Source: Heliopora coerulea (taxonomy: Eukaryota; Cnidaria; Anthozoa; Scleralcyonacea; Helioporidae). From it: a stretch of 64,000 nucleotides of DNA. Shown in pieces: positions 1-64,000 of this stretch. Numbering within the stretch: the first letter of the stretch is position 1; every line of letters begins with the position of its first letter. Location of the stretch: positions 271,282 through 335,281 of the forward strand of contig JASJOG010000295.1 of assembly GCA_030142905.1 (NCBI GenBank), given 5' to 3'. Position numbers and translations under genes: made by a program. The notes under the pieces were generated by a model. It made no database searches and was not told where the DNA came from. It was given only the letters and a program-made list of their open reading frames with translations.

Positions 1-388
1 TTGTGGTTGGCGCTCTTGGTTCCTGGTATCCAAAAAATGAAGCCGTATTAAGGAATTTAGGAATGACCCGCTCATACAAGTCTTTATTCAGAAAATTATG
101 TTGTTCAGACGTAATACAAGGATCCACCAACATATACCGGAAGCATCTCGGAATCGAAGATTGAACATTTTGTGATCGACTTTTGATTATGACATTATTC
201 TAATTAATTATTAAGTTATCAAGTTAAGTTAACAAGTCATTCATATATTATGTTGAAGAAATTCTTTAAAATTATTGAACGTTTACACAATTTGAATTTG
301 AGTGTTGAATTTTGTATATAACAACTTTTGTATAAATTTTGATCGTTAACTGGACCCATCAATTGTAATACATAAAATGAAATAAAAC
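1..388 (+). mobile_element. 3' end of a U2-targeting RLE-type non-LTR retrotransposon
   Basis: An AT-rich element enters from the left edge and ends where U2 resumes at its nt 39. It holds the C-terminus of an open frame (3-164) and a 224-bp 3' UTR. Its last 45 bp resemble the tails of the single-ORF elements at 1540, 4615 and 10270 (shared CCCATCA then A-rich end). The site is the U2 position used by those elements. RLE-type families that target U2 are known as Utopia; this is a candidate member, and the 5' part lies outside the window. Confidence 0.75.
3..164 (+). CDS. RLE-type retrotransposon polyprotein, C-terminal 53 residues
   Basis: The partial frame begins VVGALGSWYP, continues with an LGM-R-Y segment and ends with IYRKHLGIED and a TGA stop. 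The pattern VVGALGSW, then a leucine-rich helix, SD-I and IY--H near the stop is typical of the extreme C-terminus of R2/CRE/NeSL-type proteins with a restriction-like endonuclease. The reverse transcriptase and endonuclease lie upstream of the window, so activity cannot be judged. Confidence 0.7.
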   Translation: MVGALGSWYPKNEAVLRNLGMTRSYKSLFRKLCCSDVIQGSTNIYRKHLGIED

Positions 389-536
389 TCTGTTCTTATC
401 AGCTTAATATCTGGTATGCCAGGCAACGCCTGGCTCATATATTAAACTGATTTTTGGACCTCGGCCATGGGATTGAAGCTTGCTTCACCCTGGCCACGGG
501 TTGTCTCGGTCTTGCACTAAATCCGAGTACGGCCCC
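389..536 (+). pseudogene. U2: U2 snRNA 3' part (nt 39-186) after an RLE element
   Basis: This is the U2 body from the downstream target-duplication copy to the 3' end, including the ATTTTTGG Sm site and stem-loop IV. The 5' 38 nt and the promoter are separated from it, so it cannot give normal U2. Confidence 0.85.
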
Positions 537-552
537 TTCCCCAAAGGGGAAG
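536..552 (+). other. Stem-loop immediately 3' of U2
   Basis: CTTCCCC and GGGGAAG form a perfect 7-bp stem with an AAA loop, overlapping the last base of U2 and followed by an AAC/AAT-rich stretch. It is present after every U2 copy. It may take part in U2 3'-end formation; the sequence shows only the structure. Confidence 0.45.
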
Positions 553-746
553 AACAACAATAACAATTGAAATGATATGAAAGGAAAACGGTCAGAGCAG
601 CAAGTAATGTGTTTTGTTTGTGCGATTACATTTCAGGTCAGCTTTGAATGTGTCCCTGGAGACGAAGCGCCGTGTCTCTGGAGAGCATGATGCGGACAAG
701 GTTGGCTGCTTGGCGATTGCAAGGAACGACAAGATGACGAACCATC

Positions 747-770
747 GCCCGCCCGCCCGCCCGCCCGCCC
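747..770. repeat. (GCCC)6 microsatellite of the spacer
   Basis: Six GCCC units lie in the U2-U1 spacer, repeated in every monomer. The copy near 54001 has an extra C that breaks the phase. Confidence 0.9.
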
Positions 771-857
771 ACAGTTCCAAGGAGTAGCGAAGGAAATGCT
801 AGAGATAAAACATGGTAGGTAATCATTTCAGTCATTCCTAGCTAAGTTGATGCACCA

Positions 858-867
858 AGCAACGTTC
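858..867 (+). promoter_or_regulatory. Candidate proximal sequence element of U1
   Basis: AGCAACGTTC starts 70 bp upstream of U1. A near match (AGCAACGTCC, 1402-1411) starts 81 bp upstream of U2. Sharing a motif at this distance is what a snRNA PSE would show, but the match is short and animal PSEs vary greatly. Confidence 0.3.
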
Positions 868-927
868 CTACCACATGCGACAGTGTGAAATGAACCAATC
901 AAAACGTTGCCTTTCGCCGGAAAACGC

Positions 928-1016
928 ATACTTACCTGACGCGAGAGGTACTTTGATCATGAAGGAAGTCCTCTCAGGATGAGGCCCTCTCATTGCACTT
1001 CGATTGGGTTGACTCC

Positions 1017-1048
<32 letters not shown>

Positions 1049-1091
1049 TATAATTTCTGTTAGTGGGGACCTGCGTTCGCGCTCGTCCCCT
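928..1091 (+). ncRNA. U1: U1 snRNA
   Basis: It begins ATACTTACCTG, the 5' splice-site recognition end of U1. Stem-loop II carries the loop ATTGCACTTC closed by C-G, the U1A/SNF site. The Sm site is ATAATTTCTG, and the 3' hairpin contains GCGTTCGCGC. The length is 164 nt, as in human U1. This is the reference copy for the others. Confidence 0.95.
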
Positions 1092-1224
1092 CCCTCCCTC
1101 CCTATCAAAGCGTAAAGCTGAAGTGAAAACGGATTAGTGAGTGAAACACGATGTAGGTGATGGTGTAGTTCGGTGCGTTCCTAACAATATCTTCGTCCAG
1201 TTGGCCGCCACACACAGCGCTAGC

Positions 1225-1232
1225 TATAAAAA
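1225..1232 (+). promoter_or_regulatory. TATA-like box upstream of 5S
   Basis: TATAAAAA lies 30 bp upstream of the 5S start in every unit. Upstream TATA-like boxes assist Pol III at 5S genes in several invertebrates. Confidence 0.5.
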
Positions 1233-1254
1233 TGCTATAGTCCTTACGCCTCCT

Positions 1255-1373
1255 GTCTACGACCATACCACCGGGAAAGCACCGGTTCTCGTCAGATCAC
1301 CGAAGTTAAGCCCGGTCGGGCGGAGTTAGTACTTGGATGGGTGACCGCCTGGGAATACCCCGTGTTGTAGTCT
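1255..1373 (+). rRNA. 5S: 5S ribosomal RNA
   Basis: It starts GTCTACGACCATACCACC, contains TTAGTACTTGGATGGGTGAC and ends with GTTGTAGTCT and a T-run, the classic animal 5S layout with internal control region and Pol III terminator. Compared with common protostome 5S it reads CGTCAGATC where most have CGTCCGATC. Reference copy. Confidence 0.95.
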
Positions 1374-1539
1374 TTGTTTGCCGAACAATAAGGTACGCTA
1401 CAGCAACGTCCGCTGACCAAAACGAACCACAACATGTTTGTCGGCGTTTTTCGTTCTTAAACTGATTTTTTTCCTTTTCGCTATCGCTTCTCGGCCTCTT
1501 GGCTAAGATCAAGTGTAGTATCTGTTCTTATCAGCTTAA

Positions 1540-3463
1540 TTCAGTGCTGCCTTGGTCTTAGTCATTAGGTCACACTCTTGTTAACTTCAAAGTGATCGCT
1601 TGAATTTTTCTATTGCAAGAGTGTGTTTAAATTGTCCCTAGAGACATATTGTGCTTTATATTCGCCGAATAATTTTCTACCGCTTGAGAATTTTCAAGAG
1701 AAGCCGCCATCGATTTCAAGTCCTCTACGATACTTTTGTTGATATTTTGGTTTTTACTGATCATTATGGTTATACAATCTCCGAATTCATCTTCTCTTTC
1801 TTCTGGCCTTCTTCCTACTCCGTTTCGTCAAGTAAATCAACGAAAACCCGATACATTTATTGGGCGATCTTATTATCCGTTGCCGTTTCCTATGATTACC
1901 ATCCTCGAAGGAAATCAACTCTCCGACTTAATTTCATGGGACATCTCTGTTACTCCCAAGCACCTTAAGCTGAAATTGGAATGGTCTACCTCTCCTAAAG
2001 ATTCTGACAGCTGCTTGAATGCTGACATTTTTCCTAATAATATTTTACAAGCGATTAAGCTTTATAACCTCTGTCAACCGTCTTGGTCAACGTCTGCCGC
2101 TAAAAACAAACTGTCAGTGAAAATAGAGTGGCAAATTTCTCCGTTCATTTCTAACCAGTCTTCTTCAAAACTTAAAAATGCGAACACTACCTTCTCATCG
2201 TCCGAATCCTCAAATATATTCACTCCAGTATCTCAAAATCTCGAAAAATTACCCGATTCTGGCTTTGGTAGTTTGAATTCAAATTCAAATTCAAATGGTA
2301 TCCATGGTAATTCTTACAACTGGCGCCGTTCGGTTAATCTACCTAGTAATCCTGTTTTTGACTCTCCTCGCATATCAAATCGTCAACATGACATCTATAC
2401 CGCTCCGAAAAGCAGTGATAACAAGAAACAATTCATCTCCTCAAAGAATTCTTCAGTTCATCATTCAGTTGCCGAGAAATTGCTTTCGCCTATTCCTGCC
2501 CAAAAGTGCGAATCTGTTAATATGAAACCTGATACCTCTCAATCCCAAGGGAAAACCCCGAATCGTCGCACTGAAAATAATGTAAACAATCCAATTTCCA
2601 GCCATGATTCAAACCCTTTGGTTTCTTCGTCTCATTCTTCTGACACTAAAGTCTCATCTCCACAAGAAGTCAAATCTATTACTAAACCTGAATCTTCGAA
2701 ACCTCAAAAGAAAACCACGAATCGTAGCACAGAAAGTGATAAACCAATATCCTGTCTTGATTCAAACTCTCCGAGTCCTTCTTCAGCTCCTTCGACTGGC
2801 TCTTCAATTACTGATGCTTCATACCAGATTAAAGATCTTAATGAAAATCCAAGTACTTCTGATCTGTATGTTGATTTTCCCGAACCTCCGGAAGATTTTC
2901 CAAAAACATTTCTAGATCCTCCAAAACCTTTGCCAATTGTAGGTGATGGCTTCCTCAACCCGAAGACGGCTGCCTGTTTCATGAATATCTCTGGCTCCTG
3001 TCGCTTATGTGGTAAAATGATTTCGTCTCACCTTATTGACCACCATTTGTTACTGTGTTCTGGTTTGGACAGACAACCACTTGAGAAGTTCACCAAATAT
3101 GCCACCAAAGAATTCTCCTTAAAGAAAAACAAAGTTGTTGAAGCTTCCCTATTATATTGTAAATATGAAATGAACGATGCGTCTGTTCCTAACAAATTCT
3201 TTAAAAAGGTTGATCGCTATAGATCTTTTGTTTTGAAACTTGAAGACTTGTCCAAAGAACTTACTAATAGAGCTTTTAAGAAACTGAACTTATCTCCGAA
3301 ATTAGAATCCTTTAACATCCTTAAATACCAGGCATAAACTCTGATACTGAATTTTATTCAGTATCATCTACTCTGTATTAAATTCATTATGTATATAACT
3401 TTGCTCAATAACCTAGGAAAGTAAACCAGTCCCATCATCTGTAAACATGAAAGATAATAAAAA
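1540..3463 (+). mobile_element. Single-ORF non-autonomous element at U2 nt 57 (copy 1)
   Basis: This 1,924-bp AT-rich element is bounded by the 19-nt U2 duplication. Its 5' end TTCAGTGCTGCC matches the other two copies, so all three are full length. The 5' leader has a hairpin (CACACTCTTG with CAAGAGTGTG). One long ORF is followed by a 3' hairpin (TGATACTGAA with TTCAGTATCA) and a tail ending in AATAAAAA. It encodes no reverse transcriptase. The tail resembles the RLE element ending at 388, so mobilisation in trans by that type is the likely route. Confidence 0.8.
1766..3337 (+). CDS. Unrecognised zinc-finger protein of the U2-nt-57 element (523 aa)
   Basis: No known family was recognised. 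The start is the ATG (MVIQS) conserved in all three copies; the frame opens earlier only from TTG. Residues about 30-140 are a conserved block with two similar strands (LKLKLEWS and LSVKIEWQIS), followed by a Ser/Asn/Pro-rich low-complexity middle containing a conserved NWRR motif. A conserved C-terminal third carries CX2CX11HX3C (C412, C415, H427, C431) and a Lys-rich helical tail. The layout suggests a Gag/ORF1-like nucleic-acid-binding protein. Conservation of the ends across diverged copies implies selection on the protein. Confidence 0.75.
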   Translation: MVIQSPNSSSLSSGLLPTPFRQVNQRKPDTFIGRSYYPLPFPMITILEGNQLSDLISWDISVTPKHLKLKLEWSTSPKDSDSCLNADIFPNNILQAIKLYNLCQPSWSTSAAKNKLSVKIEWQISPFISNQSSSKLKNANTTFSSSESSNIFTPVSQNLEKLPDSGFGSLNSNSNSNGIHGNSYNWRRSVNLPSNPVFDSPRISNRQHDIYTAPKSSDNKKQFISSKNSSVHHSVAEKLLSPIPAQKCESVNMKPDTSQSQGKTPNRRTENNVNNPISSHDSNPLVSSSHSSDTKVSSPQEVKSITKPESSKPQKKTTNRSTESDKPISCLDSNSPSPSSAPSTGSSITDASYQIKDLNENPSTSDLYVDFPEPPEDFPKTFLDPPKPLPIVGDGFLNPKTAACFMNISGSCRLCGKMISSHLIDHHLLLCSGLDRQPLEKFTKYATKEFSLKKNKVVEASLLYCKYEMNDASVPNKFFKKVDRYRSFVLKLEDLSKELTNRAFKKLNLSPKLESFNILKYQA

Positions 3464-4002
3464 TCTGTTCTTATCAGCTTAATATCTGGTATGCCAGGCA
3501 ACGCCTGGCTCATATATTAAACTGATTTTTGGACCTCGGCCATGGGATTGAAGCTTGCTTCACCCTGGCCACGGGTTGTCTCGGTCTTGCACTAAATCCG
3601 AGTACGGCCCCTTCCCCAAAGGGGAAGAACAACAATAACAATTGAAATGATATGAAAGGAAAACGGTCAGAGCAGCAAGTAATGTGTTTTGTTTGTGCGA
3701 TTACATTTCAGGTCAGCTTTGAATGTGTCCCTGGAGACGAAGCGCCGTGTCTCTGGAGAGCATGATGCGGACAAGGTTGGCTGCTTGGCGATTGCAAGGA
3801 ACGACAAGATGACGAACCATCGCCCGCCCGCCCGCCCGCCCGCCCACAGTTCCAAGGAGTAGCGAAGGAAATGCTAGAGATAAAACATGGTAGGTAATCA
3901 TTTCAGTCATTCCTAGCTAAGTTGATGCACCAAGCAACGTTCCTACCACATGCGACAGTGTGAAATGAACCAATCAAAACGTTGCCTTTCGCCGGAAAAC
4001 GC

Positions 4003-4091
4003 ATACTTACCTGACGCGAGAGGTACTTTGATCATGAAGGAAGTCCTCTCAGGATGAGGCCCTCTCATTGCACTTCGATTGGGTTGACTCC

Positions 4092-4123
<32 letters not shown>

Positions 4124-4166
4124 TATAATTTCTGTTAGTGGGGACCTGCGTTCGCGCTCGTCCCCT
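4003..4166 (+). ncRNA. U1: U1 snRNA
   Basis: Full-length copy reading like the one at 928. Confidence 0.95.
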
Positions 4167-4329
4167 CCCTCCCTCCCTATCAAAGCGTAAAGCTGAAGTG
4201 AAAACGGATTAGTGAGTGAAACACGATGTAGGTGATGGTGTAGTTCGGTGCGTTCCTAACAATATCTTCGTCCAGTTGGCCGCCACACACAGCGCTAGCT
4301 ATAAAAATGCTATAGTCCTTACGCCTCCT

Positions 4330-4448
4330 GTCTACGACCATACCACCGGGAAAGCACCGGTTCTCGTCAGATCACCGAAGTTAAGCCCGGTCGGGCGGAG
4401 TTAGTACTTGGATGGGTGACCGCCTGGGAATACCCCGTGTTGTAGTCT
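4330..4448 (+). rRNA. 5S: 5S ribosomal RNA
   Basis: Complete copy reading like the one at 1255. Confidence 0.95.
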
Positions 4449-4614
4449 TTGTTTGCCGAACAATAAGGTACGCTACAGCAACGTCCGCTGACCAAAACGA
4501 ACCACAACATGTTTGTCGGCGTTTTTCGTTCTTAAACTGATTTTTTTCCTTTTCGCTATCGCTTCTCGGCCTCTTGGCTAAGATCAAGTGTAGTATCTGT
4601 TCTTATCAGCTTAA

Positions 4615-6363
4615 TTCAGTGCTGCCTTGATCTTGGTCATTAGGTCACACTCTTGTTTACTTCAAAGTGATCGTTTGAGTATTTTTTATCGCAAGAGTGT
4701 ATTTAAATTGTCTTGAGGGATTTATTAGACCTATTATTCAGCGTCGAACTTTCTACTGACCGTTTATAATTTTGAGAGAAGCCGCCATCGATCGCAAGTT
4801 ATACTCTTCTATTTCGTTGATATTTTGGTTTACTGCCTTTATTATGGTTATTCATTCCGCAAATCGAGTATCTCCGTCTCCTGGTCTTCTACCTACTCCG
4901 TCTCTTCAGCCAAATGGTGTTAATTCCGATATTCTCGTTGGCCGTTCTTATTATCCATTGCCGTATCCATTGGTTACTATCCTTGAAGGAAGTAAACTGT
5001 CCGAGCTAATTTCATGGGATATTTCTGTTTCTACTAAAATTTTGAAATTAAAATTGGATTGGTCTACTTCATCTAAAGATTACGACTCTTCATCCTTCTC
5101 TGAAATGCTACCTAACAACGTTATTCAAGCCATTAAGATCTATGAGATTTCCCAACCGTCATGGTCAATTTCTGCCTCCAAAAATAAACTGTCTACTAAG
5201 ATAGAATGGCAAATTTCTCACTCAAAGTCTAAACAATCCTCGCTCCAACCTCGAATTCCGAATGTGATCTTATCTTCGACCAAATCTTCGAATTATATCA
5301 CTCCAACGCCTAAAATATTTAAAAAATCAACTGATTCGGGCTTTGGCAGTTCAAATTCAAATTCTGGTCTCCATAGCGATTCTTTTAATTGGCGCCGTAC
5401 GGTCAATTTACCTTCAAATCCTAATTTCGACTCTCCTAGCCATACAACTTATCATCATGACATTTATGTTGCACCGAATTGTAAAGAAGTCAAAGCGTCA
5501 ACTAAATTGTCAAAGAATTCTTCGTCAAATGTTTCTAAATCTTCTAATTCGTCTTCGCCTGTTTCTGCCCGAGAGGTCAAATCTGTTAATGTTAAACCAG
5601 AATCATCACAACCTCAAGGGAAAACCCCATTTCGCAAAGAAATCCAAAACTCCGACATTGATCAATCTTCCTCCGATGAAAAGACTACTAACCTTGCTCC
5701 TTCAACATCTTCTACTAATCTGCCTTCGATTAAAGCTGATAATCTAGCACCAAACGTCACCTTATCATCACCTTCAAAATCGTTCGAAATTCCTGTTCCA
5801 CCTAAAGGTTTCCCGAAATCGTTCCTCGATACTCCAAATCCTTTACCGATTGTTGGCGATGGTTTCCTAGATCCGAAAATTCCAGCTTGCTTTATGAATA
5901 TCCAAGGTTCTTGTCGCCTTTGTAATTGCATCGTTTCGTCTCATCTTATTGATTTGCATCTCTTACAATGTTCTGGTTTAAACAGACAACCACTTGAATC
6001 CTTCGTGAAAGTTGTAATGAAAGAATCGTCCATCAAGAAGAAACAAGTGGTTGAAGCTTCTTATCTTTACTCGAAATTTGAACTAAATGAAGCAACTGTA
6101 CCCAATAAATACTTCAAAACCTTAGATAAGTACAGATCTTTTACATCAAAACTTGAAAACCTTACAAAGTTACTCACGGACATGGCCTATAAGAAGCTGA
6201 ACATTTCATATAAATTAGAAAACTTTAATATTCTTAAATATAAAGCATAACCCTGATACTATATTTTTTAGTATCACCATTGTTGTAATTTATCTTTACT
6301 TTGTTGAATAACTTAGGATAGAATACCAGTCCCATCATTTGTAAACATTTCAAGTAATAAAAA
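4615..6363 (+). mobile_element. Single-ORF non-autonomous element at U2 nt 57 (copy 2)
   Basis: 1,749 bp, with the same 5' start, leader hairpin, ORF and tail as copy 1 but clearly diverged. The 3' hairpin has a changed stem (TGATACTA with TAGTATCA) that still pairs. Confidence 0.8.
4844..6250 (+). CDS. Unrecognised zinc-finger protein of the U2-nt-57 element (468 aa)
   Basis: Homologue of the protein at 1766, with the same MVI start, EWS/EWQIS strands and NWRR motif. The finger reads CRLC then, after 11 residues, H-x3-C. The low-complexity middle is shorter. An extra Cys (CRLCNC) lies beside the finger. Confidence 0.75.
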   Translation: MVIHSANRVSPSPGLLPTPSLQPNGVNSDILVGRSYYPLPYPLVTILEGSKLSELISWDISVSTKILKLKLDWSTSSKDYDSSSFSEMLPNNVIQAIKIYEISQPSWSISASKNKLSTKIEWQISHSKSKQSSLQPRIPNVILSSTKSSNYITPTPKIFKKSTDSGFGSSNSNSGLHSDSFNWRRTVNLPSNPNFDSPSHTTYHHDIYVAPNCKEVKASTKLSKNSSSNVSKSSNSSSPVSAREVKSVNVKPESSQPQGKTPFRKEIQNSDIDQSSSDEKTTNLAPSTSSTNLPSIKADNLAPNVTLSSPSKSFEIPVPPKGFPKSFLDTPNPLPIVGDGFLDPKIPACFMNIQGSCRLCNCIVSSHLIDLHLLQCSGLNRQPLESFVKVVMKESSIKKKQVVEASYLYSKFELNEATVPNKYFKTLDKYRSFTSKLENLTKLLTDMAYKKLNISYKLENFNILKYKA

Positions 6364-6902
6364 TCTGTTCTTATCAGCTTAATATCTGGTATGCCAGGCA
6401 ACGCCTGGCTCATATATTAAACTGATTTTTGGACCTCGGCCATGGGATTGAAGCTTGCTTCACCCTGGCCACGGGTTGTCTCGGTCTTGCACTAAATCCG
6501 AGTACGGCCCCTTCCCCAAAGGGGAAGAACAACAATAACAATTGAAATGATATGAAAGGAAAACGGTCAGAGCAGCAAGTAATGTGTTTTGTTTGTGCGA
6601 TTACATTTCAGGTCAGCTTTGAATGTGTCCCTGGAGACGAAGCGCCGTGTCTCTGGAGAGCATGATGCGGACAAGGTTGGCTGCTTGGCGATTGCAAGGA
6701 ACGACAAGATGACGAACCATCGCCCGCCCGCCCGCCCGCCCGCCCACAGTTCCAAGGAGTAGCGAAGGAAATGCTAGAGATAAAACATGGTAGGTAATCA
6801 TTTCAGTCATTCCTAGCTAAGTTGATGCACCAAGCAACGTTCCTACCACATGCGACAGTGTGAAATGAACCAATCAAAACGTTGCCTTTCGCCGGAAAAC
6901 GC

Positions 6903-6991
6903 ATACTTACCTGACGCGAGAGGTACTTTGATCATGAAGGAAGTCCTCTCAGGATGAGGCCCTCTCATTGCACTTCGATTGGGTTGACTCC

Positions 6992-7023
<32 letters not shown>

Positions 7024-7066
7024 TATAATTTCTGTTAGTGGGGACCTGCGTTCGCGCTCGTCCCCT
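6903..7066 (+). ncRNA. U1: U1 snRNA
   Basis: Full-length copy. Confidence 0.95.
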
Positions 7067-7229
7067 CCCTCCCTCCCTATCAAAGCGTAAAGCTGAAGTG
7101 AAAACGGATTAGTGAGTGAAACACGATGTAGGTGATGGTGTAGTTCGGTGCGTTCCTAACAATATCTTCGTCCAGTTGGCCGCCACACACAGCGCTAGCT
7201 ATAAAAATGCTATAGTCCTTACGCCTCCT

Positions 7230-7348
7230 GTCTACGACCATACCACCGGGAAAGCACCGGTTCTCGTCAGATCACCGAAGTTAAGCCCGGTCGGGCGGAG
7301 TTAGTACTTGGATGGGTGACCGCCTGGGAATACCCCGTGTTGTAGTCT
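7230..7348 (+). rRNA. 5S: 5S ribosomal RNA
   Basis: Complete copy. Confidence 0.95.
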
Positions 7349-7588
7349 TTGTTTGCCGAACAATAAGGTACGCTACAGCAACGTCCGCTGACCAAAACGA
7401 ACCACAACATGTTTGTCGGCGTTTTTCGTTCTTAAACTGATTTTTTTCCTTTTCGCTATCGCTTCTCGGCCTCTTGGCTTGGACAAGAGGTGTCTGCGAG
7501 TTTACTTGCGATCACGAAACGACGATCAAGAGCTGATCTACGAGTTCTACGAGTCTTCGAGTGCTGTTAGACGCTGGTGGTGGATGCC

Positions 7589-8989
7589 ATGCTTGAGTCT
7601 CCGACTCATAACACTGCCACGTCTTCCGACGAGATTAACAACGTCTCAAGTGGTGCCGTAGCTGTTGACCGTGCCCAGAGTGGCGGTTCTTTTCAGAGCC
7701 TTACAGCTGCGGCCCTCTTGCCCCACAGGGATCGCTGTGCCATGGTGGAAATACCGGAGCTTGCTCTTCGAGGGAAGCCACCACTGAAGCCGGAAGAAGT
7801 CTGGGACACCTTTGGCAAGGATTTTGTCCCAATAAATGACTTCTTTACTTGCATCCAGCTGGTCCGGCCAAACCGCCTCAGAGTCTGGTGCCCTTCTGCC
7901 AACGTGTTAGAGGATGTTCTCAACACCGGGCTCACGCTTAGGGGCCATCCCCTAAGAATCAAACCAATTGTGGACAGATGCTGGCTGACAGTCACACATT
8001 TGCCGTATGGTTTGCCAGAAAAGGCCATCACCGAATTTTTTTCTAAATTCGGTGAGGTACGAAGTCTCAGATTTGTACAGTTCCGTAAAATTTTTACGGG
8101 CACTGTCAAACTGTTGATGACATTGCACACAACTGTGCCTACACGAATCCGTGTACTCGGACATGCGGGCCTGGTCTATCACCCTGGCCAGGCTCGCACC
8201 TGCTTTCACTGTGGCAACGTGGGCCATGAGTCCAAACGTTGCCCGGGAAAAACGTCTCCGTCTCCCAAGCCAAAGCGAAAGAGACGCAGACCCAAGAAGA
8301 CAACTGAGGCGACCAACCAACCGTCCAGTCAATCTAGGTCCTCGACCACAGTGTCAATGGAGGTTCCACCCGGGAATGACCAATCACAGGTCGTCCATCC
8401 AAACAGCAAGGAGCCCGATCAGTCCACACCTCCATCGGACTCCTCAAATGAATCACCACCTAACCCAACCACTACCGTCCCCAAGGACGAGGAAGAACAA
8501 CCAGAGGAGGACAGTTCCCCAAAAGGAACATTTGGCCCTCCTATCTCCGAAAACATCGACGAACGAGTTGCCGCCAATCCTCCAACTGAGGAAAGGCCCA
8601 TCCCGCAAGTATGCTGTACGGACCTACAACCAGCCCAGCATACGCTGAACACCAGCCGTAAAGCCGTACGAAAGGACAATCCAGCTCCTTTCGTCTTTGG
8701 CCTGGGTTTCGGGCGTTCACCGACGACCGAAATAGGAGTTTTTTCACTTCCAAAAAGTAAAACCAGATACCAGGAGGAATCCGTCGGATCCTCCCAACAA
8801 GGTGTCTTCTCTAGTCTGACACGGGTCTGCGGACCCACATGTATTCATCCCGAACCATACACGTTTTTTGTCACCTCACTCCTTCGGCAGGGCGTAGTTA
8901 CTTCTGCTTCAGCCCTGTCGCGGGTGACCATGCGGAGAATCTGGCGCAAGGGAGTGGGTCTCGCGAGCCCATTTGGTCTGAGTATCTAG
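7589..8989 (+). CDS. ORF1-like zinc-knuckle protein, C-terminus frameshifted (466 aa)
   Basis: Identical in layout to the protein at 30056 up to about residue 386. A sixth T in the run near 8740 then shifts the frame, replacing the usual end and running about 80 residues into the 3' UTR. The zinc knuckle and the basic region are unaffected. The start is the first ATG; GTG codons precede it in frame. Confidence 0.7.
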   Translation: MLESPTHNTATSSDEINNVSSGAVAVDRAQSGGSFQSLTAAALLPHRDRCAMVEIPELALRGKPPLKPEEVWDTFGKDFVPINDFFTCIQLVRPNRLRVWCPSANVLEDVLNTGLTLRGHPLRIKPIVDRCWLTVTHLPYGLPEKAITEFFSKFGEVRSLRFVQFRKIFTGTVKLLMTLHTTVPTRIRVLGHAGLVYHPGQARTCFHCGNVGHESKRCPGKTSPSPKPKRKRRRPKKTTEATNQPSSQSRSSTTVSMEVPPGNDQSQVVHPNSKEPDQSTPPSDSSNESPPNPTTTVPKDEEEQPEEDSSPKGTFGPPISENIDERVAANPPTEERPIPQVCCTDLQPAQHTLNTSRKAVRKDNPAPFVFGLGFGRSPTTEIGVFSLPKSKTRYQEESVGSSQQGVFSSLTRVCGPTCIHPEPYTFFVTSLLRQGVVTSASALSRVTMRRIWRKGVGLASPFGLSI

Positions 8990-9014
8990 CGATATGATAC
9001 CTCCCTGGAGTTTG

Positions 9015-9086
9015 CCCTGTTGCACACAGCCCGGGTCGCATTGCACTACAGCAGACCCGTACCGTCAGGTACAAAGGTTGTCAGGG
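9015..9086 (+). other. 3' tail structure with UUGCACA bulge and AUUGCAC loop
   Basis: CCCTG (9015-9019) pairs with CAGGG (9082-9086). TTGCACA (9020-9026) is unpaired opposite a single T (9081). CAGCC (9027-9031) pairs with GGTTG (9076-9080). Inside, CGGGTC-GC pairs with GC-(A)-GACCCG and presents the 11-nt loop ATTGCACTACA (9040-9050) closed by C-G. A second small hairpin, TACC/GGTA, follows. Confidence 0.6.
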
Positions 9087-9657
9087 AAGTCAAGCTTAAA
9101 ACAAGATCAAGTGTAGTATCTGTTCTTATCAGCTTAATATCTGGTATGCCAGGCAACGCCTGGCTCATATATTAAACTGATTTTTGGACCTCGGCCATGG
9201 GATTGAAGCTTGCTTCACCCTGGCCACGGGTTGTCTCGGTCTTGCACTAAATCCGAGTACGGCCCCTTCCCCAAAGGGGAAGAACAACAATAACAATTGA
9301 AATGATATGAAAGGAAAACGGTCAGAGCAGCAAGTAATGTGTTTTGTTTGTGCGATTACATTTCAGGTCAGCTTTGAATGTGTCCCTGGAGACGAAGCGC
9401 CGTGTCTCTGGAGAGCATGATGCGGACAAGGTTGGCTGCTTGGCGATTGCAAGGAACGACAAGATGACGAACCATCGCCCGCCCGCCCGCCCGCCCGCCC
9501 ACAGTTCCAAGGAGTAGCGAAGGAAATGCTAGAGATAAAACATGGTAGGTAATCATTTCAGTCATTCCTAGCTAAGTTGATGCACCAAGCAACGTTCCTA
9601 CCACATGCGACAGTGTGAAATGAACCAATCAAAACGTTGCCTTTCGCCGGAAAACGC

Positions 9658-9746
9658 ATACTTACCTGACGCGAGAGGTACTTTGATCATGAAGGAAGTC
9701 CTCTCAGGATGAGGCCCTCTCATTGCACTTCGATTGGGTTGACTCC

Positions 9747-9778
<32 letters not shown>

Positions 9779-9821
9779 TATAATTTCTGTTAGTGGGGAC
9801 CTGCGTTCGCGCTCGTCCCCT
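9658..9821 (+). ncRNA. U1: U1 snRNA
   Basis: Full-length copy. Confidence 0.95.
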
Positions 9822-9984
9822 CCCTCCCTCCCTATCAAAGCGTAAAGCTGAAGTGAAAACGGATTAGTGAGTGAAACACGATGTAGGTGATGGTGTAGTT
9901 CGGTGCGTTCCTAACAATATCTTCGTCCAGTTGGCCGCCACACACAGCGCTAGCTATAAAAATGCTATAGTCCTTACGCCTCCT

Positions 9985-10103
9985 GTCTACGACCATACCA
10001 CCGGGAAAGCACCGGTTCTCGTCAGATCACCGAAGTTAAGCCCGGTCGGGCGGAGTTAGTACTTGGATGGGTGACCGCCTGGGAATACCCCGTGTTGTAG
10101 TCT
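9985..10103 (+). rRNA. 5S: 5S ribosomal RNA
   Basis: Complete copy. Confidence 0.95.
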
Positions 10104-10269
10104 TTGTTTGCCGAACAATAAGGTACGCTACAGCAACGTCCGCTGACCAAAACGAACCACAACATGTTTGTCGGCGTTTTTCGTTCTTAAACTGATTTTT
10201 TTCCTTTTCGCTATCGCTTCTCGGCCTCTTGGCTAAGATCAAGTGTAGTATCTGTTCTTATCAGCTTAA

Positions 10270-12030
10270 TTCAGTGCTGCCTTGTTCCTAGTCATTAGGT
10301 CACACACTCTTTATTCTCAAAGTGATCCTTATTACGTTTTCTTTCTTGAGAGTGTGTTTAAATTGTCCCTAGAGACTTATTGTGCTTTATACTTGACAAA
10401 TAATTTTCTGCCGTTCGAGAATTTCAAGAGAAGCCGCCATCGATTTCAAGTCCTCTTCGCTAATTTTGTTGATATTTTGGTTAGTTCTACTCAATATGGT
10501 TATCCAGTCTTCGAATCTGAGTCAGCAATCTCCTGGCCTTCTTCCTACTCCGACTCGCCAATTAATTCGTGAGAAATCTGATCCGTTTGTTGGCCGTTCT
10601 TATTATCCTCTGCCGTTTCCGTTAATAACAGTCCTCGAAGGAAGCAAGCTTACTGAGTTGATATCTTGGGATATCTCTGTTTCTTCAAGCCATTTGAAAT
10701 TGAAAATTGAATGGTCGACCTCTTCTAAAGAATCTGATTCCTCTTTGTCTTCCGATATTATTCCGATAAACATTCTTCAAGCAATTCAATTTTATAACCT
10801 TATTCAACCGTCATGGTCAACTTCTTGCGCCAAAAGTAAACTGTCAACTAAGATCGAATGGAAAATTTCACCTTCTAAACTCAACCAACTTGGTTCTAAC
10901 TATCTTACTCCGAATGCTGTCTCATCATCAACCAAAATTCCGAATTCGTACTCTTCATCGTCTCAAAATATTAAAAATTCAATTGACTCTGGCTTTGGAA
11001 GTTCAAATTCAAATTCGTGTATCCATGGTAATTCGTTCAACTGGCGTCGCTCGATTAACTTACCGCCAAATCCTTCTTTTGAGTCTCCTCGTCCTAAAAC
11101 TAATCAACATGACATTTTTGTTTCTCCAAATTGTAAAGAAGTTAAAGCGTCGAACAATTTGTCGAAAAAATCTCCGATCTCTCCTTCTGATCCTGAGAAA
11201 TTTACTTCGCCCAGTTTCGCCCAAGATGTTAAACCTATTAATAAGAAACCGGACAATTCAAATTCTCAAGGGAAAACCCCAAGTATTCAAAATAAAAGTT
11301 CAACCGATAATACTGTTCAAACTTCTACGTGCCAAACTCCAATTTCTTCGGCTACTCCGTTTATCTCTGACGATTCATCATCAAGTCAAGCTCAAAATAA
11401 AACTCCGAATGTTGATGTCTCTTCTCCTACTGTGTCTCCCGATGAGTTTCTTGTCGCTCCTAAAGGCTTTCCTAAAAAATTTCTAACAACACCAAATCCG
11501 TTGCCAGTTGTCGGTGATGGTTACCTTGATCCTAAAGTTGCAGCATGTTATATGGATATTCAAGGAACTTGCCGATTATGTGGTTCTTCAGTTAAGTCCT
11601 ACCTAGTTGATCTTCATCTTCTGAATTGTTCTGGTTTGAACAGAAAGCCGCTTGATTCATTCGTTAAAACATCGATGAAAGAATTCTCACTAAAGAAGAA
11701 GCAAGTGGTAGAAGCTTCAATGTTGTTTGCGAAATTTGAACTAAATGAAGTTACTGTTCCTAATAAGTACTTTAAAAATGTTGATAGATACAGATCTTTT
11801 GCGATGAAAGTGGAAAATTTAACTAAATTACTTACAAGTGAAGCATTTAAAAAACTGAACATTTCTCCGAAACTTGATACATTTAATATCCTTAAATTTC
11901 AAGCCTGAACTCTGATACTGAATTTTATTCAGTATCACCTATTACTCTAAATCTTTATGTACATAGCTTTGTCTAATATCTAGGAAAGTAAACCAGTCCC
12001 ATCATCTGTAAACATGAAAGATAATAAAAA
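10270..12030 (+). mobile_element. Single-ORF non-autonomous element at U2 nt 57 (copy 3)
   Basis: 1,761 bp with the same ends as copies 1 and 2. The leader hairpin is rebuilt with other bases (ACACACTCT with AGAGTGTGT), so pairing is kept while sequence changes. Confidence 0.8.
10496..11908 (+). CDS. Unrecognised zinc-finger protein of the U2-nt-57 element (470 aa)
   Basis: Homologue of the proteins at 1766 and 4844. In the finger the His at the seventh position after CRLC is Tyr here, so the invariant ligands across copies are CX2CX11HX3C. The C-terminal block ends SPKLDTFNILKFQA, close to copy 1. Confidence 0.75.
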   Translation: MVIQSSNLSQQSPGLLPTPTRQLIREKSDPFVGRSYYPLPFPLITVLEGSKLTELISWDISVSSSHLKLKIEWSTSSKESDSSLSSDIIPINILQAIQFYNLIQPSWSTSCAKSKLSTKIEWKISPSKLNQLGSNYLTPNAVSSSTKIPNSYSSSSQNIKNSIDSGFGSSNSNSCIHGNSFNWRRSINLPPNPSFESPRPKTNQHDIFVSPNCKEVKASNNLSKKSPISPSDPEKFTSPSFAQDVKPINKKPDNSNSQGKTPSIQNKSSTDNTVQTSTCQTPISSATPFISDDSSSSQAQNKTPNVDVSSPTVSPDEFLVAPKGFPKKFLTTPNPLPVVGDGYLDPKVAACYMDIQGTCRLCGSSVKSYLVDLHLLNCSGLNRKPLDSFVKTSMKEFSLKKKQVVEASMLFAKFELNEVTVPNKYFKNVDRYRSFAMKVENLTKLLTSEAFKKLNISPKLDTFNILKFQA

Positions 12031-12583
12031 TCTGTTCTTATCAGCTTAATATCTGGTATGCCAGGCAACGCCTGGCTCATATATTAAACTGATTTTTGGA
12101 CCTCGGCCATGGGATTGAAGCTTGCTTCACCCTGGCCACGGGTTGTCTCGGTCTTGCACTAAATCCGAGTACGGCCCCTTCCCCAAAGGGGAAGAACAAC
12201 AATAACAATTGAAATGATACGAAAGGAAAACGGTCAGAGCAGCAAGTAATGTGTTTTGTGCGATTACATTTCAGGTCAGCTTTGAATGTGTCCCTGGAGA
12301 CGAAGCGCCGTGTCTCTGGAGAGCATGATGCGGACAAGGTTGGCTGCTTGGCGATTGCAAGGAACGACAAGATGACGAACCATCGCCCGCCCGCCCGCCC
12401 GCCCGCCCACAGTTCCAAGGAGTAGCGAAGGAAATGCTAGAGATAAAACATGGTAGGTAATCATTTCAGTCATTCCTAGCTAAGTTGATGCACCAAGCAA
12501 CGTTCCTACCACATGCGACAGTGTGAAATGAACCAATCAAAACGTTGCCTTTCGCCGGAAAACGCATACTTACCTGACGCGAG

Positions 12584-13357
12584 TCTTGTGGTATCTGCCT
12601 TACAGAGTGGATCCATGCGCAGTGTGTGCTACAGCTGTAACACTCTGTAGGTAATTCGACTAGCCGATCCTTGTAATCGGACACGCTTCGCCCGTCGTTG
12701 GGCTTTCTTTTAGTTTTCTTCTTTTAAAGTCTTGTGCTCTCACTCCTGGGAAGGCCGACACTTTAGGTGCTCCGGATACCATTCGGTGTTCGGAGAGGGT
12801 CGAGAGCACCCTACTCTTTGAGTAGGCATATCCTTTTCCTGTAGTGGTTTTTGGCTTTCCTTCTTCTTTCTGTGTTCTGTGTTTTAGCAGAACACCTTAG
12901 TGTCAGTTAGTGTTTTTAGTGTCTTTGGCCTCCATTTGCCGTGTAGCGAGGTCAAAGACTAGACTGTTATTACTATTAGTGTTGGTCCCACAATTTTCGG
13001 GACCGTTTTTACTAATTACTATTCGTGTTCGTCCCATACTTTTTGGGACGGTAATTTAGTGTTATCTGGCCTCCACTCATCCGTAGCGAGGTCAGAGCCT
13101 TTACTTATTACTATTAGTGTTTTTTCCTGTGTTTTGGCCCCCATTTATCTGTAGTGGGGTCAAAGCCTTGATACTTCCTTACTATCAGAGTTTATTTGTG
13201 TTTTGGCCTCCATTTCTTAGTAGAGGGGTCAAAGCCTCGAGTATTTCTTTAGTTAGCGTTTAAGATTGTGTTCCTTTGGCCCCCATTTATCTGTAGTGGG
13301 GTCACAGACTTGACTGGGTTATATCCTTAGAGTGTTTTTGGTTTTTTCGAGTTCAGC
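12584..13357 (+). other. Structured 5' UTR with repeated hairpins
   Basis: There is no ORF here. An outer hairpin GTGCTCTC/GAGAGCAC spans about 12732-12808. Five hairpins follow, built on GGCCTC or GGCCCC with GAGGTC or GGGGTC (starting near 12923, 13066, 13133, 13203 and 13277), interleaved with GGTCCC/GGGACC and CGTCCC/GGGACG hairpins. Stem bases change together between repeats. A CAG lies directly before the ORF1 ATG after a T-rich tract. Confidence 0.65.
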
Positions 13358-15742
13358 ATGCCGTCTCTTTCAACATCCTACACTCCAGAGGACTATGCCC
13401 TCTGGAACGAGACGACATGCCTCTTTACCCTCAATAGGAGGATTGTAGGCTCGGACTCTTCATCGAAAGTCCGAGCCGAGTTTATTAAAGTGATCGGACC
13501 TGGCCGCATTTCCGGTGTCCAAATTCTCCCGGGTTACCAATTCCGGGTAGAATTGAAGACCGTCCGAGACAGGCAGTCCCTGGAACTCCGGGGACTAGAT
13601 TTTAGGGGTGTCCATCTTACCCCCCGGCCTGCCTTCGAGGTCTTCCACCAAGTGTTCGTGGACCAGGTCCCTTTCCAGGTGCCCAACGAGGCCTTCAAGA
13701 CCGATCTAGGCCTGTATGGGCGGGTGGTTGCAGTGAAGCACCTCCCGGTAAAGGGCTACCCCAACATCCAGTCTGGCACCAGAATGGTGACCATGACCAT
13801 TAAGACGCCAGTCCCCCGGTACATCAGGGTCGCTGGCTTCTCTTGCACCGCCGGCTACAAGGGACAACCTGTCACCTGTAGCCGCTGTGACTCTTCGGGT
13901 CACAAAGAGAAGCAGTGCCCATTGAGGACTGGCGCAAAGTCCTTTGCTGGGGCTGTACGGGACCGCAGATCAGGTCCCCCTCCCACCGCCCATCCTAGTT
14001 CGGGCACCTCGGTCACTTTAGCGGGGGGTCGACGTCATCAGGACCCCCCAGCAGCCAAACAGACCTCGGCCAAGCCTTCCGCTACCGGGAAGGGCGCTCC
14101 ACAGCCTCCCCTCCGCCGAGGGGAGAAAAAACAAGCGCCCAAACCCCGGAACAACACCAACAGCGGGGGGCACAACAAAAAAGCGGCCGAGGTCGATAGT
14201 GTGGAGACGGGCAAGGGTACACGCCGGTCTCCCCCCAGTTCGGAGGGTGGGCGTGTGCCCGACCCCTCCCTGTTCCTGGAAAGGATTGCCCCTTTCCCCA
14301 TCGCGGCCACAGGGGCACCCAAAAAAGGGGGTCGCCGTTCTTCTCTTGGCCCCCTACCCCGTCCCCAAATACCCCTTACATGTAGTAGGCGGTCGGTGAC
14401 GATTTCCCGTCACCGTTCTACATCTCGCCGCTCTTCCATCGCGGCAAAACGGGGTCGCTCTGACGCCTGGCCGGCGCGCAGTGTGCTGCCCGGCCGTAAA
14501 GGGCGCGTGCGCGTTCTTTGCGCAAAGAGCGGCTCTACGCCGCCTACTCTCCCTACCACAACCCCTGTGGTCATTTCGGACGCACCTGTCGTGCGCTCCA
14601 TTTGCGGACCGGCCAAGGCATTGGCCATTACCATCCATCCTCACAACGGTGAGGATGTTCCCTCGGCCAAGACGTTGGCATTGCCGCCAACGTCTACTAC
14701 CGAAGACCGTACATTGGCCGAGGTGGTCGATGTTCAGGCCGGTCTGGATAGGGCCCTGGTTCCGTACACAGGGCCCCCCGAGGCTGAAGGTTCAGCCTCT
14801 GCGTTAGCCATCGCGGATGGTTCTGCCAAACAATTGGATCTGCCCCCTACATCATCTGCGGCAGATCCCACATTGGCAGAGATGGCTGACGCACGTCTCG
14901 TCCCTCCTCTCCCGGAGTCCGACTCCGAGGACGACCTGCGGGGCAACAACGTTGTTGAAGTGCCCCTGGGGGATTCCCAGGCCCTGGAAGTATTTATGAC
15001 CGGGGTCTCGACGCCCGTCAACCCAGGCACACCAACGCCCGAGATCCAGAGTTTTTCTGACTCTGGATCGGAAAGGATGGAGATAGCTTCTTTCTCTCCA
15101 TCCCATGACGGAGCTGTCATCCCCCCCGCGCCTACCGCCGTAGTCGCACAGGTCGCTAATGTGGTCGCATCGGATCACATTAGCCAATTTACGGCCTCGG
15201 AAGAAGGCCTAGTCGTGGTCCACACTGCTTCCCGTGTGGTGGAGCAGACCACCATAGTGGCCACGCAACAGGAGAGTGAGGGAGTAATACCTCCGACACC
15301 CGGCGTGACAGGGGCCATACAGCGGACCGTCGTTCAGTCCGCTGTGGGATCGACGATGGCCCTTCCGCCGGCCGTCCAACGTTGTTCGTTGGCGGAGGGC
15401 GGGCCCGATTCCCTAGGGTCCACCCCCGACTGGCAGCCATCCGCGCTGGCACCGTTACCTTCTTGCCAGCGCTCCGAGTCTGAGGCTTCTAACCCTCAGC
15501 TCACCTACGATGGCTGCTCCGACCAGCTTCCGATGTCCGACGACGAATACGCGTCGGCATCTGAGTCGAGCGACGACGACAAGACCTTGGCCGTGTCGGT
15601 CAAGGTAGAAGAACCATCAACTTTGATGGTTCTACGTCGTCGTGGTAGCCGTGGCCCCCGTTTGGGGCCGCTGCCGTTACCCCCTCCGGAGCTTTCCCCC
15701 ATCGTAGTGGTTAGCTCCGACGAGGAGGAGAACCACTCCTAG
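13358..15742 (+). CDS. ORF1 protein of U1-targeting element (794 aa)
   Basis: Likely RNA-binding chaperone of the retrotransposon RNP. The N-terminal ~170 residues resemble the ORF1 fold of Tx1/I-type elements (RRM-like strands such as VFVDQVPF and RMVTMTIKTPVP). A CCHC zinc knuckle CX2CX4HX4C lies at residues 174-187. A long Arg/Pro/Ser-rich and then acidic, Ser/Thr/Pro-rich tail follows, which is long for the family. The start is the first ATG, shared with the second copy. ORF2 begins 8 nt after the TAG. Confidence 0.85.
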   Translation: MPSLSTSYTPEDYALWNETTCLFTLNRRIVGSDSSSKVRAEFIKVIGPGRISGVQILPGYQFRVELKTVRDRQSLELRGLDFRGVHLTPRPAFEVFHQVFVDQVPFQVPNEAFKTDLGLYGRVVAVKHLPVKGYPNIQSGTRMVTMTIKTPVPRYIRVAGFSCTAGYKGQPVTCSRCDSSGHKEKQCPLRTGAKSFAGAVRDRRSGPPPTAHPSSGTSVTLAGGRRHQDPPAAKQTSAKPSATGKGAPQPPLRRGEKKQAPKPRNNTNSGGHNKKAAEVDSVETGKGTRRSPPSSEGGRVPDPSLFLERIAPFPIAATGAPKKGGRRSSLGPLPRPQIPLTCSRRSVTISRHRSTSRRSSIAAKRGRSDAWPARSVLPGRKGRVRVLCAKSGSTPPTLPTTTPVVISDAPVVRSICGPAKALAITIHPHNGEDVPSAKTLALPPTSTTEDRTLAEVVDVQAGLDRALVPYTGPPEAEGSASALAIADGSAKQLDLPPTSSAADPTLAEMADARLVPPLPESDSEDDLRGNNVVEVPLGDSQALEVFMTGVSTPVNPGTPTPEIQSFSDSGSERMEIASFSPSHDGAVIPPAPTAVVAQVANVVASDHISQFTASEEGLVVVHTASRVVEQTTIVATQQESEGVIPPTPGVTGAIQRTVVQSAVGSTMALPPAVQRCSLAEGGPDSLGSTPDWQPSALAPLPSCQRSESEASNPQLTYDGCSDQLPMSDDEYASASESSDDDKTLAVSVKVEEPSTLMVLRRRGSRGPRLGPLPLPPPELSPIVVVSSDEEENHS

Positions 15743-15750
15743 ACACGACA

Positions 15751-18700
15751 ATGTTCAGCGTGGTCTCGCTAAACATCAACGGTCTTAACGACCGTACTAA
15801 GCGGACCACCTTCATTCACTGGCTGCAGTGTTTGAAGGCTGACATTGTCTGTCTGCAAGAGACGCACGCCGCGTCTCATGCAACATTTCGGAGTTGGTTT
15901 TCCAACTCAGGGTATGCGGTAGCTTCTTCCTGCATTTCCAACAAACGTGCAGGAACGGCTATCCTTGTCTCCTCAAAACACCGCCTAGACAAAGTCTGGC
16001 GGGACGAAGCTGGTCGGTTCGTCCAAGCGGAGGTAGGCATAGGGGAGCAAGTCCTTCGTTTTGTCTCCCTTTATGCCCCAAATAGTAATCCGGCACGAAA
16101 CAAATTTTTCGCTTCGTTGCCGGATCTAATGGACATGTGTCGCCCCACATTTGTAGGTGGGGATTTTAACGCGGTGTTGGACCCCGACCTCGATCGACGC
16201 CATCCTCGATCCTTTCAGAGGCCGGCTCCAAACCGCTCTGCCGAAAGCGTGACTGCCCTTCAGTCCTTGCTGTCAGCAACCCAGACCTTTCCAACGTGGC
16301 GCTCTCTTCACCCAGGAGTACGTACTTACTCCTGGGATCATGCTTCGGGAGATTGTTCCTCCCGAATCGACATGATCTGGGCGCCCATAGGTCTGAAGGA
16401 CCAGATTAAGGACTGTGATTATTATCCGTCCTTCTTCACGGATCACCGTTATATCCAGGTTACCTTCTCCCTCGACACAACCTCCGAGGTGAGAGGCCCT
16501 GGATATTGGAAGTTCAACATCTCGCTCCTCGAAGATCAGGAGTACTGTGATCTCGTGAAGTCGTTCTGGTCCTTTTGGCAGACGCAAGAGTCTGAGGGGG
16601 ATTTTGAGAACTCCTTGGACTGGTGGGACATGGGGAAGTTTTATCTCAGGGAGGTAACTCGTAGTTTTGCCAAAACCAAAGCTCTAGCTAGCTCGTCTGC
16701 CCAACGCCTCTTGTTGCGCCGCCTCCGAACACTCCAGCGTCGGTTTGACGCTGGAGATTCGACCGCCTTCGGAGAGCTGTGCGCCGTACAAGAGGAATTG
16801 CGAGAATACGAGCTGCGTGCAGCTCAAGCGGCGCAGGTCCGCTCTCGCTGCAGATGGGCTGAAGAAGGAGAAGTGTCATCTGGCTACTTCTTCTCGCTAG
16901 AGCAGAAACATCGATCAAAGCAGACTATGAGTGCCATCAAAGACCCTGAGACGGGGACGGTCCGCCACGACCCTATCGAGATCTTGGGAGTGTGGCGGAC
17001 CTACTACGAGCAGCTCTTTACAGCTCAGAGCTGCGATTCCCCTACCCAGGACCACCTGTTGTCCAAGTTAGTCCGCACTCTCGCTCCTGGTGAGCGAGAG
17101 CTTTGTGAAGGACTTCTCACATCGGAAGAGTGCGAAGCGGCCCTCAAAGGGATGTCTGCTGGTAAGACTCCCGGGTCGGACGGCTTTCCGATGGAGTTCT
17201 ACTCGCGCTTTTGGCCAGTCCTCGGTGCCGATCTCGTGCGTATTCTCAATCTAGCGTACGAGGTCGGGCAATTATCCATCTCTCAACGCCGAGGACTTAT
17301 TATAGTTTTGTATAAAAAGGGCGACCGGTTACTGACAAAGAACTGGCGCCCAATAAGTCTACTTAACGTAGATTATAAAATCGCCACCCGTGCTATCGCG
17401 GGTCGGCTCTTAAAAGTTATTGGTTCGGTGGTGTCACCGGACCAAACTTGTGGAGTTCCCGGGAGATCCATAAGTGAAAACCTTTCCACCATCAGGGACC
17501 TAATCGACCACGCAGCGATGGAGGATATCCCCGTCGCCCTTCTCTCCTTAGATCAAGAGAAGGCTTTCGATCGCGTCGACTGGGGATTCCTCTCGCGCGT
17601 CCTAGAAACCATGGGTTTCGGTCCCGGTTTTCGCAAGTGGATCTCGATATTCTATACCAACATAGAATCCGCCGTAGTCATCAACGGCTGGACTTCCCCT
17701 AGCCTCCACCCATCTCGTGGAGTGCGACAGGGTTGTCCTCTCTCCCCGTTACTTTACGTCCTCTGTGCCGAGGTGCTAGCTTGCAATCTGCGAGCTGCAC
17801 CCGGCATCCACGGAGTCCAGCTTCCTAATTCTTTAGAGGAACTGAGGGTATCGGGGTATGCCGACGACACTACGGTGGTCGTAACCACGGAGAACTCCAT
17901 TAAAGAGGTATTGAACGTTTACGACCTCTACGAGCTGGGCTCGGGGTCGAAACTAAACTTAGGTAAATCTAAGGCCATGTGGGTCGGCAAGTGGAAAGAT
18001 CGTACCGACCGGCCCCATGGTCTCAATTGGGTAACGGAGTTACCATTACTCGGGGCAGTTTTTTCTGCCTCGGATTATACAAGTGCCACCTGGGACCCCA
18101 AAGTAGAGAAGGTAGAGAAGCGTCTTGCATCCTGGAAGGGTCGTTCTCTTTCCTTTCAGGGCAAGGCGCTCATTATAAATACATTAGCATTGTCCCAGAT
18201 CTGGCACTTGTGCTCTATATTCGTGATGCCAGCAAAGGTGGCATCGCGAATCAACAAGGCGATTTGGTCTTTCTTTTGGTCGGGCGGCCGAGATCTTGTA
18301 GCCCGCAGGAGTATGGTTCAGCCGCGAGCCCACGGAGGTTTTGGTATCGTGGACTTTCGGTTGAAAGCGGACGCTATGGCATTACAGTGGCTAAAGCGTT
18401 TCCGCAGCGACTCCTGCGCCAAATGGAAGACCTTCTTTTTCCATAACTTTTACCGGGTCTTCATGTACGACCCGGTAACATCCCTTAAGTTGGGTAGCAC
18501 CTTATTTAACCGCACTAGGTGTTCACGTCTCACGTCCTTTTACAAACATCTGGTCGAGGCCTGGAGAAAATTACATGGCGGCGTCATGGCAGACGGTCGT
18601 TTGGCCCTCGGTGTCGAACGGGACGCCCCTCTAGAGGTGGCGTCCATGTCCACCCAGTCTGCCTATCGCGTTGGACTCGCTATCCAACGCGAACCACCAC

Positions 18701-19308
18701 ACTGCGTCGCCAAATTCCGCCCCATCTACGGCGAGCTCCATTGGCCCGAGACGTGGCACCAATTAAGCTACCTGACTCTGGACAGGACGATAGTTGATCT
18801 GAACTGGAAGATCGCGCACGGAGTTTTATACACCGCCTCGCGGCTGGTCCGCAGTTTTGGCTACCGCAACGTCGATCCCCGGTGCCATTGCGGTGAAGAA
18901 GAGACGCTGGCTCATCTCTTCTTCGAGTGCTCCTTTGCGCAGTTTCTGATCAACTGGGTATATTTCCATCTTCTGTCTGTGGATCCATCTGCTGGCCCTT
19001 TCACGGTCACCGAAGTTCTCTTCGGTTTCCCGCCAGCACGCCGCAGACGCATACCCAAGATCGTGATGTGGATGCTACACGTGATGAAGCATCGCATCTC
19101 GCTAGCCCGGAACAATTTTAGGTTCCGCGGAACGCCACCTGTCCCGGATGATTACATCCAAGGGGCCATCGTCCGTATCAAGTTCGTATTGGCGCTAAGA
19201 GCACGCCAATGCCATACGGACGCACAACGCGAGCGTTTTCGAAAAGAGTGGCTCGCAAATGGTACCCTTGGTCGCCTTGTTTCGGAGAAGCTGGTCTTCT
19301 CTTTTTAA
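15751..19308 (+). CDS. ORF2: APE endonuclease-reverse transcriptase (1,185 aa)
   Basis: Nicks the target and performs target-primed reverse transcription. The N-terminal EEP/APE endonuclease (about 1-235) shows N8, LQETH with E37, GDFNAVLD, SRIDMIW and the TDHR His. The reverse transcriptase (about 470-780) has RPISLLNVDYKI, DQEKAFDRV, RQGCPLSPLLY and the catalytic YADD (703-706). A C-terminal CX1CX7HX4C finger lies at 1045-1060. These features place it in the Tx1/L1 lineage. One position before the DFN motif is Gly where the second copy has Cys. No stop or frameshift is seen. Confidence 0.92.
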   Translation: MFSVVSLNINGLNDRTKRTTFIHWLQCLKADIVCLQETHAASHATFRSWFSNSGYAVASSCISNKRAGTAILVSSKHRLDKVWRDEAGRFVQAEVGIGEQVLRFVSLYAPNSNPARNKFFASLPDLMDMCRPTFVGGDFNAVLDPDLDRRHPRSFQRPAPNRSAESVTALQSLLSATQTFPTWRSLHPGVRTYSWDHASGDCSSRIDMIWAPIGLKDQIKDCDYYPSFFTDHRYIQVTFSLDTTSEVRGPGYWKFNISLLEDQEYCDLVKSFWSFWQTQESEGDFENSLDWWDMGKFYLREVTRSFAKTKALASSSAQRLLLRRLRTLQRRFDAGDSTAFGELCAVQEELREYELRAAQAAQVRSRCRWAEEGEVSSGYFFSLEQKHRSKQTMSAIKDPETGTVRHDPIEILGVWRTYYEQLFTAQSCDSPTQDHLLSKLVRTLAPGERELCEGLLTSEECEAALKGMSAGKTPGSDGFPMEFYSRFWPVLGADLVRILNLAYEVGQLSISQRRGLIIVLYKKGDRLLTKNWRPISLLNVDYKIATRAIAGRLLKVIGSVVSPDQTCGVPGRSISENLSTIRDLIDHAAMEDIPVALLSLDQEKAFDRVDWGFLSRVLETMGFGPGFRKWISIFYTNIESAVVINGWTSPSLHPSRGVRQGCPLSPLLYVLCAEVLACNLRAAPGIHGVQLPNSLEELRVSGYADDTTVVVTTENSIKEVLNVYDLYELGSGSKLNLGKSKAMWVGKWKDRTDRPHGLNWVTELPLLGAVFSASDYTSATWDPKVEKVEKRLASWKGRSLSFQGKALIINTLALSQIWHLCSIFVMPAKVASRINKAIWSFFWSGGRDLVARRSMVQPRAHGGFGIVDFRLKADAMALQWLKRFRSDSCAKWKTFFFHNFYRVFMYDPVTSLKLGSTLFNRTRCSRLTSFYKHLVEAWRKLHGGVMADGRLALGVERDAPLEVASMSTQSAYRVGLAIQREPPHCVAKFRPIYGELHWPETWHQLSYLTLDRTIVDLNWKIAHGVLYTASRLVRSFGYRNVDPRCHCGEEETLAHLFFECSFAQFLINWVYFHLLSVDPSAGPFTVTEVLFGFPPARRRRIPKIVMWMLHVMKHRISLARNNFRFRGTPPVPDDYIQGAIVRIKFVLALRARQCHTDAQRERFRKEWLANGTLGRLVSEKLVFSF

Positions 19309-19658
19309 CGTTTTTAACCTCTTTTGTTAGGTCCCGGCCTCGGCGGTCGCCTTAATTGGTCGTACTTCCGTTGTCGGGACATTGTTTTTCTTCTAGGCTT
19401 CCTAGGATTCCTGTTTTTAACGTTTTTAACGTTTTTAACTTTTTTAACCTCTTTCTCTTCTAGGTTCCGGCCTCGGCGGTCGCCTTAATTGGTTGTACTT
19501 CCGTTGTCGGGACACTAGCTCTTTTAGGTTTCCTAGGATTCCTTTTTTCAATTCTTTTTCTTTTAGGAAAAATACTCTTGCGTCAGAACTTAGCTTCCGA
19601 CTTTGGGGGTGAGGGTCATGCCCTCAGCTAGTTTGCGGCTTTGTAGGCCCCCCCTGTT
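19309..19658 (+). other. 3' UTR of U1-targeting element with duplicated hairpin module
   Basis: A module of GTTTTTAAC-like repeats plus a GTCCCG...CGGGAC hairpin occurs twice (about 19331-19381 and 19464-19512). In the second copy of the element the second module has GTTCCG/CGGAAC, a compensated stem. No ORF. Confidence 0.6.
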
Positions 19659-19708
19659 AAAGATATACTCATTGCACTTACGCCCTTGGAGCGTAAGAGT
19701 ATATCTTT
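19659..19708 (+). other. Terminal hairpin with 7-nt AUUGCAC bulge
   Basis: AAAGATATACTC (19659-19670) pairs with GAGTATATCTTT (19697-19708), and TTACGC (19678-19683) pairs with GCGTAA (19691-19696). The 7 nt ATTGCAC (19671-19677) bulge out with nothing unpaired opposite. AUUGCAC is the U1A recognition sequence in U1 stem-loop II and, as bulges, in the U1A mRNA 3' UTR. The hairpin ends 11 nt before the U1 junction. Confidence 0.75.
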
Positions 19709-19806
19709 ATCAAAATAAAACTTACCTGACGCGAGAGGTACTTTGATCATGAAGGAAGTCCTCTCAGGATGAGGCCCTCTCATTGCACTTCGATTGGGTT
19801 GACTCC

Positions 19807-19838
<32 letters not shown>

Positions 19839-20044
19839 TATAATTTCTGTTAGTGGGGACCTGCGTTCGCGCTCGTCCCCTCCCTCCCTCCCTATCAAAG
19901 CGTAAAGCTGAAGTGAAAACGGATTAGTGAGTGAAACACGATGTAGGTGATGGTGTAGTTCGGTGCGTTCCTAACAATATCTTCGTCCAGTTGGCCGCCA
20001 CACACAGCGCTAGCTATAAAAATGCTATAGTCCTTACGCCTCCT

Positions 20045-20163
20045 GTCTACGACCATACCACCGGGAAAGCACCGGTTCTCGTCAGATCACCGAAGTTAAG
20101 CCCGGTCGGGCGGAGTTAGTACTTGGATGGGTGACCGCCTGGGAATACCCCGTGTTGTAGTCT
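20045..20163 (+). rRNA. 5S: 5S ribosomal RNA
   Basis: Complete copy, in the unit whose U1 is split by the 7.1-kb insertion. Confidence 0.95.
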
Positions 20164-20272
20164 TTGTTTGCCGAACAATAAGGTACGCTACAGCAACGTC
20201 CGCTGACCAAAACGAACCACAACATGTTTGTCGGCGTTTTTCGTTCTTAAACTGATTTTTTTCCTTTTCGCT

Positions 20273-20458
20273 ATCGCTTCTCGGCCTCTTGGCTAAGATC
20301 AAGTGTAGTATCTGTTCTTATCAGCTTAATATCTGGTATGCCAGGCAACGCCTGGCTCATATATTAAACTGATTTTTGGACCTCGGCCATGGGATTGAAG
20401 CTTGCTTCACCCTGGCCACGGGTTGTCTCGGTCTTGCACTAAATCCGAGTACGGCCCC
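20273..20458 (+). ncRNA. U2: U2 snRNA (intact)
   Basis: It starts ATCGCTTCTCGGCC and contains the branch-site recognition GTGTAGTA, the Sm site ATTTTTGG and stem-loop IV (CTCGG/CCGAG) with loop CTTGCACTAAA inside a T-T pair. At 186 nt it is close to human U2 (188). Reference intact copy. Confidence 0.95.
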
Positions 20459-20849
20459 TTCCCCAAAGGGGAAGAACAACAATAACAATTGAAATGATAT
20501 GAAAGGAAAACGGTCAGAGCAGCAAGTAATGTGTTTTGTTTGTGCGATTACATTTCAGGTCAGCTTTGAATGTGTCCCTGGAGACGAAGCGCCGTGTCTC
20601 TGGAGAGCATGATGCGGACAAGGTTGGCTGCTTGGCGATTGCAAGGAACGACAAGATGACGAACCATCGCCCGCCCGCCCGCCCGCCCGCCCACAGTTCC
20701 AAGGAGTAGCGAAGGAAATGCTAGAGATAAAACATGGTAGGTAATCATTTCAGTCATTCCTAGCTAAGTTGATGCACCAAGCAACGTTCCTACCACATGC
20801 GACAGTGTGAAATGAACCAATCAAAACGTTGCCTTTCGCCGGAAAACGC

Positions 20850-20938
20850 ATACTTACCTGACGCGAGAGGTACTTTGATCATGAAGGAAGTCCTCTCAGG
20901 ATGAGGCCCTCTCATTGCACTTCGATTGGGTTGACTCC

Positions 20939-20970
<32 letters not shown>

Positions 20971-21013
20971 TATAATTTCTGTTAGTGGGGACCTGCGTTC
21001 GCGCTCGTCCCCT
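20850..21013 (+). ncRNA. U1: U1 snRNA
   Basis: Full-length copy. Confidence 0.95.
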
Positions 21014-21176
21014 CCCTCCCTCCCTATCAAAGCGTAAAGCTGAAGTGAAAACGGATTAGTGAGTGAAACACGATGTAGGTGATGGTGTAGTTCGGTGCGT
21101 TCCTAACAATATCTTCGTCCAGTTGGCCGCCACACACAGCGCTAGCTATAAAAATGCTATAGTCCTTACGCCTCCT

Positions 21177-21295
21177 GTCTACGACCATACCACCGGGAAA
21201 GCACCGGTTCTCGTCAGATCACCGAAGTTAAGCCCGGTCGGGCGGAGTTAGTACTTGGATGGGTGACCGCCTGGGAATACCCCGTGTTGTAGTCT
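21177..21295 (+). rRNA. 5S: 5S ribosomal RNA
   Basis: Complete copy. Confidence 0.95.
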
Positions 21296-21531
21296 TTGTT
21301 TGCCGAACAATAAGGTACGCTACAGCAACGTCCGCTGACCAAAACGAACCACAACATGTTTGTCGGCGTTTTTCGTTCTTAAACTGATTTTTTTCCTTTT
21401 CGCTATCGCTTCTCGGCCTCTTGGCTTGACAAGAGGTCCGTCTTCGTCCGTTGTGATCAACGTTCCAGTGAGTCTCTCTACGAGTCTACGAGTCTATCTT
21501 CGAGTGCTGTTAGGTGCTAACGGTGGAAGCC

Positions 21532-22929
21532 ATGCTGGAGGCAACTCCTAACACTGTTACACCTCGCTTCGAGAGTTCCAACGTCCCAAGTGGTGCCGTG
21601 GCTGACGACCGTGCCCCGAGGGGTGGCTCTTCTCAGAGCCTTTCAGCTGCGGCCCTCTTGCCACATAAGGACCGATGTGCCTTCATCGACGTCCCCGAGC
21701 TCGCCTTGGCAGGCAAGCAGCCGCTGAAACCACAAGAAGTTTGGGACTCCTTTTCTAAGGACTTTCACCCTGCAAAGGACTTCTTCTCCTGCATACAGAT
21801 GGTTCGCCCAAACCGTCTTCGAGTCTGGTGCCCTTCGGCCACCGTGCTGGAGGACGTCCTCAACACCGGGTTAACACTTCGGGATCATCCCGTACGTATT
21901 CGACCAGTGGTGGATCGATGCTGGCTCACCGTCACGCACCTCCCATATGGTTTATCGGAGCAGGCAATTCACCAATTCTTTTCGGAGTTCGGTGAAGTTC
22001 AAAAAATCCGCTTCGTTCAGTTCCGCGAAGTTTATACTGGCACAATCAAAGTCCTGATGGCGTTACATAAGACCATCCCAACCCGCATCCGTGTTCTTGG
22101 TCATGCCGGCCTAGTTTATCATCCAGGCCAGGCCCGCACCTGCTTTCATTGTGGGGTAGTGGGCCACGAATCCAAGACCTGCCCGGAAAAAAAGACGACG
22201 TCCCCGAAGCGCAAGCGTAAGAGACGCCGTCCATTGCAACCGCCGGCTACCGAGCCGTCTCAGCAACAGTCCAATCCTTCTGGACCTACGATTCCAGCCT
22301 CATCCGAGGCTCCATCTGTTATTGATCTTCCTACCGACGAGTCCAACCCGTCCATACCTCCTTTGGACTCCTCATCCTCAGTTACTTTAAATCCTAACCC
22401 AACCACAACAGTAGAAATCGAAATGGAGGCGCCCAGTTCCCCGAAGGGAGCCGCTGACCCTCCTGTATCCGACGTGGCTACTACTCACGAGAACGAACAT
22501 AGTCCTGCCATTGTTCCCACCGAGCAACGGCCTCCGACTTCTGTTCCATCTACTGATTCACCACCGACCAAAATACTTTACGCTGAAGACTGGGTTAAGC
22601 TTCATAGAGCAAACCTTAATCTCCCGGTGGATTCCCGACCTACGGCCTCGGGGGAAGCCCCCTTGGACGACTCCGAGCCACACCTTGACGACGTCGAAGG
22701 TGACGAGAAACCAATGTCTCGACCTGAGCTGAGATCTTTTCGAAAATCTCGCAAACGTAAGCCTGCGCCTATACCTTCGGGCATAGGCCTGGCATGTGTC
22801 CGTACCTCTTCGAAACCAGTACCAGTTTGTGGTACTGGTCCAAAATCGACCTCTAACGCCGGGGAGGGTCCATCGGACCCTTCCCTTACGGCGTCTTCTT
22901 CTGTCACGGGTCCGCGGACCTCCACGTAG
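21532..22929 (+). CDS. ORF1-like zinc-knuckle protein (465 aa)
   Basis: Same family as the protein at 30056. It has the conserved DRCAFIDVPELAL entry, an RRM-like LTVTHLPYG segment, the knuckle CFHCGVVGHESKTC and a following KRKRKRRR basic stretch. It is longer than subfamily a, with an extra LYAEDWVKL block and a basic FRKSRKRKPAP block before the C-terminal TGPRTST. First ATG used. Confidence 0.8.
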   Translation: MLEATPNTVTPRFESSNVPSGAVADDRAPRGGSSQSLSAAALLPHKDRCAFIDVPELALAGKQPLKPQEVWDSFSKDFHPAKDFFSCIQMVRPNRLRVWCPSATVLEDVLNTGLTLRDHPVRIRPVVDRCWLTVTHLPYGLSEQAIHQFFSEFGEVQKIRFVQFREVYTGTIKVLMALHKTIPTRIRVLGHAGLVYHPGQARTCFHCGVVGHESKTCPEKKTTSPKRKRKRRRPLQPPATEPSQQQSNPSGPTIPASSEAPSVIDLPTDESNPSIPPLDSSSSVTLNPNPTTTVEIEMEAPSSPKGAADPPVSDVATTHENEHSPAIVPTEQRPPTSVPSTDSPPTKILYAEDWVKLHRANLNLPVDSRPTASGEAPLDDSEPHLDDVEGDEKPMSRPELRSFRKSRKRKPAPIPSGIGLACVRTSSKPVPVCGTGPKSTSNAGEGPSDPSLTASSSVTGPRTST

Positions 22930-23099
22930 TCATCCCGAATCACACACGTTTTTTGTCACCTCACTCCTTCGGCAGGGCGTAGTTACTTCTGCTTCAGCCC
23001 TGTCGCGGGTGACCACGCGGAGAATCTGGCGCAAGGGAGTGGGTCTCGCGAGCCCATTTGGTCTGAGTATCTAGCGATATGATACCTCCCTGGGGCTTG

Positions 23100-23132
23100 C
23101 CCTGCTTGCACACAACCTTCGGGTTGACAGGG
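23100..23132 (+). other. 3' tail hairpin with CUUGCACA bulge
   Basis: CCCTG 23100-23104 pairs with CAGGG 23128-23132. CTTGCACA 23105-23112 is unpaired opposite A23127. CAACC 23113-23117 pairs with GGTTG 23122-23126 around a TTCG loop. The inner AUUGCAC hairpin of subfamily a is missing here. Confidence 0.6.
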
Positions 23133-23703
23133 AAGTCAAGTCCAAAACAAGATCAAGTGTAGTATCTGTTCTTATCAGCTTAATATCTGGTATGCCAGGC
23201 AACGCCTGGCTCATATATTAAACTGATTTTTGGACCTCGGCCATGGGATTGAAGCTTGCTTCACCCTGGCCACGGGTTGTCTCGGTCTTGCACTAAATCC
23301 GAGTACGGCCCCTTCCCCAAAGGGGAAGAACAACAATAACAATTGAAATGATATGAAAGGAAAACGGTCAGAGCAGCAAGTAATGTGTTTTGTTTGTGCG
23401 ATTACATTTCAGGTCAGCTTTGAATGTGTCCCTGGAGACGAAGCGCCGTGTCTCTGGAGAGCATGATGCGGACAAGGTTGGCTGCTTGGCGATTGCAAGG
23501 AACGACAAGATGACGAACCATCGCCCGCCCGCCCGCCCGCCCGCCCACAGTTCCAAGGAGTAGCGAAGGAAATGCTAGAGATAAAACATGGTAGGTAATC
23601 ATTTCAGTCATTCCTAGCTAAGTTGATGCACCAAGCAACGTTCCTACCACATGCGACAGTGTGAAATGAACCAATCAAAACGTTGCCTTTCGCCGGAAAA
23701 CGC

Positions 23704-23792
23704 ATACTTACCTGACGCGAGAGGTACTTTGATCATGAAGGAAGTCCTCTCAGGATGAGGCCCTCTCATTGCACTTCGATTGGGTTGACTCC

Positions 23793-23824
<32 letters not shown>

Positions 23825-23867
23825 TATAATTTCTGTTAGTGGGGACCTGCGTTCGCGCTCGTCCCCT
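23704..23867 (+). ncRNA. U1: U1 snRNA
   Basis: Full-length copy. Confidence 0.95.
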
Positions 23868-24030
23868 CCCTCCCTCCCTATCAAAGCGTAAAGCTGAAGT
23901 GAAAACGGATTAGTGAGTGAAACACGATGTAGGTGATGGTGTAGTTCGGTGCGTTCCTAACAATATCTTCGTCCAGTTGGCCGCCACACACAGCGCTAGC
24001 TATAAAAATGCTATAGTCCTTACGCCTCCT

Positions 24031-24122
24031 GTCTACGACCATACCACCGGGAAAGCACCGGTTCTCGTCAGATCACCGAAGTTAAGCCCGGTCGGGCGGA
24101 GTTAGTACTTGGATGGGTGACC
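24031..24122 (+). pseudogene. 5S: 5S rRNA lacking its 3' end, joined to a SINE-like body
   Basis: 5S sequence runs normally to GGGTGACC and then turns into the element body. The last ~27 nt of 5S, the 5S-U2 spacer and U2 nt 1-22 are missing from this unit. The internal promoter region is retained. Confidence 0.85.
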
Positions 24123-25008
24123 CGCCATGGTTCGCTCATTCAAGGCTAACTCCGGCGTGAATTCACAGTCACAGTGGTTGATGACATAGGACATATGAGA
24201 ACCGGTGTAGGAACTGCCGCCAGTCGGCTGCAAGAACATGGCTAAATGGATACATTAACGGACCAAAAGAGTACAGGATAACCCCTTAAACATAGGATAC
24301 CGAGCAGCAAAAAGCTCTCGGACCAGGACATTCCTACGGGAATTCTCAGGACCACACTGTGGTCAGAATACAGGTGGATGAGGTGCGGGGCCATAAAACA
24401 GATGATGACATAAGAGAGTCCTTGGACGAGATTGGGGGGTCTCACTACCAAGCTCTCGTAATACGGATACTGGACAATGAAAATAAGACTACCCATGGAA
24501 CATAGGATAACCTACCAGGCAAAAAGCCGTAGGACCAGGACACCCTCGAGTAAAGAGGACAACCGTTCGCCAATAAGGCTACCCAGTCGTGGACATAATA
24601 CGAGTATGCAAGTTGGGGTCATGGTGGCAGCATGGCCCCGGCAGTGCGGGGCACAGTGAGAGTGTGCCCCAGGAATAACCAAGGTGGTTACAGTGAGAGT
24701 GTGCCCCTAACAGAACCGGAATATGGATAATGAATAAGGACAACCCAAGACCAGCGTGGCATTCCGGCAGCCTCAGTGAGAGTGGGGACAAAGGAAGTTG
24801 AGACACAGTGAGAGTGTGCCCCATGTCGTCTTCTCGGAAAGGACGTAAAATCGTAGGACCAACAAGGAACAGCACCGATTTAAGGCACTAGGCCTAGTGT
24901 GTGTAAAACTAAGTACAAGTGTGTAATAAGTTCGGTTCCCTTGCACAAGTCGTCGGCCCATAGCACTACGGGCCTTAAAGGACTTATGGGAACACCAAAC
25001 CTCAAAAC
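24123..25008 (+). mobile_element. 5S-headed SINE-like element, family A (copy 1)
   Basis: 886 bp of non-coding sequence (978 bp with the 5S head) ending CTCAAAAC exactly at U2 nt 23. Two hairpin modules (24300-24321 and 24511-24533) each end before ACCAGGACA and have compensated stems. Repeats of ACAGTGAGAG occur, one forming a perfect GGGGCACA/TGTGCCCC stem (24648-24670). The tail 24935-24993 shares the UUGCAC-bulge architecture of the U2-nt-22 elements. It looks like a Pol III SINE with 5S-derived head (SINE3 style), unusually long for a SINE. Confidence 0.7.
24935..24993 (+). other. 3' tail structure of family A
   Basis: GTTCCC 24935-24940 pairs with GGGAAC 24988-24993. TTGCAC 24941-24946 is unpaired opposite AT. 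AAGTC 24947-24951 pairs with GACTT 24981-24985. Inside, GGCCC/GGGCC presents a 10-nt loop ATAGCACTAC closed by C-G, one base from AUUGCAC. Confidence 0.6.
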
Positions 25009-25172
25009 AAGATCAAGTGTAGTATCTGTTCTTATCAGCTTAATATCTGGTATGCCAGGCAACGCCTGGCTCATATATTAAACTGATTTTTGGACCTCGG
25101 CCATGGGATTGAAGCTTGCTTCACCCTGGCCACGGGTTGTCTCGGTCTTGCACTAAATCCGAGTACGGCCCC
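25009..25172 (+). pseudogene. U2: U2 snRNA 3' part (nt 23-186)
   Basis: U2 resumes at AAGATCAAG. Nt 1-22 are absent from this unit rather than displaced upstream. Confidence 0.85.
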
Positions 25173-25563
25173 TTCCCCAAAGGGGAAGAACAACAATAAC
25201 AATTGAAATGATATGAAAGGAAAACGGTCAGAGCAGCAAGTAATGTGTTTTGTTTGTGCGATTACATTTCAGGTCAGCTTTGAATGTGTCCCTGGAGACG
25301 AAGCGCCGTGTCTCTGGAGAGCATGATGCGGACAAGGTTGGCTGCTTGGCGATTGCAAGGAACGACAAGATGACGAACCATCGCCCGCCCGCCCGCCCGC
25401 CCGCCCACAGTTCCAAGGAGTAGCGAAGGAAATGCTAGAGATAAAACATGGTAGGTAATCATTTCAGTCATTCCTAGCTAAGTTGATGCACCAAGCAACG
25501 TTCCTACCACATGCGACAGTGTGAAATGAACCAATCAAAACGTTGCCTTTCGCCGGAAAACGC

Positions 25564-25652
25564 ATACTTACCTGACGCGAGAGGTACTTTGATCATGAAG
25601 GAAGTCCTCTCAGGATGAGGCCCTCTCATTGCACTTCGATTGGGTTGACTCC

Positions 25653-25684
<32 letters not shown>

Positions 25685-25727
25685 TATAATTTCTGTTAGT
25701 GGGGACCTGCGTTCGCGCTCGTCCCCT
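25564..25727 (+). ncRNA. U1: U1 snRNA
   Basis: Full-length copy. Confidence 0.95.
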
Positions 25728-25890
25728 CCCTCCCTCCCTATCAAAGCGTAAAGCTGAAGTGAAAACGGATTAGTGAGTGAAACACGATGTAGGTGATGGT
25801 GTAGTTCGGTGCGTTCCTAACAATATCTTCGTCCAGTTGGCCGCCACACACAGCGCTAGCTATAAAAATGCTATAGTCCTTACGCCTCCT

Positions 25891-26009
25891 GTCTACGACC
25901 ATACCACCGGGAAAGCACCGGTTCTCGTCAGATCACCGAAGTTAAGCCCGGTCGGGCGGAGTTAGTACTTGGATGGGTGACCGCCTGGGAATACCCCGTG
26001 TTGTAGTCT
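25891..26009 (+). rRNA. 5S: 5S ribosomal RNA
   Basis: Complete copy. Confidence 0.95.
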
Positions 26010-26140
26010 TTGTTTGCCGAACAATAAGGTACGCTACAGCAACGTCCGCTGACCAAAACGAACCACAACATGTTTGTCGGCGTTTTTCGTTCTTAAACTG
26101 ATTTTTTTCCTTTTCGCTATCGCTTCTCGGCCTCTTGGCT

Positions 26141-27682
26141 AGAAAGAGGTTCTGTGTACGTCCATTGCGATCGAAGTACTACGAGTTCTACGAGACCTAC
26201 GAGTTTGCTGTTAGACGCTGGTGGCGGATCCATGCTTCAGTCAATGACTGATAACGCTGCCACGTCTCGCTCCGAGTTGAACAACGCTTCAGGTGGTGCC
26301 GTGGCTGTTGACCGTGCCATTCGTGGTGGCTCTTTTCAGAGCCTTGCAGCTGCGGCCCACCTGCCTTACCAGGATCGATGTGCCTACGTCGATGTTCCGG
26401 AGCTGGCCTTACGGGGAAAGCCGCCGCTCAAGCCCCAAGAAGTCTGGGACACCTTCTCAAAGGACTTTGCTCCCGTCAAGGACTTCTTCTGCTGTATACA
26501 GATGGTCCGACCAAACCGCTTGCGAGTCTGGTGCCCGTCTTCAACTGTTCTCGAGGATGTCCTCAATACAGGACTGACCCTCAGGGGTCACCCACTCCGC
26601 ATCAAGCCGATCATCGACCGGTGTTGGCTGACGGTGACCCACCTGCCCTACGGCCTATCCGAACAGGCAATTCGCCAGTTCTTCGAGGCTTTCGGCGAAG
26701 TGCGAGCCATTCGGTTCGTACAGTTTCGACAAGTTCTTACTGGAACTATCAAAGTTTTGATGGCTCTTCGCAAGACTGTCCCTACCCGGATCCAAATCCT
26801 TGGTCATGCGGGCCTGGTCTACCACCCCGGCCAGGTCCGTACCTGTTTCCACTGTGGAGCTACTGGCCACGAGTCAAAACGCTGCCCAGGGAAAAAGACT
26901 CCGTCTCCCAAGCCCAGGCGAAAGAGACGAAGCCCCAAGAACACCGCGGTTCCTGAGACGACCCAGCGTCCGTCCAGTGGACCTTCGAACACTACAGTCC
27001 CTCCAGACAACTCACACAACCCCCGTTCTAGGGAAGCCATCTCAGATGCAAACCCTCCTTCCACTCCAATTCGGGAGTTGGCGAATATCGTGCTAAGCGA
27101 TGAGGACGAACAACCAGAGGTCTTCAGTTCCCCGAAAGGAACATTTGGCCCTCCCAAATCCGATACTGTCGATACCCACATCGAACCCGTTCCCGCCAAT
27201 CCTCCAACTGAGGAAAGGCCTGCCCCTGACGCTGACTTTACGGACCCACCACCAGTTCAACAACAACAACTGAACACCAACCGTAAAGCTCCCAGGCGGA
27301 AAACCCCTGCTCCCTTAACCTTTGGGATCGATCTGGTGTGCTCACCATTGCACCCTCCAGTGTCCTTCGGGGGCAAAGAAAAAACAGGCACCGGGACGGT
27401 CCCATCGGGACCTCCCATTTCGGTGTCTTCTTCATCTGACACGGGTCCGCGGACCCTCACGTAGCCATCCAGTACCACACACGTTTTTGTCACCTCACTC
27501 CTTCGGCAGGGCGTAGTTACTTCTGCTTCAGCCCTGTCGCGGGTGACCATGCGGAGAATCTGGCGCAAGGGAGTGGGTTTCGCGAGCCCATTTGATCTGA
27601 GTATCTAGCGATATGATACCTCCCTGGGGCTTGCCCTGCTTGCACGCAACCTTATGGTTGACAGGGAAGTCAAGCTTAAAAC
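26141..27682 (+). mobile_element. ORF1-only element at U2 nt 22/23 (subfamily c)
   Basis: 1,542 bp. The 5' end AGAAAGAGG can pair with CCTCTT of the U2 flank. The tail reads CCCTG, CTTGCACG, CAACC, TTAT, GGTTG, A, CAGGG, so the hairpin is kept with a different tetraloop. Confidence 0.85.
26232..27464 (+). CDS. ORF1-like zinc-knuckle protein (410 aa)
   Basis: Same family, with knuckle CFHCGATGHESKRC followed by PKPRRKRRSPK. The C-terminus TGPRTLT matches the ancestral-looking end of subfamily b. The GTG-initiated extension upstream is not conserved, so the first ATG is used. Confidence 0.8.
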   Translation: MLQSMTDNAATSRSELNNASGGAVAVDRAIRGGSFQSLAAAAHLPYQDRCAYVDVPELALRGKPPLKPQEVWDTFSKDFAPVKDFFCCIQMVRPNRLRVWCPSSTVLEDVLNTGLTLRGHPLRIKPIIDRCWLTVTHLPYGLSEQAIRQFFEAFGEVRAIRFVQFRQVLTGTIKVLMALRKTVPTRIQILGHAGLVYHPGQVRTCFHCGATGHESKRCPGKKTPSPKPRRKRRSPKNTAVPETTQRPSSGPSNTTVPPDNSHNPRSREAISDANPPSTPIRELANIVLSDEDEQPEVFSSPKGTFGPPKSDTVDTHIEPVPANPPTEERPAPDADFTDPPPVQQQQLNTNRKAPRRKTPAPLTFGIDLVCSPLHPPVSFGGKEKTGTGTVPSGPPISVSSSSDTGPRTLT

Positions 27683-28237
27683 AAGATCAAGTGTAGTATC
27701 TGTTCTTATCAGCTTAATATCTGGTATGCCAGGCAACGCCTGGCTCATATATTAAACTGATTTTTGGACCTCGGCCATGGGATTGAAGCTTGCTTCACCC
27801 TGGCCACGGGTTGTCTCGGTCTTGCACTAAATCCGAGTACGGCCCCTTCCCCAAAGGGGAAGAACAACAATAACAATTGAAATGATATGAAAGGAAAACG
27901 GTCAGAGCAGCAAGTAATGTGTTTTGTTTGTGCGATTACATTTCAGGTCAGCTTTGAATGTGTCCCTGGAGACGAAGCGCCGTGTCTCTGGAGAGCATGA
28001 TGCGGACAAGGTTGGCTGCTTGGCGATTGCAAGGAACGACAAGATGACGAACCATCGCCCGCCCGCCCGCCCGCCCGCCCACAGTTCCAAGGAGTAGCGA
28101 AGGAAATGCTAGAGATAAAACATGGTAGGTAATCATTTCAGTCATTCCTAGCTAAGTTGATGCACCAAGCAACGTTCCTACCACATGCGACAGTGTGAAA
28201 TGAACCAATCAAAACGTTGCCTTTCGCCGGAAAACGC

Positions 28238-28326
28238 ATACTTACCTGACGCGAGAGGTACTTTGATCATGAAGGAAGTCCTCTCAGGATGAGGCCCTCT
28301 CATTGCACTTCGATTGGGTTGACTCC

Positions 28327-28358
<32 letters not shown>

Positions 28359-28401
28359 TATAATTTCTGTTAGTGGGGACCTGCGTTCGCGCTCGTCCCC
28401 T
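28238..28401 (+). ncRNA. U1: U1 snRNA
   Basis: Full-length copy in a wholly intact monomer. Confidence 0.95.
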
Positions 28402-28564
28402 CCCTCCCTCCCTATCAAAGCGTAAAGCTGAAGTGAAAACGGATTAGTGAGTGAAACACGATGTAGGTGATGGTGTAGTTCGGTGCGTTCCTAACAATAT
28501 CTTCGTCCAGTTGGCCGCCACACACAGCGCTAGCTATAAAAATGCTATAGTCCTTACGCCTCCT

Positions 28565-28683
28565 GTCTACGACCATACCACCGGGAAAGCACCGGTTCTC
28601 GTCAGATCACCGAAGTTAAGCCCGGTCGGGCGGAGTTAGTACTTGGATGGGTGACCGCCTGGGAATACCCCGTGTTGTAGTCT
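28565..28683 (+). rRNA. 5S: 5S ribosomal RNA
   Basis: Complete copy in an intact monomer. Confidence 0.95.
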
Positions 28684-28792
28684 TTGTTTGCCGAACAATA
28701 AGGTACGCTACAGCAACGTCCGCTGACCAAAACGAACCACAACATGTTTGTCGGCGTTTTTCGTTCTTAAACTGATTTTTTTCCTTTTCGCT

Positions 28793-28978
28793 ATCGCTTC
28801 TCGGCCTCTTGGCTAAGATCAAGTGTAGTATCTGTTCTTATCAGCTTAATATCTGGTATGCCAGGCAACGCCTGGCTCATATATTAAACTGATTTTTGGA
28901 CCTCGGCCATGGGATTGAAGCTTGCTTCACCCTGGCCACGGGTTGTCTCGGTCTTGCACTAAATCCGAGTACGGCCCC
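28793..28978 (+). ncRNA. U2: U2 snRNA (intact)
   Basis: Uninterrupted 186-nt copy; both retrotransposon target sites are empty. Confidence 0.95.
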
Positions 28979-29369
28979 TTCCCCAAAGGGGAAGAACAAC
29001 AATAACAATTGAAATGATATGAAAGGAAAACGGTCAGAGCAGCAAGTAATGTGTTTTGTTTGTGCGATTACATTTCAGGTCAGCTTTGAATGTGTCCCTG
29101 GAGACGAAGCGCCGTGTCTCTGGAGAGCATGATGCGGACAAGGTTGGCTGCTTGGCGATTGCAAGGAACGACAAGATGACGAACCATCGCCCGCCCGCCC
29201 GCCCGCCCGCCCACAGTTCCAAGGAGTAGCGAAGGAAATGCTAGAGATAAAACATGGTAGGTAATCATTTCAGTCATTCCTAGCTAAGTTGATGCACCAA
29301 GCAACGTTCCTACCACATGCGACAGTGTGAAATGAACCAATCAAAACGTTGCCTTTCGCCGGAAAACGC

Positions 29370-29458
29370 ATACTTACCTGACGCGAGAGGTACTTTGATC
29401 ATGAAGGAAGTCCTCTCAGGATGAGGCCCTCTCATTGCACTTCGATTGGGTTGACTCC

Positions 29459-29490
<32 letters not shown>

Positions 29491-29533
29491 TATAATTTCT
29501 GTTAGTGGGGACCTGCGTTCGCGCTCGTCCCCT
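29370..29533 (+). ncRNA. U1: U1 snRNA
   Basis: Full-length copy. Confidence 0.95.
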
Positions 29534-29696
29534 CCCTCCCTCCCTATCAAAGCGTAAAGCTGAAGTGAAAACGGATTAGTGAGTGAAACACGATGTAGGT
29601 GATGGTGTAGTTCGGTGCGTTCCTAACAATATCTTCGTCCAGTTGGCCGCCACACACAGCGCTAGCTATAAAAATGCTATAGTCCTTACGCCTCCT

Positions 29697-29815
29697 GTCT
29701 ACGACCATACCACCGGGAAAGCACCGGTTCTCGTCAGATCACCGAAGTTAAGCCCGGTCGGGCGGAGTTAGTACTTGGATGGGTGACCGCCTGGGAATAC
29801 CCCGTGTTGTAGTCT
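29697..29815 (+). rRNA. 5S: 5S ribosomal RNA
   Basis: Complete copy. Confidence 0.95.
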
Positions 29816-29946
29816 TTGTTTGCCGAACAATAAGGTACGCTACAGCAACGTCCGCTGACCAAAACGAACCACAACATGTTTGTCGGCGTTTTTCGTTCTT
29901 AAACTGATTTTTTTCCTTTTCGCTATCGCTTCTCGGCCTCTTGGCT

Positions 29947-31568
29947 TGGACAAGAGGTGTCTGTGAGTTCACTTGCGATCACGAAACGACGATCAAGAGC
30001 TGATCTACGAGTTCTACGAGTCTTCGAGTGCTGTTAGACGCTGGTGGTGGATGCCATGCTTGAGTCTCCGACTCATAACACTGCCACGTCTTCCGACGAG
30101 ATTAACAACGTCTCAAGTGGTGCCGTAGCTGTTGACCGTGCCCAGAGTGGCGGTTCTTTTCAGAGCCTTACAGCTGCGGCCCTCTTGCCCCACAGGGATC
30201 GCTGTGCCATGGTGGAAATACCGGAGCTTGCTCTTCGAGGGAAGCCACCACTGAAGCCGGAAGAAGTCTGGGACACCTTTGGCAAGGATTTTGTCCCAAT
30301 AAATGACTTCTTTACTTGCATCCAGCTGGTCCGGCCAAACCGCCTCAGAGTCTGGTGCCCTTCTGCCAACGTGTTAGAGGATGTTCTCAACACCGGGCTC
30401 ACGCTTAGGGGCCATCCCCTAAGAATCAAACCAATTGTGGACAGATGCTGGCTGACAGTCACACATTTGCCGTATGGTTTGCCAGAAAAGGCCATCACCG
30501 AATTTTTTTCTAAATTCGGTGAGGTACGAAGTCTCAGATTTGTACAGTTCCGTAAAATTTTTACGGGCACTGTCAAACTGTTGATGACATTGCACACAAC
30601 TGTGCCTACACGAATCCGTGTACTCGGACATGCGGGCCTGGTCTATCACCCTGGCCAGGCTCGCACCTGCTTTCACTGTGGCAACGTGGGCCATGAGTCC
30701 AAACGTTGCCCGGGAAAAACGTCTCCGTCTCCCAAGCCAAAGCGAAAGAGACGCAGACCCAAGAAGACAACTGAGGCGACCAACCAACCGTCCAGTCAAT
30801 CTAGGTCCTCGACCACAGTGTCAATGGAGGTTCCACCCGGGAATGACCAATCACAGGTCGTCCATCCAAACAGCAAGGAGCCCGATCAGTCCACACCTCC
30901 ATCGGACTCCTCAAATGAATCACCACCTAACCCAACCACTACCGTCCCCAAGGACGAGGAAGAACAACCAGAGGAGGACAGTTCCCCAAAAGGAACATTT
31001 GGCCCTCCTATCTCCGAAAACATCGACGAACGAGTTGCCGCCAATCCTCCAACTGAGGAAAGGCCCATCCCGCAAGTATGCTGTACGGACCTACAACCAG
31101 CCCAGCATACGCTGAACACCAGCCGTAAAGCCGTACGAAAGGACAATCCAGCTCCTTTCGTCTTTGGCCTGGGTTTCGGGCGTTCACCGACGACCGAAAT
31201 AGGAGTTTTTCACTTCCAAAAAGTAAAACCAGATACCAGGAGGAATCCGTCGGATCCTCCCAACAAGGTGTCTTCTCTAGTCTGACAAGGGTCTGCGGAC
31301 CCACATGTATTCATCCCGAATCATACACGTTTTTTGTCACCTCACTCCTTCGGCAGGGCGTAGTTACTTCTGCTTCAGCCCTGTCGCGGGTGACCATGCG
31401 GAGAATCTGGCGCAAGGGAGTGGGTCTCGCGAGCCCATTTGGTCTGAGTATCTAGCGATATGATACCTCCCTGGAGTTTGCCCTGTTGCACACAGCCCGG
31501 GTCGCATTGCACTACAGCAGACCCGTACCGTCAGGTACAAAGGTTGTCAGGGAAGTCAAGCTTAAAAC
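29947..31568 (+). mobile_element. ORF1-only element at U2 nt 22/23 (subfamily a, copy 2)
   Basis: 1,622 bp, near-identical to the elements at 7480, 36696 and 49586. It shares CTGACAAGGGTC near the ORF end with the 49586 copy, whereas the 7480 and 36696 copies read CTGACACGGGTC. Confidence 0.85.
30056..31285 (+). CDS. ORF1-like zinc-knuckle protein (409 aa), type member
   Basis: Likely RNA-binding ORF1 homologue supplied by a non-autonomous element. After a short Ser/Ala-rich leader come an N-terminal block (MVEIPELAL to RIKPIVDR), an RRM-like block (WLTVTHLPYG, helix, RFVQF), and GLVYHPGQARTC leading into a CX2CX4HX4C knuckle at residues 205-218. A KPKRKRRRPKK stretch (possible nuclear signal) and a Pro/Ser/Thr/Glu-rich tail follow. 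The N-terminal ~200 residues align with ORF1 of the complete element at 58139. A 1-nt change near the end gives an earlier stop (VSSLV) than in subfamilies b and c. Confidence 0.82.
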   Translation: MLESPTHNTATSSDEINNVSSGAVAVDRAQSGGSFQSLTAAALLPHRDRCAMVEIPELALRGKPPLKPEEVWDTFGKDFVPINDFFTCIQLVRPNRLRVWCPSANVLEDVLNTGLTLRGHPLRIKPIVDRCWLTVTHLPYGLPEKAITEFFSKFGEVRSLRFVQFRKIFTGTVKLLMTLHTTVPTRIRVLGHAGLVYHPGQARTCFHCGNVGHESKRCPGKTSPSPKPKRKRRRPKKTTEATNQPSSQSRSSTTVSMEVPPGNDQSQVVHPNSKEPDQSTPPSDSSNESPPNPTTTVPKDEEEQPEEDSSPKGTFGPPISENIDERVAANPPTEERPIPQVCCTDLQPAQHTLNTSRKAVRKDNPAPFVFGLGFGRSPTTEIGVFHFQKVKPDTRRNPSDPPNKVSSLV

Positions 31569-32123
31569 AAGATCAAGTGTAGTATCTGTTCTTATCAGCT
31601 TAATATCTGGTATGCCAGGCAACGCCTGGCTCATATATTAAACTGATTTTTGGACCTCGGCCATGGGATTGAAGCTTGCTTCACCCTGGCCACGGGTTGT
31701 CTCGGTCTTGCACTAAATCCGAGTACGGCCCCTTCCCCAAAGGGGAAGAACAACAATAACAATTGAAATGATATGAAAGGAAAACGGTCAGAGCAGCAAG
31801 TAATGTGTTTTGTTTGTGCGATTACATTTCAGGTCAGCTTTGAATGTGTCCCTGGAGACGAAGCGCCGTGTCTCTGGAGAGCATGATGCGGACAAGGTTG
31901 GCTGCTTGGCGATTGCAAGGAACGACAAGATGACGAACCATCGCCCGCCCGCCCGCCCGCCCGCCCACAGTTCCAAGGAGTAGCGAAGGAAATGCTAGAG
32001 ATAAAACATGGTAGGTAATCATTTCAGTCATTCCTAGCTAAGTTGATGCACCAAGCAACGTTCCTACCACATGCGACAGTGTGAAATGAACCAATCAAAA
32101 CGTTGCCTTTCGCCGGAAAACGC

Positions 32124-32212
32124 ATACTTACCTGACGCGAGAGGTACTTTGATCATGAAGGAAGTCCTCTCAGGATGAGGCCCTCTCATTGCACTTCGAT
32201 TGGGTTGACTCC

Positions 32213-32244
<32 letters not shown>

Positions 32245-32287
32245 TATAATTTCTGTTAGTGGGGACCTGCGTTCGCGCTCGTCCCCT
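32124..32287 (+). ncRNA. U1: U1 snRNA
   Basis: Full-length copy in an intact monomer. Confidence 0.95.
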
Positions 32288-32450
32288 CCCTCCCTCCCTA
32301 TCAAAGCGTAAAGCTGAAGTGAAAACGGATTAGTGAGTGAAACACGATGTAGGTGATGGTGTAGTTCGGTGCGTTCCTAACAATATCTTCGTCCAGTTGG
32401 CCGCCACACACAGCGCTAGCTATAAAAATGCTATAGTCCTTACGCCTCCT

Positions 32451-32569
32451 GTCTACGACCATACCACCGGGAAAGCACCGGTTCTCGTCAGATCACCGAA
32501 GTTAAGCCCGGTCGGGCGGAGTTAGTACTTGGATGGGTGACCGCCTGGGAATACCCCGTGTTGTAGTCT
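32451..32569 (+). rRNA. 5S: 5S ribosomal RNA
   Basis: Complete copy in an intact monomer. Confidence 0.95.
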
Positions 32570-32678
32570 TTGTTTGCCGAACAATAAGGTACGCTACAGC
32601 AACGTCCGCTGACCAAAACGAACCACAACATGTTTGTCGGCGTTTTTCGTTCTTAAACTGATTTTTTTCCTTTTCGCT

Positions 32679-32864
32679 ATCGCTTCTCGGCCTCTTGGCT
32701 AAGATCAAGTGTAGTATCTGTTCTTATCAGCTTAATATCTGGTATGCCAGGCAACGCCTGGCTCATATATTAAACTGATTTTTGGACCTCGGCCATGGGA
32801 TTGAAGCTTGCTTCACCCTGGCCACGGGTTGTCTCGGTCTTGCACTAAATCCGAGTACGGCCCC
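32679..32864 (+). ncRNA. U2: U2 snRNA (intact)
   Basis: Uninterrupted copy lying between two occupied units. Confidence 0.95.
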
Positions 32865-33255
32865 TTCCCCAAAGGGGAAGAACAACAATAACAATTGAAA
32901 TGATATGAAAGGAAAACGGTCAGAGCAGCAAGTAATGTGTTTTGTTTGTGCGATTACATTTCAGGTCAGCTTTGAATGTGTCCCTGGAGACGAAGCGCCG
33001 TGTCTCTGGAGAGCATGATGCGGACAAGGTTGGCTGCTTGGCGATTGCAAGGAACGACAAGATGACGAACCATCGCCCGCCCGCCCGCCCGCCCGCCCAC
33101 AGTTCCAAGGAGTAGCGAAGGAAATGCTAGAGATAAAACATGGTAGGTAATCATTTCAGTCATTCCTAGCTAAGTTGATGCACCAAGCAACGTTCCTACC
33201 ACATGCGACAGTGTGAAATGAACCAATCAAAACGTTGCCTTTCGCCGGAAAACGC

Positions 33256-33344
33256 ATACTTACCTGACGCGAGAGGTACTTTGATCATGAAGGAAGTCCT
33301 CTCAGGATGAGGCCCTCTCATTGCACTTCGATTGGGTTGACTCC

Positions 33345-33376
<32 letters not shown>

Positions 33377-33419
33377 TATAATTTCTGTTAGTGGGGACCT
33401 GCGTTCGCGCTCGTCCCCT
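33256..33419 (+). ncRNA. U1: U1 snRNA
   Basis: Full-length copy. Confidence 0.95.
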
Positions 33420-33582
33420 CCCTCCCTCCCTATCAAAGCGTAAAGCTGAAGTGAAAACGGATTAGTGAGTGAAACACGATGTAGGTGATGGTGTAGTTCG
33501 GTGCGTTCCTAACAATATCTTCGTCCAGTTGGCCGCCACACACAGCGCTAGCTATAAAAATGCTATAGTCCTTACGCCTCCT

Positions 33583-33701
33583 GTCTACGACCATACCACC
33601 GGGAAAGCACCGGTTCTCGTCAGATCACCGAAGTTAAGCCCGGTCGGGCGGAGTTAGTACTTGGATGGGTGACCGCCTGGGAATACCCCGTGTTGTAGTC
33701 T
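33583..33701 (+). rRNA. 5S: 5S ribosomal RNA
   Basis: Complete copy. Confidence 0.95.
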
Positions 33702-33832
33702 TTGTTTGCCGAACAATAAGGTACGCTACAGCAACGTCCGCTGACCAAAACGAACCACAACATGTTTGTCGGCGTTTTTCGTTCTTAAACTGATTTTTTT
33801 CCTTTTCGCTATCGCTTCTCGGCCTCTTGGCT

Positions 33833-35563
33833 AGAAAGAGGTCCGTCATCGTCCGTTGTGATCAACGTTCCAGTGAGTCTCTCTACGAGTCTACGAGTGT
33901 ATCTTCGAGTGCTGTTAGGTGCTAACGGTGGAAGCCATGCTGGAGTGCTCTCCTAACACTGTTACACCTCGCTTCGAGAGTTCCAACGTCCCAAGTGGTG
34001 CCGTGGCTGTGGACCGTGCCCAGAGTGGCGGTTCTTCTCAGAGCCTTGCAGCTGCGGCCCTCTTGCCTCACCAGGATCGCTGCGCCCTGGTGGATATACC
34101 GGAGCTTGCCCTTCGTGACAAGCCGTCGCTGAAGCCAGAAGAAGTCTGGGACACCTTCGCGAAGGATTTTGCCCCAATAACCGACTTCTTCACATGTATC
34201 CAGTTGGTTCGTCCCAACCGTCTACGTGTCTGGTGCCCATCTTCCACAGTGTTGGAAGATGTTCTTAACACCGGGCTAACGCTTAGAGGTCATCCCCTAA
34301 GAATAAAGCCCGTAGTGGACAGATGTTGGTTGACTGTGACCCATCTGCCCTACGGTTTACCTGAACAAGCCATCACCGAATTTTTTTCTAAATTCGGTGT
34401 GGTGCGTTGTGTACGTTTCGTCCAGTTCCGTAAGGTTTTTACGGGTACTGTCAAAGTCCTCATGGCACTACACACGACAGTGCCTACACGGGTCCGTGTA
34501 TGCGGACATGCGGGCCTGGTCTATCATCCTGGCCAGGCTCGAACCTGTTTCCATTGTGGCCACCTAGGCCACGAGTCAAAACGTTGCCCTGAAAAGAAGA
34601 CGGAGTCTCCGAAGCCTAAGCGAAAGAGACGACGTCAGAAGCAACCACCTGCTGTTGAACAGACCAAGGAGCAGTCCATTTCTACTGGACCTTCGACATC
34701 TGCCTCGTCCGAGGCTACCACCGTTACTGAACAACCACCCGTGGAGTCCAACATGTCCATACCTTCAGTGGACTCCTCCAGTCCAGCTAGGGAAACCCAG
34801 CTGGAGTCACAATCTAACCCATCCACTACCGTTAATACCGTGGCAACCGAACCGGAGGTGTCCAGTTCTCCCAAGGAACCAGTCGATCCTCCTACAACCG
34901 AAGAGGTCGCTCCTCCCGAGAAGCAACGACCTACGAGTACCGTTCCACCTACCGATTCACCATCCGATCCACCACGTAAAACTAAACCGCTTTACGCTGA
35001 GGATTGGGTAAAGCTTAATCTAGCGAAACTACCGTCCTCGTCGGCAAACCCTCCACCTGTTGCCCCCATGGACGAGTCCGTGAACATTGACGATGTCGAG
35101 GGTGAAGATGAGGTTAATAACCCAATGACCCGACCCGAAATTAAATCCTTCCGAAAGATCCGACGAAGAAAGCCTGCACCGGTGCCTTCGGGTCCATCGC
35201 TGGCTTGTCAACGTAAACCTTCCACGCCAGCACCCGTCTGGGGTACTGGACCTATCCCGAACTCTGACGCCAGGGAGGGCCCATCGGACCCTCCCAAAAC
35301 GGAGTCTTCTTTTTCTGACAAAGGTCTGCGGACCTCCACCTAAACCATCTCGTATCACACACGTTTATTGTCACCTCACTCCTTCGGCAGGGCGTAGTTA
35401 CTTCTGCTTCAGCCCTGTCGCGGGTGACCATGCGGAGAATTTGGCGCAAGGGAGTGGGTCTCGCGAGCCCATTTGGTCTGAGTATCTAGCGATATGATAC
35501 CTCCCTGGGGCTTGCCCTGCTTGCACACAACCTTCGGGTTGACAGGGAAGTCAAGTCCAAAAC
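33833..35563 (+). mobile_element. ORF1-only element at U2 nt 22/23 (subfamily d, copy 1)
   Basis: 1,731 bp, related to subfamily b in its leader, extra C-terminal blocks and TTCG-capped tail hairpin, but diverged in coding sequence. Confidence 0.85.
33937..35343 (+). CDS. ORF1-like zinc-knuckle protein (468 aa)
   Basis: Same family, with knuckle CFHCGHLGHESKRC and a following PKPKRKRRRQK. It keeps the LYAEDWVKL and FRKIRRRKPAP blocks seen in subfamily b. Many differences from subfamily a around the knuckle fall at third codon positions, consistent with selection on the protein. Confidence 0.8.
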   Translation: MLECSPNTVTPRFESSNVPSGAVAVDRAQSGGSSQSLAAAALLPHQDRCALVDIPELALRDKPSLKPEEVWDTFAKDFAPITDFFTCIQLVRPNRLRVWCPSSTVLEDVLNTGLTLRGHPLRIKPVVDRCWLTVTHLPYGLPEQAITEFFSKFGVVRCVRFVQFRKVFTGTVKVLMALHTTVPTRVRVCGHAGLVYHPGQARTCFHCGHLGHESKRCPEKKTESPKPKRKRRRQKQPPAVEQTKEQSISTGPSTSASSEATTVTEQPPVESNMSIPSVDSSSPARETQLESQSNPSTTVNTVATEPEVSSSPKEPVDPPTTEEVAPPEKQRPTSTVPPTDSPSDPPRKTKPLYAEDWVKLNLAKLPSSSANPPPVAPMDESVNIDDVEGEDEVNNPMTRPEIKSFRKIRRRKPAPVPSGPSLACQRKPSTPAPVWGTGPIPNSDAREGPSDPPKTESSFSDKGLRTST

Positions 35564-36118
35564 AAGATCAAGTGTAGTATCTGTTCTTATCAGCTTAATA
35601 TCTGGTATGCCAGGCAACGCCTGGCTCATATATTAAACTGATTTTTGGACCTCGGCCATGGGATTGAAGCTTGCTTCACCCTGGCCACGGGTTGTCTCGG
35701 TCTTGCACTAAATCCGAGTACGGCCCCTTCCCCAAAGGGGAAGAACAACAATAACAATTGAAATGATATGAAAGGAAAACGGTCAGAGCAGCAAGTAATG
35801 TGTTTTGTTTGTGCGATTACATTTCAGGTCAGCTTTGAATGTGTCCCTGGAGACGAAGCGCCGTGTCTCTGGAGAGCATGATGCGGACAAGGTTGGCTGC
35901 TTGGCGATTGCAAGGAACGACAAGATGACGAACCATCGCCCGCCCGCCCGCCCGCCCGCCCACAGTTCCAAGGAGTAGCGAAGGAAATGCTAGAGATAAA
36001 ACATGGTAGGTAATCATTTCAGTCATTCCTAGCTAAGTTGATGCACCAAGCAACGTTCCTACCACATGCGACAGTGTGAAATGAACCAATCAAAACGTTG
36101 CCTTTCGCCGGAAAACGC

Positions 36119-36207
36119 ATACTTACCTGACGCGAGAGGTACTTTGATCATGAAGGAAGTCCTCTCAGGATGAGGCCCTCTCATTGCACTTCGATTGGGT
36201 TGACTCC

Positions 36208-36239
<32 letters not shown>

Positions 36240-36282
36240 TATAATTTCTGTTAGTGGGGACCTGCGTTCGCGCTCGTCCCCT
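36119..36282 (+). ncRNA. U1: U1 snRNA
   Basis: Full-length copy. Confidence 0.95.
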
Positions 36283-36445
36283 CCCTCCCTCCCTATCAAA
36301 GCGTAAAGCTGAAGTGAAAACGGATTAGTGAGTGAAACACGATGTAGGTGATGGTGTAGTTCGGTGCGTTCCTAACAATATCTTCGTCCAGTTGGCCGCC
36401 ACACACAGCGCTAGCTATAAAAATGCTATAGTCCTTACGCCTCCT

Positions 36446-36564
36446 GTCTACGACCATACCACCGGGAAAGCACCGGTTCTCGTCAGATCACCGAAGTTAA
36501 GCCCGGTCGGGCGGAGTTAGTACTTGGATGGGTGACCGCCTGGGAATACCCCGTGTTGTAGTCT
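36446..36564 (+). rRNA. 5S: 5S ribosomal RNA
   Basis: Complete copy. Confidence 0.95.
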
Positions 36565-36695
36565 TTGTTTGCCGAACAATAAGGTACGCTACAGCAACGT
36601 CCGCTGACCAAAACGAACCACAACATGTTTGTCGGCGTTTTTCGTTCTTAAACTGATTTTTTTCCTTTTCGCTATCGCTTCTCGGCCTCTTGGCT

Positions 36696-38317
36696 TGGAC
36701 AAGAGGTGTCTGTGAGTTCACTTGCGATCACGAAACGACGATCAAGAGCTGATCTACGAGTTCTACGAGTCTTCGAGTGCTGTTAGACGCTGGTGGTGGA
36801 TGCCATGCTTGAGTCTCCGACTCATAACACTGCCACGTCTTCCGACGAGATTAACAACGTCTCAAGTGGTGCCGTAGCTGTTGACCGTGCCCAGAGTGGC
36901 GGTTCTTTTCAGAGCCTTACAGCTGCGGCCCTCTTGCCCCACAGGGATCGCTGTGCCATGGTGGAAATACCGGAGCTTGCTCTTCGAGGGAAGCCACCAC
37001 TGAAGCCGGAAGAAGTCTGGGACACCTTTGGCAAGGATTTTGTCCCAATAAATGACTTCTTTACTTGCATCCAGCTGGTCCGGCCAAACCGCCTCAGAGT
37101 CTGGTGCCCTTCTGCCAACGTGTTAGAGGATGTTCTCAACACCGGGCTCACGCTTAGGGGCCATCCCCTAAGAATCAAACCAATTGTGGACAGATGCTGG
37201 CTGACAGTCACACATTTGCCGTATGGTTTGCCAGAAAAGGCCATCACCGAATTTTTTTCTAAATTCGGTGAGGTACGAAGTCTCAGATTTGTACAGTTCC
37301 GTAAAATTTTTACGGGCACTGTCAAACTGTTGATGACATTGCACACAACTGTGCCTACACGAATCCGTGTACTCGGACATGCGGGCCTGGTCTATCACCC
37401 TGGCCAGGCTCGCACCTGCTTTCACTGTGGCAACGTGGGCCATGAGTCCAAACGTTGCCCGGGAAAAACGTCTCCGTCTCCCAAGCCAAAGCGAAAGAGA
37501 CGCAGACCCAAGAAGACAACTGAGGCGACCAACCAACCGTCCAGTCAATCTAGGTCCTCGACCACAGTGTCAATGGAGGTTCCACCCGGGAATGACCAAT
37601 CACAGGTCGTCCATCCAAACAGCAAGGAGCCCGATCAGTCCACACCTCCATCGGACTCCTCAAATGAATCACCACCTAACCCAACCACTACCGTCCCCAA
37701 GGACGAGGAAGAACAACCAGAGGAGGACAGTTCCCCAAAAGGAACATTTGGCCCTCCTATCTCCGAAAACATCGACGAACGAGTTGCCGCCAATCCTCCA
37801 ACTGAGGAAAGGCCCATCCCGCAAGTATGCTGTACGGACCTACAACCAGCCCAGCATACGCTGAACACCAGCCGTAAAGCCGTACGAAAGGACAATCCAG
37901 CTCCTTTCGTCTTTGGCCTGGGTTTCGGGCGTTCACCGACGACCGAAATAGGAGTTTTTCACTTCCAAAAAGTAAAACCAGATACCAGGAGGAATCCGTC
38001 GGATCCTCCCAACAAGGTGTCTTCTCTAGTCTGACACGGGTCTGCGGACCCACATGTATTCATCCCGAATCATACACGTTTTTTGTCACCTCACTCCTTC
38101 GGCAGGGCGTAGTTACTTCTGCTTCAGCCCTGTCGCGGGTGACCATGCGGAGAATCTGGCGCAAGGGAGTGGGTCTCGCGAGCCCATTTGGTCTGAGTAT
38201 CTAGCGATATGATACCTCCCTGGAGTTTGCCCTGTTGCACACAGCCCGGGTCGCATTGCACTACAGCAGACCCGTACCGTCAGGTACAAAGGTTGTCAGG
38301 GAAGTCAAGCTTAAAAC
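36696..38317 (+). mobile_element. ORF1-only element at U2 nt 22/23 (subfamily a, copy 3)
   Basis: 1,622 bp, near-identical to the 29947 copy over its full length, including the two-part tail structure. Confidence 0.85.
36805..38034 (+). CDS. ORF1-like zinc-knuckle protein (409 aa)
   Basis: The predicted protein is the same as that at 30056. Confidence 0.82.
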   Translation: MLESPTHNTATSSDEINNVSSGAVAVDRAQSGGSFQSLTAAALLPHRDRCAMVEIPELALRGKPPLKPEEVWDTFGKDFVPINDFFTCIQLVRPNRLRVWCPSANVLEDVLNTGLTLRGHPLRIKPIVDRCWLTVTHLPYGLPEKAITEFFSKFGEVRSLRFVQFRKIFTGTVKLLMTLHTTVPTRIRVLGHAGLVYHPGQARTCFHCGNVGHESKRCPGKTSPSPKPKRKRRRPKKTTEATNQPSSQSRSSTTVSMEVPPGNDQSQVVHPNSKEPDQSTPPSDSSNESPPNPTTTVPKDEEEQPEEDSSPKGTFGPPISENIDERVAANPPTEERPIPQVCCTDLQPAQHTLNTSRKAVRKDNPAPFVFGLGFGRSPTTEIGVFHFQKVKPDTRRNPSDPPNKVSSLV

Positions 38318-38872
38318 AAGATCAAGTGTAGTATCTGTTCTTATCAGCTTAATATCTGGTATGCCAGGCAACGCCTGGCTCATATATTAAACTGATTTTT
38401 GGACCTCGGCCATGGGATTGAAGCTTGCTTCACCCTGGCCACGGGTTGTCTCGGTCTTGCACTAAATCCGAGTACGGCCCCTTCCCCAAAGGGGAAGAAC
38501 AACAATAACAATTGAAATGATATGAAAGGAAAACGGTCAGAGCAGCAAGTAATGTGTTTTGTTTGTGCGATTACATTTCAGGTCAGCTTTGAATGTGTCC
38601 CTGGAGACGAAGCGCCGTGTCTCTGGAGAGCATGATGCGGACAAGGTTGGCTGCTTGGCGATTGCAAGGAACGACAAGATGACGAACCATCGCCCGCCCG
38701 CCCGCCCGCCCGCCCACAGTTCCAAGGAGTAGCGAAGGAAATGCTAGAGATAAAACATGGTAGGTAATCATTTCAGTCATTCCTAGCTAAGTTGATGCAC
38801 CAAGCAACGTTCCTACCACATGCGACAGTGTGAAATGAACCAATCAAAACGTTGCCTTTCGCCGGAAAACGC

Positions 38873-38961
38873 ATACTTACCTGACGCGAGAGGTACTTTG
38901 ATCATGAAGGAAGTCCTCTCAGGATGAGGCCCTCTCATTGCACTTCGATTGGGTTGACTCC

Positions 38962-38993
<32 letters not shown>

Positions 38994-39036
38994 TATAATT
39001 TCTGTTAGTGGGGACCTGCGTTCGCGCTCGTCCCCT
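38873..39036 (+). ncRNA. U1: U1 snRNA
   Basis: Full-length copy. Confidence 0.95.
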
Positions 39037-39199
39037 CCCTCCCTCCCTATCAAAGCGTAAAGCTGAAGTGAAAACGGATTAGTGAGTGAAACACGATGTA
39101 GGTGATGGTGTAGTTCGGTGCGTTCCTAACAATATCTTCGTCCAGTTGGCCGCCACACACAGCGCTAGCTATAAAAATGCTATAGTCCTTACGCCTCCT

Positions 39200-39318
39200 G
39201 TCTACGACCATACCACCGGGAAAGCACCGGTTCTCGTCAGATCACCGAAGTTAAGCCCGGTCGGGCGGAGTTAGTACTTGGATGGGTGACCGCCTGGGAA
39301 TACCCCGTGTTGTAGTCT
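39200..39318 (+). rRNA. 5S: 5S ribosomal RNA
   Basis: Complete copy. Confidence 0.95.
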
Positions 39319-39449
39319 TTGTTTGCCGAACAATAAGGTACGCTACAGCAACGTCCGCTGACCAAAACGAACCACAACATGTTTGTCGGCGTTTTTCGTT
39401 CTTAAACTGATTTTTTTCCTTTTCGCTATCGCTTCTCGGCCTCTTGGCT

Positions 39450-41181
39450 AGAAAGAGGTCCGTCATCGTCCGTTGTGATCAACGTTCCAGTGAGTCTCTC
39501 TACGAGTCTACGAGTGTATCTTCGAGTGCTGTTAGGTGCTAACGGTGGAAGCCATGCTGGAGTGCTCTCCTAACACTGTTACACCTCGCTTCGAGAGTTC
39601 CAACGTCCCAAGTGGTGCCGTGGCTGTGGACCGTGCCCAGAGTGGCGGTTCTTCTCAGAGCCTTGCAGCTGCGGCCCTCTTGCCTCACCAGGATCGCTGC
39701 GCCCTGGTGGATATACCGGAGCTTGCCCTTCGTGACAAGCCGTCGCTGAAGCCAGAAGAAGTCTGGGACACCTTCGCGAAGGATTTTGCCCCAATAACCG
39801 ACTTCTTCACATGTATCCAGTTGGTTCGTCCCAACCGTCTACGTGTCTGGTGCCCATCTTCCACAGTGTTGGAAGATGTTCTTAACACCGGGCTAACGCT
39901 TAGAGGTCATCCCCTAAGAATAAAGCCCGTAGTGGACAGATGTTGGTTGACTGTGACCCATCTGCCCTACGGTTTACCTGAACAAGCCATCACCGAATTT
40001 TTTTCTAAATTCGGTGTGGTGCGTTGTGTACGTTTCGTCCAGTTCCGTAAGGTTTTTACGGGTACTGTCAAAGTTCTCATGGCACTACACACGACAGTGC
40101 CTACACGGGTCCGTGTATGCGGACATGCGGGCCTGGTCTATCATCCTGGCCAGGCTCGAACCTGTTTCCATTGTGGCCACCTAGGCCACGAGTCAAAACG
40201 TTGCCCTGAAAAGAAGACGGAGTCTCCGAAGCCTAAGCGAAAGAGACGACGTCAGAAGCAACCACCTGCTGTTGAACAGACCAAGGAGCAGTCCATTTCT
40301 ACTGGACCTTCGACATCTGCCTCGTCCGAGGCTACCACCGTTACTGAACAACCACCCGTGGAGTCCAACATGTCCATACCTTCAGTGGACTCCTCCAGTC
40401 CAGCTAGGGAAACCCAGCTGGAGTCACAATCTAACCCATCCACTACCGTTAATACCGTGGCAACCGAACCGGAGGTGTCCAGTTCTCCCAAGGAACCAGT
40501 CGATCCTCCTACAACCGAAGAGGTCGCTCCTCCCGAGAAGCAACGACCTACGAGTACCGTTCCACCTACCGATTCACCATCCGATCCACCACGTAAAACT
40601 AAACCGCTTTACGCTGAGGATTGGGTAAAGCTTAATCTAGCGAAACTACCGTCCTCGTCGGCAAACCCTCCACCTGTTGCCCCCCATGGACGAGTCCGTG
40701 AACATTGACGATGTCGAGGGTGAAGATGAGGTTAATAACCCAATGACCCGACCCGAAATTAAATCCTTCCGAAAGATCCGACGAAGAAAGCCTGCACCGG
40801 TGCCTTCGGGTCCATCGCTGGCTTGTCAACGTAAACCTTCCACGCCAGCACCCGTCTGGGGTACTGGACCTATCCCGAACTCTGACGCCAGGGAGGGCCC
40901 ATCGGACCCTCCCAAAACGGAGTCTTCTTTTTCTGACAAAGGTCTGCGGACCTCCACCTAAACCATCTCGTATCACACACGTTTATTGTCACCTCACTCC
41001 TTCGGCAGGGCGTAGTTACTTCTGCTTCAGCCCTGTCGCGGGTGACCATGCGGAGAATTTGGCGCAAGGGAGTGGGTCTCGCGAGCCCATTTGGTCTGAG
41101 TATCTAGCGATATGATACCTCCCTGGGGCTTGCCCTGCTTGCACACAACCTTCGGGTTGACAGGGAAGTCAAGTCCAAAAC
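39450..41181 (+). mobile_element. ORF1-only element at U2 nt 22/23 (subfamily d, copy 2)
   Basis: 1,732 bp, almost identical to the 33833 element apart from one inserted C and a few substitutions. Confidence 0.85.
39554..40961 (+). pseudogene. ORF1-like protein gene broken by a 1-nt insertion
   Basis: The frame matches the 33937 protein until a C-run near 40680, which has one C more than in that copy. Reading then ends at 40708, while the original frame continues to 40961. The knuckle and basic region precede the break, so a truncated product of about 384 residues could still bind RNA. A homopolymer sequencing error is possible. Confidence 0.75.
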
Positions 41182-41754
41182 AAGATCAAGTGTAGTATCT
41201 GTTCTTATCAGCTTAATATCTGGTATGCCAGGCAACGCCTGGCTCATATATTAAACTGATTTTTGGACCTCGGCCATGGGATTGAAGCTTGCTTCACCCT
41301 GGCCACGGGTTGTCTCGGTCTTGCACTAAATCCGAGTACGGCCCCTTCCCCAAAGGGGAAGAACAACAATAACAATTGAAATGATATGAAAGGAAAACGG
41401 TCAGAGCAGCAAGTAATGTGTTTTGTTTGTGCGATTACATTTCAGGTCAGCTTTGAATGTGTCCCTGGAGACGAAGCGCCGTGTCTCTGGAGAGCATGAT
41501 GCGGACAAGGTTGGCTGCTTGGCGATTGCAAGGAACGACAAGATGACGAACCATCGCCCGCCCGCCCGCCCGCCCGCCCACAGTTCCAAGGAGTAGCGAA
41601 GGAAATGCTAGAGATAAAACATGGTAGGTAATCATTTCAGTCATTCCTAGCTAAGTTGATGCACCAAGCAACGTTCCTACCACATGCGACAGTGTGAAAT
41701 GAACCAATCAAAACGTTGCCTTTCGCCGGAAAACGCATACTTACCTGACGCGAG

Positions 41755-42636
41755 TCTTGTGGTATCTGCCTCACAGAGTGGATCCATGCGCAGTGTGTGC
41801 TACAGCTGTAACACTCTGTAGGTAATTCGACTAGCCGATCCTTGTAATCGGACACGCTTCGCTCGTCGTTGAGCTTTCTTTTAGTTTTCTTCTTTAAAGT
41901 CTTGTGCTCTCACTCCTGGGAAGGCCGACACTTTAGGTGCTCCGGATACCATTCGGTGTTCGGGGAGGGTCGAGAGCACCCTACTCTTTGAGTAGGCATT
42001 TCTTTTCCTGTAGTGGTTTTTTGGCTTTCTTTCTCTTTTCTGTGTTCTGCGTTTTAGCAGAACACTTTAGTGTTAGTTAGTGTTTTTTAGCGTCTTTGGC
42101 CTCCATTTGCCGTGTAGTGAGGTCAAAGACTAGACTGTTATAACTATTAGTGTTGGTCCCACAATTTTCGGGACCGTTTTCTATTACTCATTAGTAGTGT
42201 TTGTCCCATAATTTTTGGGACGGTGTTTTAGTCTTATCTGGCCTCCACTCATCCGTAGCGAGGTCAGAGACTTTAATTTGCTTTATCTTCCTTATATTAC
42301 AATTAGTGTTTGGTTTTTGGCCCCCATTTCTCTGTAGTGGGGTCAACACCTTGAATTTTCATAACTATTAGTGTTACTTTGTTCTCGACCTCCATTTGTA
42401 GTGGGGTCACCGTCTTGATTTTCATAACACTAGAGTTCTTCCTTCCTTTGGCCTCCATTTCATACGTAGAGGGGTCAAAGACCTGCTTTTATTATATTCT
42501 TAGTGTTTTCTCTGTCCTTTGACCTCCATTCACCTGTAGCGGGGTCAAAGGCTTGCTTCCAGTGTTAGTCCCATTGTTTTAGGGACTGTGTTTTTACCTT
42601 CGTGTTCTTTCTTCTTTCTTTCTTTTTCATTTCAGC
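41755..42636 (+). other. Structured 5' UTR with six hairpin repeats
   Basis: Repeats start near 42098, 42240, 42319, 42388, 42450 and 42520. A small hairpin near 41870 reads GCTC/GAGC where the other copy has GCCC/GGGC, a compensated change. A pyrimidine tract and CAG precede the ORF1 ATG. Confidence 0.6.
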
Positions 42637-45033
42637 ATGCCGTCTCTTTCCACCTCATATACTCCAGAGGACTATGCCCTCTGGAACCAGACGACATGCT
42701 TATTTACTTTAAGTAAAAAAATTGTAGGCTCGGACTCGTCATCGAAAGTCCGAGCCGAGTTTATCAAAGTGATCGGACCTGGCCGCATTTCCGGTGTCCA
42801 AATTCTCCCGGGTTACCAATTCCGGGTAGAATTGAAGACCGTCCGAGACAGGCAGTCCCTGGAACTCCGGGGACTAGATTTTAGGGGTGTCCATCTTACC
42901 CCCCGGCCTGCCTTCGAGGTCTTCCACCAAGTATTTGTGGACCAGGTCCCTTTCCAGGTGCCCAACGAGGCCTTTAAGACAGATCTAGGCCTGTATGGGC
43001 GGGTGGTCGCAGTGAAGCACCTCCCGGTAAAGGGCTACCCAAATATTCAGTCTGGCACCAGAATGGTGACCATGACCATTAAGACGCCAGTCCCACGTTA
43101 CATCAGGGTCGCTGGCTTCTCTTGCACCGCCGGCTACAAGGGACAACCATTTACCTGTAGCCGCTGTGACTCCCCGGGTCACAAAGAGAAGCAGTGCCCA
43201 TTGAGGACTGGCGCAAAGTCCTTTGCCGGTGCTGTACGGGACCGTAGATCAGGTCCCCCTCCCACCGCCCATACCAGTGCGGGCACCTCGGTCACTTTAG
43301 AGGGGGGTCGACGTCATCAGGACCCCCCGGTTGCCAAAAAGACCTCGGCCAAGCCTTCCGCTACCGGGAAGGGCGCTCCACAGCCTCCCCTCCGCCGAGG
43401 GGAGAAAAAACAGGCGTCCAAACCCCGGAACAACACCAACAGCGGGGGGCACAACAACAACAACAACAAAAAAGAGGCCGAGGCCGGTAGTGTGGAGACG
43501 GGCAAGGGTACACGCCGGTCTCCCCCCAGTTCGGAGGGTGGGCGTGTGCCCGACCCCTCCCTGTTCTTGGAAAGGATTGCTCCTTTCCCCATCGCGGCCA
43601 CAGGGGCACCCAAAAAAGGGGGTCGCCGTTCTTCTCTTGGCCCCCTACCCCGTTCCCAAAAACCCCTTACATGTAGTAGGCGGTCGGTGACCATAGCGCG
43701 TCACCGTTCAACATCCTGCCGCTCCACCATCGCGGCAAAAAGGGGTCGCTCCGACGCCTGGCCGGTGCGCAGTGTGCTACCCGGCCGTAAAGGGCGCTTG
43801 CGCATCTTTTGCGCAAAGAGCGGCTCCACACCGCCTACTCCTCCCACCACCACCCCTGTGGTCATCCCGGCCGCACCCACGGTGCGAGCCATTACAGGAC
43901 CGGCCAATAAGTTGGCCATCACTATTCACCCCCACAACACCGGGGGTGACGACTCGGCCAAGACGTTGGAATTGCCTCCAACGTCTTCTACAAAAGACCG
44001 TACCATGGCCGGGATGGCCGATGGTCCGGCCGGTCTTGATAGGGCCCTGGTTCCTTATACAGGGCCCCCTGAGGCTGAGGGTTCAGCCTCTGCGTTAGCC
44101 ATCATGGATGGTTCTGCCAAACAATTGGATCTGCCCCCTACATCATCCGCGGCAGATCCCACATTGGCAGAGATGGCTGACGCACGTCTCGTCCCTCCTC
44201 TCCCGGAGTCCGACTCCGAGGACGACCTGCGGGGCAACAACGTTGTTGACGTGCCCCTGGGGGATTCCCAGGCCCTGGAAGTATTTATGACCGGGGTCTC
44301 GACGCCCGTCAACCCAGGCACACCAACGCCTGAGATCCAGAGTTCTTCTGACTCTGGATCGGAAAGGATGGAGATAGCTTCTTTCTCTCCATCCCATGAC
44401 GGAGCTGTCATCCCCCCCGCGCCTACCGCCGTAGTCGCACAGGTCGCTAATGTGGTCGCATCGGATCACATTAGCCAATTTACGGCCTCGGAAGAAGGCC
44501 TAGTCGTGGTCCACACTGCTTCCCGTGTGGTGGAGCAGACCACCATAGTGGCCACGCAACAGGAGAGTGAGGGAGTAATACCTCCGACACCCGGTGTGAC
44601 AGGGGCCATCCAGCGGACTGTCGTTCAGTCCGCTGTGGGATCGACGATGGTCCTCCCGCCGGCCGTCCAACGTTGTTCGTTGGCGGAGGGCGGACCCGAT
44701 TCATTAGGGTCCACCCCCGACTGGCAGCCATCCGCGCTGGCGCCATTACCTCCTTGCCAGCGCTCCGAGTCTGAGGCTTCAAACCCTCAGCTCACCTATG
44801 ATGGCTGCTCCGACCAGCTTCCGATGTCCGACGACGAATACGCGTCGGCATCAGAGTCGAGCGACGACGACAAGACCTTGGCCGTGTCGGTCAAGGTAGA
44901 AGAACCATCAACCTTGATGGTTCTACGTCGTCGTGGTAGCCGTGGCCCCCGTTCGGGGCCGCTGCCGTTACCCCCTCCGGAGCTTTCCCCAATCGTGGTG
45001 GTTAGCTCCGACGAGGAGGAGAACCACTCCTAG
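42637..45033 (+). CDS. ORF1 protein of U1-targeting element (798 aa)
   Basis: Near-identical to the protein at 13358. The zinc knuckle reads CSRCDSPGHKEKQC. Differences cluster in the low-complexity region, including an AAC-repeat expansion near 43452 that adds Asn residues. Confidence 0.85.
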   Translation: MPSLSTSYTPEDYALWNQTTCLFTLSKKIVGSDSSSKVRAEFIKVIGPGRISGVQILPGYQFRVELKTVRDRQSLELRGLDFRGVHLTPRPAFEVFHQVFVDQVPFQVPNEAFKTDLGLYGRVVAVKHLPVKGYPNIQSGTRMVTMTIKTPVPRYIRVAGFSCTAGYKGQPFTCSRCDSPGHKEKQCPLRTGAKSFAGAVRDRRSGPPPTAHTSAGTSVTLEGGRRHQDPPVAKKTSAKPSATGKGAPQPPLRRGEKKQASKPRNNTNSGGHNNNNNKKEAEAGSVETGKGTRRSPPSSEGGRVPDPSLFLERIAPFPIAATGAPKKGGRRSSLGPLPRSQKPLTCSRRSVTIARHRSTSCRSTIAAKRGRSDAWPVRSVLPGRKGRLRIFCAKSGSTPPTPPTTTPVVIPAAPTVRAITGPANKLAITIHPHNTGGDDSAKTLELPPTSSTKDRTMAGMADGPAGLDRALVPYTGPPEAEGSASALAIMDGSAKQLDLPPTSSAADPTLAEMADARLVPPLPESDSEDDLRGNNVVDVPLGDSQALEVFMTGVSTPVNPGTPTPEIQSSSDSGSERMEIASFSPSHDGAVIPPAPTAVVAQVANVVASDHISQFTASEEGLVVVHTASRVVEQTTIVATQQESEGVIPPTPGVTGAIQRTVVQSAVGSTMVLPPAVQRCSLAEGGPDSLGSTPDWQPSALAPLPPCQRSESEASNPQLTYDGCSDQLPMSDDEYASASESSDDDKTLAVSVKVEEPSTLMVLRRRGSRGPRSGPLPLPPPELSPIVVVSSDEEENHS

Positions 45034-45041
45034 ACATGACA

Positions 45042-48000
45042 ATGTTCAGCGTGGTCTCGCTCAACATCAACGGTCTTAATGACCGTACTAAGCGGACCAC
45101 CTTCATTCACTGGTTGCAGTGTTTGAAGGCTGACATTGTCTGTCTGCAAGAGACGCACGCCGCGTCTCATGCAACATTCAGGAGTTGGTTTTCCAACTCA
45201 GGGTATGCGGTAGCTTCTTCCTGCATTTCCAACAAACGTGCAGGAACGGCTATCCTAGTCTCCTCTAAACACCGCCTAGACAAAGTCTGGCGGGACGAAG
45301 CTGGTCGTTTTGTTCAAGCGGAGGTAGGCATAGGGGAGCAAGTCCTTCGTTTTGTCTCCCTCTATGCCCCAAATAGTAATCCGGCACGAAACAAATTTTT
45401 CGCTTCGTTGCCGGATTTAATGGATATGTGTCGCCCCACATTTGTATGTGGGGATTTTAATGCGGTGTTGGACCCCGACCTCGATCGACGCCATCCTCGA
45501 TCCTTTCAGAGGCCGGCTCCAAACCGCTCTGCCGAAAGCGTGACTGCCCTTCAGGCCTTGTTGTCAGCAACTCAGACCTTTCCAACGTGGCGCTCCCTTC
45601 ACCCAGGAGTACGTACTTACTCCTGGGATCATGCTTCGGGAGATTGCTCCTCCCGAATCGACATGATCTGGGCGCCCACAGGTCTGAAGGACCAGATCCA
45701 GGACTGCGATTACTATCCGTCCTTCTTCACGGATCACCGTTATATCCAGGTTACCTTCTCCCTCGACACAACCTCCGAGGTGAGAGGCCCTGGATATTGG
45801 AAATTTAACATCTCACTCCTCGAAGATCAGGAGTACTGTGATCTCGTGAAGTCGTTCTGGTCCTTTTGGAAGACGCAAGAGTCTGGAGGGGATTTTGAGA
45901 ACTCCTTGGACTGGTGGGACATGGGGAAGTTTTATCTCAGGGAGGTAACTCGTAGTTTTGCCAAAACTAAGGCTCTAGCTAGCTCGTCTGCCCAACGCCT
46001 CTTGTTGCGCCGCCTCCGAACACTCCAGCGTCGGTTTGACGCTGGAGATTCGACCGCTTTCGGAGAGCTGTGCGCCGTACAAGAGGAATTGCGAGAATAC
46101 GAGCTGCACGCAGCTCAAGCGGCGCAGGTCCGCTCTCGCTGCAGATGGGCTGAAGAAGGAGAAGTGTCGTCTGGCTACTTCTTCTCGCTAGAGCAGAAAC
46201 ATCGATCAAAGCAGACTATGAGTGCCATCAAAGACCCTGAGACGGGGACGGTCCGCCACGACCCGATCGACATCTTGGGAGTGTGGCGGACCTACTACGA
46301 GCAGCTCTTTACAGCTCAGAGCTGCGATTCCCCCACCCAGGACCACCTGTTGTCCAAGCTAGTTCGGACTCTCGCTCCTGGTGAGCGAGAGCTCTGTGAA
46401 GGACTCCTCACGTCGGAAGAGTGCGAAGCGGCCCTTAAAGGGATGTCTGCTGGTAAGACTCCCGGGTCGGACGGCTTTCCGATGGAGTTCTATTCGCGCT
46501 TTTGGCCAGTCCTCGGCGCCGATCTCGTGCGTATTCTCAATCTAGCGTACGAGGTCGGGCAATTATCCATCTCCCAACGCCGAGGACTCATCATTGTATT
46601 GTATAAAAAGGGCGACCGGTTACTGACGAAGAACTGGCGCCCTATAAGTCTCTTAAATGTCGACTATAAAATCGCCACCCGCGCTATCGCGGGTCGGCTT
46701 TTAAAAGTAATCGGTTCGGTGGTGTCACCGGACCAAACTTGTGGAGTTCCCGGGAGATCCATAAGCGAAAACCTTTCCACCATCAGGGACCTAATCGACC
46801 ACGCAGCGATGGAGGATATCCCCGTCGCCCTTCTCTCATTAGATCAAGAGAAGGCCTTCGATCGTGTCGACTGGGGATTCCTCTCGCGCGTCCTAGAAAC
46901 CATGGGTTTCGGTCCCGGTTTTCGCAAGTGGATCTCGATATTCTATACGAACATAGAATCCGCCGTAGTCATCAACGGCTGGACTTCCCCTAGCCTCCAC
47001 CCGTCTCGTGGAGTGCGACAGGGTTGTCCTCTCTCCCCGTTACTTTACGTCCTCTGTGCCGAGGTGCTAGCTTGCAATCTGCGAGCTGCACCCGGCATCA
47101 ACGGAGTCCAACTTCCCAACTCTTTAGAGGAACTGAGGGTATCGGGGTATGCCGACGACACTACGGTGGTAGTTACTACGGAGAACTCCATCACAGAAGT
47201 TTTAAACGTTTACGACCTCTACGAGCTGGGCTCGGGGTCGAAACTAAATTTAGGCAAGTCGAAGGCCATGTGGGTCGGCAAATGGAAAGATCGTACCGAC
47301 CGGCCCCATGGTCTCCATTGGGTAACGGAGTTACCATTACTCGGGGCAGTTTTTTCTGCCTCGGATTATTCAAGTGCCACCTGGGACCCCAAAGTAGAGA
47401 AGGTAGAGAAGCGTCTTGCATCCTGGAAGGGTCGTTCTCTTTCCTTTCAGGGCAAGGCGCTCATTATAAATGCATTAGCATTGTCCCAGATCTGGCACTT
47501 GTGCTCTATATTCGTGATGCCAGCAAAGGTGGCATCGCGAATTAACAAGGCGATTTGGTCTTTCTTTTGGTCGGGCGGCCGAGATCTAGTCGCCCGCAGG
47601 AGTATGGTTCAGCCGCGAGCCCACGGAGGCTTTGGTATCGTGGACTTTCGGTTGAAAGCGGACGCTATGGCGCTTCAGTGGCTAAAGCGGTTCCGCAGCG
47701 ACTCCTGCGCCAAATGGAAGACCTTCTTTTTCCATAATTTTTACCGGGTCTTCATGTATGACCCGGTGACATCCCTTAAGTTAGGTAGCACTTTATTTAA
47801 CCGCACTAGGTGTTCACGTCTCCCGACCTTTTACAAACATCTGGTCGAGGCCTGGAGAAAATTACATGGCGGCGTCTTGGCAGACGGTCGTTTGGCCCTC
47901 GGTGTCGAGCGGGACGCCCCTCTAGAGGTGGCGTCCATGTCCACCCAGTCTGCCTACCGCGTTGGACTTGCTATCCAACGCGAACCACCACACTGCGTCG

Positions 48001-48602
48001 CCAAATTCCGCCCCACATACGGCGAGCTCCATTGGCCCGAGACGTGGCACCAATTAAGCTACCTGACTCTGGACAGGACGATAGTTGATCTGAACTGGAA
48101 GATCGCGCACGGAGTTTTATACACCGCCTCGCGGCTGGTCCGCAGTTTTGGCTACCGCAACGTCGATCCCCGGTGCCATTGCGGTGCAGAAGAAGAGACG
48201 CTGGCTCATCTCTTCTTCGAATGCTCCTTTGCGCAGTTCTTGATCAACTGGGTATACTTCCATCTTCTGTCTGTGGATCCATCTGCTGGCCCGTTCACCG
48301 TCACCGAAGTTCTCTTCGGTTTTCCGCCAGCACGCCGCAGACGCATACCCCAGATCGTGATGTGGATGCTACACGTGATGAAGCATCGCATCTGGCTAGC
48401 CCGGAACAACTTTAGGTTCCGCGGAACGCCACCTGTCCCGGATGATTATATCCAAGGGGCCATCGTCCGTATCAAGTTTGTCTTGGCACTAAGAGCACGC
48501 CAATGCCATACGGACGCACAACGCGAGCGTTTTAGAAAAGAGTGGCTCGCAAATGGTACCCTTGGTCGCCTTGTTTCGGAGAAGCTGGTCTTCTCTTTTT
48601 AA
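45042..48602 (+). CDS. ORF2: APE endonuclease-reverse transcriptase (1,186 aa)
   Basis: Same domain order as at 15751. The start chosen is the ATG conserved in both copies; this copy also has an in-frame ATG 6 nt upstream (45036). It has CGDFNAVLD with Cys, SRIDMIW, DQEKAFDRV and YADD. The C-terminal finger has one extra residue (CX1CX8HX4C). Confidence 0.92.
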   Translation: MFSVVSLNINGLNDRTKRTTFIHWLQCLKADIVCLQETHAASHATFRSWFSNSGYAVASSCISNKRAGTAILVSSKHRLDKVWRDEAGRFVQAEVGIGEQVLRFVSLYAPNSNPARNKFFASLPDLMDMCRPTFVCGDFNAVLDPDLDRRHPRSFQRPAPNRSAESVTALQALLSATQTFPTWRSLHPGVRTYSWDHASGDCSSRIDMIWAPTGLKDQIQDCDYYPSFFTDHRYIQVTFSLDTTSEVRGPGYWKFNISLLEDQEYCDLVKSFWSFWKTQESGGDFENSLDWWDMGKFYLREVTRSFAKTKALASSSAQRLLLRRLRTLQRRFDAGDSTAFGELCAVQEELREYELHAAQAAQVRSRCRWAEEGEVSSGYFFSLEQKHRSKQTMSAIKDPETGTVRHDPIDILGVWRTYYEQLFTAQSCDSPTQDHLLSKLVRTLAPGERELCEGLLTSEECEAALKGMSAGKTPGSDGFPMEFYSRFWPVLGADLVRILNLAYEVGQLSISQRRGLIIVLYKKGDRLLTKNWRPISLLNVDYKIATRAIAGRLLKVIGSVVSPDQTCGVPGRSISENLSTIRDLIDHAAMEDIPVALLSLDQEKAFDRVDWGFLSRVLETMGFGPGFRKWISIFYTNIESAVVINGWTSPSLHPSRGVRQGCPLSPLLYVLCAEVLACNLRAAPGINGVQLPNSLEELRVSGYADDTTVVVTTENSITEVLNVYDLYELGSGSKLNLGKSKAMWVGKWKDRTDRPHGLHWVTELPLLGAVFSASDYSSATWDPKVEKVEKRLASWKGRSLSFQGKALIINALALSQIWHLCSIFVMPAKVASRINKAIWSFFWSGGRDLVARRSMVQPRAHGGFGIVDFRLKADAMALQWLKRFRSDSCAKWKTFFFHNFYRVFMYDPVTSLKLGSTLFNRTRCSRLPTFYKHLVEAWRKLHGGVLADGRLALGVERDAPLEVASMSTQSAYRVGLAIQREPPHCVAKFRPTYGELHWPETWHQLSYLTLDRTIVDLNWKIAHGVLYTASRLVRSFGYRNVDPRCHCGAEEETLAHLFFECSFAQFLINWVYFHLLSVDPSAGPFTVTEVLFGFPPARRRRIPQIVMWMLHVMKHRIWLARNNFRFRGTPPVPDDYIQGAIVRIKFVLALRARQCHTDAQRERFRKEWLANGTLGRLVSEKLVFSF

Positions 48603-48949
48603 CGTTTTTAACCTCTTTTGTTAGGTCCCGGCCTCGGCGGTCACCTTAATTGGTCGTACTTCCGTTGTCGGGACGTTGTTTCTTCTAGGCTTCCTAGGAT
48701 TCCTGTTTTTAACGTTTTTAACGTTTTTAACTTTTTTAACCTCTTTCTCTTCTAGGTTCCGGCCTCGGCGGTCGCCTTAACTGGTTGTACTTCCGTTGTC
48801 GGAACACTAGCTCTTTTAGGTTTCCTAGGATTCCTTTTTTCAATTCTTTTTCTTGTAGAAAAATTATCTTGCGTCAGAACTTAGCTTCCGACTTTGGGGG
48901 TGAGGGTCATGCCCTCAGCTAGTTTGCGGCTTTGTAGGCCCCCCCTGTT
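48603..48949 (+). other. 3' UTR with duplicated hairpin module
   Basis: Same two modules as in the first copy. The second module pairs GTTCCG with CGGAAC, restoring a Watson-Crick pair where the first copy has a wobble. Confidence 0.55.
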
Positions 48950-48999
48950 AAAGATATACTCATTGCACTTACGCCCTTGGAGCGTAAGAGTATATCTTT
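48950..48999 (+). other. Terminal hairpin with 7-nt AUUGCAC bulge
   Basis: Identical to 19659-19708, with the ATTGCAC bulge at 48962-48968. It is preserved although the surrounding UTR has changed. Confidence 0.75.
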
Positions 49000-49097
49000 A
49001 TCAAAATAAAACTTACCTGACGCGAGAGGTACTTTGATCATGAAGGAAGTCCTCTCAGGATGAGGCCCTCTCATTGCACTTCGATTGGGTTGACTCC

Positions 49098-49129
<32 letters not shown>

Positions 49130-49335
49130 TATAATTTCTGTTAGTGGGGACCTGCGTTCGCGCTCGTCCCCTCCCTCCCTCCCTATCAAAGCGTAAAGCT
49201 GAAGTGAAAACGGATTAGTGAGTGAAACACGATGTAGGTGATGGTGTAGTTCGGTGCGTTCCTAACAATATCTTCGTCCAGTTGGCCGCCACACACAGCG
49301 CTAGCTATAAAAATGCTATAGTCCTTACGCCTCCT

Positions 49336-49454
49336 GTCTACGACCATACCACCGGGAAAGCACCGGTTCTCGTCAGATCACCGAAGTTAAGCCCGGTCGG
49401 GCGGAGTTAGTACTTGGATGGGTGACCGCCTGGGAATACCCCGTGTTGTAGTCT
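49336..49454 (+). rRNA. 5S: 5S ribosomal RNA
   Basis: Complete copy. Confidence 0.95.
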
Positions 49455-49585
49455 TTGTTTGCCGAACAATAAGGTACGCTACAGCAACGTCCGCTGACCA
49501 AAACGAACCACAACATGTTTGTCGGCGTTTTTCGTTCTTAAACTGATTTTTTTCCTTTTCGCTATCGCTTCTCGGCCTCTTGGCT

Positions 49586-51207
49586 TGGACAAGAGGTGTC
49601 TGTGAGTTCACTTGCGATCACGAAACGACGATCAAGAGCTGATCTACGAGTTCTACGAGTCTTCGAGTGCTGTTAGACGCTGGTGGTGGATGCCATGCTT
49701 GAGTCTCCGACTCATAACACTGCCACGTCTTCCGACGAGATTAACAACGTCTCAAGTGGTGCCGTAGCTGTTGACCGTGCCCAGAGTGGCGGTTCTTTTC
49801 AGAGCCTTACAGCTGCGGCCCTCTTGCCCCACAGGGATCGCTGTGCCATGGTGGAAATACCGGAGCTTGCTCTTCGAGGGAAGCCACCACTGAAGCCGGA
49901 AGAAGTCTGGGACACCTTTGGCAAGGATTTTGTCCCAATAAATGACTTCTTTACTTGCATCCAGCTGGTCCGGCCAAACCGCCTCAGAGTCTGGTGCCCT
50001 TCTGCCAACGTGTTAGAGGATGTTCTCAACACCGGGCTCACGCTTAGGGGCCATCCCCTAAGAATCAAACCAATTGTGGACAGATGCTGGCTGACAGTCA
50101 CACATTTGCCGTATGGTTTGCCAGAAAAGGCCATCACCGAATTTTTTTCTAAATTCGGTGAGGTACGAAGTCTCAGATTTGTACAGTTCCGTAAAATTTT
50201 TACGGGCACTGTCAAACTGTTGATGACATTGCACACAACTGTGCCTACACGAATCCGTGTACTCGGACATGCGGGCCTGGTCTATCACCCTGGCCAGGCT
50301 CGCACCTGCTTTCACTGTGGCAACGTGGGCCATGAGTCCAAACGTTGCCCGGGAAAAACGTCTCCGTCTCCCAAGCCAAAGCGAAAGAGACGCAGACCCA
50401 AGAAGACAACTGAGGCGACCAACCAACCGTCCAGTCAATCTAGGTCCTCGACCACAGTGTCAATGGAGGTTCCACCCGGGAATGACCAATCACAGGTCGT
50501 CCATCCAAACAGCAAGGAGCCCGATCAGTCCACACCTCCATCGGACTCCTCAAATGAATCACCACCTAACCCAACCACTACCGTCCCCAAGGACGAGGAA
50601 GAACAACCAGAGGAGGACAGTTCCCCAAAAGGAACATTTGGCCCTCCTATCTCCGAAAACATCGACGAACGAGTTGCCGCCAATCCTCCAACTGAGGAAA
50701 GGCCCATCCCGCAAGTATGCTGTACGGACCTACAACCAGCCCAGCATACGCTGAACACCAGCCGTAAAGCCGTACGAAAGGACAATCCAGCTCCTTTCGT
50801 CTTTGGCCTGGGTTTCGGGCGTTCACCGACGACCGAAATAGGAGTTTTTCACTTCCAAAAAGTAAAACCAGATACCAGGAGGAATCCGTCGGATCCTCCC
50901 AACAAGGTGTCTTCTCTAGTCTGACAAGGGTCTGCGGACCCACATGTATTCATCCCGAATCATACACGTTTTTTGTCACCTCACTCCTTCGGCAGGGCGT
51001 AGTTACTTCTGCTTCAGCCCTGTCGCGGGTGACCATGCGGAGAATCTGGCGCAAGGGAGTGGGTCTCGCGAGCCCATTTGGTCTGAGTATCTAGCGATAT
51101 GATACCTCCCTGGAGTTTGCCCTGTTGCACACAGCCCGGGTCGCATTGCACTACAGCAGACCCGTACCGTCAGGTACAAAGGTTGTCAGGGAAGTCAAGC
51201 TTAAAAC
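49586..51207 (+). mobile_element. ORF1-only element at U2 nt 22/23 (subfamily a, copy 4)
   Basis: 1,622 bp, matching the 29947 copy including the CTGACAAGGGTC variant. Confidence 0.85.
49695..50924 (+). CDS. ORF1-like zinc-knuckle protein (409 aa)
   Basis: The predicted protein is the same as that at 30056. Confidence 0.82.
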   Translation: MLESPTHNTATSSDEINNVSSGAVAVDRAQSGGSFQSLTAAALLPHRDRCAMVEIPELALRGKPPLKPEEVWDTFGKDFVPINDFFTCIQLVRPNRLRVWCPSANVLEDVLNTGLTLRGHPLRIKPIVDRCWLTVTHLPYGLPEKAITEFFSKFGEVRSLRFVQFRKIFTGTVKLLMTLHTTVPTRIRVLGHAGLVYHPGQARTCFHCGNVGHESKRCPGKTSPSPKPKRKRRRPKKTTEATNQPSSQSRSSTTVSMEVPPGNDQSQVVHPNSKEPDQSTPPSDSSNESPPNPTTTVPKDEEEQPEEDSSPKGTFGPPISENIDERVAANPPTEERPIPQVCCTDLQPAQHTLNTSRKAVRKDNPAPFVFGLGFGRSPTTEIGVFHFQKVKPDTRRNPSDPPNKVSSLV

Positions 51208-51762
51208 AAGATCAAGTGTAGTATCTGTTCTTATCAGCTTAATATCTGGTATGCCAGGCAACGCCTGGCTCATATATTAAACTGATTTTTGGACCTCGGC
51301 CATGGGATTGAAGCTTGCTTCACCCTGGCCACGGGTTGTCTCGGTCTTGCACTAAATCCGAGTACGGCCCCTTCCCCAAAGGGGAAGAACAACAATAACA
51401 ATTGAAATGATATGAAAGGAAAACGGTCAGAGCAGCAAGTAATGTGTTTTGTTTGTGCGATTACATTTCAGGTCAGCTTTGAATGTGTCCCTGGAGACGA
51501 AGCGCCGTGTCTCTGGAGAGCATGATGCGGACAAGGTTGGCTGCTTGGCGATTGCAAGGAACGACAAGATGACGAACCATCGCCCGCCCGCCCGCCCGCC
51601 CGCCCACAGTTCCAAGGAGTAGCGAAGGAAATGCTAGAGATAAAACATGGTAGGTAATCATTTCAGTCATTCCTAGCTAAGTTGATGCACCAAGCAACGT
51701 TCCTACCACATGCGACAGTGTGAAATGAACCAATCAAAACGTTGCCTTTCGCCGGAAAACGC

Positions 51763-51851
51763 ATACTTACCTGACGCGAGAGGTACTTTGATCATGAAGG
51801 AAGTCCTCTCAGGATGAGGCCCTCTCATTGCACTTCGATTGGGTTGACTCC

Positions 51852-51883
<32 letters not shown>

Positions 51884-51926
51884 TATAATTTCTGTTAGTG
51901 GGGACCTGCGTTCGCGCTCGTCCCCT
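51763..51926 (+). ncRNA. U1: U1 snRNA
   Basis: Full-length copy in an intact monomer. Confidence 0.95.
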
Positions 51927-52089
51927 CCCTCCCTCCCTATCAAAGCGTAAAGCTGAAGTGAAAACGGATTAGTGAGTGAAACACGATGTAGGTGATGGTG
52001 TAGTTCGGTGCGTTCCTAACAATATCTTCGTCCAGTTGGCCGCCACACACAGCGCTAGCTATAAAAATGCTATAGTCCTTACGCCTCCT

Positions 52090-52208
52090 GTCTACGACCA
52101 TACCACCGGGAAAGCACCGGTTCTCGTCAGATCACCGAAGTTAAGCCCGGTCGGGCGGAGTTAGTACTTGGATGGGTGACCGCCTGGGAATACCCCGTGT
52201 TGTAGTCT
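52090..52208 (+). rRNA. 5S: 5S ribosomal RNA
   Basis: Complete copy in an intact monomer. Confidence 0.95.
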
Positions 52209-52317
52209 TTGTTTGCCGAACAATAAGGTACGCTACAGCAACGTCCGCTGACCAAAACGAACCACAACATGTTTGTCGGCGTTTTTCGTTCTTAAACTGA
52301 TTTTTTTCCTTTTCGCT

Positions 52318-52503
52318 ATCGCTTCTCGGCCTCTTGGCTAAGATCAAGTGTAGTATCTGTTCTTATCAGCTTAATATCTGGTATGCCAGGCAACGCCTGG
52401 CTCATATATTAAACTGATTTTTGGACCTCGGCCATGGGATTGAAGCTTGCTTCACCCTGGCCACGGGTTGTCTCGGTCTTGCACTAAATCCGAGTACGGC
52501 CCC
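52318..52503 (+). ncRNA. U2: U2 snRNA (intact)
   Basis: Uninterrupted copy. Confidence 0.95.
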
Positions 52504-52894
52504 TTCCCCAAAGGGGAAGAACAACAATAACAATTGAAATGATATGAAAGGAAAACGGTCAGAGCAGCAAGTAATGTGTTTTGTTTGTGCGATTACATTT
52601 CAGGTCAGCTTTGAATGTGTCCCTGGAGACGAAGCGCCGTGTCTCTGGAGAGCATGATGCGGACAAGGTTGGCTGCTTGGCGATTGCAAGGAACGACAAG
52701 ATGACGAACCATCGCCCGCCCGCCCGCCCGCCCGCCCACAGTTCCAAGGAGTAGCGAAGGAAATGCTAGAGATAAAACATGGTAGGTAATCATTTCAGTC
52801 ATTCCTAGCTAAGTTGATGCACCAAGCAACGTTCCTACCACATGCGACAGTGTGAAATGAACCAATCAAAACGTTGCCTTTCGCCGGAAAACGC

Positions 52895-52983
52895 ATACTT
52901 ACCTGACGCGAGAGGTACTTTGATCATGAAGGAAGTCCTCTCAGGATGAGGCCCTCTCATTGCACTTCGATTGGGTTGACTCC

Positions 52984-53015
<32 letters not shown>

Positions 53016-53058
53016 TATAATTTCTGTTAGTGGGGACCTGCGTTCGCGCTCGTCCCCT
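52895..53058 (+). ncRNA. U1: U1 snRNA
   Basis: Full-length copy. Confidence 0.95.
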
Positions 53059-53221
53059 CCCTCCCTCCCTATCAAAGCGTAAAGCTGAAGTGAAAACGGA
53101 TTAGTGAGTGAAACACGATGTAGGTGATGGTGTAGTTCGGTGCGTTCCTAACAATATCTTCGTCCAGTTGGCCGCCACACACAGCGCTAGCTATAAAAAT
53201 GCTATAGTCCTTACGCCTCCT

Positions 53222-53315
53222 GTCTACGACCATACCACCGGGAAAGCACCGGTTCTCGTCAGATCACCGAAGTTAAGCCCGGTCGGGCGGAGTTAGTACT
53301 TGGATGGGCGACCGC
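53222..53315 (+). pseudogene. 5S: 5S rRNA lacking its 3' end, joined to a SINE-like body
   Basis: Normal 5S up to ACCGC, with one change (GGGCGACC for GGGTGACC) just before the junction. The rest of 5S, the spacer and U2 nt 1-22 are missing. Confidence 0.85.
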
Positions 53316-53626
53316 ATCGTGGTCAGCTCGTCCCAGTCCCCTGACCCCCAGCTATTCAACGGCATCTACTATGGTTGTAGACATACACGAAGCACTACGG
53401 TGCGAAACTCACGAAGCACTACGGTGCGAAACTCACGAAGCACTACGGTGCGAAACTCACGCAGCGCTTCAAAGAAGTGCGGAAATTCCCGACGCCTTCT
53501 CGGATAAGGGCGTAAAACTGTAGGTCCTTCCCGATTCCCCGATTTGGGCTTAGCCTAGTGGGAAAGATACCACCGAGCAGTTCCCTTGCACACCCGGAGC
53601 TGTGAGGGGTACAACAAACCAAAAAC
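53316..53626 (+). mobile_element. 5S-headed SINE-like element, family B
   Basis: 311 bp of body (405 bp with the 5S head, a typical SINE size), ending CAAAAAC at U2 nt 23. It contains three 24-bp direct repeats (53388-53459). A region homologous to family A follows: both read CTTCTCGGA, a GTAAAA segment and CCTAGTG, with a stem CGCC/GGCG (53493-53512) where A has CGTC/GACG. The tail has the TTCCCTTGCACA motif of family A. Confidence 0.7.
53388..53459 (+). repeat. Three 24-bp direct repeats in family B
   Basis: Each repeat begins CGAAGCACTACGGTGC, in which GCAC and GTGC can pair, and ends AAACTCA. The three are perfect; a degenerate fourth start (CGCAGCGCTTC) follows. Confidence 0.85.
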
Positions 53627-53790
53627 AAGATCAAGTGTAGTATCTGTTCTTATCAGCTTAATATCTGGTATGCCAGGCAACGCCTGGCTCATATATTAAA
53701 CTGATTTTTGGACCTCGGCCATGGGATTGAAGCTTGCTTCACCCTGGCCACGGGTTGTCTCGGTCTTGCACTAAATCCGAGTACGGCCCC
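53627..53790 (+). pseudogene. U2: U2 snRNA 3' part (nt 23-186)
   Basis: U2 resumes at AAGATCAAG; its first 22 nt are absent from the unit. Confidence 0.85.
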
Positions 53791-54182
53791 TTCCCCAAAG
53801 GGGAAGAACAACAATAACAATTGAAATGATATGAAAGGAAAACGGTCAGAGCAGCAAGTAATGTGTTTTGTTTGTGCGATTACATTTCAGGTCAGCTTTG
53901 AATGTGTCCCTGGAGACGAAGCGCCGTGTCTCTGGAGAGCATGATGCGGACAAGGTTGGCTGCTTGGCGATTGCAAGGAACGACAAGATGACGAACCATC
54001 GCCCGCCCCGCCCGCCCGCCCGCCCACAGTTCCAAGGAGTAGCGAAGGAAATGCTAGAGATAAAACATGGTAGGTAATCATTTCAGTCATTCCTAGCTAA
54101 GTTGATGCACCAAGCAACGTTCCTACCACATGCGACAGTGTGAAATGAACCAATCAAAACGTTGCCTTTCGCCGGAAAACGC

Positions 54183-54271
54183 ATACTTACCTGACGCGAG
54201 AGGTACTTTGATCATGAAGGAAGTCCTCTCAGGATGAGGCCCTCTCATTGCACTTCGATTGGGTTGACTCC

Positions 54272-54303
<32 letters not shown>

Positions 54304-54346
54304 TATAATTTCTGTTAGTGGGGACCTGCGTTCGCGCTCGTCCCCT
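54183..54346 (+). ncRNA. U1: U1 snRNA
   Basis: Full-length copy. Confidence 0.95.
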
Positions 54347-54509
54347 CCCTCCCTCCCTATCAAAGCGTAAAGCTGAAGTGAAAACGGATTAGTGAGTGAA
54401 ACACGATGTAGGTGATGGTGTAGTTCGGTGCGTTCCTAACAATATCTTCGTCCAGTTGGCCGCCACACACAGCGCTAGCTATAAAAATGCTATAGTCCTT
54501 ACGCCTCCT

Positions 54510-54570
54510 GTCTACGACCATACCACCGGGAAAGCACCGGTTCTCGTCCGATCACCGAAGTTAAGCCCGG

Positions 54571-54601
<31 letters not shown>
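54510..54601 (+). pseudogene. 5S: 5S-like head with divergent bases, joined to family A body
   Basis: It reads CGTCCGATC and GGGCGGGGTT where the array 5S has CGTCAGATC and GGGCGGAGTT. CGTCCGATC is the common form in other protostome 5S genes. The end of 5S, the spacer and U2 nt 1-22 are missing. Confidence 0.85.
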
Positions 54602-55489
54602 CGCCATGGTTCGCTCATTCAAGGCTAACTCCGGCGTGAATTCACAGTCACAGTGGTTGATGACATAAGGACATATGAGAACCGGTGTAGGAACTGCCGC
54701 CAGTCGGCTGCAAGAACATGGCTAAATGGACACATTAACGGACCAAAAGAGTACAGGATAACCCCTTAAACATAGGATACCGAGCAGCAAAAAGCTCTCG
54801 GACCAGGACATTCCTACGGGAATTCTCAGGACCACACTGTGGTCAGAATACAGGTGGATGAGGTGCGGGGCCATAAAACAGATGATGAATAAGAGAGCCC
54901 TTGGACGAGATTGGGGGGTCTCACTACCAAGCTCTCGTAATACGGATACTGGACAATGAAAATAAGACTACCCATGGAACATAGGATAACCTACCAGGCA
55001 AAAAGCCGTAGGACCAGGACACCCTCGAGTAAAGAGGACAACCGTTCGCCAATAAGGCTACCCAGTCGTGGACATAATACGAGTATGCAAGTTGGGGTCA
55101 TGGTGGCAGCATGGCCCCGGCAGTGCGGGGCACAGTGAGAGTGTGCCCCAGGAACAACCAAGGTGGTTACAGTGAGAGTGTGCCCCTAACAGAACCGGAA
55201 TATGGATAATGAATAAAGGACAATCCCAGACCAGCGTGGCATTCCGGCAGCCTCAGTGAGAGTGGGGACAAAGGAAGTTGAGACACAGTGAGAGAGTGCC
55301 CCATGTCGTCTTCTCGGAAAGGACGTAAAATCGTAGGACCAAAAAGGAACAGCACCGATTTAAGGCACTAGGCCTAGTGTGTGTAAAACTAAGTACAAGT
55401 GTGTAATAAGTTCGGTTCCCTTGCACAAGTCGTCGGCCCATAGCACTACGGGCCTTAAAGGACTTATGGGAACACCAAACCTCAAAAAC
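54602..55489 (+). mobile_element. 5S-headed SINE-like element, family A (copy 2)
   Basis: 888 bp, nearly the same as the 24123 copy with scattered substitutions and small indels. The tail structure, including the ATAGCACTAC loop, is unchanged. It ends CTCAAAAAC at U2 nt 23. Confidence 0.7.
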
Positions 55490-55653
55490 AAGATCAAGTG
55501 TAGTATCTGTTCTTATCAGCTTAATATCTGGTATGCCAGGCAACGCCTGGCTCATATATTAAACTGATTTTTGGACCTCGGCCATGGGATTGAAGCTTGC
55601 TTCACCCTGGCCACGGGTTGTCTCGGTCTTGCACTAAATCCGAGTACGGCCCC
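55490..55653 (+). pseudogene. U2: U2 snRNA 3' part (nt 23-186)
   Basis: U2 resumes at AAGATCAAG; its first 22 nt are absent from the unit. Confidence 0.85.
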
Positions 55654-56044
55654 TTCCCCAAAGGGGAAGAACAACAATAACAATTGAAATGATATGAAAG
55701 GAAAACGGTCAGAGCAGCAAGTAATGTGTTTTGTTTGTGCGATTACATTTCAGGTCAGCTTTGAATGTGTCCCTGGAGACGAAGCGCCGTGTCTCTGGAG
55801 AGCATGATGCGGACAAGGTTGGCTGCTTGGCGATTGCAAGGAACGACAAGATGACGAACCATCGCCCGCCCGCCCGCCCGCCCGCCCACAGTTCCAAGGA
55901 GTAGCGAAGGAAATGCTAGAGATAAAACATGGTAGGTAATCATTTCAGTCATTCCTAGCTAAGTTGATGCACCAAGCAACGTTCCTACCACATGCGACAG
56001 TGTGAAATGAACCAATCAAAACGTTGCCTTTCGCCGGAAAACGC

Positions 56045-56133
56045 ATACTTACCTGACGCGAGAGGTACTTTGATCATGAAGGAAGTCCTCTCAGGATGAG
56101 GCCCTCTCATTGCACTTCGATTGGGTTGACTCC

Positions 56134-56165
<32 letters not shown>

Positions 56166-56208
56166 TATAATTTCTGTTAGTGGGGACCTGCGTTCGCGCT
56201 CGTCCCCT
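56045..56208 (+). ncRNA. U1: U1 snRNA
   Basis: Full-length copy in an intact monomer. Confidence 0.95.
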
Positions 56209-56371
56209 CCCTCCCTCCCTATCAAAGCGTAAAGCTGAAGTGAAAACGGATTAGTGAGTGAAACACGATGTAGGTGATGGTGTAGTTCGGTGCGTTCCTA
56301 ACAATATCTTCGTCCAGTTGGCCGCCACACACAGCGCTAGCTATAAAAATGCTATAGTCCTTACGCCTCCT

Positions 56372-56490
56372 GTCTACGACCATACCACCGGGAAAGCACC
56401 GGTTCTCGTCAGATCACCGAAGTTAAGCCCGGTCGGGCGGAGTTAGTACTTGGATGGGTGACCGCCTGGGAATACCCCGTGTTGTAGTCT
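56372..56490 (+). rRNA. 5S: 5S ribosomal RNA
   Basis: Complete copy in an intact monomer. Confidence 0.95.
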
Positions 56491-56599
56491 TTGTTTGCCG
56501 AACAATAAGGTACGCTACAGCAACGTCCGCTGACCAAAACGAACCACAACATGTTTGTCGGCGTTTTTCGTTCTTAAACTGATTTTTTTCCTTTTCGCT

Positions 56600-56785
56600 A
56601 TCGCTTCTCGGCCTCTTGGCTAAGATCAAGTGTAGTATCTGTTCTTATCAGCTTAATATCTGGTATGCCAGGCAACGCCTGGCTCATATATTAAACTGAT
56701 TTTTGGACCTCGGCCATGGGATTGAAGCTTGCTTCACCCTGGCCACGGGTTGTCTCGGTCTTGCACTAAATCCGAGTACGGCCCC
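56600..56785 (+). ncRNA. U2: U2 snRNA (intact)
   Basis: Uninterrupted copy, the last intact U2 in the window. Confidence 0.95.
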
Positions 56786-57176
56786 TTCCCCAAAGGGGAA
56801 GAACAACAATAACAATTGAAATGATATGAAAGGAAAACGGTCAGAGCAGCAAGTAATGTGTTTTGTTTGTGCGATTACATTTCAGGTCAGCTTTGAATGT
56901 GTCCCTGGAGACGAAGCGCCGTGTCTCTGGAGAGCATGATGCGGACAAGGTTGGCTGCTTGGCGATTGCAAGGAACGACAAGATGACGAACCATCGCCCG
57001 CCCGCCCGCCCGCCCGCCCACAGTTCCAAGGAGTAGCGAAGGAAATGCTAGAGATAAAACATGGTAGGTAATCATTTCAGTCATTCCTAGCTAAGTTGAT
57101 GCACCAAGCAACGTTCCTACCACATGCGACAGTGTGAAATGAACCAATCAAAACGTTGCCTTTCGCCGGAAAACGC

Positions 57177-57265
57177 ATACTTACCTGACGCGAGAGGTAC
57201 TTTGATCATGAAGGAAGTCCTCTCAGGATGAGGCCCTCTCATTGCACTTCGATTGGGTTGACTCC

Positions 57266-57297
<32 letters not shown>

Positions 57298-57340
57298 TAT
57301 AATTTCTGTTAGTGGGGACCTGCGTTCGCGCTCGTCCCCT
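57177..57340 (+). ncRNA. U1: U1 snRNA
   Basis: Full-length copy. Confidence 0.95.
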
Positions 57341-57503
57341 CCCTCCCTCCCTATCAAAGCGTAAAGCTGAAGTGAAAACGGATTAGTGAGTGAAACACGA
57401 TGTAGGTGATGGTGTAGTTCGGTGCGTTCCTAACAATATCTTCGTCCAGTTGGCCGCCACACACAGCGCTAGCTATAAAAATGCTATAGTCCTTACGCCT
57501 CCT

Positions 57504-57622
57504 GTCTACGACCATACCACCGGGAAAGCACCGGTTCTCGTCAGATCACCGAAGTTAAGCCCGGTCGGGCGGAGTTAGTACTTGGATGGGTGACCGCCTG
57601 GGAATACCCCGTGTTGTAGTCT
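57504..57622 (+). rRNA. 5S: 5S ribosomal RNA
   Basis: Complete copy. Confidence 0.95.
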
Positions 57623-57753
57623 TTGTTTGCCGAACAATAAGGTACGCTACAGCAACGTCCGCTGACCAAAACGAACCACAACATGTTTGTCGGCGTTTTT
57701 CGTTCTTAAACTGATTTTTTTCCTTTTCGCTATCGCTTCTCGGCCTCTTGGCT

Positions 57754-58138
57754 TCGACCGGGTTTCAGCGATCAAAGGTACTATTGTGGACGTATGCTTA
57801 GTGGAGTCCTCCCTATAACACTTTAGTATCCTTCATTCCAGCCTCCGAGATTTCCACGAGTATCTCTTCGAGTTTTACTACGAGTCTTACTACGAGTACT
57901 TCTCCGAGTTTTTCAACCAGTTGGCTACTCTATACCGAGTTTCCTGGGTTCTGGCAACGAGATCTTCGCCGAACTCCAAGTACAGCTGGCGTGACCTACT
58001 AGTGATCTATTGGATAGATCACTTGACTGTTGGCTCTCTCACGTTGTGAACAAGCGGCCGTACGCATACCGGACTTCGTGTGTGTTCCTTTCTGGGCATT
58101 TAGTGCGTTTACCCAAAAGGTTAGTGTGTGTATTTAGA
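57754..58138 (+). other. 5' UTR of U2-targeting element
   Basis: Non-coding, with repeated ACGAGT or TCGAGT motifs (about 57855-57915), also found in the leaders of the ORF1-only elements. A frame open from a TTG at 58010 has no support as coding. Confidence 0.6.
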
Positions 58139-59719
58139 ATGTCCATACCGTATGCAAATCGTTCGGCTGTCGCTGTCATTCCAACTTTGGCAGTGCGTGA
58201 CCAACCTAAAGTCACCTTAGATGAAGTTCTACAAGACTTCCATGAACAGTATGAGCCGCTAGGCGAGTACTTTTACTGTGTGCAGTTTATATCATCTACC
58301 AAACTGCGCATAACATTCAACTCTGCTGCACAGATGGAAGACTGCCTTAGTGCAGGGCTTTCCCTTAGAGGTTTCCCATTGGAACCCCAGCCCATATCCA
58401 CCAAAAAATGGGTTTCAGTACAACGCCTCGCGATCGGTATCCCTGTCGAGGCGGCCACACGCATCCTTGGCAAGTACGGTAAAGTGTTCGCGGCAAAACA
58501 TGAAATAAAAAGAGGCATATATACAGGTACCATCTCCGTTCTGATGGAGATACAAAAAAACATTCCCTCTGCTCTACGAATCCGTGGGCACACGTGCCTC
58601 ATCTTTTACCGTGGCCAGACCCGGACATGTTTTAGGTGCCAGTCGCCCGACCACACAACCCGCGACTGCCCATACCTGCGCTACCAAGCTAACGCCACCG
58701 GTGATAACAATCCTCCAACTGATGAGAGGGGAACGCCGAATGCTCCACCTCCATCACACGATCGCCACACCCCGGAGGCTACAACTTCCGTCGTAGATGA
58801 AACAGCCCCTCCAGAGACTGGTCATGCTACTAACATGGACGTCAGTCCACCAGCAACCCACGACCAGCCTCCCTCCCCCACGACCGTGACAGATCCGGAG
58901 GGCCCTAATCAAGAAGGGTCAGAAAGTCTCCAAGACCAAGACCCAATCAACTCTGACTCCGACCTAGACCGGGTCGAAGACTCCAGACCTGTGGAGACCG
59001 ACGCCACAGTCCTTCCCCACAGTACCGATGCTGACGAATCAACCTCGCCAAGCACCGTGCTCACCGGCCTCGCCGATGTCGCCGCCGGTGAATCTACCAC
59101 AACGGGTACACCTATCTCAGACGAACCAGTCGACCAGAGCACCCCTACCAGTTCTGTCAGTGCTTCCAATCCGACTGCCCCAGAATACCCGGAGGTCTTG
59201 GCTCCGCCAGCCTCCTACGCATGTGCCGTCGACCCGCAGGCAGCTGCGGCGGCCACACCCACTGACACCCAACCGAGTGTGAGCCTGCCACCATCACACT
59301 TCACGGACTTTCCATCATTGGATGATCCACCAGTTGGGGACGCCGACAAAGGGGGGTTTAAAGTTCCACGTCGTTCGCGCCGACCATCAACCCGACCACC
59401 CTCACGAACGCGATCTCGATCGCGATCAACGTCGAGTACGGACTCCACCTCCTCGGCCGGTCCACCTACCAGGAAACGTACCCAGCCGTCTCTGGTTGGC
59501 ACAGGACATACCTCCCGCCGCCATTCCAGAGAAATTAATATTACCTTGGGGCAATTTGGTGCCCTTGAGGATTTTGTACCAGACAAAGGCACTGTCCCTG
59601 ACATTCGCCTGTCTAACTCCGGAAACCTACTTCCCAACATAGAATCACCAGGGAACCTACGACCTCGGCCTACAACCGAGCTGGACTCCACTCTTGAGTC
59701 TCTACTGCAATCAACATGA
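58139..59719 (+). CDS. ORF1 protein of U2-targeting element (526 aa)
   Basis: RNA-binding ORF1. The start is the first ATG (MSIPYANR), close to where similarity to the ORF1-only proteins begins. N-terminal RRM-like blocks (FYCVQFISSTKLRI and WVSVQRLAIGIP) precede a CX2CX4HX4C knuckle at residues 164-177 (CFRCQSPDHTTRDC). An acidic, Thr/Pro-rich middle follows, then an Arg-Ser stretch (SRTRSRSRSTSS) near residue 420, unlike the Lys-Arg clusters right after the knuckle in the short elements. The TGA overlaps the ATG of ORF2. Confidence 0.85.
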   Translation: MSIPYANRSAVAVIPTLAVRDQPKVTLDEVLQDFHEQYEPLGEYFYCVQFISSTKLRITFNSAAQMEDCLSAGLSLRGFPLEPQPISTKKWVSVQRLAIGIPVEAATRILGKYGKVFAAKHEIKRGIYTGTISVLMEIQKNIPSALRIRGHTCLIFYRGQTRTCFRCQSPDHTTRDCPYLRYQANATGDNNPPTDERGTPNAPPPSHDRHTPEATTSVVDETAPPETGHATNMDVSPPATHDQPPSPTTVTDPEGPNQEGSESLQDQDPINSDSDLDRVEDSRPVETDATVLPHSTDADESTSPSTVLTGLADVAAGESTTTGTPISDEPVDQSTPTSSVSASNPTAPEYPEVLAPPASYACAVDPQAAAAATPTDTQPSVSLPPSHFTDFPSLDDPPVGDADKGGFKVPRRSRRPSTRPPSRTRSRSRSTSSTDSTSSAGPPTRKRTQPSLVGTGHTSRRHSREINITLGQFGALEDFVPDKGTVPDIRLSNSGNLLPNIESPGNLRPRPTTELDSTLESLLQST

Positions 59720-62700
59720 ACTGTCAATTACTGACACTGAATGTCCAGGGACTTCGTGCTCTGGATAACAGACAAACACTAATATCGTGGCTGAATTGTT
59801 TTAAGCCACATATCGTTTGCCTACAAGAGACGCATTCCATCTCGGAGGAGGAATTTTCAGACTGGTTTTCCTGTACTAACCCCATCACAACTAATACTAA
59901 CTATAAATGTATATCCTCGCCCGGCACGGCACGTAGTCGCGGTGTTGCCATCCTTTACCGTCCCGAGGCCTTGTCGGTGGTTAGTAGTTGGAAAGACGAC
60001 TCTGGGAGACTGGTTATTGCGGAATTTGCCCGTAATAATTTAAACTTCCAGGTCGCAAGTCTTTATGGCCCTAACAACAAAAAAGACGGTAGTCTCTTTT
60101 TCGAATCCTTCTACCAAGCCCTAGACCCAGACCTTCCCGTGTTACTGTGTGGGGACTTTAACACAGTGGTAGATCCGTGCTCGGATCGCCTCGGCTGTAA
60201 TCCGAGGTCCCCCTGGGCTTACAACTGGTCACCTTCTCTGCGTGATTTAACCAACTCCTTCGAACTCTGCGATGTATGGCGCGCTATGCATCCCGGAGTC
60301 GAGGAGTTCACGTGGAGGAGGCCCGGTGGCGGCCAGGCCTCCCGGATCGATATGATCTGGTTACCACAGCGATACCTGGGTCTCGTCTCGTTAGTGGGGA
60401 TCTATCCCTTCTTTCGATCAGATCACTCTTACGTGTATCTGGAAATCAACCTTCCATCTGGGGTTGATAGGGGCAAAGGATTGTGGAAGTTCAACACCTC
60501 TCACCTCAAAGATGAGGCCTTCTGCAACGAAATCGCAGGATTTTGGGTGGATTGGCGTCGTGAGCGGAATCGTTTTTCCTCTCTCTCATCATGGTGGGAT
60601 GCCGGCAAAGCCCGGATTAAAAGGTTGATCCGTCGTTTCTCGCGGGAGAAATCTCAACAGCAGCGACGCAAAATCAAATCGTTGAACGCTACCGTCGAAC
60701 ATGTCCAAAGGCGAATTAATAACGGTGAGCAGCTCCCCGGTCTGCTGGAGGAAGTGAGAGCAGAGCTAGCCTCCGAGCTTCTCACGGAAGCCAAGGGGGC
60801 CCAGTTGCGTGCAGCCACGCGGTGGGCGGAAGACGGGGAGTCGTCGACGGCCTATTTCCTGCGCCAAGAGAAGGTCCGGGGGCAGCAGCGCTTAATCAGT
60901 GGCGTTAAACGCCCTGACGGCACGCTTGCTACCTCCACTAAGGACATGATTGGCGTATGGCGGGATTACTACTTCAAGCTGTTCTCGTCAGAACACCTAG
61001 ACGAGGGAGAACAACACCCCTTCCTAGAGCGTCTTGAACGTAAGTTGTCCCCTGCCGAGACCGAGTTGTGTGAGGGAGACCTCACGGAAGCAGAGTGTGA
61101 AAGGGCACTCAAACAGATGGCTTCCAATAAGTCGCCGGGGGTAGATGGCCTTCCTGCCGAATTTTACGTTCGGTTCTGGGGGTTGTTGGGCCCAGACTTG
61201 GTTAACGTATTCAACTCGTGCTACCGTTCCGGAAAAATGTCCAAATCCCAACGCTCGGGTACGATAACGCTCTTGTTCAAGAAGGGGGACCCTCTTGAAA
61301 CCGCGAATTGGCGTCCAATCACCCTCCTGTGTGCGGATTACAAGATCGCGGCCAAGGCGCTAGCGAATCGCCTCCTCCTGGTTATATCGTCCGTGGTGTC
61401 GCCGGATCAATCGTGCGGCATTCCCGGCCGGTGCGTGGGGGAGAACGTACGTCTTCTCCACGACGTCGTAGATTATGCCAACTCTCAGGCATTACCCGCT
61501 GCTGTGCTCTCCCTTGATCAGGAAAAAGCCTTCGACCGTGTAGAGTGGACCTACATGCAGAAGGTTCTGGTCAAGATGGGATTTGGCCCCTCTTTTCGCC
61601 GCTGGGTGGCCCTGTTGTACGGTGAGGTGTTTTCGGCGGTGATCGTGAACGGCTTCGTTTCGGAGCTGTTTCCCGTTCGCCGGGGGGTTAGGCAAGGTTG
61701 TCCTCTTTCGCCGCTTTTGTACGTCCTGGTCGCAGAGTCGTTGGCCTGCGCCATCCGCGCAGACCCCGCCATTGACGGGTTTCCTCTCCCTGCTGGGGGA
61801 GTGCGACACAAGATCTCGCAATATGCCGACGACACGTCCGCACTGGTGACCTCGGACGCTTCGATTCTCGCTTTGGTCCGGTTGTTCGAGAGGTACGAAA
61901 AAGGATCGGGGGCTCGGCTTAACATTACCAAATGTAAAGCCCTCGTCTTGGGCCCATGGAGATCTCGCACCTCTTTCCCAGTGGACTTTCGGGTTTCCTC
62001 CAGCCATATCGAGGTCCTTGGAAGCCGCCTCTCAAACGAGGGAGGCGAGGACTGGGGGCCCCACCTCAAAAAGCTGGAGAAGGTCTTTCAGTCTTGGGCA
62101 CACCGTAAGCTGTCCTTTAGGGGTCGGGCACTAATCGCTAACTCTCTGGGCCTAAGCACATTCTGGTACTTAGGCTCCATCAGACTAATCCCAACTAATA
62201 TAATTCATGACATTAATAAACTTGTATTTCCTTTTGTTTGGAGTAAAAAGAGGGAATGGCTCAGCAGGTCTTCGGTGACGCAGCCCCTCGATCACGGTGG
62301 TCTAGGGGTTGTAGAAGTGACTCGCAAGCTGTCGTCTCTTCACGTCATGTGGGTGAAGCGCTTTCTTTCCGGTGAATACCGTGGTTGGCAGAGTTTCTTC
62401 CAGTTCTATCTTCGTAGGGCCTTTTTAGCGGAACCGGTCAACCGAGTCTTTGGCCTCTCCAACGTCAACGAAGCGACGCTCCGTCAAATGCCACCATTCT
62501 ACCGCGCAGTTCTCACCGCCTGGTATGCTGTAGGAGGCACTCAAGCCTTTGGAGCCTTTATTGTGCCCAGACCAAATGCCGACCCGATGCCAGTAGCCGA
62601 ACTTACCGCCAAGAGCATCTATACCACCCTAGGCCGACTCCACCGCCAACCACACCGGTGCATCACCAAAGTCCGCGAACTCGGACTCGGCCCAGTCGAA

Positions 62701-63258
62701 TGGCCACGAGTCTGGCACAACCTCAATCTGCTTCGTTTTGTGCGGCCAGCCCTCGACACATCCTGGCTTATAGCCCACTGCATCTTACCCACCGCCGCCC
62801 GCCTCATTCATTTTGGCATGTCCGTGGACCCTGCATGCCATTGCAGGGCTCCTGAAACTCTCGAGCACCTATTCGTGGACTGTCCGTTTGTCCAACTAAC
62901 CTTACGCTGGTTTACCATCCTCCTCCACCGCGCCCGACCAACCGTGCCGCGCCCGACAGCCACGGACATCTTGTGGGCCTTTCCATCCGCTGCTAACATA
63001 CCAGCTGGTCTCATCGCCCTACTCGGGATTATCCGCCACCAAACCTGGATAGCCCGCAATGCTTATCGTTTTGATGGCCTTCAGCCGGAACCCCAAACCT
63101 CGCTGAAGAGGATCAAATCATCTCTTCGATTCCTCTTGCGAGTGCAACAGCGCCACTGTCTCGCCACCACCTTCGAGCAGGAATGGCTAGCTGGGGGTGT
63201 CCTCGGATCTTTGCAGCCGGATGGGTCTCTTTTATTCTCAGCTGAGGTGCATTCTTAA
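59716..63258 (+). CDS. ORF2: APE endonuclease-reverse transcriptase (1,180 aa)
   Basis: The APE/EEP endonuclease has N9, LQETH with E38, CGDFNTVVD, SRIDMIW and SDHS. The reverse transcriptase has RPITLLCADYKIA, LDQEKAFDRVEW, RQGCPLSPLLY and YADD (703-706). The C-terminal finger is CHC then HLFVDC (CX1CX7HX4C). It is clearly related to ORF2 at 15751 but distant from it. The ATGA overlap with ORF1 suggests coupled termination and reinitiation. No disabling change is seen. Confidence 0.92.
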   Translation: MNCQLLTLNVQGLRALDNRQTLISWLNCFKPHIVCLQETHSISEEEFSDWFSCTNPITTNTNYKCISSPGTARSRGVAILYRPEALSVVSSWKDDSGRLVIAEFARNNLNFQVASLYGPNNKKDGSLFFESFYQALDPDLPVLLCGDFNTVVDPCSDRLGCNPRSPWAYNWSPSLRDLTNSFELCDVWRAMHPGVEEFTWRRPGGGQASRIDMIWLPQRYLGLVSLVGIYPFFRSDHSYVYLEINLPSGVDRGKGLWKFNTSHLKDEAFCNEIAGFWVDWRRERNRFSSLSSWWDAGKARIKRLIRRFSREKSQQQRRKIKSLNATVEHVQRRINNGEQLPGLLEEVRAELASELLTEAKGAQLRAATRWAEDGESSTAYFLRQEKVRGQQRLISGVKRPDGTLATSTKDMIGVWRDYYFKLFSSEHLDEGEQHPFLERLERKLSPAETELCEGDLTEAECERALKQMASNKSPGVDGLPAEFYVRFWGLLGPDLVNVFNSCYRSGKMSKSQRSGTITLLFKKGDPLETANWRPITLLCADYKIAAKALANRLLLVISSVVSPDQSCGIPGRCVGENVRLLHDVVDYANSQALPAAVLSLDQEKAFDRVEWTYMQKVLVKMGFGPSFRRWVALLYGEVFSAVIVNGFVSELFPVRRGVRQGCPLSPLLYVLVAESLACAIRADPAIDGFPLPAGGVRHKISQYADDTSALVTSDASILALVRLFERYEKGSGARLNITKCKALVLGPWRSRTSFPVDFRVSSSHIEVLGSRLSNEGGEDWGPHLKKLEKVFQSWAHRKLSFRGRALIANSLGLSTFWYLGSIRLIPTNIIHDINKLVFPFVWSKKREWLSRSSVTQPLDHGGLGVVEVTRKLSSLHVMWVKRFLSGEYRGWQSFFQFYLRRAFLAEPVNRVFGLSNVNEATLRQMPPFYRAVLTAWYAVGGTQAFGAFIVPRPNADPMPVAELTAKSIYTTLGRLHRQPHRCITKVRELGLGPVEWPRVWHNLNLLRFVRPALDTSWLIAHCILPTAARLIHFGMSVDPACHCRAPETLEHLFVDCPFVQLTLRWFTILLHRARPTVPRPTATDILWAFPSAANIPAGLIALLGIIRHQTWIARNAYRFDGLQPEPQTSLKRIKSSLRFLLRVQQRHCLATTFEQEWLAGGVLGSLQPDGSLLFSAEVHS

Positions 63259-63710
63259 GGTCAGATGAAATACAAAGGTAAGAACACTAATCTATCCATA
63301 TAGGGGCTTTTTTCCCCGGGTCTCCGTCTAAGTTTTCTTCTGGAGGGGGTGCTTGGTGCCGAGGGTCTCCTTAACCGGTGTACTTGACGCCCCAAGTGCT
63401 CTCCCCTTTTATGTTTTATTATTTGCGAGGGAGGGCCCAGTACCGAGGGTCTCCTTAACCGGTGTACTTGACGTCCTGAGCACTTTCTCGCCTTTACATG
63501 ATTATTATTTGCTTGGACGTCTGCGGACTAAGGCCACGTTTCACCGCCAGACACCTTCATTTTCCACCTCACGGTCCGTCGGTGAAACGGCGACGAGATA
63601 CTACGCACTGAGTAGCCGACCGTCCTACCACCTTGTCGTTTCAGGCGTGGAGAGGGTTTCGCGAGCCCTGTAACTCCGTAGCCAGCGATATGCTACCTCC
63701 GTGGATTATC
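63259..63710 (+). other. 3' UTR of U2-targeting element
   Basis: It contains an 84-bp-period duplication (GAGGGTCTCC at 63361 and 63445, followed by TTAACCGGTGTACTTGACG in both). Further on, GCGAGCCC and AGCGATATG-TACCTCC correspond to the 3' UTRs of the ORF1-only elements. No ORF. Confidence 0.65.
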
Positions 63711-63769
63711 CCCCGCTGCACACAGCTCCAGAGGCCCATTGCACCGTCGGGCGCTCACAGCTGTCGGGG
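63711..63769 (+). other. 3' tail structure with CUGCACA bulge and AUUGCAC loop
   Basis: CCCCG 63711-63715 pairs with CGGGG 63765-63769. CTGCACA 63716-63722 is unpaired opposite T63764. CAGCT 63723-63727 pairs with AGCTG 63759-63763. Inside, GCCC 63734-63737 pairs with GGGC 63749-63752 around the 11-nt loop ATTGCACCGTC closed by C-G. U2 stem-loop IV also has an 11-nt loop. Confidence 0.65.
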
Positions 63770-64000
63770 AGAAATTCAAAACAAGATCAAGTGTAGTATC
63801 TGTTCTTATCAGCTTAATATCTGGTATGCCAGGCAACGCCTGGCTCATATATTAAACTGATTTTTGGACCTCGGCCATGGGATTGAAGCTTGCTTCACCC
63901 TGGCCACGGGTTGTCTCGGTCTTGCACTAAATCCGAGTACGGCCCCTTCCCCAAAGGGGAAGAACAACAATAACAATTGAAATGATATGAAAGGAAAACG

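Follow-up and report, generated by a model that had tools for sequence, protein, structure and literature searches.

Human U1A contacts the heptamer AUUGCAC together with the closing C-G pair of U1 stem-loop II (SLII), binds a near-identical site in an internal loop of its own pre-mRNA, and loses approximately 5 kcal/mol upon an A1-to-G change, according to the available portion of PMC2203988. In metazoans outside the jawed vertebrates, one protein, SNF, serves both U1 and U2 (PMC5992148, available part). In stringent LINEs, the ORF2 protein (ORF2p) binds the stem-loop of its cognate tail, where the stem is recognized generally and the loop specifically (PMC4176376, available part). For many families of target-specific LINEs, the means of locating the target gene and of choosing the RNA to be copied have yet to be established. 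As elements that target snRNA genes, the available portion of PMC4640811 (2015) gives two LINEs of U2, Keno and Utopia, and two DNA transposons, Dada-U1 and Dada-U6; that portion names no U1-specific LINE. A search of open papers at the level of titles and abstracts returned neither U1A/SNF sites in LINE tails nor a U1-specific LINE.

The tails analyzed here resemble U1 SLII and U2 SLIV, the sites of U1A, U2B'' and SNF, in the heptamer AUUGCAC or CUUGCAC, in the C-G-closed apical loops and in the variable letters after the heptamer. They differ in being the 3' tails of transposons, in presenting the motif mostly in a bulge, to which an apical site is often added, and in that protein binding is putative here. 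In the PIE of the U1A mRNA, too, two stems flank an asymmetric internal loop that carries a heptamer of the U1A type, but the PIE regulates polyadenylation of a host mRNA, whereas the present tails are retrotransposon 3' ends with one or two sites. With the tails of the stringent LINEs ZfL2-1, ZfL2-2 and UnaL2 they share a structured form that is common to non-autonomous copies and in which the stems change while unpaired letters are kept; unlike those, the tail is larger and multi-part, and its unpaired code resembles an snRNA protein site. Keno (Tx1 clade) and Utopia also target snRNA genes, and their site, U2 nt 38/39, is occupied in the same arrays. The elements of main concern here lie instead at U2 nt 22/23, and neither this position nor U1 is among the targets of snRNA-targeting LINEs in the available portion of PMC4640811.

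Elements inserted in the U1-5S-U2 arrays

The window, a stretch of 64,000 nucleotides (C218:271282-335281) from a 430-Mb genome, lies inside tandem U1-5S-U2 arrays, a type of linkage known from the coral Acropora pruinosa (PMC8167085, available part). The host animal is probably a coral. Sequence was sampled from C218:165001-335281, C591:1-70000 and eight more stretches on C102 and C446. Within the sequence read, two positions in U2 genes carry insertions. At the first, nt 22/23, 6-kb LINEs, ORF1-only copies of 1.5-1.8 kb and SINEs with 5S heads were inserted without duplication, while nt 38/39 was occupied by other elements with duplications of ~20-21 bp. The longest of the latter that was examined has an open frame of 1,380 codons with C2H2-like fingers and a weak reverse transcriptase match (24% identity), and the group is taken to be Utopia-like from its site and architecture. 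U1 genes were broken after nt 18 by a further LINE. The complete nt-22 LINE, whose tail is termed type A, is located in the window as follows.

57732-57753, plus strand: U2 nt 1-22, flanking the type A LINE on its 5' side
57754-63782, plus strand: complete U2-nt-22 LINE, type A, with no target-site duplication
58139-59719, plus strand: ORF1 (from the ATG at 58139), with an N-terminal RRM-like fold and a CCHC zinc-knuckle match under Pfam's cut-off
59716-63258, plus strand: ORF2, with apurinic-type endonuclease, reverse transcriptase and zf-RVT
63783-63952, plus strand: U2 nt 23-192, flanking the LINE on its 3' side

The N-terminus of the ORF1 protein (ORF1p) is predicted to be RRM-like (pLDDT 82.6, pTM 0.57). 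Its top Foldseek matches were UP1 and hnRNPA2B1 at a TM of ~0.3; these and SFPQ/NONO lead the best 50 rows, from which U1A is absent. A sequence search against solved structures returned CCHC proteins and weak RRM matches to NONO/PSPC1; at E up to 10, the 36 sequences returned include no U1A. These matches lend no support to a U1A-like domain in ORF1p, although one is conceivable. Homologues numbered 796 for ORF2 and 13 for ORF1; among the 120 ORF2 homologues listed, the best match with an organism name belongs to the octocoral Paramuricea clavata, at 54% identity across 61% of the query. No ORF2 relative was observed among 223 stretches of viral contigs, and genome contigs held one locus, 30% identical, in a symbiont MAG. 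The ORF1-only derivatives in the window (7480-9102, 21427-23148, 26142-27682 and others) measure ~1.5-1.7 kb; they lack ORF2 but retain ORF1 frames 390-474 aa long.

Forty-five nt-22 junctions from four contigs were classified into 16 tail variants, a count that adds three C446 loci (L001-L003) to the 316,781 bases used for the descriptor scan below; a 46th junction, cut by the end of a stretch, was kept out. Copies per variant were A 9, A2 2, B 4, B2 3, C 3, C' 3, D 4, E 5, E3 3, F 1, G 1, H 3, H2 1, I 1, I2 1 and J 1, and weight was placed on variants rather than copies because many copies look like array duplicates. LINEs carry tails A, A2 and C, ORF1-only copies B, B2, D, E, F and G, and SINEs H, I and J; the elements with C' and E3 were assigned no class by length. 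Many pairs of nt-22 families have a homologous 3' UTR, with ~72-90% identity over ~60-290 nt by blastn.

Tail architecture, covariation and the constancy of UGCAC

A conserved 3' stem-loop, in full or variant form, is common to the LINEs, the ORF1-only copies and SINEs H and I; SINE J is without it. The type A tail at 63711-63769 reads CCCCG-CTGCACA-CAGCT-CCAGAG-GCCC-ATTGCACCGTC-GGGC-GCTCAC-AGCTG-T-CGGGG, and its parts and the other tails in the window are listed here.

63678-63696, plus strand: upstream 3'-UTR hairpin, GTAGC-CAGCGATAT-GCTAC (other types have the stem GTACC/GGTAC or GTATC/GATAC)
63711-63715, plus strand: 5' strand of stem P2, CCCCG, pairing with 63765-63769
63716-63722, plus strand: left bulge CTGCACA, facing a single T (63764)
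63723-63727, plus strand: 5' strand of stem P3, CAGCT, pairing with 63759-63763
63738-63748, plus strand: apical loop ATTGCACCGTC on GCCC/GGGC (63734-63737, 63749-63752), with a C-G closing pair
63759-63769, plus strand: 3' strand of P3, AGCTG, then T, then 3' strand of P2, CGGGG
9015-9086, plus strand: type D tail, ORF1-only element (repeated at 31481-31552, 38230-38301 and 51120-51191)
23100-23132, plus strand: type E tail, single hairpin with CTTGCAC bulge (repeated at 35515-35547 and 41133-41165)
27634-27666, plus strand: type F tail, single hairpin
24936-24992, plus strand: type H tail of the 5S-headed SINE at 24031-25008 (second copy 55416-55472)
53577-53603, plus strand: SINE I hairpin, with the 11-nt loop CTTGCACACCC at 53585-53595

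The bulge architecture is present in 14 variants, namely the LINE of the U1 gene and 13 of the nt-22 variants (I, I2 and J lack it). An outermost stem, P1, occurs in C, C', D, E, E3 and F. Nine variants out of 16, namely A, A2, B, B2, C, C', D, H and H2, add a second site in an apical loop with a closing C-G; it reads UGCAC in seven of these and AGCAC in H and H2, and the C-G lies directly 5' of the heptamer in all eight apical-loop types counted (A2 stands outside that count). The preliminary description had held that the tails of the complete element (A), one ORF1-only subfamily (D) and one SINE family (H) are built alike, and that further ORF1-only subfamilies keep CTTGCAC on a single hairpin; the stems, bulges and loops were found as stated in the former, and the latter in types E and F. 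P1, the upstream 3'-UTR hairpin and the tail of the U1 element go beyond that description. In the upstream hairpin, the loop YAGCGATAT is near-constant and the stem varies with pairing preserved; some elements also have a similar stretch, of the TAGCGATCG type, at their 5' end.

Stems that differ in sequence and nonetheless pair had also been proposed, and this is borne out by the alignment. Pairing was observed in 70/70 cells for both P2 and P3 (14 variants), with two-sided changes at 4/5 P2 pairs and 5/5 P3 pairs (12 variants, A2 and G being left out), and in 36/36 cells for P1 (six variants), with two-sided changes at 5/6 pairs. The innermost two apical pairs were formed in 16/16 cells (two-sided changes at 1/2 pairs), and the upstream hairpin in 45/45 cells of nine variants (1/5 pairs). 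When 3' strands were swapped among 8 tail types, the observed pairing was equalled in 1/10,000 trials for P2 and 3/10,000 for P3, and among the 7 nt-22 types alone in 9/10,000 and 38/10,000, respectively; these figures are guides rather than probabilities, since the types are related and the alignment was made by hand to fit the structure. A descriptor of a 5-bp stem, TTGCAC and a 5-bp stem, scanned over both strands of 316,781 bases, gave 10 distinct matches, nine of which were tails (eight nt-22 and one U1), while 40 permuted 6-mers gave a mean of 1.3 and a maximum of 5 matches. In a fold control with 300 shuffles, where the motif was fixed and the remainder shuffled, 0 to 6 shuffles were as good as the real sequence for the bulges of A, B, C, C', D, E, E3 and H, and 0 to 4 for the apical loops of A, B, C, C' and H, but 50 for the loop of D; the values were 1/300 for SINE I, 0/300 for I2, and 31/300 for the U1-LINE bulge, whose unpaired value was 0.46. 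Chance hairpins are rejected on the strand swaps, the fold shuffles and the permuted-motif scan.

Against these changing stems, the letters of the bulge are nearly constant. Among the 14 variants, the bulge 5-mer differed by position in 26/455 comparisons (6%), all of which come from A2 and G, and the stems in 815/1,820 (45%); when the U1 LINE is left out, the counts are 24/390 and 645/1,560. In the nine apical loops, heptamer positions 4-7 (GCAC) show no differences, positions 1, 2 and 3 show 8, 8 and 14 differences, respectively, in 36 comparisons each, and the letters following the heptamer vary (CGTC, TACA, TAC, TTC). The C after UGCA is constant in 14/14 bulges and 9/9 loops. UGCAC itself is present in 13/16 nt-22 variants and 41/45 copies. 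The longer form AUUGCAC occurs in the loops of A, A2, B, B2, C and D and in the U1-LINE bulge, and CUUGCAC in the bulges of E, E3 and F and the loops of I and I2. UUGCAC with its preceding base paired is found in the bulges of B, B2, C, C', D, H and H2, and neither heptamer occurs in the loops of C', H and H2, in the bulges of A, A2 and G, or in J. The base before UUGCAC in the bulges varies between types, being U (B), A (C), G (D and C') or C (E), and in most bulges it is paired.

The departures are specific. The A2 bulge is CCGCACA, with a CGCAC core, beside an intact AUUGCAC loop (two copies on two contigs, one with long ORFs); the G bulge CUUCCAC, with a UCCAC core, is CTTCCACA; the C' apical loop, GTGCACCGTC (also given as GUGCACCGUC), has GUGCAC in place of the heptamer; and the loop of SINE H is AUAGCAC. 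SINE J (L031, end 8440), whose body is related to SINE H, ends at nt 22 with the hairpin CCTCT-CTAGT-AGAGG, without UGCAC. The early rule for loop and bulge accordingly stands for most variants and fails for the C' loop, the bulges of A2 and G, and SINE J. Because A2, G and SINE J depart, UGCAC is strongly favoured but dispensable. SINE I holds CUUGCACACCC in its 11-nt hairpin loop (12 nt in I2), matching the host U2 loop CUUGCACUAAA in heptamer and length. The letters of the host U2 3' hairpin, CTTGCACTAAA, and of the host U1 loop, ATTGCACTTC, are both present, the former as described earlier; the U2 loop is assigned by homology, as the MFE of the isolated piece forms a 3-bp mini-stem within it. 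At the nt-38 site, TGCAC was found in the last 120 nt at 0/18 junctions (one of these being an array-edge fragment whose insertion is unproven).

The LINE in the U1 gene provides a more distant comparison.

12584-19719, plus strand: LINE in the U1 gene, between U1 nt 1-18 and nt 3-164, with a 16-bp duplication (second copy 41755-49010)
19659-19708, plus strand: tail hairpin of this LINE, with the 7-nt bulge ATTGCAC at 19671-19677
48950-48999, plus strand: tail hairpin of the second copy, with the bulge at 48962-48968

In the first copy, the ORFs are 794 and 1185 aa long. Compared with the nt-22 LINE, the U1 LINE shows 40% identity along the entire ORF2, and 33% identity in the RRM-like region of ORF1 (175 columns). 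The tail reads AAAGATATACTC-ATTGCAC-TTACGC-CCTTGGA-GCGTAA-GAGTATATCTTT. In 4/4 copies, the exact U1 loop heptamer AUUGCAC lies in an asymmetric bulge with a C-G pair on its 5' side, although the drawn bulge is not the MFE form (-17.4 vs -18.0 kcal/mol). The likeness to U1 and U2 snRNA loops that had been suggested for the nt-22 tails is borne out by the heptamers, and gains further support from this bulge. Since the two ORF2 sequences are only 40% identical, the motif was either retained through deep divergence or arose twice. A polyadenylation inhibitor of the PIE type would have a pair of neighbouring U1A-type sites ahead of a poly(A) signal. The end of the U1 LINE has AATAAA and one UGCAC site; two UGCAC sites are present in A, B, B2, C, C' and D, and AATAAA occurs in the last 60 nt of 0/46 nt-22 junctions.

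Possible readers of the tail

We infer that the tail is a mobilisation signal, because LINE, ORF1-only copies and SINEs have it in common, as in stringent LINEs. It would be the 3' signal of the U2-nt-22 LINE lineage, used in trans by the ORF1-only derivatives and the SINEs, and its covarying stems would display an unpaired, base-specific UGCAC in an asymmetric bulge. Host SNF, a protein of the U1A/U2B'' type, would be the most likely reader. Docking of SNF is predicted with a nearly even chance of being correct, and is favoured because the UUGCAC-type site resembles the U1A target and SNF serves both U1 and U2. A LINE RNA bearing the docking site of U1 SLII or U2 SLIV would then behave like an snRNA precursor, with nuclear retention, transport to U1/U2 loci, or an escape from polyadenylation such as that caused by the PIE as possible effects; judged from their sequence, the elements may pass themselves off as snRNAs. 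That two deeply diverged LINE lineages in U1 and U2 genes use an snRNP-protein docking site to travel as counterfeit snRNAs, and that ORF1-only and SINE satellites copy it, is put forward tentatively, at somewhat below an even chance.

Besides the covarying stems, the near-constant UGCAC and the descriptor scan, this reading is favoured by the AUUGCAC bulge of the U1 LINE, by the lack of the motif in the nt-38-site elements and by the heptamer of SINE I in a loop of U2 length. Against it stand the departures in H, C', A2, G and J, the variable base before UUGCAC as opposed to the A1 dependence of U1A, the weak performance of the U1-LINE bulge and the D loop in the shuffles, the RRM-like fold of ORF1p itself, and the shared ancestry of the nt-22 families. 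Because many of these families have a common ancestry, they are not independent trials; independent invention within them is rejected, many pairs having a common 3' UTR. The word "independently" in the preliminary description is not supported, while its structure and its likeness to snRNA loops hold. Two partly separate lines with the motif are the U1 LINE and SINE I, in view of the 40% identity of ORF2 in the former and the 11-nt loop of the latter. That a short tail was simply inherited in one lineage, its likeness to the U1A site being meaningless, agrees with the homology of the nt-22 3' UTRs, by which sharing of the motif within the lineage counts once. This is nevertheless improbable, since stems and bulge core diverge so unequally (45% against 6%), the motif recurs in other settings in the U1 LINE and SINE I, and permuted motifs gave on average 1.3 matches against 10.

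The elements' own proteins are the main rival as reader, though with a chance clearly less than even: UGCAC would be read by the tail-binding region of ORF2p or by the RRM-like domains of ORF1p, and the U1/U2 likeness would be accidental or aid targeting via the nascent snRNA. Stringent LINEs provide the precedent, their ORF2p binding the tail stem-loop (PMC4176376, available part). The presence of the tail in ORF1-only copies and SINEs fits as well, as do the RRM-like N-terminus of ORF1p, a region also present in the U1-LINE ORF1 (33%), and its weak CCHC match. However, occurrence of the motif in a 5' bulge, an apical loop and a single-hairpin bulge would suit a single-strand-binding RRM better than a fixed ORF2p pocket, an argument silent on ORF1p, and an arbitrary code would equal the heptamer of the target RNAs in roughly 1 in 1,000 cases, as a rough estimate before the choice among known motifs. 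RNA-RNA pairing is very improbable as the source of the letters. UGCA is self-complementary, which would permit kissing of bulge and loop or an RNA dimer, and the C' loop holds the 6-nt palindrome GUGCAC; yet the pairing is broken without compensation in A2, where CGCA in the bulge stands against UGCA in the loop, and in H, where UGCA in the bulge stands against AGCA in the loop, and the invariant C after UGCA is unneeded for kissing.

The code is unusual in that a UUGCAC-type site is unpaired in several settings, is preceded by a closing C-G where it lies in an apical loop, and is followed by variable letters. Binding of the tails by SNF would mean that a parasite enlists a protein belonging to the product of the gene it targets, and would connect snRNP biology with the targeting of retrotransposons. 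Should a protein of the element be the reader of UGCAC instead, the covarying tail would still indicate the recognition code used by a group of LINEs directed at U1 and U2.

The 5S heads of the SINEs

SINEs with 5S heads were located at 24031-25008, 53222-53626 and 54510-55489 in the window, at the L031 end 8440 and at the reverse-complement L036 end 8982. Their right end lies at U2 nt 22/23, whereas on the left they pass into the 5S gene of the array itself. Seven copies were compared with the array spacer of C218 over the 60 bp upstream: six agree with it at 59 or 60 positions, and the C591 copy, where the spacer differs, at 30/60. Because the upstream 60 bp are array spacer, the 3' part of 5S, the spacer and U2 nt 1-22 have been lost at these insertions, which suggests that the 5' end of the SINE was resolved via homology to the upstream 5S gene.
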